Made by a program: the position numbers and the translations under genes. The notes beneath the pieces are model-generated. The model searched no databases. It had not been told where the DNA came from and worked only from the letters and a program-made list of their open reading frames with translations. From a virus, in the IMG/VR virus record IMGVR_UViG_3300021083_000086, positions 1 through 28,039 of that record: a stretch of DNA of 28,039 nucleotides, one strand, 5' to 3'. Positions 1-28,039 of the stretch are shown here, in pieces (position 1 is the first letter of the stretch; every line of letters starts with the position of its first letter).

Positions 1-926
1 CCAGCCTTCGGCGTGAAGGCGTTGAAAGGATCGTAGACCGTCTCGGTGTAGCCGGAGCCACCACCACGTGAGCGGGTAGCGTCGTTCCAGTCATCGTTGT
101 AGTCGCTGATGCCCCAGCCGTCAGCGGTGTACGCACTCGACTCGTTGAGTAGGTCGTCCATCGGACGGAAGTCGATCTTGTTCTTCGGGAGACCGTCGAG
201 GTAGTCGTGGAGCTTCTGAGCCTGCTCACGTGAGAAGGGGTAGCCGAACACGTCGACCTCATCGGAGGCGGTCTTCGAGGCGGCTAGACTGAAGCTGCCC
301 TGGTTGGGGTCGACGCCGACACCTTCCTCCCAGGTGTGCTTGCCACCCTTCGGGCACGTCGGGCTGTCGAACTGCTCCTTCGAGCCTCGGGTCAGCGTCT
401 CCTGGCACTTGCCACAGTGGTAGTGCGAGGCTGCGGTCTTGGCTGTCTTGATGGGGCGCTGACCGCTGCTAGCAGATCCGGCCCAGCACCGAGAGTTGCA
501 CGAGGGGCAACGTCCGATCGTGTTGCCACCACCCGGCTCAGGGTTCAGCGGTCCCGTGTCCTTGCAGTTCGGGTTGTCACAGCTATACTTGGCTGTCTTC
601 GAGGCGGTGCGGCCCCACTCGTTGCCCTCCTGCACGATGGCGGGAGCGGGCTTGGTGAGGATGTCGGCTAGCTCAGGGTAGTCACGGTCAGCGAGGTGAA
701 GCTCGGACCCCTCGGTCTGCCACTTGCCCTCGGTCTGTGCGCCAACGTGCTGCCAGGTGATCTCGTCCGGGGCGTAGAGACCTTGGACGTGTCCGGCGAA
801 CTGAAGGCGGGCCTGTCCGTCCTCATGAGCGATGACCTCGCCCACCTCACCGCTACGGGTGGTAGCGAGGGTCCCGAAGGCGGGAAGCTCTGCATCAAGG
901 CGTCGGTAGCTAGTCTGTCGTCTCAT
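1..926 (-). CDS. Zinc-ribbon protein with TASKTA linkers (3' end outside window)
   Basis: I read at least 308 residues from the ATG at 926; the frame stays open to the window edge. An in-frame ATG lies at 944 and another at 950, but AAGGA sits five bases before the ATG at 926, so I prefer that start. It overlaps the portal stop by 17 bases. Residues 15-58 look like a small SH3-like beta barrel (GEVGEVIAHEDG, LQFAG, LYAPDEI). Cys-pair modules follow at C116/C121/C140/C143 and C171/C174/C191. Peptides RTASKTAK (106-113), KTAKTAAS (160-167) and AASKTAS (215-221) sit at the module boundaries. The same linker type recurs in the other large proteins of this block. The part from about residue 225 is acidic and Gly-rich and unrecognised. 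The function is unknown; the position just after the portal suggests a head-associated role, which is inference. Confidence 0.75.
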   Translation of the reverse strand, partial: MRRQTSYRRLDAELPAFGTLATTRSGEVGEVIAHEDGQARLQFAGHVQGLYAPDEITWQHVGAQTEGKWQTEGSELHLADRDYPELADILTKPAPAIVQEGNEWGRTASKTAKYSCDNPNCKDTGPLNPEPGGGNTIGRCPSCNSRCWAGSASSGQRPIKTAKTAASHYHCGKCQETLTRGSKEQFDSPTCPKGGKHTWEEGVGVDPNQGSFSLAASKTASDEVDVFGYPFSREQAQKLHDYLDGLPKNKIDFRPMDDLLNESSAYTADGWGISDYNDDWNDATRSRGGGSGYTETVYDPFNAFTPKA

Positions 927-3843
927 TACGTTCCTTAGTTGCATTTTCATGGGGCCAGACAGGCGCACGTAGCTGATCTGCCAGGGGTTGAGTTCGGTCG
1001 AGGGTGCGGAACTTGCGGGCGCCGACGTGGCGAGGACCCGTCGAGAGGCTAGAACCCTTGGGCATCTTGCCTCGCTGCTCGTCGCTCTCGGGCGGTCGAG
1101 AAGCGTGCTGGTTGCGGGGAAGAGGGATAGTGCTGCCGCTAGCGTCATCAGTCTGATCGTCATCACCCGGAGGCATCTTGCCCGAGAGGGAGTCACCACC
1201 GAAGGAGTTGGGGTCCTCACCCTCATCGGCCTCTGCGTCCTCGGCTGCGGCGATGTCCTCGTCGGTCGGGGCCAGAGCGTCGGTCGGGGCAGGCTCGTCC
1301 AGTCCGAGGGCCGGGAGCACCTGCGGACCTTCCGGCTGACCGGCAGCATCGACGGGACCCTGAGTCTGAGCGACCGGCTGGAAGTCTTCCTTGAGGTCGT
1401 CGGGGATCGGCAGACCAGCGGCGAGGAGGGCAAGGTAGGTCTCCTTGCGGGTCTCCTGTGCGGCGACAGCAAGCTCGATCTGCTCTTCCTTGACCTTCTC
1501 GACTTCCTCGTCCAGATCGATGTCGACGTTGACCAGTCGGGTCTTCATCGAGATCGGCACACCAGAGGCACGGACGGTTTCCATGAACTGCTGGTTGCTG
1601 TCCTCGTCGGCCAGGCTCATGGTCTTGAAGGTGAGGTCGGGGATGAGGAGCTTCGGTCGCTCCACGATGCGCTCTTCGCCGGTCTCCTCGTTGACTTCGA
1701 GGATCTCTTCCATGATCGGGTACTTGATGCCGTTGCGCTCTTCGTAGTCGTAGTGCTCCTGGGCCTCGGCCACGACCATGGCCCGGCTCTTCCAGAAGCG
1801 CTGGATCTTACGCTGGTAGGTCGAGAGCAACTGCGTCACGATGTCTCGGTTGAGGGCGTCGGCGGCGTAGGTCTCACCGGAGCCAGCGCCGTTGAGCATC
1901 GTGCGGGACAGACCGAACACCTGAAGCTGACGGTCGGTGAGGCGGTCGAAGTCCGGGCTGAAGTCCGGCATGGCCTCCTTGCCGAACACCTGCGAGATGT
2001 CGAGGGCGAAGTGGTGGATCAGGACTCGGAAGTCGCCAGCGAGGGCGGCGTCGAGCGATGCCTCGAACGCTTCGAGGTCGCCCTGGTTCGGGACCCACGG
2101 CTGCGTGGTACCGAGGTCGGATGCGGAGGCACCGAGCTTGGCCACGATCATCGGGGTGTAGAGGCGCTCAGCGATGGCATCCTGGGCGGCGTTGAGCATC
2201 TCTTCCTGAATGACGGCACGGAAGCCACGCATCAGGATCGGGATGCCTCGGGGGTGGAAGCTGTCGGCCTTGAACTTCAACTGCTTGAGGAGGACGCCGG
2301 AGACATCCATCTTCGACTCCTCACGGCTGAAGTGAGCAAGCTCGGGGTACACCCTCATGAGGGCTTCGTACTCCCACTTCGGCTCACGCTCCAAGATGAT
2401 CTTGCGGATCGTCTCGGGGAGCTTCATCTTGAAGCGAGGCTCCTTGAGGAACGGTGAGCGAATGACCTCAACGTCGTCCGGGTTGATGAGTTCGTCGGAC
2501 TCCCACACGCCGAGCGTGTCGTTGAAGGTGCCGAGCGGCCATGCCTCGCCCACGGTCCAATACTCTCGACCCACGTCGAGTAGGAACTCCTCGTAGTCAA
2601 GCTGGTCGAAGAAGAGGTCGCCGTAGAAGTCGTTGAGTTCGTCGTCCTTGCCGGTCATCTCCATCCCGATGAGCGGGTACTTCGAGAAGATGTCGATGGC
2701 CGAGGCGATGACGGGGTGTGTGATGTAGAGCAGACGGCAGTTCTTGGAAGCAATACCCCAAGCGGTGTAGTTACCAGTTCCCGTCTGTATCGAAACTACT
2801 TCGCCGGAGCCTTCTGATTCGATACTGACGATCTTCTCTCGTCCACCATTCGGTGTAGCCAGCAACCTCTTGTCAATCGCCGCAGTCACCCGCCTTGTCG
2901 GATTGGTCCAGTTCAAGAAGTCCACTAGGTCTTGTGCGGCCCCTTGACGACGACCAGGCACCCGCAACCAAAATGACTCGGGAGTCTGCGTATATGGAAT
3001 CCCCAGGAAGTCCAGTGAGTCAGCGATCCGTTGACATACCCCAGGATTATGACTCTGGCTTTGAGCAATCCCTTCTCCACATCCCTCACCGTCATAAACG
3101 CCCCCCAGCCATGCGGCCACTATCAACTCCTTTTCGGAACTCAACTCGGGAGTGGGGGTAACCATCCGAACAAGTTCTCGTCCAACCTCAGCCGTCCGAT
3201 ATTCCGGCTGCTTCCAGCCGGTAGTTTGGTTAGGGGAGTAATGTGGATTGGCCCATAGGTGGTCCGGTGTGCAATGGATAACCTCACCAGACTCGAAGGT
3301 CACCTTGACAATCTCGGGGGCGATCCGACGTTGAATAGCTAGAACGGGGGTGCGGACAAGTACCTTACGTACCTCGCCCTGTGGTCCCGTGCGATACTCC
3401 CAGCCGATGACCTCATCCCCTTCAACAATCTGACCCATCGGCTTGAACGAGTAATCAGCCATCCACACCGGGGCATCTGGTGTATTGCAGAACGCACGGA
3501 TCTTCTCTAGCTCCTCGTCCTTCGCTACGTCGTAGGGGAGGTTGTTCTGGCGCCAGTAGAAGAGCGGGTCACGAGGGCGTGCGGTAGCGAACGAGAACTG
3601 GCCTACTCCACCCATGCCCTGTCCGCTGTTGACGCCACCAGAGGCGTTCTTGGTGATGCGGCGGTTGGCTCGCATCTCAGCGACGACATCCGACGTATCG
3701 ACAGCGCCCTGCTTGCCCTTGGCGAGAGCAGTCTTCGCTAGGGCGTGGTAGTCCTGATGTCCGGTGGCGTCAGCGAGGGCGCCGAAGACATCGGCGTCGG
3801 CCTGCACCTGGCGGGAGCCTGAGGGCGTCCACAGTTCCGGCAT
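910..3843 (-). CDS. Portal protein containing an intein
   Basis: This 977-residue ORF encodes a portal interrupted by a 250-residue intein at residues 119-368. The ligated product would be about 727 residues, long for a portal. The portal forms the dodecameric ring at one capsid vertex through which DNA is packaged and ejected. The assignment rests on the post-intein extein (ITHPVIASAIDIFSKYPLIG, then a long helical region with TYAADALNRDIVTQLLSTYQ typical of the portal stem and crown) and on its position downstream of the terminase. The C-terminal 130 residues are acidic and low-complexity. They carry SFGGDSLSGKMP (880-891), which is also found in the gene just upstream. The ATG at 3843 follows the previous stop by three bases. 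The portal call is moderate to good because I could not run a profile search; the intein call is strong. Confidence 0.75.
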   Translation of the reverse strand: MPELWTPSGSRQVQADADVFGALADATGHQDYHALAKTALAKGKQGAVDTSDVVAEMRANRRITKNASGGVNSGQGMGGVGQFSFATARPRDPLFYWRQNNLPYDVAKDEELEKIRAFCNTPDAPVWMADYSFKPMGQIVEGDEVIGWEYRTGPQGEVRKVLVRTPVLAIQRRIAPEIVKVTFESGEVIHCTPDHLWANPHYSPNQTTGWKQPEYRTAEVGRELVRMVTPTPELSSEKELIVAAWLGGVYDGEGCGEGIAQSQSHNPGVCQRIADSLDFLGIPYTQTPESFWLRVPGRRQGAAQDLVDFLNWTNPTRRVTAAIDKRLLATPNGGREKIVSIESEGSGEVVSIQTGTGNYTAWGIASKNCRLLYITHPVIASAIDIFSKYPLIGMEMTGKDDELNDFYGDLFFDQLDYEEFLLDVGREYWTVGEAWPLGTFNDTLGVWESDELINPDDVEVIRSPFLKEPRFKMKLPETIRKIILEREPKWEYEALMRVYPELAHFSREESKMDVSGVLLKQLKFKADSFHPRGIPILMRGFRAVIQEEMLNAAQDAIAERLYTPMIVAKLGASASDLGTTQPWVPNQGDLEAFEASLDAALAGDFRVLIHHFALDISQVFGKEAMPDFSPDFDRLTDRQLQVFGLSRTMLNGAGSGETYAADALNRDIVTQLLSTYQRKIQRFWKSRAMVVAEAQEHYDYEERNGIKYPIMEEILEVNEETGEERIVERPKLLIPDLTFKTMSLADEDSNQQFMETVRASGVPISMKTRLVNVDIDLDEEVEKVKEEQIELAVAAQETRKETYLALLAAGLPIPDDLKEDFQPVAQTQGPVDAAGQPEGPQVLPALGLDEPAPTDALAPTDEDIAAAEDAEADEGEDPNSFGGDSLSGKMPPGDDDQTDDASGSTIPLPRNQHASRPPESDEQRGKMPKGSSLSTGPRHVGARKFRTLDRTQPLADQLRAPVWPHENATKERNETTD
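2740..3489 (-). mobile_element. Intein with LAGLIDADG endonuclease in the portal gene
   Basis: The element is 250 residues, from C119 to N368 of the ORF, followed by the +1 extein residue C369. The N-terminal splicing block is CNTPDAPVWMADYSFKPMG followed by GDEVIGW. Block B is HCTPDHLWA (TxxH). A single LAGLIDADG-type motif reads WLGGVYDGEG near intein residues 127-136. The C-terminal block ends ...YTAWGIASKN|C. The penultimate residue is Lys where most inteins have His. The flanking exteins join as IRAFC/RLLYITHP. The DNA looks more AT-rich than the surrounding portal sequence, which fits acquisition from elsewhere. Confidence 0.88.
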
Positions 3844-3846
3844 CGG

Positions 3847-4698
3847 CTATGCCCGTCCGTGAAGCTGCTTGACCTCAGCGAGAGTCTCGGTCCTGCGGGG
3901 GCTGAACTTGATGGCAAGATGGGCCATGTAGGCACTCTCGGTTAGCACTATACCCTCCTCAGTGATGTATGCAGCATGGACCGCTGACTCCTTCGGAGCC
4001 GGGGGCTTGTCGCTATCGTCCTTCTTGGCGAACGGGTTGCCGCTGTCGTCTCCACCAGCAGCGTCATCCGATGAGTCGTCAGGGAGCTTCTCGGATAGTT
4101 GATCGCCACCGAAGGAGCCGTCCTCTTCCTCGGGAGTCTCCGTGACACCAGGAGCGGGTCCTGGGTCGGTGGGTGCAGCGCCAGGAGCTTGACCCGGTGT
4201 GTAGGGCTGACCGTCGACCGTCTGCGGCATCATCGGGAACTGCGGCTGCACGAGCACCGTGAAGGCGCTGTGGCAGAAGCCGCACTCGATGGCGGTACCG
4301 GAGTTGACGACCTGACCCGAACCGCAGAAGGGGCAATGGAAGACGGTGACGCCATCCATGTTGCCATGGGCCACCTTCACGAGGTAGCCAGAAGCGTCGG
4401 GAGTCTGATGGGCCTGCGCCCGGATCAACTGACTTGTGCGTCGGGTCTCGTACATGTTATCGATGCGACCCTGCTCGACGCCGTAGCCCTTGAGGGAGCG
4501 CATGAACTCATCGAACTCAGTATCCGTCATGTCCTTCACAGACTGGACGTACTCGTCGTTAACATCGGCTGAGCGAGTCAAGGGCCTACCCTCTCGTCCA
4601 TTGCTGCATCCCTCGCAGAGCATGTCGCCAGAGCCGTTCTTCTTGCGAGGAACGAACGGGGTCATCTTGCGTCCACATCCATCGCACTGCCTGGCCAT
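3847..4698 (-). CDS. Double zinc-ribbon protein upstream of the portal
   Basis: This is a 283-residue protein of unknown function. The N-terminus carries one Cys cluster (C5, C8, C28, C31). A second, classical zinc ribbon lies at C122/C125 and C139/C142, spaced FHCPFCGSG...ECGFCHSAF. A helical segment (residues 45-90) lies between them. Residues 155-240 are Pro- and Asp-rich and include SFGGDQLSEKLP (195-206), nearly the same as a motif in the portal tail. The last 45 residues (AAYITEEGIVLTESAYMAHLAIKF) look folded. The start at 4698 follows GGAAGA and lies two bases past the previous stop. Pairing with the portal and the shared motif suggest a head-assembly partner; this is inference. Confidence 0.8.
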   Translation of the reverse strand: MARQCDGCGRKMTPFVPRKKNGSGDMLCEGCSNGREGRPLTRSADVNDEYVQSVKDMTDTEFDEFMRSLKGYGVEQGRIDNMYETRRTSQLIRAQAHQTPDASGYLVKVAHGNMDGVTVFHCPFCGSGQVVNSGTAIECGFCHSAFTVLVQPQFPMMPQTVDGQPYTPGQAPGAAPTDPGPAPGVTETPEEEDGSFGGDQLSEKLPDDSSDDAAGGDDSGNPFAKKDDSDKPPAPKESAVHAAYITEEGIVLTESAYMAHLAIKFSPRRTETLAEVKQLHGRA

Positions 4699-4700
4699 AT

Positions 4701-5177
4701 CTAGCTTCTTCCGAAAGCGTCACGCAGTAGGGTCGAAGTGGCGAGAGCGACGAGTTCTTGAGCTTCGACGGCGCTTAGCTGCGCCAGGATTGGTCGGAAG
4801 CTTGCATCTGTGCGGATGTTGTCTCGGATCATCTCTACTGCCTCGACGGCCAACGGTTCGAAGAACGCTAGGTGACCGTCATGGTTCAGGGCGTTCAGGA
4901 GGCCAGTCGTCCCTTCACGGTCGAAGACATCTCGCACGGCGATCGTGACGAGCGGCCCGTCAAGTGTATCATCATTGCCCCCACGGGAGCGAATGCTGAC
5001 GAGATCGTTGTTAGCCTCTAGTGTTATCTGTCCCTTAGCTGGTCCTGTGGACCACTGGACATGGCTGCCATCGCCAGCAGCTTGGATTACTCGGCCTCGG
5101 TCATCGATGTTGATGCCGCTGCCGCCCGGTTCCCCGACGTATGCTACCTGCTCTCCCTCGGGGATTCGGGAACTCAT
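4701..5177 (-). CDS. Hypothetical protein with SH3-like N-terminus
   Basis: This is a 158-residue protein I do not recognise. Residues 5-60 alternate short hydrophobic strands and glycines (GEQVAYVGEPGGSG, GRVIQAAGDGSHVQW, LVSIRSRGG) and look like a small beta barrel. It recalls the N-terminal part of the gene at 1-926. Residues 75-155 are helical (VTIAVRDVFDREG, AVEAVEMIRDNI, AVEAQELVALATSTLL). It has no Cys. The start at 5177 shares one base with the upstream stop (TAATG), so translation is probably coupled within the head-associated operon. Confidence 0.72.
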   Translation of the reverse strand: MSSRIPEGEQVAYVGEPGGSGINIDDRGRVIQAAGDGSHVQWSTGPAKGQITLEANNDLVSIRSRGGNDDTLDGPLVTIAVRDVFDREGTTGLLNALNHDGHLAFFEPLAVEAVEMIRDNIRTDASFRPILAQLSAVEAQELVALATSTLLRDAFGRS

Positions 5178-6601
5178 TACGAGGCCAGCGACGGGAACTT
5201 GGCGAGGGTAGTCTCGGCCACTCGTCGGGCGGCTTGAGCATTCATGCCGGGGTTCGTATCGAGGATCTGCTCGACCATAGCGGTCAGTCGCTCTTCCTTC
5301 GCCAGGTTGGGGTTGGTCCCCTCCTGCTGGTCGAGCACGTTGCGCTGGTCGGCGTCGTCACCATCGAAGTCGCTGGCCCTCTTGTCGAGAGACTCGCCGG
5401 TCGAGGTGTGGCCCTGACCGTTGCACGAGAGGCACTTCTCGCCTCGGTCGTTACCGGACTGCACCTTGCCGCTGCCGTGGCACTTCTTGCACGTGCGGCT
5501 GGCGGTCTGGCTCGGGAGGTTCTGCTGAGTGGCGGGGATCTGGTCGTTGGTGGCCGGTGCGCCCTGCGGAAGCTGGTTCTGCTGGTTCTGTTGCGGGACC
5601 TGCTGGTTGGGGTCCTGCTCGGGGGCTGCGGGGGCTGCGCACGGCTGGTTGTCGAAGAGGTCACCCTGAAGGTCTACCTGACCGTCATCCGAGATGTTCG
5701 CCTCGCCCTCGATCTGGCAGTTCTGGCAGCGCCAGTTCGAGAACAACTGATCCACGTCGTAGGCAACTTCCTTGGCATCATGGCCAAGCTGGTTGGCCTG
5801 ATCGACGGCGGCGTCAACCTGCTGCTGTGCCGTGTCCATGACCTGAAGGAGCGGATCTACAACCTCGCCCGGTACGGCTCCTGGGGCCGGAGGAGCGTTA
5901 GGGTCCACCTGAACCTCTCCGGGGGCCGTAGGAGCAGCCTGAGGGGCCTCTCCGGGGGCCTCAGCGGGGGCTGCGGGAGCCTCTTCGCCGCCAGAGTCAC
6001 CGGACGGCGGGTGCGTCTCGTTGCCGCCCTTGTCGTCGTCGTCCTTCTTCTTGTCCTTGTCGTCCTTCTTGGGCGGGAAGTCAGCGGCTACCCAGGTACC
6101 GAGGAGGGTGGCAGTACGAGTAGCTCCGGCGTAGGCCGGGGCGAGCGTCTCCACGATCTTCTTGGCGGAGTCCTCGTCGGGCGCCCACCCTGCGGTGTAG
6201 AGGATGCCTTCGTCCTGACGAGCGAGTGAGTAGTGGTAGCCCTGACCCTCCGGCCCGACGAGACCGAGGAGGCCCTTCGGGTAATGTATGGCGACGTAGC
6301 CTTCGGCTCCGGTCTGCTCCTCAGCAGCCTCGTAGGTGAGGTTGTCCGAGCCGCAGAAGCAGCGCATGTTGGCCGTCACTCGACCGAAGGTGTAGTCCTG
6401 GCCGCAGTCGAGGCACGCTACTGCGTAGGATGACGTTGTGGGCATCTCGGGTGCGGCGGGGGTCACGGAGCCTCCCGAAGGGGCGGAAGAGTTGAGCATC
6501 TGTTCATCTGGCTGAGCCGTCGCAGCACTCGTATCGGTCTGACCCTGAGGTGCAGAGTTACCGGTCGGTGCTGCTGTAGCTGCTGCGGGATCTGTTGGCA
6601 T
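5177..6601 (-). CDS. Modular zinc-binding protein with DnaJ-type Cys repeats and Pro/Gln/acidic linkers
   Basis: This is a 474-residue modular protein of unknown function. Residues 1-55 are an Ala/Pro/Thr-rich disordered leader. A zinc ribbon occupies about 63-83 (CLDCG...CFCG). Residues 98-175 look folded (YVAIHYPKGLLGLVGPEGQG). A Lys/Asp block (177-192) and a Pro/Ala-rich stretch follow. Residues 249-290 are helical, then CQNC at 292-295 and a Gln/Pro-rich linker (328-365). Two CxxCxGxG units at 371-378 and 390-397 (CKKCHGSG, CLSCNGQG) match the DnaJ central zinc-finger repeat. DnaJ itself has four such units plus a J domain, neither of which is present, so this is not DnaJ. The C-terminus (430-474) is a small helical domain. 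SQTASRTCKKC continues the linker motif seen in neighbouring genes. Confidence 0.8.
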   Translation of the reverse strand: MPTDPAAATAAPTGNSAPQGQTDTSAATAQPDEQMLNSSAPSGGSVTPAAPEMPTTSSYAVACLDCGQDYTFGRVTANMRCFCGSDNLTYEAAEEQTGAEGYVAIHYPKGLLGLVGPEGQGYHYSLARQDEGILYTAGWAPDEDSAKKIVETLAPAYAGATRTATLLGTWVAADFPPKKDDKDKKKDDDDKGGNETHPPSGDSGGEEAPAAPAEAPGEAPQAAPTAPGEVQVDPNAPPAPGAVPGEVVDPLLQVMDTAQQQVDAAVDQANQLGHDAKEVAYDVDQLFSNWRCQNCQIEGEANISDDGQVDLQGDLFDNQPCAAPAAPEQDPNQQVPQQNQQNQLPQGAPATNDQIPATQQNLPSQTASRTCKKCHGSGKVQSGNDRGEKCLSCNGQGHTSTGESLDKRASDFDGDDADQRNVLDQQEGTNPNLAKEERLTAMVEQILDTNPGMNAQAARRVAETTLAKFPSLAS

Positions 6602-6604
6602 GTG

Positions 6605-8281
6605 TTAGCGTCCTCGGCATTCGTCACACTCATAGCGAGATGCGATCTTACCCACTACTTCGCAGGGCTTACCGCAACTTCCACAGGGGCAGTACGTCTT
6701 CTTCGAGGCGGTCACGAAGTGACTCTGAGCGAAGCTGAGGGCTTCGTCCTCGGTGGCGAAGGCCTGCGTGTCGATGGCGCCGCCGTCCTTGAAGTGGACG
6801 AGCCAGTCCTTGCCGTCACCGTAGTTGTTCTCGAAGACCTTGCCGACCCACACGCCGTCCTTGCCGTAGCCGTTGGCATCCGAGCCATTCTGCGGAGTCC
6901 AGCCGGTGTAGTCGGCAGAACCGTGGTGCTTGTGGTGCTTGTTCTTCTCGTGCTGCTTGCCGCACTCGTCGCAGAAGTAGTTGATCCAGTTGCCCTTGGC
7001 AGCCAACTCACGGAGGTCGTCATCGGTCAGACCCTCGGAAGCGGTGACAGAGGCGCTGTGGTGCATCGGTCGGCCACAGTAGCCGCAGTTGCCCTTGGCG
7101 TTCTTCTGAGGTCCGCTGTGGGGATCGAGCAGGCCACCGCTCGTAGCGCTATGGAAGTTCGACCTGCACGAGGCGCCGCAGAACTTGGCCGGGGTGGCGG
7201 TCTTCGAGGCCTTCGTGTAGTCGGGGTTAGGGTGGCCTAGAGATGCGTCGTGGACTTCATACGAACCGCACGACGGGCACTTGGCTCCGCCTGTCGAGTA
7301 GTCCCAGTCGTGTCCACCCTCGCCGCCACGGTAGCCGCAACTGAAGCACTCGTCACCGGGGAAGGCGACCTTGCGGGATGACTCGCTGCGAGAGGGCGAA
7401 CCCTCATCGAGCCACGGGACGTGCGGGTCATGACCACCGGAGCAGTTCTTCGAGCCGCCCTTGTCGGTCCAGCCGTTCGAGCCGTGGGCGCCGGGACCCT
7501 TGGTCAGCTTCTCACCACAGTAGTGACACTCGACATCACGGTTGTAGGAGGTGTCCCTAGCTCCGTGCATGTGAGTCTCCATAGCACGGAAGGCAGACTC
7601 GGCCTGCTCCTTGGAGTCATGAACCGAGAGCGTCTTGCCGGTGCCCTTCTGGACGATCTTGTACTTGCCGCCACCAGCGGGCTTCACGTAGTGGTACTCG
7701 GCACTCTTGGAGAAGTGGTCAGCATGAGCATCGCAGACGTGGTGACCGGAGGCGCTGTAGCCCTCCTGTCCACCGACGTACTTGGTGGCGGGCTTGCCGC
7801 ATACGGTGCACTTCTCGGCGGCGGTCTTCGAAGAGGAATGACCACGCATGTGCTCGAACGGGCAGCGAGCAGATGGCGCCGGAGTAACCCCAGTGACATG
7901 ACCATCGTCCCACGTGCGACCACAGCTACCACAGGTAACGGGGGCCTTGAAGGACTTCGGGGCGGAGCGGCCCTTACCGACGTATCGGACGCCACGACTA
8001 TCGGTGGTGTAGCGCTCGGAGGCGAGGACTTCGAAGTCCTTCTTGAAGGACTCCTCAAGCTCGGCTCGGGCGGTGATGAAGGTAGCGGCGTCCTTGGTGC
8101 AGCGTCGGACGATGCTATCGAGATCCGGGGACACGAGCGCCATGCGGTTCTCGAAGTCCGCTGACGACTCGGCCTCGGCTAGGAACGGCCAATACTGCAC
8201 GGACTCAATGCGGAGGGTGGCAGTGAGCTTGCGGTGGTTGACCTCTTCGGTCGCTTCCGATGCGGTGGTCCAGAGATTCAT
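6605..8281 (-). CDS. Multi-zinc-ribbon protein with about eight Cys/His modules
   Basis: I take the ATG at 8281, which overlaps the upstream stop as TAATG, giving 558 residues. An extension to 8443 only reads antisense-like sequence through the preceding gene. Residues 1-110 are a helical domain. Cys/His modules then run in tandem: C117/C120/C140; C158/C161/C183 with H181 and H186; C252/C255/C280; C312/C315/C335/C338; C368/C372/C399/C402; C437/C440 with a His-rich stretch (443-453); and C531/C533/C536/C540 plus C552/C555 at the end. Two small alpha/beta inserts (about 197-240 and 471-522) interrupt the array. SKTA, ASKTATPAKFC and VTASKKTYC mark module borders. I know of no named family with this architecture. 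Nucleic-acid or protein binding inside the capsid is a guess. Confidence 0.8.
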   Translation of the reverse strand: MNLWTTASEATEEVNHRKLTATLRIESVQYWPFLAEAESSADFENRMALVSPDLDSIVRRCTKDAATFITARAELEESFKKDFEVLASERYTTDSRGVRYVGKGRSAPKSFKAPVTCGSCGRTWDDGHVTGVTPAPSARCPFEHMRGHSSSKTAAEKCTVCGKPATKYVGGQEGYSASGHHVCDAHADHFSKSAEYHYVKPAGGGKYKIVQKGTGKTLSVHDSKEQAESAFRAMETHMHGARDTSYNRDVECHYCGEKLTKGPGAHGSNGWTDKGGSKNCSGGHDPHVPWLDEGSPSRSESSRKVAFPGDECFSCGYRGGEGGHDWDYSTGGAKCPSCGSYEVHDASLGHPNPDYTKASKTATPAKFCGASCRSNFHSATSGGLLDPHSGPQKNAKGNCGYCGRPMHHSASVTASEGLTDDDLRELAAKGNWINYFCDECGKQHEKNKHHKHHGSADYTGWTPQNGSDANGYGKDGVWVGKVFENNYGDGKDWLVHFKDGGAIDTQAFATEDEALSFAQSHFVTASKKTYCPCGSCGKPCEVVGKIASRYECDECRGR

Positions 8282-8646
8282 TATACGTCTGCCCTTACTG
8301 CCGTGCTGTAGGCACTGAAGCGGAAGGACGTTTGGATCGTTCCACCGTTGGTGTAGACGAAGCGCATGACTCCTCCGTAGGGAGCTAGGGTGACTTCCGC
8401 CACAGTTCCGCCAGTGACAGCGGTGGTGCTTACCGTGTCCCACATGACGCCATCGTCGGAGGCTTCGAGCGCCAGCGATCCGCTATGGTCGGAGTCGACC
8501 CGGACGGAGATGCCGCCGATGTTGTCGTTGGTGAAGACACCAGACGTGAAGTCTCCGTTAGCTGCCAGCGGAGTGGCGGTGAAGGCAAGCTGGTTGTTCA
8601 CCGGCACGAGTGAGCCGTTGACGACGATGGATGTGGTGGTTGTCAT
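8281..8646 (-). CDS. Small beta-sandwich structural protein
   Basis: This 121-residue protein is rich in Thr, Val, Gly and Ser, with alternating strands throughout (TSIVVNGSLVPV, GISVRVDSDHSGSLALEAS, TVAEVTLAPYGGVMRFVYTN, FRFSAYSTAV). The pattern DSDHSGSLALEASDDGVMWD resembles carbohydrate-binding or jelly-roll-like repeats seen in phage head-decoration, fibre and neck proteins. It has no Cys, unlike its neighbours. Both ends overlap adjacent genes by one base (TAATG). A decoration or fibre-type role is plausible from the fold impression and position only. Confidence 0.72.
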   Translation of the reverse strand: MTTTTSIVVNGSLVPVNNQLAFTATPLAANGDFTSGVFTNDNIGGISVRVDSDHSGSLALEASDDGVMWDTVSTTAVTGGTVAEVTLAPYGGVMRFVYTNGGTIQTSFRFSAYSTAVRADV

Positions 8647-11258
8647 TACGAGGCCCAGTAGGTTTCGCTGGCAGGGTGGGTGCGATAACGCAAGTTGATC
8701 TTGTCACGGTGCGGACCGCAGATGGCTTCCGGGTTACCGGTGCGAGTCTGTGCAGACTTGCAGTGGCGGCAGTCCTGAGTCTCTGCTCGGAGTACAGTTA
8801 GCTCCTTGCGCCAGTCTTCCTGGTGAGGACGGGTGTCACCGTACTCGCCAGCGGTACGTGATGCAGTCTTTGGCTCGACGTAGTAGTCGTCGTAGTAGTG
8901 CTCATCGTCATCGGTCTGAGGATCGGTGGTGTAGATATGGTCCCATCCGTCTTCGAACGAAGGGAACTCCTGACCATCGAAGAGGGTCTTGCCCATCCAG
9001 TCCTTGATGATGAACTGCTCAGCCGTCTTCGAAGCAGTGCGGTTGACCACCTGCTCAGCGAAGCGCTCAGCCTCTTCCATCGGCAGACCACGATATAGGG
9101 CCTCGTAGAGAGCCTCATCATAGATGTCGATGACGGGACGAAGACCATCGTTGTCTTCGTACTCAGCCGTTCGTCGTCTAAAACCCAGGCGGCTCGCAAC
9201 GGCACGTTGGGCAGCCGCTAGCCTTCTCGCATTGGCGACGACCTGAGGAACGTCCTCCTCAGTGTCGAGTACAGGCTCAGTGGCCGTTACCTCGGTCCCG
9301 ACAGCAGGCTCCTGCGAACCGCTACCGGGCTGCGGGTAGTTGGCTACCTGGCTCCCAGGCGTCGGGACGTTGGCCACGTCGGCTGCGCCCTTACCGCCAC
9401 CAGAGGAGTCGGTGCTCCACGTGAACGGGAAGGCGACTTCCTGATCGAGCTTATCGAACTGGCGGGTGTTGGCGTCAGCAGTCTTGCTGGCCCACATCTT
9501 GCGGTTCTTCTCGACCTCGCTGGCCTTGTGGTTCGGGTGGTTCCAGTGCTCGTTGCACCAGTAGCAATGCGGCTCGACGCCTTCGCCCTCGACACCCTTC
9601 TCCGTGCAGACGCCTGTGCCTGCCTTGAAGGGATGAGCCTCTCGCTTCACGGACTCGTGACGAGTCGAGAGCACCTGCTGCTTGTGCGCAGAAGCGAACG
9701 CTGCTTGGAAGTCGGAGGAAAGAGTAGCGATTCCTTCTCCGACGCCAGCCTTGTAGCCGGTGACGTACTCGGCGTTGTACTTGTTGCCGATGGTTGCAGC
9801 CGAGGTCAGGGCAGCCGGGACGGGCTTGCCGGGACTCCACGTCAGTGCGTAGGCGAAGCCCTCTTCGTAGCCCTTGGCCTCGACCTGAATCGGGTCGTAG
9901 ACGAAGGAACCCTGAGGGTTGGGGCCAGTCGAGACGCTCTCGTGGCGACGTGAGTCGTGCTTCTGGCTGTCACCGGAAGTGGTGGGCGGGTAGTCCTCGC
10001 CCGGCTCCGGCCAACGCTTGTGCTTCGGCTTCTGGCTGTCACCAGAGGTCGTCGGCGGGTATCCCTCGCCTGGCTCGGGCCAACGCTCGTGCTCATCCGG
10101 CTGCGCCCACGGGTCACGGTCAGCGTAGATGTAGGAACCCTGAGGGTTGGGGCCGGTTGCGATACCTTGGCGTCGAGAGGAAAGGGTAGGTTCTCCCGGC
10201 TTACGCTCAGGGTTGTCATCTCCATCCTCGTAGAACACCTTCTTGTCATCCTCATCGTAGTAGAATGGACGACTCTTCTCATCATCCCCAGCAGTGCGAC
10301 GAGACCCCTGCACGTTCGGTGCACGAGTGGACGGAGCGGGTGCGGCTGGCGTGTCGGGCATGAAGCTCGGGAAGCTGTCGGGTGCGTCGGTGACGTTCAC
10401 GCCGACAGGGAGTGACGAGGCAGCCTCGCCGTCCTGCTCGGGATCTCGCTCGCCGGGGACCGGGAAGTCCTGGCCTTCCTCAGTACCGAGGTACTGAAGA
10501 TTGGCACGCTGCTGAGCAGAGAGGAAGGCGGTCGCAGGCGGGATCTCGCCGGTAGCTGCGGCATCGCCGGGGTTGTTGTGGGTGTCTTCCTCGGGGAGCG
10601 ATCGGGTCGGCGTGGGAGCAGAGTCGGACGGAGAGTCCGGCGCCGGGCCAGAGACAGACGGGTCAGGGGCGTTGAGGCCCTCGGCGTCATCCTCGGGAGC
10701 GGTCGAGCCGTCAGCGACGGGGAGGGTCGGCGCACCAGCGGACCAGTCCTCGCCACCCTCTCGACCGGTCGGACCGGCTGCGGAAGAGTCGCCAGCGATG
10801 TCGGTACCGTCAGCCACGACGAGGCGGCTCACGTACTCCAAGAAGATGTCGGCAGCCTGGTTGGCGACCTGTCCGTACTGGCTACCGAGGCGACGAGCGA
10901 TCCCTCGGGCCTGCTCACGAAGCTCGGACTTGTTGGCCTTGACGCCCTCGGGGACGGACGAGAACCACACGGAAGCCTCGGCTCGCATGGTGGTACCGAT
11001 CGTGTGGAGGTCGGCGGTGGTGTAGTCGGGAACCTGCTCGTCCAGCCAGTCGGTAGCAGTCGAGTGGAACCCATGTACGAGCACAGGAGTGAGATGATCT
11101 TCAATGATCGCATTCGCCAGATCATTCTCCGCATCGGCTACCTTGTTGAAAGCTGCAATAGCCCGCAAGTCATCTAGCTCGGCTGAGATCCGACGCTGTT
11201 CCGGCAATGTGGCATGTGCCATAGCCTCTAGAAGCTCGGCCTCGGTATGATTACTCAT
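8646..11258 (-). CDS. Large modular head-associated protein with internal repeats and zinc motifs
   Basis: The start at 11258 gives 870 residues. AAAGG lies seven bases before it, and its ATGA overlaps the HNH stop; an ATG at 11285 lies inside the HNH gene and lacks such support. Residues 1-150 are helical (EAMAHATLPEQRRISAELDD...VANQAADIFLEYVSRL). Residues 150-330 form an acidic Pro/Ser-rich linker. A repeat region in the order A-B-B-A lies at 367-456. Residues 460-525 form a folded helical domain (GYEEGFAYALTWSPGKPVP). C551/C565/C568 with several His, and C830/C833/C847, are candidate zinc sites. WASKTAD (589-595), RTASKTAE (740-747) and KTASRTAG (797-804) carry the block's recurrent linker. 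The function is unknown; a virion internal or scaffold-like protein is inferred from position. Confidence 0.77.
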   Translation of the reverse strand: MSNHTEAELLEAMAHATLPEQRRISAELDDLRAIAAFNKVADAENDLANAIIEDHLTPVLVHGFHSTATDWLDEQVPDYTTADLHTIGTTMRAEASVWFSSVPEGVKANKSELREQARGIARRLGSQYGQVANQAADIFLEYVSRLVVADGTDIAGDSSAAGPTGREGGEDWSAGAPTLPVADGSTAPEDDAEGLNAPDPSVSGPAPDSPSDSAPTPTRSLPEEDTHNNPGDAAATGEIPPATAFLSAQQRANLQYLGTEEGQDFPVPGERDPEQDGEAASSLPVGVNVTDAPDSFPSFMPDTPAAPAPSTRAPNVQGSRRTAGDDEKSRPFYYDEDDKKVFYEDGDDNPERKPGEPTLSSRRQGIATGPNPQGSYIYADRDPWAQPDEHERWPEPGEGYPPTTSGDSQKPKHKRWPEPGEDYPPTTSGDSQKHDSRRHESVSTGPNPQGSFVYDPIQVEAKGYEEGFAYALTWSPGKPVPAALTSAATIGNKYNAEYVTGYKAGVGEGIATLSSDFQAAFASAHKQQVLSTRHESVKREAHPFKAGTGVCTEKGVEGEGVEPHCYWCNEHWNHPNHKASEVEKNRKMWASKTADANTRQFDKLDQEVAFPFTWSTDSSGGGKGAADVANVPTPGSQVANYPQPGSGSQEPAVGTEVTATEPVLDTEEDVPQVVANARRLAAAQRAVASRLGFRRRTAEYEDNDGLRPVIDIYDEALYEALYRGLPMEEAERFAEQVVNRTASKTAEQFIIKDWMGKTLFDGQEFPSFEDGWDHIYTTDPQTDDDEHYYDDYYVEPKTASRTAGEYGDTRPHQEDWRKELTVLRAETQDCRHCKSAQTRTGNPEAICGPHRDKINLRYRTHPASETYWAS
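9891..10154 (-). repeat. Nested A-B-B-A repeat inside the 870-residue protein
   Basis: Unit A encodes TGPNPQGS[YF][IV]Y and occurs near 10119-10157 and 9891-9929. Unit B encodes RWPEPGE[GD]YPPTTSGDSQK and occurs at 10029-10088 and 9960-10019. The copies are alike in DNA as well as protein, with mostly silent differences, so the duplication is moderately recent and kept under protein-level selection. Confidence 0.85.
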
Positions 11259-11845
11259 GCTGCTACCTTTGTTAGTAGATCCCATGGGGACTTGTCTTTT
11301 TTAGAACTGTTGCAGTACTTACACGCTGGTCGTAGGTTAGATGGCCAGTTAGAACCGCCCCGTGAGAGCGGGATGACGTGATCCATCGTATCGGCCTCGC
11401 CAGTACAACCCTCAAGCTGCAACCAACATTGGCCTCCGTAGAACTCAACTCGTGCCTTCCACTGTTCCTTACTACATTCGCCTGCGGCGCTGACTTCCAA
11501 CGCTCGCCTGCGGTTCTCCCAAACTCTTTGGGCGATCCTATATGTCTTGGCTTCATCTGCTTCATGGCGCTGACGACGCAGTTCCATGATATGTGCACTA
11601 TTCGCCCTGGCCCAAGCCCGAGCGACATCGTTCACGTGTCCTCGTCCCTTACGTCGGTAATCTCGGATGCTTGCCAGGGTTGCGTCGTGATTCTCCCAGT
11701 ACCGAGCCTTCTGCTGCTCCGCATCCTGACCAGGATTCAAGGTACGATGGCGATCCCGAGCCTCAGCTAGACAAGGTGGACAGATCCAGCGATTCTTGCC
11801 CCGCTTCATCTCGTGTCCTTGACCGCAATGTCTCATAGAGTCCAT
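11255..11845 (-). CDS. HNH homing endonuclease
   Basis: This is a 196-residue free-standing HNH nuclease. I start it at the ATG at 11845, one base past the upstream stop; a second ATG at 11836 is possible, and no strong ribosome binding site distinguishes them. The longer frame to 12079 overlaps the upstream gene and has no domain content there. C7/C22/C25 form an N-terminal Cys cluster. The HNH core is C140, C147, then DHVIPLSRGGSNWPSNLRPAC with D155, H156 and N170, closing with C175/C178 and N179. Residues 40-115 are basic and helical, likely for DNA contact. The stop overlaps the next ATG (ATGA). It is inserted between two large head-block genes and probably plays no part in virion building. 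Confidence 0.88.
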   Translation of the reverse strand: MDSMRHCGQGHEMKRGKNRWICPPCLAEARDRHRTLNPGQDAEQQKARYWENHDATLASIRDYRRKGRGHVNDVARAWARANSAHIMELRRQRHEADEAKTYRIAQRVWENRRRALEVSAAGECSKEQWKARVEFYGGQCWLQLEGCTGEADTMDHVIPLSRGGSNWPSNLRPACKYCNSSKKDKSPWDLLTKVAA

Positions 11846-11846
11846 T

Positions 11847-13400
11847 CTAGTATCCGAGGGGCGGGTCGCCCCAACCTCTTCCGAGAGGATTCTCTTGACC
11901 GTTCCACGGGTCATCGAGTTGGTCATGGGGAGTGTCCTGCGGGTAGTCGGGGTTGTCTTCCGGGTACTGCCCACAGAGCGGGCATGATCCTCGACCAGGA
12001 GTCCAGTTGCACGGACCTCCGGTCTCGCAATCCCAGGCAGCGTACATGCGAGCGGCCTCTGCGAGGTTGCGGGGTACACGCTCCAAGTCCTGACCGGCTA
12101 GCGGGTTCGGGTCTTGGATCTCGGACGACGGAGCCATGCCAGTGTCGACCTGATCTCCGAGGCCCTTCGGCTGCTTCTCGTAGCCGAGTTCGTCCTCATC
12201 CTCAGCGAAGTGGCGGAGGCTGCTCAGTCGACGGACGGTAGCGTAGCGCTCTTCGAGCAAGCTGGTGGCCTGTGCACGATCGGTGTGACTGTTGTCACCC
12301 TTCGGCTTGCCGCACGTCATGCAGCTACTCTCGTCGCCCCAGTTCTTGTCCTCAACGAACTTGTGGCGACGGGCAGCTTCCCAGCGCTGCGGAACATCCC
12401 ACTCTTCTTCGTCATCGTCGTCGTAGATCTCGTCCTCGCTGTGCGGGTCGATGTACTCCGGGTCCTCAGGGAACTCGTGGAAGTCGAGACCGACCTCGGG
12501 GTTGTGCTGGTCGGGTCCCCATGCTAGGGCTTCGAGGGAGGCCTTGTGGTTGCGGGGCTTCGGCTTGTCGGTGCGGCGCCACTCGATCGGCTGGCCATTC
12601 GAGCGCTTCTCCTTGCACTGCCAGCAGAGGCTACCGTGCGTCGGGGCGCCGAAGAGTCCGCAGCCACGGCAGTACGCCTGGTCCTCTGCGGTGTGGCGGA
12701 GGCTAGCAAGGCGCTGGCCATCGATGTAGCGCTCCTGCATCGAACCAGCGGTAGTGGCCTGTGCACGGTCGGTGTGAGATACATCACCCTTCGGCTGCCC
12801 ACACCTAACGCAGCTAGACTCATCGCCCCATCTTGGGTCTTCTACGAACTTATGTGCACGATTGGCTGCGGGTTGGGGCTGACCGTAAGATGATGCGGTG
12901 TGTTGCTCGCCTGCCCATGGGTCCTCATCGTCATCCCAGTCCCGATCCTGCTTAGAACCGTTGACGGTGTTCGAGCCAACCGGGAAGGTCTTGGCCTTGA
13001 GGGAGTCCCACTCGGCGCTGTTGCCGGGGCCGATGAACATGACGGCGGCGCCACGCTGCTCGATCATGTTCGGGGCTGCATCGCTGCGGGTGGCGTAGGG
13101 GCCGGAGATCGGGACACCGTTGCGGGAGACGACGTAGTAGCCGACCTCCTTGGCGGTCAAGGTCAGGGCGGCGGTGCGGCTATGCATTTCCTCGGCAGAG
13201 TAGCCATCATGCGGCTCTGCGTAGTGAGAGTCGTCACCCAGGATGGAAGGCTCTGGCCCCCATTGCTGGTTCGTTTCCTTGTGGTGGTATGTGAATCCTA
13301 GACCACCATTATCCTTGTCTCGTACAATCGGCTGGTGGCAGTGAACGCACTTGCGAGGAGTGGCAGTCTTCGTAGAGACTATTTCGAAGCCGGAGATCAT
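11847..13400 (-). CDS. Modular Cys-rich protein with a duplicated HKF-WGDESSC-CG-PKG module
   Basis: I start at the ATG at 13400, preceded by AAGGA at ten bases, giving 517 residues. An ATG at 13502 would run through the promoter and start of the plus-strand GIY-YIG gene. Residues 1-25 hold STKTATPRKCVHC. Residues 85-125 look folded (VGYYVVSRNGVPISGPYATR). A duplicated module (182-240 and 345-401) contains HKFVED, WGDESSC, CG[QK]PKG and SHTDRAQAT, a CxxC...H zinc-type motif followed by a helix. C244/C247/C259/C262 form a zinc ribbon between the copies. Acidic linkers (315-335) separate them. C457/C464/C473/C476 form a last Cys cluster. The architecture matches the other modular proteins of this block; the function is unknown. 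Confidence 0.78.
   Translation of the reverse strand: MISGFEIVSTKTATPRKCVHCHQPIVRDKDNGGLGFTYHHKETNQQWGPEPSILGDDSHYAEPHDGYSAEEMHSRTAALTLTAKEVGYYVVSRNGVPISGPYATRSDAAPNMIEQRGAAVMFIGPGNSAEWDSLKAKTFPVGSNTVNGSKQDRDWDDDEDPWAGEQHTASSYGQPQPAANRAHKFVEDPRWGDESSCVRCGQPKGDVSHTDRAQATTAGSMQERYIDGQRLASLRHTAEDQAYCRGCGLFGAPTHGSLCWQCKEKRSNGQPIEWRRTDKPKPRNHKASLEALAWGPDQHNPEVGLDFHEFPEDPEYIDPHSEDEIYDDDDEEEWDVPQRWEAARRHKFVEDKNWGDESSCMTCGKPKGDNSHTDRAQATSLLEERYATVRRLSSLRHFAEDEDELGYEKQPKGLGDQVDTGMAPSSEIQDPNPLAGQDLERVPRNLAEAARMYAAWDCETGGPCNWTPGRGSCPLCGQYPEDNPDYPQDTPHDQLDDPWNGQENPLGRGWGDPPLGY
12198..12368 (-). repeat. Second copy of intragenic module duplication
   Basis: This encodes residues 345-401 (HKFVEDKNWGDESSC, CGKPKGDNSHTDRAQAT, RRLSSLRHFAED). 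It pairs with 12681-12857. The two copies share most residues and long DNA stretches, separated by about 310 bases carrying a zinc ribbon and an acidic linker. Confidence 0.85.
12681..12857 (-). repeat. First copy of intragenic module duplication
   Basis: This encodes residues 182-240 (HKFVEDPRWGDESSC, CGQPKGDVSHTDRAQAT, QRLASLRHTAED). It is the partner of the copy at 12198-12368. Confidence 0.85.
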
Positions 13401-13475
13401 AGTGAGCAAGTCCTTTGCGGGCGGTACCTCATCATCACCCCTTAGTTGGGACACTGGCGGGGTATGACAGGGCGA

Positions 13476-13484
13476 TGGTATAAT
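13476..13484 (+). promoter_or_regulatory. Extended -10 promoter for the GIY-YIG gene
   Basis: TG, one base, then a perfect TATAAT at 13479-13484 form an extended -10 element. No good -35 sits 16-18 bases upstream, which extended -10 promoters can tolerate. The expected transcription start, seven bases past the hexamer, coincides with the A of the ATG at 13491. The mRNA would therefore be leaderless, a common arrangement in actinobacteria. Confidence 0.7.
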
Positions 13485-13490
13485 CTCTGT

Positions 13491-13985
13491 ATGTACGTGC
13501 ACTACGAGATCTACCTCCTCACAGCACCGGGGTACTGGTATGTCGGGTCAACCACGATTGGTGCTCGTAATCGGTTCAAGCTGCACGCTTCAGGTCAAGG
13601 TCATGCTCCGATTCTCAAAGCCAAGATCCAAGAACTTGGGTGGGAGGCATTCTCATCCACTATCCTAGAACAGGATAACGGAGACCCCATCGAGGCTGAG
13701 CAGCGCTGGTATGACTGGTATCTCGCCAACGACTCTCGCCAGACCCTCAACGGAAAGCGTCCGGGGAGTTGGGGATCTGGCATGAAGGGCAAGACTCATA
13801 GTCCTGAGGCTAGAGCGAAGGTAAGCAAAGCTCAACAGCAGATTCCTCATGTAGGTCGGCCTCATACTGCTGAAGCCAAAGCCAAGATGAGTACGGCTCG
13901 GAAGGGTCAGGTTCCTTGGAACAAGGGAAGACCCCACACTGCTGCCACGAGAGCCAAGATTAGTGCATCTAAGAAGAGGCGTTGA
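13491..13985 (+). CDS. GIY-YIG homing endonuclease with NUMOD3-type repeats
   Basis: This 164-residue protein is the only plus-strand gene here. The GIY-YIG core is at the N-terminus: EIYLL (6-10) and YWYVGS (15-20) stand for the GIY and YIG strands, with R26/R28 and the expected catalytic Glu at E70 (EAEQRWYDWYL). N87 follows. The tail has three NUMOD3-like DNA-binding units (residues 97-116, 122-138 and 146-161), each with G[KR][TP]H[ST] and A[KR]AK[VMI]S. I use the ATG at 13491 because a -10 box lies six bases before it, and the domain begins at once. Its end overlaps a convergent minus-strand gene by 17 bases. It has probably inserted into the minus-strand operon as a mobile gene with its own promoter. 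Confidence 0.92.
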   Translation: MYVHYEIYLLTAPGYWYVGSTTIGARNRFKLHASGQGHAPILKAKIQELGWEAFSSTILEQDNGDPIEAEQRWYDWYLANDSRQTLNGKRPGSWGSGMKGKTHSPEARAKVSKAQQQIPHVGRPHTAEAKAKMSTARKGQVPWNKGRPHTAATRAKISASKKRR

Positions 13986-14163
13986 ACTCTCGGGTCCGCT
14001 GAGCCAGTTCGACCAGCTTATTGCGTGGAATGCGCTGCACAAGGGGTCTGAAATCGGGATTCGGCCAGGTGGTTGTGGCCTTACCGTAGCCTGAGAGGTG
14101 ATCCGGGTGAGGGCCATCAAGTCGACACTCGGCCAATATCTCGGGGTGCCGAGATTCACACAT
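13969..14163 (-). CDS. Small hypothetical protein, possible CCHH site
   Basis: This is a 64-residue protein. Its ATG at 14163 shares a base with the metallophosphoesterase stop (TGATG), the coupling style of this phage, which supports it as a real gene. C2, C13, H19 and H22 could bind a metal ion. The centre reads CRLDGPHPDHLSGYG; the end is basic and helical (RNKLVELAQRTREF). I do not recognise it. Its last 17 bases overlap the convergent GIY-YIG gene. A competing 164-residue frame (13665-14159) is the antisense shadow of GIY-YIG. Confidence 0.6.
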   Translation of the reverse strand: MCESRHPEILAECRLDGPHPDHLSGYGKATTTWPNPDFRPLVQRIPRNKLVELAQRTREFNASS

Positions 14164-14948
14164 CAGACGTTCAAGAGGTGCGTTGAGTCATACATCGGCG
14201 CTGTTCCCTGGTCGAGACCGATGACCTTCACCATCTGGTTGTTGATGCGTACCCGTTCAGTATATCCATGATGCAAGTGGCCGTGCAGATGCAACGTCGC
14301 TCCACAGTTCTTCAGGATCTCCGAGACCTTGACCCGGTTCATGTAGGTGTTGTCGCTAGCCTCCTGACCCCAGTAGGGGTCTAGATGTCGATCAATCACC
14401 GTGACTTCGAGTGGTAGATCATGAGTCAAGAGGATGTCGACCCGACCGGCGTCGGCGCACTTCTGAACGTCTTCGTCGGTGATGAGTTCCTGCGGCCACC
14501 ACGAGATGAAGGGCTGGCGTCGGGCCTTGTCGACAGAGGCGGCGCCACCGCAGACGAGGATGCTCTTCTCGCCCCGTTCGAGCACGGTCCCCCTCGGGAT
14601 ATAGAAGACGCCGGGACGGCACTCGTAGGTGCCATCGTCCTGAAGTGTGATGGGAGCGGCCAGCGCCGTGCCCTCCCCCTCGATGGCGTAGCCGAGGAGG
14701 TCATAGTTCTCGTGGTTGCCCGGAAGCCAGTAGAGGGGGATGCCCGTCTTCTCCACCATCTTCTCGACATGCCGGACGAAGACACATTCGAGTAAGCTGT
14801 CGCCACCCTTGTACTGCTTACGATCGAAGCCATACCCAAAGTCGCCCACTTGGATGATTTGTTCGGCCTCGACACGGCAGGCGTGCGCAAAGACATTCCT
14901 CATGGACTGTACGTCAGCGTGCAAGTCTCCGACGATTAGCAATCTCAA
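14163..14948 (-). CDS. Calcineurin-like metallophosphoesterase
   Basis: This is a phosphoesterase of the binuclear-metal calcineurin-like superfamily, about 261 residues. Metal-binding motifs occur in order: GDLHAD (D8, H10), GDFG (D36), GNHEN (N78, H79), THD (H176) and HGHLHHG (H224, H226). I use a TTG start at 14948. It overlaps the previous stop as TTGA, the same geometry as the ATGA overlaps nearby, and the next in-frame ATG would remove the first metal motif. A longer TTG-initiated frame to 15059 lies wholly inside the upstream gene. The substrate is unknown; phage members of this superfamily include nucleic-acid and protein phosphatases. Confidence 0.87.
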   Translation of the reverse strand: MRLLIVGDLHADVQSMRNVFAHACRVEAEQIIQVGDFGYGFDRKQYKGGDSLLECVFVRHVEKMVEKTGIPLYWLPGNHENYDLLGYAIEGEGTALAAPITLQDDGTYECRPGVFYIPRGTVLERGEKSILVCGGAASVDKARRQPFISWWPQELITDEDVQKCADAGRVDILLTHDLPLEVTVIDRHLDPYWGQEASDNTYMNRVKVSEILKNCGATLHLHGHLHHGYTERVRINNQMVKVIGLDQGTAPMYDSTHLLNV

Positions 14949-15289
14949 AGTCTCGGCAGCTTTCGTATGACGTGAAGCGTCACGGGATCGGTAAACTCCG
15001 TCGTCGGTCCGAAGTAGTTGTGAACTACAGCTACGTCCTTCGGCTTCACCGTCTCCCAACGGAGAGGGCCATACGTCTCTTCGACCATTCCCTGAGCCTC
15101 CTCAAGAGTCGGTCGAGTAGCGATGAGGGTTCCATAAGTCCATACCTCAAAACTGTTTCCTCTCCCGCCACGGCCCTGCTCGGTCGTGGCGATGCACGCA
15201 TCGTACTCGTTCCAGAAGTCAGAGGCACTCAGCCCACGCCATGATCCAGCGGTGCGGACCGAGTGCCACTTCTCCGTGAGCCAACTCAT
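14945..15289 (-). CDS. Hypothetical protein
   Basis: This 114-residue protein is unrecognised. It is rich in aromatic residues (WLTEKWHSV, SDFWNEYDACIATTE, SFEVWTYGTLIATRPTLEEAQGMV). The middle looks like a small alpha/beta unit: a strand, a turn, then the helix TLEEAQGMVEETYG. It has one Cys and no signal or membrane segment. It overlaps the LAGLIDADG gene by four bases (ATGA) and the phosphoesterase by four (TTGA), so it is translated as part of a tight cluster. Confidence 0.65.
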   Translation of the reverse strand: MSWLTEKWHSVRTAGSWRGLSASDFWNEYDACIATTEQGRGGRGNSFEVWTYGTLIATRPTLEEAQGMVEETYGPLRWETVKPKDVAVVHNYFGPTTEFTDPVTLHVIRKLPRL

Positions 15290-15741
15290 GCAGCCTCCCG
15301 AAGATTCTTGTGGCGTAGTGTGTTACTTGCTGTGCACAGATCACACTTGCACTTATGGACTTCGTATCCTTGCCGAGTACCGTGACGCCACTGCGGTCGA
15401 CCTGTCGCCGCATAGGCATCGTAGATCTCGTGAAGCTTGGCAGTACGGCGTTCTCCCATCCACGGTTCGAGAGCTTTACACAAGGCAAACACGTCATCCC
15501 GCTTGTTGACCTGCCAAGTCCAGACAGGCGACCACTTCGGGTTACCAGGAATGAATGGCCCAGTCACCCTCCCGAGACCCGTAATGTGATGGGCACGACT
15601 GACAACATCCTCATCGCACATTTTCAAAGTGATGCGGAAAGTTGGGTACGGCTCGCCAGTCGTTGAGGTCTTCATGAAGATGCCGAAACATCCTTCACCC
15701 TCAAGTAGCCCCGCAAGCCACGCCAGATCAGTCGATTCCAT
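15286..15741 (-). CDS. LAGLIDADG homing endonuclease (single motif)
   Basis: This is a 151-residue free-standing endonuclease. WLAGLLEGEGCFG at residues 8-20 is a LAGLIDADG motif with the catalytic acid at the GEG end. With only one motif it should act as a homodimer. The C-terminus has basic and Cys residues (HKCKCDLCTASNTLRHKN), possibly an added metal-binding tail. I use the ATG at 15741 because AAGGAGG stands three bases before it; the longer frame to 15810 has no such site. It overlaps the upstream gene by 14 bases. It is likely a mobile gene inserted between DUF4406/DUF6378 and its original neighbour. Confidence 0.85.
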   Translation of the reverse strand: MESTDLAWLAGLLEGEGCFGIFMKTSTTGEPYPTFRITLKMCDEDVVSRAHHITGLGRVTGPFIPGNPKWSPVWTWQVNKRDDVFALCKALEPWMGERRTAKLHEIYDAYAATGRPQWRHGTRQGYEVHKCKCDLCTASNTLRHKNLREAA

Positions 15742-16498
15742 GATCCTCCTTGTACTGCTGAACTCGATCCACACATCCAGAGTAGCCTGCCATGTCCACG
15801 ATGTTGTCACGCTTCGGTCTATTCACTTGCCTACTGATCTTGACGGCTACCATACAGAGACCGACAAGTTCAGGAGCAACAGGATCAGTGCCGAGGATGG
15901 CTCCCCACATTTTCCCCGTGCGAGAGAAGTCAGTATAAGGGTGACCGTACATGTCCTGGCGGGGGCCGAAGATGAGGCCATCGGCCTCTTCGAGCACCGA
16001 GCGGGTCTCCGGCTGAGGGACGGGGGCGCCGACGAGCGGAGGGATGACCGGCTCCTCTGCGACCACGTGACCTTCGAGACGGCCACGACCGTCGTACTGA
16101 GCGACCCACACCTCGACGCCGCAGACGTTCGCCACGAAGAGTTCGTTGTTGGCGCCTGCGCTGGCCTCCCACCCCTTGAGGAGGAAGATGGCGTGGGCGT
16201 TGGCCACGATCTCCAAGTCACGCCTCATGCACAACTGGAAGACGTTCTCCGGCACGTCGTTCACGTCGGGGAGGTCTAGCTGCTCCTCCCGATCCACGTC
16301 GGCGGGGGAGATGCAGTTGAACTTCTCCAACCCGACAACGTAGTCCCGAGCCTCATCGAAGGCGGGGAAGTTGAAGTCATCGATCCCCCGCATCGGTCCG
16401 GCCACGTAGACAATGGGGTCCTGGTGCGGGCGAACGAGTCGCTTGGTGATCGGAGTGACGATGCACTCCATGGTGTCTCTCTCGGTTGTCCTCGACAT
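15728..16498 (-). CDS. DUF4406-DUF6378 fusion, nucleoside deoxyribosyltransferase-like
   Basis: This is a 256-residue, two-domain protein. Residues 27-130 match the DUF4406 pattern (IVYVAGPMRGIDDFNFPAF, then a Cys/Pro-containing turn, CMRRDLEIVANAHAIFLLKGW and AGANNELFVA). That family belongs to the nucleoside 2-deoxyribosyltransferase-like fold, which handles nucleosides or their phosphates. Residues 165-256 (EADGLIFGPRQDMYGHPYTDF...VGLCMVAVKISRQ...KRDNIVDMAGYSGCV) match the phage domain DUF6378. The ATG at 16498 follows AAGGAG. A role in nucleotide metabolism or modified-base handling is inferred; the enzyme activity is unproven. Family names are from memory. Confidence 0.8.
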   Translation of the reverse strand: MSRTTERDTMECIVTPITKRLVRPHQDPIVYVAGPMRGIDDFNFPAFDEARDYVVGLEKFNCISPADVDREEQLDLPDVNDVPENVFQLCMRRDLEIVANAHAIFLLKGWEASAGANNELFVANVCGVEVWVAQYDGRGRLEGHVVAEEPVIPPLVGAPVPQPETRSVLEEADGLIFGPRQDMYGHPYTDFSRTGKMWGAILGTDPVAPELVGLCMVAVKISRQVNRPKRDNIVDMAGYSGCVDRVQQYKEDHGID

Positions 16499-16507
16499 GT
16501 CCTCTCC

Positions 16508-17320
16508 TTACAGGTTGACGTGCTCGGTCTTGGTCTTGAATGCCTGACGCACTCGGCTGTATCCACCGCAGGCGTTGCAGCGAACCTGCGTGTACACCAT
16601 GACGGCGGTCTGACGGTGGCCTCGCACGACGAGACCCTTCTCGGTGTCGCCGCAGATCGGGCAAGCGCCCGGCTCGTCGGTCATCGTCGCCATGTTCGGC
16701 AGACGGTTGCTCCACGGGCGGAGCTTGTAGAAGAGTTCACGCAGCAGCACCACGTCCTGCTTGTTGTACTTCTTCATCTTGGCCCACGCCTTCGGGTCCT
16801 GATCGACCTCGATGTCATACCAGAGGTCGATGCCGCCCGTGTTGACCTTCTTGCCGATACCGAGGTACAGACACAGGTCATTCAGCCGGTTGGCCGTGAA
16901 GGCGAACTGCTGGCGGGCGAGACGCAGCGTGTCGATCTCCACGATCGGAGATGACGGCGTGAAGCCGTGGAAGATGAAGCGGGCCTTGATCTTCTTCGTG
17001 TCGAAGGCTACGCCGTTGTGAGCCACAACGATGTCGGCCTGCTCGAAGAGTTCGTAGGCAGCAGCAACGAGTGCGAAGTCATCGTGCTGGTCGGAGTCGT
17101 ACAACTCGTAGTCCGGCAGAGCTAGCACCTGCACGGGTCCGTCGTCCCATGCGTAGGCGAAGGTCAGGAGATGCCACGGCTCCTCGACCCACAGGATGTT
17201 CTGCTCGTAGGCGCCCCATGTACGAGCGAGAACCGGAGAGGTCTCGATGTCCCAGTAGAGCACACGGGCCTTGCGCTTCTTGCGATCTTCGGTGATGTAC
17301 TTGCTCTTCTTGCTAGCCAT
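16508..17320 (-). CDS. DnaQ-like 3'-5' exonuclease with C-terminal zinc ribbon
   Basis: This is a 270-residue RNase H-fold exonuclease. The DEDD motifs are DIE (D24, E26), HNGVAFD (N102, D107) and YNKQD (Y185, D189); the Tyr in the last motif places it in the DEDDy group. A zinc ribbon follows at C220/C223/C248/C251 (CPICG...CNACGGYSR), unusual for a bare proofreading domain and probably for nucleic-acid contact. I start at the ATG at 17320, eight bases after GGAGG. A TTG at 17335 lies on the ribosome binding site itself. It begins 45 bases after the pup stop and probably shares a transcript with it. The role could be DNA turnover, repair or proofreading. Confidence 0.88.
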   Translation of the reverse strand: MASKKSKYITEDRKKRKARVLYWDIETSPVLARTWGAYEQNILWVEEPWHLLTFAYAWDDGPVQVLALPDYELYDSDQHDDFALVAAAYELFEQADIVVAHNGVAFDTKKIKARFIFHGFTPSSPIVEIDTLRLARQQFAFTANRLNDLCLYLGIGKKVNTGGIDLWYDIEVDQDPKAWAKMKKYNKQDVVLLRELFYKLRPWSNRLPNMATMTDEPGACPICGDTEKGLVVRGHRQTAVMVYTQVRCNACGGYSRVRQAFKTKTEHVNL

Positions 17321-17365
17321 GTGTCTTCCCTCCAAGGGTTCTGTTGATGGCCGGATACTGCGTTG

Positions 17366-17566
17366 TCATTCCCCGCCTTTTTGGATGTAGTTGGCGACGA
17401 ACTCTTGAGCGTTCTCTTCGAGCACGCCCTCGATCTCATCTAGCAGGTCATCAAGATCCTGCTTCAGCTTGTCGCTATCGACCTTCTCTGCATCGGCAGT
17501 GGGAGTCGCAGCCTCCTCGACGGCTGTCTCCTGCTGAGGCTTCTGTTTGCGCACTTGTCCCGGCAT
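17366..17566 (-). CDS. pup: Prokaryotic ubiquitin-like protein Pup
   Basis: This 66-residue protein is recognisable as Pup, the tag joined to lysines of target proteins by the ligase PafA and recognised by the Mpa/ARC ATPase of the actinobacterial proteasome. The C-terminal half carries the family signature: DDLLDEI (39-45), VLEENA (48-53), then EFVANYIQKGGE (55-66). The first 28 residues are polar and disordered, as in host Pups, where this end is threaded into the ATPase. It ends in Gly-Gly-Glu, so no deamidation of a terminal Gln by Dop would be needed. It has no Cys and is of normal length. The ATG at 17566 lies six bases after AGGAG, inside the 3' end of the DUF6899-like gene in another frame. 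No PafA, Dop or proteasome gene is visible in the window. Confidence 0.93.
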   Translation of the reverse strand: MPGQVRKQKPQQETAVEEAATPTADAEKVDSDKLKQDLDDLLDEIEGVLEENAQEFVANYIQKGGE

Positions 17567-17891
17567 CGGTGGCTCCTGTCTGAGGTGTACTCTCATTAGG
17601 TGCCAATAGAGCGCCGTTGGCAGCGTAGAAGGCATCGAAGATGGGACCGTACACGTCGCCATTGGCGGCGATCTTGCGGTCCTCGTAGGGGACGGCGACA
17701 CGTCGGTAGAACTCGACACGAGCACCAGTGAGCGCACCGACCACATCGTTGATGGTCTGGTAGCTCAGGCCGTTGGCCACCACGTACTCGATACACGCCG
17801 TGGTGAGTTGGAAGTTGAGTTCGCCAGAGGTCTCAGCTACCACGCACAGGGGGTCGAGGTCGGGTCTGCGGTCCTGCTCGATGTAGGGCAT
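17475..17891 (-). CDS. DUF6899-like protein
   Basis: This is a 138-residue protein. The first 85 residues (MPYIEQDRRPDLDP, GELNFQLT, YQTINDVVGALTGARVEFYR, VPYEDRKIAANGDVY) match a small phage/bacterial family I know as DUF6899, of unknown function. The family normally ends near the NGDVY motif. Here about 55 Ser/Thr/Ala-rich residues follow, and the last 92 bases overlap pup in a different frame. The tail may simply be the by-product of a gene inserted behind it. The start abuts the nucleotidyltransferase stop (TAG then ATG). It is often carried by phages; its job is not known. Confidence 0.82.
   Translation of the reverse strand: MPYIEQDRRPDLDPLCVVAETSGELNFQLTTACIEYVVANGLSYQTINDVVGALTGARVEFYRRVAVPYEDRKIAANGDVYGPIFDAFYAANGALLAPNESTPQTGATDAGTSAQTEASAGDSRRGGCDSHCRCREGR
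17573..17577 (-). promoter_or_regulatory. Ribosome binding site of pup
   Basis: AGGAG on the minus strand stands six bases before the ATG at 17566. It decides the pup start over an in-frame ATG at 17596, and shows that pup is translated by itself from inside the preceding coding region. Confidence 0.8.
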
Positions 17892-18713
17892 CTACTCTCC
17901 AAGTCGTTGTGCGATGCGGTCTTCGATCCCGGCGAAACCACTGCCAGGGATGCCCACCTGGCGCCGAACGATACGAAGTGCTTCCTTGAGGTTCTCGATC
18001 TGTTCCTGCGCTTCGACCGGGAAGGGGAGAAGCTTCAAACGGGTCTCCACGAGGAACTGCTCTACCCTATCATACTCCGGCTCCGGGGGCAACACTGACT
18101 TGGTTTTCCTGAAGTGTGCGTCCCTGCGGTCGAAGATGTCGAGCACATCCTCGAAGGGGAGCCGACCGAGAGCGAACAACTCCTCGGGGTCATCGACTCG
18201 TACCTGTAGCTCGCCGGTCTCGATGAGGTGCTGTCCCTCCTGTAGCAAACGGAACATGTGCCGGACGTACTTCTCGCCACGGTCGTTCGTCTTCTGCGTG
18301 CGCCTCATGCGCTCTAGCTGCTGACGGGCGTAGCCGCCGAAGGAGTCCCGCACACGCTCGGACAGGAAGGCCTCTCGCATCCCGAGGAGGGTGGTGCCCG
18401 TCTCGTTCTGCGTGACGTACTGGTCGAGCCAGAGGAGTTCGAGGATCGTCGGGTTGCCTTGCAGCGCCAGCTTGACGAACTTGCCTAGCTCCTGGTACGT
18501 GTAGTCGGGCAAGCCGGGGTGGTCGAGATGGGTGTTCGTCACCGTCTCGTGCGGCTTGCCCAGTCCCAGGAGGGTGGCGGTATCTAGCTGGAAGACACCT
18601 AGGTAGTCCTCGTCCGAGCCAGCGTGGTCGAGACCGTAGGCCTTCGAGCCGACGAGACCCACGAGCACGAGGTCGTAGTAGCCGTTGATGTCTTCGACGG
18701 TGTGTGGGGGCAT
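17892..18713 (-). CDS. Nucleotidyltransferase, COG3541-like
   Basis: This is a 273-residue protein with a pol-beta-superfamily nucleotidyltransferase N-terminus: GLVGSKAYGLDHAGSDEDYLGV. G22-S23 bind the triphosphate and D34/D36 would bind the metal ion. The rest is helical and rich in charged residues (ERMRRTQKTNDRGEKYVRHMFRLLQEG), as in COG3541-type proteins commonly found in phages. Such enzymes transfer nucleotides to RNA, protein or small molecules; this one's substrate is unknown. TGATG couples it to the AAA+ gene upstream. It is not related to the Pup ligase PafA, which has a glutamine-synthetase-like fold. Confidence 0.85.
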   Translation of the reverse strand: MPPHTVEDINGYYDLVLVGLVGSKAYGLDHAGSDEDYLGVFQLDTATLLGLGKPHETVTNTHLDHPGLPDYTYQELGKFVKLALQGNPTILELLWLDQYVTQNETGTTLLGMREAFLSERVRDSFGGYARQQLERMRRTQKTNDRGEKYVRHMFRLLQEGQHLIETGELQVRVDDPEELFALGRLPFEDVLDIFDRRDAHFRKTKSVLPPEPEYDRVEQFLVETRLKLLPFPVEAQEQIENLKEALRIVRRQVGIPGSGFAGIEDRIAQRLGE

Positions 18714-19942
18714 CAGAGGTATCCTGTCGGCTCAAACTGTTCGATGCCGTCACCGATCATCGTGTCGTTCTTCTTCTCGTAGAGTTCAGCGAGGGTCAGG
18801 TCTTCCGCCACCGGGACGCCGAGCCACTTGGCCGCTTCCTCCTTCGAGAGGGAGGGGACCTCGATGTTGGCGAAGGTGCGGCCAGCCCGCTTGATGGCGG
18901 GGTGCACGTCGGCCATCTTCGTGTTGGTCGTCAAGAGGATCAGGATGTTGAGGCCCTGCCCGATGAAGCCGTCTCCCACGTTGAGCAGACGGCTGAGCGC
19001 CTGCCCCACATGAGCCTTGGCGTCGGGGTTCATGAACTCCTCTGCGTCCTCGATGATGAGCAGGCGCCACGACGGAGTGCCGTCCGTCTTCGGCGGGGAA
19101 GAGACATACCTAGGTAGTGAGAAGGACCGACCGGTCGCCTCGTGTGCGGTCTTCAGCAGAGCCTCGATGGCATCGTCGTCCTCGTCGTCCTCGTCGTAGG
19201 GGTCGATAGAGTCGGCGGTCGACATGAGGCACTCGGTCATGTACATGGCGTTGCCGAAGAAGGACTCGGGGTCCACGATGTAGTCGATGTTGCACCACTT
19301 CTTCCACTCCCGACAGAGCGCACGGATGGCCGTAGTCTTGCCGGTGCCAGGAGGCCCGTGGAGGATGGCCAGGCGCCCGCCCGTGATGTCCTCGGGCCTG
19401 ATGGTCACGAGGGCGTCGAGGCTGTCCACGACCTTCGGAGAGTAGTTGCCACGGATCTCGTCCCACGTCGGGGCGTCGAGGTGGCGCACGTTGTAGTCCG
19501 GGCGGGTGCCACCCCAGTGCCAGAACTTGACCTTGACCGTCTCCTCCTCCGCCTTGATCGGCTTGACGGTGGTGAGGATGATCTTCTGGATGTCAGCGAC
19601 CGTCTCCTTGTCGCCGGAGATGATGCGGAGCCAGATGCGCTTGGTGCCCGACAAGCTCTGCCGGTAGGCGATGTACGTCGGCGGGACGATCTTGGCGGTG
19701 GTGTGCGACTTCGGGGTCTTGTACTCGAAGAGCGCCGATGAGAACTTCGAGTTGAGGTCGTGGTACTCAGCGATGGTCACCAGGTCGTAGGTGAACTCGA
19801 TCTCACCGAAGGGGGTCATCGTCTCGACGGAGAAGCTGACGACGTGCGGGTTCGGAAAGTCCCATACGTGTTCCCACGCACGGTCGAAGATGAAGTCCTG
19901 CCCATCCTCATAGCGTGTGCGGTACTGCACTTCAGCGGTCAC
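18713..19942 (-). CDS. DUF5925-type AAA+ ATPase
   Basis: This is a 409-residue protein with a GTG start at 19942 that overlaps the upstream stop (GTGA), after GGGAG at five bases. The N-terminal 165 residues have mixed alpha/beta character. The AAA+ core has Walker A GPPGTGKT (196-203), Walker B LLIIEDAEE (294-302), sensor-1 LTTNT (337-341) and candidate Arg fingers in AIKRAGR (349-355). KKWCNIDYIVDPESFFG after Walker A resembles the DUF5925 ATPases of actinobacteria, from memory. An acidic loop (249-257) lies in the middle. I see no Mpa-like N-terminal coiled coil or C-terminal proteasome-docking tail, so it is not simply Mpa/ARC. Its operon includes pup, so a link to protein unfolding is possible but unproven. 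Confidence 0.88.
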   Translation of the reverse strand: MTAEVQYRTRYEDGQDFIFDRAWEHVWDFPNPHVVSFSVETMTPFGEIEFTYDLVTIAEYHDLNSKFSSALFEYKTPKSHTTAKIVPPTYIAYRQSLSGTKRIWLRIISGDKETVADIQKIILTTVKPIKAEEETVKVKFWHWGGTRPDYNVRHLDAPTWDEIRGNYSPKVVDSLDALVTIRPEDITGGRLAILHGPPGTGKTTAIRALCREWKKWCNIDYIVDPESFFGNAMYMTECLMSTADSIDPYDEDDEDDDAIEALLKTAHEATGRSFSLPRYVSSPPKTDGTPSWRLLIIEDAEEFMNPDAKAHVGQALSRLLNVGDGFIGQGLNILILLTTNTKMADVHPAIKRAGRTFANIEVPSLSKEEAAKWLGVPVAEDLTLAELYEKKNDTMIGDGIEQFEPTGYL

Positions 19943-20247
19943 TCAAGCTCCCAGTCCTCGATCTCTCTCACCGGCTTCGCCTTGGTCGTCTTCTTCTGCG
20001 GAGCTTGCGGTGGGCCATACGGTTGGCCCGCCAGATCATAGCAGTCTTCGTGGTATCTGTCCAGCCGGTCCCACCTACGTCCCACGCCAAAACATCGCTT
20101 GCAGACGGGGATGATACAACAATCCTCATAGACGTTACAGACTACCCACGTCTCGTCAGTATCAGAGGTCATCGAGACCGTGCAACGCACACAGTCATCC
20201 ATCTCTTCATCAGTGATCTTGATGATGACCGCTCTTGAGTCGTTCAT
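19939..20247 (-). CDS. Small Cys-rich hypothetical protein
   Basis: This is a 102-residue protein with eight Cys: C19/C22, C37, C43/C44, C49/C52 and C69. CVRC and CKRC pairs with a CC between them suggest zinc binding. The Lys/Pro-rich tail (QAPQKKTTKAKPVREIED) looks disordered. It is coupled to the HNH gene by ATGA and to the ATPase by GTGA. I do not recognise the family. Confidence 0.72.
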   Translation of the reverse strand: MNDSRAVIIKITDEEMDDCVRCTVSMTSDTDETWVVCNVYEDCCIIPVCKRCFGVGRRWDRLDRYHEDCYDLAGQPYGPPQAPQKKTTKAKPVREIEDWELE

Positions 20248-20738
20248 ACTCGATCACCCTTCACCAAGTTGCACCGCAGATGGGAGGCCTGCGCATTGTC
20301 TCGGGTGTGGTTGCCACCCTTGCTGATGGGTGTGATGTGGTCGAGAGATGCTGCAAGGGGATCTGGCCATCTAAGGAACGGATCGATCGGCTCAAAGCAG
20401 AGTTGGCAGATGTAGTCGTCCCTCTCGAAGATCTCGGTGTCGAGGAACTTCTCCACGATGCCACCGTGTAAAGCTGCACGACGCCGATGGTTATCTTCCC
20501 GACTTGCGTCAGGGTGCTTCCTCTTCCACGCATTACTACGTGTCCTATCTCGCACGGGGTTACTAGCGTACCTCGCTCGTCGGGCTGCGTTGATGACTTC
20601 ACGATGCTCTTCACGATGTTGAGCCTCGGCTGTCCTGACGCACGTCTTGCAGTCGTATCTCAACCCGTCTTGGGAACGTGGGTTCTTGTAGAACTCATCG
20701 ACTGACAAGCTGTTGCCGCATACCGAGCACGTCTTCAT
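20244..20738 (-). CDS. HNH homing endonuclease
   Basis: This is a 164-residue protein. An N-terminal zinc motif C4/C7/C30/C33 is followed by a basic helical linker (HREVINAARRARYA...NAWKRKHPD). The HNH core comprises C111/C114 and DHITPISKGGNHTRDNAQ (D133, H134, N148), ending in H153/C156 and N157. The start at 20738 follows AGGG at eight bases and lies 25 bases after terL, a favoured site for free-standing HNH genes. It overlaps the next gene as ATGA. Its terminase-side position suggests a mobile gene that targets an allele of this region. Confidence 0.88.
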   Translation of the reverse strand: MKTCSVCGNSLSVDEFYKNPRSQDGLRYDCKTCVRTAEAQHREEHREVINAARRARYASNPVRDRTRSNAWKRKHPDASREDNHRRRAALHGGIVEKFLDTEIFERDDYICQLCFEPIDPFLRWPDPLAASLDHITPISKGGNHTRDNAQASHLRCNLVKGDRV

Positions 20739-20763
20739 GGCGAGACCCTAGCAGACTCCACCA

Positions 20764-23577
20764 TCAACGTCCACGCCTAAACGGAGAACTTGGCGACCAA
20801 GTTTGGCCGGACGGATTGCGGTTGATGGAGCGGCCCGTCATGCCCTGTGTCGACAGGCGCTCGCCCTGCATTCGGTTGAAGGCACCGAAGGCGTCGAAGA
20901 CATCGTTCCCGGTGTTCTCTCCGTCCATGGCGGGGAAGGGGCGCATACCACCCTGCATCGCACCAGTGATCGAGAAGCCGGAGAACTCGGCACCGAGGAA
21001 CGCAGACATCTGCTCACCGATGAGGTTGTAGACGACGTTCATCATGGCGTCGGCCACGTCCTTGCTCTGGACCGGGCCGGACGACGGGTGGTCGACTCGC
21101 TGGTTGCCCATGTCCTGAAGGAAGGTCAACTCTAGCTCGGCCTGCTCGTGCCACGGGCCGTGCAGGAGGTGCATGTTCAGCGCAGCCTTGAAGGCCTCCG
21201 CCATCTTCCAGTTGAGCGGCTTGGTAGCGGTCTGCTCTGCGATGTCGATTCGACGGGGCCACTTCTTCTCAGCCACGTACTTGCGCAAGTGCTGGATCAT
21301 CATCGGACCGCCGAACTGGTCGAAGGTCAGAAGGGTCGGCACGAAGGCGTCGAGCACTTCCTCCTTGAAATACTTCTCGATCTCGATGTAGTCGATCTGC
21401 AAGTCGTTCTCTACGAAGTCACCGGGACGCCAGAAGTGGAGCCGGTCGAAGATGACGTGCTTGAAGCCGTTCTCGTCCGGCTCGGTCGTGTGAGCGATGG
21501 CGAGGCCGAAGTTGTCGCCCACGTTGGAGGGGTCGCCGTGTGCGACGTACAGGGTGGTGAACCGACCACGCTGCTGTTGCTGTAGGCGCTCGCCCTCGTA
21601 CTCACCGAACATGTCTGCGATGCGGTTCGGGTTGAGGTAGGCGTTCATGGCGGCAGCCCAGCGAGAGTTGTGTGATATCAACCCTTCCGCTACGAAAGTA
21701 CCGGTAGACGTTTCGATATCAATCAACTCTTGCTCAGGCAACTGCTCAATAGTAGCAATCGTCTTGGCGCTAGACCTGCCATCGAGACGACCCATCGCAC
21801 GCCCCTCCCACATACCAGGGATGGCTTGACGACGTAGTTTATGAGCACCCAACTGCCCAACGAATCTGAGTACATTGGATAGTCCAGTGATGACGTGTAC
21901 TTCAGCCCTACGATCACCGGGAATGTGGGTCACATCAAACCCTAGCGCCTTAAGGTATTGGAGAGTGGCGTCCAATACCTCACCAGGGTTCTGAACGAAA
22001 CTGACCCTGAACTCCCTGCGAGGGTATCCTATAGCCGTTCCTTCTCCATCATAGACACCAGCAAGATATCCAGCCTCCCACGATCTATCTTCTTCCCACG
22101 GATCGGCCAAGAATCTAATAGTGTCTCCAGGCTTGATACTCCTTCGAGGTCCGGGGGTGTGGGGGTCGGCAATCAGCGACCTCCAATAGAAACTCGATGG
22201 ACTACTCATAGGAGCAGAGAGCCAACGATGGTTGCCCGAACACGTTACATGCGTTCCGTCAGTGAAGGTCACTCGATAAGCGATGTCTTGATTAGACCAC
22301 TTGTTTAGAACGGTTGCTGTCCGCATCTTGCGTTGCCGACGTTGCTCGGCGTACTCATCGAGAGCAATAATCTCATCACCCACCACGAGGTTTTTGATAG
22401 GGCGCCACACCAAGTCGGCACATAGAACACGGGTCTCGGGGTCTAGGCATCGACGCTCGACGGCGAAGGTCTCCGGGTTGGCCTGTTCGAGCTTCTGCAT
22501 GTTGGCGTCGTACTCCTGCATGGCCTTCTTCTTCTTCTTGAAGGGCATGGGGTTCTTACGACGCATTCGGATCTTGTGGGCCTTCTCCCAGTCCTTGTAC
22601 GGGTCCCAGGAGGATAGCTGCACCATGAACATCTCGGGGTAGGTCGGGATGTGTGAGTCCCGGTGGACCTCAAGTGAGTTCTGCCAGTTCTGGTAGAACT
22701 GCCCGGACATCTGCCACGGTGACGACCCCTCGAAGATGAAGCCGTACTCTCCGAACTGGTCGAGAGACGGAGTGGCCGACGAGTACACGGCCTCGGCTGA
22801 AGCGTTGGCGCCGGAGGAGGTGTCGACGTGGGCCATCTCATCGAAGTACAGCATGAACGATGCCGGGCCTCGACCAGCCATCAGGGTCGACTCCTTCGGG
22901 AAGATCTCGAAGGACGCCATGTCGATGTCGGACTTGATACCTCGGGACTCTCGCTCGGCTGCACGGATCATGTCGTGCTGCGAGTAGACAGTGAGCTTCT
23001 GCGCCTGCGGGCGGGAGATGAACTTGGAGAAGCACGGGGCACCGAGGATGACCTGAGTCAAGTCCTTCCACTGCTCGTCACGAGCCTGGCTCAGCTTACC
23101 GGCGAAGACGATGGCGGCGAGGCGCTTGTCTCGGTCGATGGCCCACTCCGCCTGAGGGTCCTCCGGGGACAGGAAGTGCCATAGCACATAGGCGCCCGCC
23201 AGTCCACCCAGGTAGCCCTTGCCGCCTCGTCGTCCGATGACGAGCACGTTCTCACGGAACCACTTGCGTCCCTCGGCCTTGTTCATCTTGATGCGCTCAA
23301 GGAGGTCGGGCTGGCAGCCCCACGTACCTTGGTACCTCATGTTGCCGTCCGAGCCGGGGTGCTCCGGCATCGAGAACCCCTCGGACCACTCACCGATCAC
23401 GTCGTAGTCGTACTGCGTGAAGAGTTCGTCCTGAAGGAACATGGCCTTGAGGATCGTGGCCTGACGTGGGTACAGGTCAGGTCGGTTGAGGTACTGCGGG
23501 TGGCATACGAATGTGATGATGTCGGGGATGTCTAGGGACTTCCCTAGACCAGCCTCGAACGGGCTGTATCCCTTCAT
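20764..23577 (-). CDS. terL: Terminase large subunit containing an intein
   Basis: This 937-residue ORF would leave a 676-residue terminase after splicing out residues 377-637. TerL is the ATP-driven DNA-packaging motor and headful or site-specific nuclease that docks on the portal. The ATPase half has the Walker A-like VLVIGRRGGKG (111-121) and Walker B FMLYFDEMAHVD (241-252). The nuclease half, after the intein, has VAHGDPSNVGDNFGLAIAHT, DRLHFWRP and TFDQFGGP, giving the acidic residues of an RNase H-like fold. The C-terminus is a long Gly/Met/Arg-rich tail. TGATG couples it to the gene upstream. Splicing would join AVERR to SRWAAAMN. Confidence 0.93.
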   Translation of the reverse strand: MKGYSPFEAGLGKSLDIPDIITFVCHPQYLNRPDLYPRQATILKAMFLQDELFTQYDYDVIGEWSEGFSMPEHPGSDGNMRYQGTWGCQPDLLERIKMNKAEGRKWFRENVLVIGRRGGKGYLGGLAGAYVLWHFLSPEDPQAEWAIDRDKRLAAIVFAGKLSQARDEQWKDLTQVILGAPCFSKFISRPQAQKLTVYSQHDMIRAAERESRGIKSDIDMASFEIFPKESTLMAGRGPASFMLYFDEMAHVDTSSGANASAEAVYSSATPSLDQFGEYGFIFEGSSPWQMSGQFYQNWQNSLEVHRDSHIPTYPEMFMVQLSSWDPYKDWEKAHKIRMRRKNPMPFKKKKKAMQEYDANMQKLEQANPETFAVERRCLDPETRVLCADLVWRPIKNLVVGDEIIALDEYAEQRRQRKMRTATVLNKWSNQDIAYRVTFTDGTHVTCSGNHRWLSAPMSSPSSFYWRSLIADPHTPGPRRSIKPGDTIRFLADPWEEDRSWEAGYLAGVYDGEGTAIGYPRREFRVSFVQNPGEVLDATLQYLKALGFDVTHIPGDRRAEVHVITGLSNVLRFVGQLGAHKLRRQAIPGMWEGRAMGRLDGRSSAKTIATIEQLPEQELIDIETSTGTFVAEGLISHNSRWAAAMNAYLNPNRIADMFGEYEGERLQQQQRGRFTTLYVAHGDPSNVGDNFGLAIAHTTEPDENGFKHVIFDRLHFWRPGDFVENDLQIDYIEIEKYFKEEVLDAFVPTLLTFDQFGGPMMIQHLRKYVAEKKWPRRIDIAEQTATKPLNWKMAEAFKAALNMHLLHGPWHEQAELELTFLQDMGNQRVDHPSSGPVQSKDVADAMMNVVYNLIGEQMSAFLGAEFSGFSITGAMQGGMRPFPAMDGENTGNDVFDAFGAFNRMQGERLSTQGMTGRSINRNPSGQTWSPSSPFRRGR
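21667..22449 (-). mobile_element. Intein with LAGLIDADG endonuclease in terL
   Basis: The element is 261 residues, C377 to N637, with S638 as the +1 residue. It begins CLDPETRVLCADLVW, followed by VVGDEIIAL. Block B is TCSGNHRW. A LAGLIDADG-type motif, YLAGVYDGEG, lies about half way. The C-terminal splice block FVAEGLISHN|S is canonical with His-Asn. The DNA is visibly poorer in GC than the flanking terL. Insertion lies between the ATPase and nuclease halves. Confidence 0.93.
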
Positions 23578-23957
23578 CAGTGATGGTGACCTGGCGCCTG
23601 TCCGGGTCGCATCGCCTTCGTCTTGATGGTCTGGCCCTTCTCCTCGTTCGGCAGTAGATCGAGAATGTCATTCGTGACCTCGTGCACCTGCTGATCCGGG
23701 TCCCAGTTGACGGCCTCGGTGCGGCCACGGATCTCGACCTCGAAGGCGAAGACCCCCTCCTGGTTCGTCTCGAAGACCTTGGCGTAGACGACAATGCCGA
23801 CCTCGGCACAGCGCTCCACGATCTCCTTGCGGAAGCCCTCTAGGTTCTGAGCGGTGCGCTGCTTGTCGGACAGCTTGGCCAGCACGCTCTCCAAGGCAAG
23901 GATCTCATGGTCGTAGAGATCGATGAGGGGGTACTTGGTGTCGTCTTCGACTGACAT
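23577..23957 (-). CDS. Hypothetical protein upstream of terL
   Basis: The ATG at 23957, preceded by AAGGA at eight bases, gives 126 residues. An alternative start at 24017 lies across the terminator hairpin and is unlikely. Residues 10-50 are helical (YDHEILALESVLAKLSDKQRTAQ). Residues 55-95 alternate strands (GIVVYAKVF, VFAFEVEIRGRTE). The tail is polar and ends in three His. It is the first gene after a terminator, so it may lead the terL transcript. The fold is unrecognised; position would allow a packaging-accessory role. Confidence 0.75.
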   Translation of the reverse strand: MSVEDDTKYPLIDLYDHEILALESVLAKLSDKQRTAQNLEGFRKEIVERCAEVGIVVYAKVFETNQEGVFAFEVEIRGRTEAVNWDPDQQVHEVTNDILDLLPNEEKGQTIKTKAMRPGQAPGHHH

Positions 23958-23992
23958 GACGGTCTTCCTTCTGTAGCGATGTAGGACCCGAC

Positions 23993-24028
23993 ACGCTCCC
24001 GAGGTAGACATTCCCACCTCGGGAGCGT
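23993..24028 (-). terminator. Hairpin terminator after the DUF932-like gene
   Basis: A perfect 13-bp stem (23993-24005 with 24016-24028) carries a 10-base loop, in the gap between two minus-strand genes. No long U-run follows on the minus strand, as is frequent for actinobacterial terminators; the plus side has a short TTT. It probably ends transcription from the upstream block, or lets it fall before the terL operon. Confidence 0.75.
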
Positions 24029-24057
24029 TTCAGGCGCTCACAGCCCCTCTGAGGAGG

Positions 24058-25068
24058 CTATGAGAGCAATGCGGATGAGCACACGTGGCAGCGAGTGCGG
24101 TGCTCGAAGGCGATGCTGCCTCCGGCCCGCTGAAGCGACCGACGTGCGTTGAAGCTCTGGTCGAGGCTCTCACGGTTGGCCTCGTTGGTGATGATGTTCA
24201 CCAGGTCGAACTGGCTGACCCGTCCAGCCTCGTCCATGTACTCCGGCAGCGACTCCAAGATCGTGCGGAGACGACGGTCACCGATGCCCTGCTCCTGCCC
24301 CATGCGGACCAGCACACGCTCCGGCTGGTCGACCGGGTGAGTACGAAGCTCATAGAAGGCGTCGATGTCGGACTGCACACGACCGAAGGCGATCTCGGCC
24401 TTCTCTTCGAGGGAGGCGATGACCTCTTCGAGGGTGTTCCCCTCCGACGAGATGGCGAGGGTCTGATCGGGGATCTCCATGCCGTTGGTGCACACGAGCC
24501 GATAGATGTACGGCTGCACCCACGGGAGGTAGCCAGCCTTCCAGTCGTGACCGAAGCGGAGACCGCCGTGCGAGATGTCGCTGACGGCAAGCTCGGCCTC
24601 CTCGACCACGGTCGGGCGGGTGATGACCTCGAAGCCGTAGCCCTTGTTGGTGTGGCGCCACTCGACCACCTGTGCGTCAGGGGAAACGACACGGGCTGCG
24701 ATCTCCAACACCTGCGCCGGGTCGATCCTCTTGGCGCCAGGGTTGTAGAGATCCTGCAAGCCGTCGTCAGTCAGCGACACCTGCACGTCATCGTCCTTGC
24801 GGGACAGCAGACCGTTCAGGAGGTGGGACAGCAGGTCGGCATCGAGGGAACCGACGAGCTTCGCCGGGACATTCACCCAACTGCCGAGAGCAACGAGGCC
24901 CTCGCCGGTCGCCGGGATCTCTTCGTCACCGATGCGGATGGCGTCGTCGGGCTGGTTGTTGATGGCGACCTCGATCGAGTCCGTGGGTACGGTGAAGTCA
25001 CGAGTGGTCGGGGCCTCTCGCTCGATCAGATCGGTGATGGTAAGTTCGGGTAGTGACTTGATGAACAT
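24058..25068 (-). CDS. DUF932-like phage protein
   Basis: This is a 336-residue protein with its ATG at 25068, five bases after AGGAG. It resembles the phage/plasmid DUF932 family: SWVNVPAKLVGSLD, a long middle with NKGYGFEVITRPTV and GGLRFGHDWKAGY, RLVCTNGMEIPDQT, and a helical C-terminal half. The end has CHVC, which alone is not a zinc site. The family's function is not established; members are common in phages and mobile elements, with a suspected role in DNA transactions. The gene is followed by the hairpin at 23993-24028. Confidence 0.72.
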   Translation of the reverse strand: MFIKSLPELTITDLIEREAPTTRDFTVPTDSIEVAINNQPDDAIRIGDEEIPATGEGLVALGSWVNVPAKLVGSLDADLLSHLLNGLLSRKDDDVQVSLTDDGLQDLYNPGAKRIDPAQVLEIAARVVSPDAQVVEWRHTNKGYGFEVITRPTVVEEAELAVSDISHGGLRFGHDWKAGYLPWVQPYIYRLVCTNGMEIPDQTLAISSEGNTLEEVIASLEEKAEIAFGRVQSDIDAFYELRTHPVDQPERVLVRMGQEQGIGDRRLRTILESLPEYMDEAGRVSQFDLVNIITNEANRESLDQSFNARRSLQRAGGSIAFEHRTRCHVCSSALLS

Positions 25069-25076
25069 GGTCTCTC

Positions 25077-25928
25077 CTATGTGTCGGGTAGTGGGTCCCA
25101 CTCGGCGGAAGGATCAACGTACTCCTCCTCGCCAGCCGGGCTACTATACCCGATCTCGACTACCTCGTCAACTACCTCAGTAACGAGCACGGCGTCGACC
25201 ACATCCTCGCCCTCTTCACCCTCGTCCTCTAGGTCGAAGTCGTCGTAGTCGATGGCGCCCTCGTACTCTCGGGACTGCTCGATGAGAGTCTTGATGATCG
25301 GGTCTGCGTCGAGCAGACGGCGGAAGTATTCCATCGCCTCGGTCTGGTCCATCGGGCAGAACCGAGCGAAGACAGCTTGCACGTGCGCCATGAAGACACT
25401 GATGGCAACGTAGATCTCGTTGGCGCCGAAGTCGGTCTTCTCACCGCTGGTCGCCTCGTACTCGTGCATCATCTTGATGACAGCGAGACGGTCCTTCATG
25501 TCCATGGTGATGGTGCCGGACAGCACCTCCTCCATGATCTGCTCCATGAGCAGTGAGATGATGGTGACGGAGGCTCGGGTGGCCTGCTCGAAGTTGTGAG
25601 GCTCTAGGCCCTCGTTCGCCGCCTTCTGCCACTTCGGGAGAAGGCGCAGAGCTTGCGGCGTCGTGCAGTGTCCTCGCAGGTGGTGGCGCTCGATCGAGAG
25701 GACCGAGAGACCGAGTGGGTCAGCTTCCTCGGTGCGGAGGAGATCGATGATGTCCTTGGCGGAGCGCCCGATAGTGAACTGCTCCTCGATGAAGGCTCGA
25801 ACGTCCGGCCCGGTGCGACACACATGGCACTGAGGTACCGTCTTGGCGAAGGTGATCCCGGTGATGTTGCGCTCGATGGCGATCGTTGCAGGCTCCGGCG
25901 CCTGGTCTACTGCGTCCATGTCAGACAT
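25077..25928 (-). CDS. Putative HTH protein, small-terminase candidate
   Basis: This is a 283-residue protein. Residues 43-86 look like a helix-turn-helix (VRAFIEEQFTIGRSAKDIID...SVLSIERHHLRGH). C34/C37 and H86/C88 around it might bind zinc. Residues 110-220 form long helices (SVTIISLLMEQIMEEVL, AVIKMMHEYEATSG, EAMEYFRRLLDADPIIKTL). The tail is strongly acidic (DYDDFDLEDEGEEGED). DNA-recognising N-terminus, helical oligomerisation middle and acidic tail would suit a small terminase, and it lies three genes before terL, but I cannot confirm that. GGAG lies five bases before the ATG at 25928; TGATG couples it to the gene upstream. Confidence 0.7.
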   Translation of the reverse strand: MSDMDAVDQAPEPATIAIERNITGITFAKTVPQCHVCRTGPDVRAFIEEQFTIGRSAKDIIDLLRTEEADPLGLSVLSIERHHLRGHCTTPQALRLLPKWQKAANEGLEPHNFEQATRASVTIISLLMEQIMEEVLSGTITMDMKDRLAVIKMMHEYEATSGEKTDFGANEIYVAISVFMAHVQAVFARFCPMDQTEAMEYFRRLLDADPIIKTLIEQSREYEGAIDYDDFDLEDEGEEGEDVVDAVLVTEVVDEVVEIGYSSPAGEEEYVDPSAEWDPLPDT

Positions 25929-26248
25929 CAGGACTCCGGGTAGTAAGAGTTCTCCTCGACGTGAGAGGCCAGGCTCGAAGATCCTCGGTTGGCACGAGCG
26001 ATCCCGTCTCGGCTGTTCAGGTCAGGGCGGGCGGAGTTGGCGACTCGATGGAACATGCCACTACGCACTGATGCGTCGGGGAAGCCCACGGCAGTGTAGA
26101 CCTCACGGCGGTGACGGTCTGCATCCTTCCAGGGCGTCAATATATCCGACTTGGCAGAGTGAGAGAACACACCCTCCAAGGACTTCTTGATGAGAGCGTC
26201 GGCTGCCTCTTCGAGGGCGATGTGTCGCCCGAAGTGCATCCTGCTCAT
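25928..26248 (-). CDS. Short paralogue of the sigma-like protein's N-terminal domain
   Basis: This is a 106-residue protein. Residues 12-82 (LEEAADALIKKSLEGVFSH, KSDILTPWKDADRHRRE, ARPDLNSRDG) repeat the first 80 residues of the protein at 26633-27409. The sigma-like C-terminal part is absent. ATGA couples it to the HNH gene. It may be a stand-alone partner or competitor of the longer paralogue, or a remnant of a duplication. No known domain is assigned. Confidence 0.8.
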   Translation of the reverse strand: MSRMHFGRHIALEEAADALIKKSLEGVFSHSAKSDILTPWKDADRHRREVYTAVGFPDASVRSGMFHRVANSARPDLNSRDGIARANRGSSSLASHVEENSYYPES

Positions 26249-26643
26249 CGTTCTTCTTCCGTCTTGATGGCGTGGCAGTTGGCGCAGAGAAGCTCATAGT
26301 CTTGAGGAGATTCCATGATGTCTCTAGCAATCGCTGCCTGGTTGCCGTGTAGTGACTTACGATGCTGATGCCCTCCACCATGGATGTGGTGCACCTGAAG
26401 TGCTCGCACATCATCGAATCCGCAGTTGCCACAGACATTCCCGAATATCGCCAAGACCGAAGTGCGCAGTTTCAGACGACTCTCTCTAGACTTCGCTCGC
26501 TGACACGTCCGACACCATGAAGACTTCCAATCGGTCCTGGTCCGGTCAGGCGGAAAGGCGTCTGGCTCCTGCTTGATCTTGCAGAACGTACAGACTTTTG
26601 CTGTGGCTACCCTCGTTGGAGCGGATCGAACCTTACTTGGCAT
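26245..26643 (-). CDS. HNH homing endonuclease
   Basis: This is a 132-residue protein with an N-terminal zinc motif (C18/C21/C44/C47) and an HNH core. The core has C71/C74, VHHIHGGGH with H85/H86, then CANCH (C120/C123/H124). The ATG at 26643 follows AAGGAG by four bases; the longer frame to 26676 lies inside the upstream coding region. It overlaps the upstream gene by 11 bases and the downstream gene by four. It sits exactly between two paralogous genes, so recombination or homing in that duplicated sequence may explain its location. Confidence 0.88.
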   Translation of the reverse strand: MPSKVRSAPTRVATAKVCTFCKIKQEPDAFPPDRTRTDWKSSWCRTCQRAKSRESRLKLRTSVLAIFGNVCGNCGFDDVRALQVHHIHGGGHQHRKSLHGNQAAIARDIMESPQDYELLCANCHAIKTEEER

Positions 26644-27409
26644 CTGGCTCCTTGCCGAAGCGGGACAAATCGCCACGGTCGATCATATCAACTAGCTTTT
26701 GCAACCCGACTGTTGCGTAGATGCCGATGGGGTTCGTTGCCGACACGCCCATGGCTACGGCTGCGTCTGCCTCTCGCATGTTCTGCACGAGGTACAACTC
26801 GATGGCTTCCCGCTGTCGCTTGGGTAGACGCCACAGTTGGTTGTACAGATACTCAACGTCCCACAGACAATACTGTTCCCCGTTGGGACCAGTGATGACA
26901 TCCACTTGGTCACTCTCGTAGATGGAGTACCACTGCTGAAGCTGCCGAAACAGTTCACGCAATATCTGCACGTCTAGCACTGTGTGACCTCGCTCTGCAC
27001 CAATACAGTATAGCAGGTCTCCACTGGGTTCTGCCAGTCTTGGAGGATCTTCTTGTTTCACCCCCTCCCGTCGCTTGAACTCTTCGAGGGTGATCGTTCC
27101 ACGACGTGCCGTCTCTGCGGCGTCCCACGCCCACACATTGCTCGATGCGGTACGGTGCCGAGCGAAGGAAGCTTCGCCGTCACGAGAGTTGAGATCGGGT
27201 CGACCACGGTTAGCCACTCGCCGGATCATTCCCAGTCGAAGATGGCGCTCTGGTTGCTCGGCAGGGTAGATCTCACGACGGTGCCGATCGTAGTCTTTCC
27301 ACGGCGTGAGGATGTCCGACTTCTCCTTGTGTGAGAAGACTCCTTCGAGCGAGGCCTTCAGGAGGGCGTCAGCGGCTTCCTCTAGCTGTGTGTTGACTCC
27401 GGGCCTCAT
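26633..27409 (-). CDS. Sigma-70 region 4-like HTH protein with duplicated N-terminal domain
   Basis: This is a 258-residue protein. Residues 9-78 form a domain shared with the gene at 25928-26248. RTASSNVWAWDAAETARRG follows (86-104). Residues 186-245 resemble sigma-70 region 4: LWRLPKRQREAIELYLVQN, MREADAAVAMGVSA as the turn and recognition part, and YATVGLQKLVDMI. Such domains bind promoter DNA or related sites; in phages they can redirect host RNA polymerase or be unrelated HTH regulators. No region 2 is visible, so it is not a complete sigma factor. TAATG couples it to the endonuclease VII-like gene. Confidence 0.78.
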   Translation of the reverse strand: MRPGVNTQLEEAADALLKASLEGVFSHKEKSDILTPWKDYDRHRREIYPAEQPERHLRLGMIRRVANRGRPDLNSRDGEASFARHRTASSNVWAWDAAETARRGTITLEEFKRREGVKQEDPPRLAEPSGDLLYCIGAERGHTVLDVQILRELFRQLQQWYSIYESDQVDVITGPNGEQYCLWDVEYLYNQLWRLPKRQREAIELYLVQNMREADAAVAMGVSATNPIGIYATVGLQKLVDMIDRGDLSRFGKEPDAK

Positions 27410-27912
27410 TACGAGACCATCGAGTCCAAATAGGCAGATGCAGCCAGGAGACGACCAGGACTATCATCAGCAAGACCAAGAATCAGATTACAAGGCCAAC
27501 ATACCAGCGCTCGAACACACTCACCACAAGTCTTCCGTCCATCACAGCAAGCATGGTCATGGTCAACGTGCAGTATTACCTCGATAGCGCCGCACACAGC
27601 GCAAGCTCCATCCTGCGCATCGAACATCGCCCGCCAGTCTTCGAGAGTTAGCCCGTAGCGATACTTCAAGCTGTAGGCCTTCTGCTTCTCAGCGTCGTAG
27701 TGCCGTCGCTTACTCTCGACGTTCTTCTTGTTCTTATTGTCCTGCCACGCCCTGAGTTGCGCTGGCGTCATCTCATCGAGCCTTTTCTTGAGCGACTTCT
27801 GCACTGCTGCCGAGACGCACGCTTTACAGTAGGAGTGAAAGCCTCGCTTCATACGCTTGTCAGGAGTGAAGTCGCTCTCTAGCTTGTCTGCTGTACACTT
27901 CGAACAGATCAT
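27409..27912 (-). CDS. Endonuclease VII-like (recombination endonuclease) HNH protein
   Basis: This is a 167-residue member of the endonuclease VII superfamily, whose T4 member cuts Holliday junctions; in actinophages many are free-standing mobile nucleases. YGLTLEDWRAMFDAQDGACA followed by CGA is the usual start of the domain. C104/C107, HVDHDH (H115, D117, H118, D119, H120) and then CVRALVCWPCNLILG with N142 complete it. C3/C6/C29/C32 form an extra zinc motif at the N-terminus. The start at 27912 overlaps the previous stop (ATGA). It may serve DNA resolution, or be a homing gene like its neighbours. Confidence 0.88.
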   Translation of the reverse strand: MICSKCTADKLESDFTPDKRMKRGFHSYCKACVSAAVQKSLKKRLDEMTPAQLRAWQDNKNKKNVESKRRHYDAEKQKAYSLKYRYGLTLEDWRAMFDAQDGACAVCGAIEVILHVDHDHACCDGRKTCGECVRALVCWPCNLILGLADDSPGRLLAASAYLDSMVS

Positions 27913-28039
27913 GCGAGCATACTATCCTTCAGCCTTTGCCCCAGCAACTCAAGTGAGCGAATCAGTGCGTCGGCCTTGCGGGAGTACAGCGAGATGAAGA
28001 GAGCGAAGTAGCGCTCGTCACGGGAGTCGAGTCGACCGG
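27909..28039 (-). CDS. C-terminal end of an unknown protein (5' part outside window)
   Basis: Only the last 42 or so residues are visible, ending with SMLA and a TGA that overlaps the next ATG. The segment is a charged helix pair (RDERYFALFISLYSRKADAL, SLELLGQRLKD). Nothing more can be said about its identity. Confidence 0.6.
   Translation of the reverse strand, partial: GRLDSRDERYFALFISLYSRKADALIRSLELLGQRLKDSMLA

Follow-up and report, generated by a model that had tools for sequence, protein, structure and literature searches.

The window, a 28,039-base IMG/VR record classed as linear, encodes on its minus strand a protein that its profile matches and C-terminus identify as a full-length Pup, the prokaryotic ubiquitin-like protein. 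At least 45 further virus sequences, falling into about 20 groups, have Pup but lack the enzymes of pupylation, which suggests that phages commandeer host protein disposal. We think it fairly probable that these phages supply a conjugation-competent Pup to the ligase PafA of the host and so replace, once the host is shut off, the one component of the pathway that is consumed and unstable. The family is known, and its setting is new. One phage Pup is already annotated in GenBank, so the protein cannot be called unprecedented; what appear to be new are the recurrence of Pup in phages, the lack of the enzymes and the existence of altered variants. No discussion of a phage-encoded Pup was found in the open-access papers searched, and phages are unmentioned in a 2025 minireview (PMC12288473) and a 2021 review (PMC8223512) of bacterial pupylation.

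The pup gene and its phage genome

The pup gene and its signals have the following positions in the window.

17366..17566, minus strand: pup, encoding a 66-aa Pup, with ATG at 17566 and TGA at 17366-17368 (translation, PF05639, TIGR03687, PDB Pup chains)
17573..17577, minus strand: AGGAG ribosome-binding site, 6 nt 5' of the pup ATG (read from the sequence upstream of the ORF)
17369..17383, minus strand: C-terminal Gln-Lys-Gly-Gly-Glu of pup (sequence; role of GGE/GGQ per PMC3511204)
17381..17494, minus strand: predicted helix, residues 25-62, with the putative Mpa- and PafA-binding segment (AlphaFold2)

The minus-strand translation of 17566-17366 is MPGQVRKQKPQQETAVEEAATPTADAEKVDSDKLKQDLDDLLDEIEGVLEENAQEFVANYIQKGGE* (66 aa), and a stop codon breaks the plus strand of this interval. 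A preliminary description had placed a 66-residue ORF here, with its strand unstated, and had claimed for it a ribosome-binding site of its own and a Pup-like end containing DDLLDEI, VLEENA and QKGG. The translation bears out the ORF and all three motifs, and the AGGAG ahead of the ATG agrees with the claimed site. The profile search that this description had proposed gave significant matches and supports a phage-encoded Pup: Pfam PF05639 matched residues 3-66 with 69.1 bits (E=6.4e-19; curated cut-off 27 bits) and NCBIfam TIGR03687 with 60.9 bits (E=8e-17; curated cut-off 41.45 bits), and membership of both profiles holds along the full length of the protein. Searched with phmmer against the PDB, the ORF matched the solved Pup chains 3m91, 3m9d and 7px9 (4e-10 to 1e-9). 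Pup is described as a small protein with a Gly-Gly-Glu or Gly-Gly-Gln end (PMC3511204); at 66 residues the window protein falls in the family's range of about 60-70, and its QKGGE terminus is the Glu form. No ubiquitin family was among the Pfam matches of the ORF, and its model is all-helical, not beta-grasp. A PHROGs search with the ORF as query gave no significant match; judged by this query, the collection does not represent phage Pups. The sibling contig L002, 99.7% identical in DNA over 7.1 kb, encodes a Pup 100% identical to that of the window, so the ORF is not a sequencing error.

The AlphaFold2 model, built from an input alignment of 22 sequences, predicts a single helix over residues 25-62. 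Mean pLDDT is 88-94 over residues 31-60 and low before residue 30, and residues 1-24 have no secondary structure. The predicted helix resembles that of Pup bound to Mpa, described as a single longer helix (PMC8223512). Together with the core residues, the model points to the helix/coiled-coil pattern expected in a C-terminal half that binds Mpa and PafA. The window protein shares with cellular Pup (PF05639, TIGR03687) its length, GG[E/Q] end and acidic helical C-terminal half, and its N-terminal tail is probably flexible as well; it differs in being phage-encoded and away from any dop-pup-prcBA-pafA cluster. Its residues also depart from those of host Pups: E replaces D44 and Q replaces E52, position 45 is G, and position 56 is A in place of the host R or K.

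The genes that place pup in a phage genome are as follows.

910..3843, minus strand: portal protein with an intein-like insert (phrog_2833, E=7.5e-149; about 39% identity to mycobacteriophage portals, e.g. Pio and BeanWater)
16508..17335, minus strand: DNA polymerase exonuclease subunit, downstream of pup (phrog_403, E=1.4e-75)
17475..17891, minus strand: DUF6899 ORF, upstream of pup (PF21840, E=2.9e-22 over residues 1-80)
17892..18713, minus strand: RlaP-type nucleotidyltransferase (PF10127, E=5.6e-19; phrog_388)
18713..19942, minus strand: AAA ATPase with a DUF5925 match (PF00004, E=3.5e-10; PF19347, E=6.9e-10; phrog_33861, E=1.3e-48)
20764..23577, minus strand: terminase large subunit with an intein-like LAGLIDADG insert (tblastn to mycobacteriophage terminases; LAGLIDADG_3 at residues 500-577; weak PF03237)

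The portal and terminase are closest to those of mycobacteriophages and mark the record as a phage. An INPHARED search with the terminase returned 243 records, nearly all of them phages of Mycobacterium, Gordonia, Streptomyces and Rhodococcus, and this likeness of portal and terminase makes an actinobacterial host likely. The cellular Pups closest to the window Pup belong to Actinomycetes and Acidimicrobiia MAGs (identity up to 61%). On the same strand, the RlaP, AAA and DUF6899 genes lie ahead of pup and the polymerase exonuclease gene follows it. The 5' end of pup shares 92 nt with the DUF6899 ORF, which is read in a different frame, and the codon-position GC pattern inside the overlap favours the pup frame. 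By its PF00004, PF19347 and phrog_33861 matches, the AAA ATPase is assigned to a phage protein family and not to Mpa.

Several other features of this genome were observed. The portal ORF exceeds its PHROG profile match by about 230 intein-like residues, and a related mycobacteriophage portal is annotated as intein-containing. Homing-endonuclease-like genes are numerous, with HNH genes at 11255-12079 and 20244-20738, a NUMOD3 protein at 13446-13985 (plus strand), a weak LAGLIDADG_1 match at 15286-15810 and an endonuclease VII at 27409-27912. L002 7166-7996 is alignable only in part with window positions ~11895-12954, a hypervariable stretch encoding a protein with repeated zinc-ribbon-like motifs, e.g. 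HKFVED.NWGDESSC..CG.PKGD.SHTDRAQAT. A DUF7236 domain occurs twice (25928-26248 and 26633-27409, minus strand), and one of the copies is joined to a sigma-70 region 4-like domain.

Recurrence of Pup in viruses without its enzymes

The preliminary description had asked whether pup recurs in other phages, and it does. Scans of IMG/VR found 45 further records with Pup besides the window; most Pup-bearing virus records are fragments. The Pfam Pup model, run on 12 of these further proteins, placed all 12 above its cut-off. The contigs sort into about 20 groups by our reading of the sequences and their neighbours. Two GenBank phage records also encode Pup. The cultured Streptomyces phage Dagobah, with the host S. 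coelicolor M600, has HUN42_00036 (QMP84414.1) annotated as 'ubiquitin-like protein Pup', and MT835496.1 (L134), a 159-kb phage record from human faeces, has an unannotated Pup ending VQKGGQ. Both were found in INPHARED only by the L033 and L040 queries; tblastn of INPHARED with the Pups of the window, L003 and L004 gave no convincing match. A PLSDB search gave one weak match only, on an 11.8-Mb Nonomuraea record, and an IMG/VR re-scan with a Dagobah-type alignment added no contigs. Dagobah is an actinophage whose pup, like that of the window, has no pathway enzymes listed nearby, but its Pup is unlike that of the window: it has 78 aa, ends VGGE with loss of Lys61, and includes an additional acidic helical stretch. 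The Dagobah genome is also of a different type. Neither the paper describing Dagobah nor its correction mentions Pup, ubiquitin or the proteasome.

The genes next to viral pup are those of phages. Terminases of three PHROG families (phrog_2, phrog_9 and phrog_38) were found beside it, as were portals, a major head protein, a head maturation protease, an SbcC/gp46-type subunit, DNA polymerase, primase, thymidylate synthase and endolysin. The gene lies shortly 5' of a terminase gene in L010-L013, L018-L021, L004 and the L028/L033/L049/L052 clade, and within the head module in L022. Another set of contigs (L035, L040-L045, L047 and L048) has gp46/gp47-like neighbours and Pups ending QRGGE. Host Pups with Arg in place of Lys61 come from MAGs titled NC10, Methylomirabilis, Deltaproteobacteria, Proteobacteria and Myxococcota, so the QRGGE phages may have non-actinobacterial hosts.

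The enzymes of pupylation were sought in the same records. All 46 Pup-bearing virus records, window included, lacked a match to PafA/Dop (PF03136) or to a proteasome subunit (PF00227). This agrees with the earlier statement that no ligase, depupylase or proteasome subunit lies near the window pup, and it supports the claim made there that host enzymes would be needed. IMG/VR was also scanned with alignments of Dop and PafA taken from host loci, and no relative was found; these scans used two short peptide patterns for each protein and were not exhaustive, and the same method readily found Pup. Host loci around pup show the order dop-pup-prcB-prcA-pafA, which has also been reported previously (PMC3511204), and the window record has no such cellular-type locus with pup beside dop, prcBA and pafA. 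Across the 46 records and the IMG/VR scans, phages carry the Pup tag only and not its enzymes.

Between close relatives in two phage clades dN/dS is 0.05-0.33 (pairs with computable dS), which is purifying selection on pup. Values of 0.36-0.74 in the diverged L010/L011/L013/L018/L020 set, where dS is high and the N-terminal alignment shaky, are not used as evidence. A Pup tree (112 rows, 67 columns) was poorly resolved; the best tree required 7 label changes for phage Pups, and a single phage Pup clade was not rejected (p-AU 0.23).

Could viral pup be host contamination, or a neutral host gene that is passively carried? Pups are short and strongly conserved, host sequence can occur in IMG/VR, and the records are largely fragmentary. 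Yet phage genes surround pup, the cultured phage Dagobah has it, and dN/dS is well under 1 in two clades. Moreover, host pup sits between dop and prcBA-pafA, so that contaminating DNA would carry these larger genes along, but none of the 46 records has them, nor did the IMG/VR scans turn up dop or pafA. This explanation is highly improbable, and host contamination as the source of viral pup was rejected on the phage neighbours, the Dagobah copy, the absent pathway genes and dN/dS.

Conserved and altered residues of phage Pups

The residues of 33 distinct phage Pups were compared with those of 79 host Pups (Mtb numbering). L47, N50, A51, Q60, G62 and G63 are invariant across both sets, E48 is invariant in phage Pups and present in 78 of the 79 host Pups, and positions 39, 40, 43, 46, 54, 55 and 58 show conservative changes only. 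The window Pup keeps the core positions 39, 40, 43, 46, 47, 50, 51, 54, 55 and 58. Several of the conserved positions are among those affected by Mpa in in-cell NMR (L39, I43, L47, A51, F54, V55 and G63; PMC3769308). The final residue is E or Q throughout, and all 33 phage Pups end GGE or GGQ; the split between these forms (15/18 in phages, 43/36 in hosts) does not separate the two sets. At least 29 residues precede the C-terminal 28 in phage Pups, so the flexible N-terminal tail appears to be retained.

Other positions have changed. Phage Pups are relaxed at 42, 45, 52, 53 and 56, of which 42, 52 and 56 are nearly fixed in hosts. Lys61 is missing in 10 of the 33 (replaced by R in six and by E, S, Q or V in one each), whereas hosts have K in 73/79 and R in 6/79. 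The loss of Lys61 and the relaxed positions 42, 52 and 56 could reflect an altered rather than an ordinary function. In three 78-aa Pups, of L135 (Dagobah; 11857-12093), L039 (2718-2951) and L036 (7989-8225), an additional acidic helical stretch precedes the usual one; it is less clear in the Pup of L023. In these long proteins the extra stretch is possibly a duplicated Mpa-binding segment.

These changes bear on an alternative in which phage Pup is ligated and its conjugates are then handled differently. For instance, Pup chains might not form where Lys61 is lost, Dop might be resisted, or virion proteins might be tagged for assembly or in a structural role. The substitutions of Lys61 fit such an altered tag, as does the position of pup beside terminase or in the head module in several lineages. 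There is also a viral precedent. The baculovirus AcMNPV encodes its host's protein-modification tag as v-ubi, which is highly expressed late and has been proposed to aid the incorporation of viral proteins into particles (PMC4584293). However, v-ubi is a ubiquitin, unrelated to Pup in sequence and fold and acting in a eukaryotic host, and the analogy is functional only. Against the alternative, the window Pup keeps Lys61 and looks ordinary, Arg at position 61 also occurs in hosts, and the position of a gene is not the timing of its expression. We regard a different conjugate fate as improbable for phage Pups.

Proposed supply of a consumable tag to host machinery

For the supply of a working tag, the proposed sequence of events is as follows. 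During infection, phage Pup would be ligated by host PafA to lysines of proteins, and host Mpa/ARC and the proteasome would degrade the proteins so tagged. The Glu-ended Pup is the form ligated by PafA, a Gln end being first deamidated by Dop (PMC3511204); the window Pup already ends GGE, so the Dop step would not be needed. Once host expression is shut off, free Pup would be exhausted while PafA, Mpa and the proteasome, as catalysts, would persist. That Pup is the consumed, unstable part of the pathway would be the reason why phages carry the tag without the enzymes; a phage that gains from ongoing pupylation would have to contribute nothing but Pup. Free Pup is unstable and seldom detected in M. 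tuberculosis (PMC5358908). The proteasome degrades Pup-GGE in both its free and its target-bound state, though slowly in vitro (PMC3769308), and during starvation the maintenance of Pup levels depends on depupylation (PMC12288473). A phage pup gene would thereby sustain or raise pupylation during infection, and it could steer pupylation to proteins whose loss favours the phage. Possible gains would be the removal of host regulators or defence proteins and a supply of amino acids. The account builds on what was observed, namely a full-length Pup among phage genes that recurs, also in a cultured Streptomyces phage, keeps its core residues and C-terminus, is under purifying selection in two clades and comes without the enzymes; we infer the conjugation, the consumable logic and the benefit to the phage. 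A comparable case is cyanophage psbA, a phage-encoded, fast-turnover part that keeps a host machine running after host shut-off. It differs from Pup in encoding a photosystem protein and not a protein tag, and we infer the shared logic.

The main rival to tag supply is a decoy or inhibitor. Phage Pup would then occupy PafA and Dop, or the coiled coils of Mpa, and phage proteins would be spared pupylation and proteasomal loss. Lysine deserts are abundant in mycobacteriophage proteins, and the authors of that study read the enrichment of lysine-poor proteins as avoidance of pupylation (PMC10665810). This hints that pupylation can harm phages and counts against the tag model. Many phage Pups are also substituted at the host-near-fixed positions 42, 52, 56 and 61, and the acidic helical addition to the Pups of Dagobah, L039 and L036 might tighten Mpa binding. 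On the other side, every phage Pup keeps a putatively ligatable GGE or GGQ end and, it appears, the Mpa-threading tail, although losing the end would be an easier route to a decoy, and the GGE form would be consumed by ligation. The preliminary description had offered three roles, the tagging of host proteins, the flooding of PafA and the blocking of Mpa. A protein that only blocked Mpa would need no ligatable end, so the kept ends favour tagging, with conjugation by host PafA, over a plain Mpa block. We consider a decoy unlikely, though clearly less so than an altered tag.

Beyond tag supply as such, a broader proposal seems to us evenly balanced. Phages of pupylating bacteria may repeatedly encode Pup alone to take over the host degradation system and redirect pupylation, as a bacterial counterpart of viral ubiquitin, and some lineages may have evolved altered tags, lacking Lys61 or bearing an added acidic helix, with effects on chain formation, Mpa binding or depupylation. 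A pattern in which phages bring the tag and leave out its enzymes suggests that the supply of Pup is limiting for the pathway in vivo, and the naturally altered phage Pups could help to separate binding to Mpa, PafA and Dop. Dagobah on S. coelicolor M600 is a cultured pair that makes the role of phage Pup in infection directly testable. If the proposal is true, pupylation would be a recurrent battleground between phages and their hosts.
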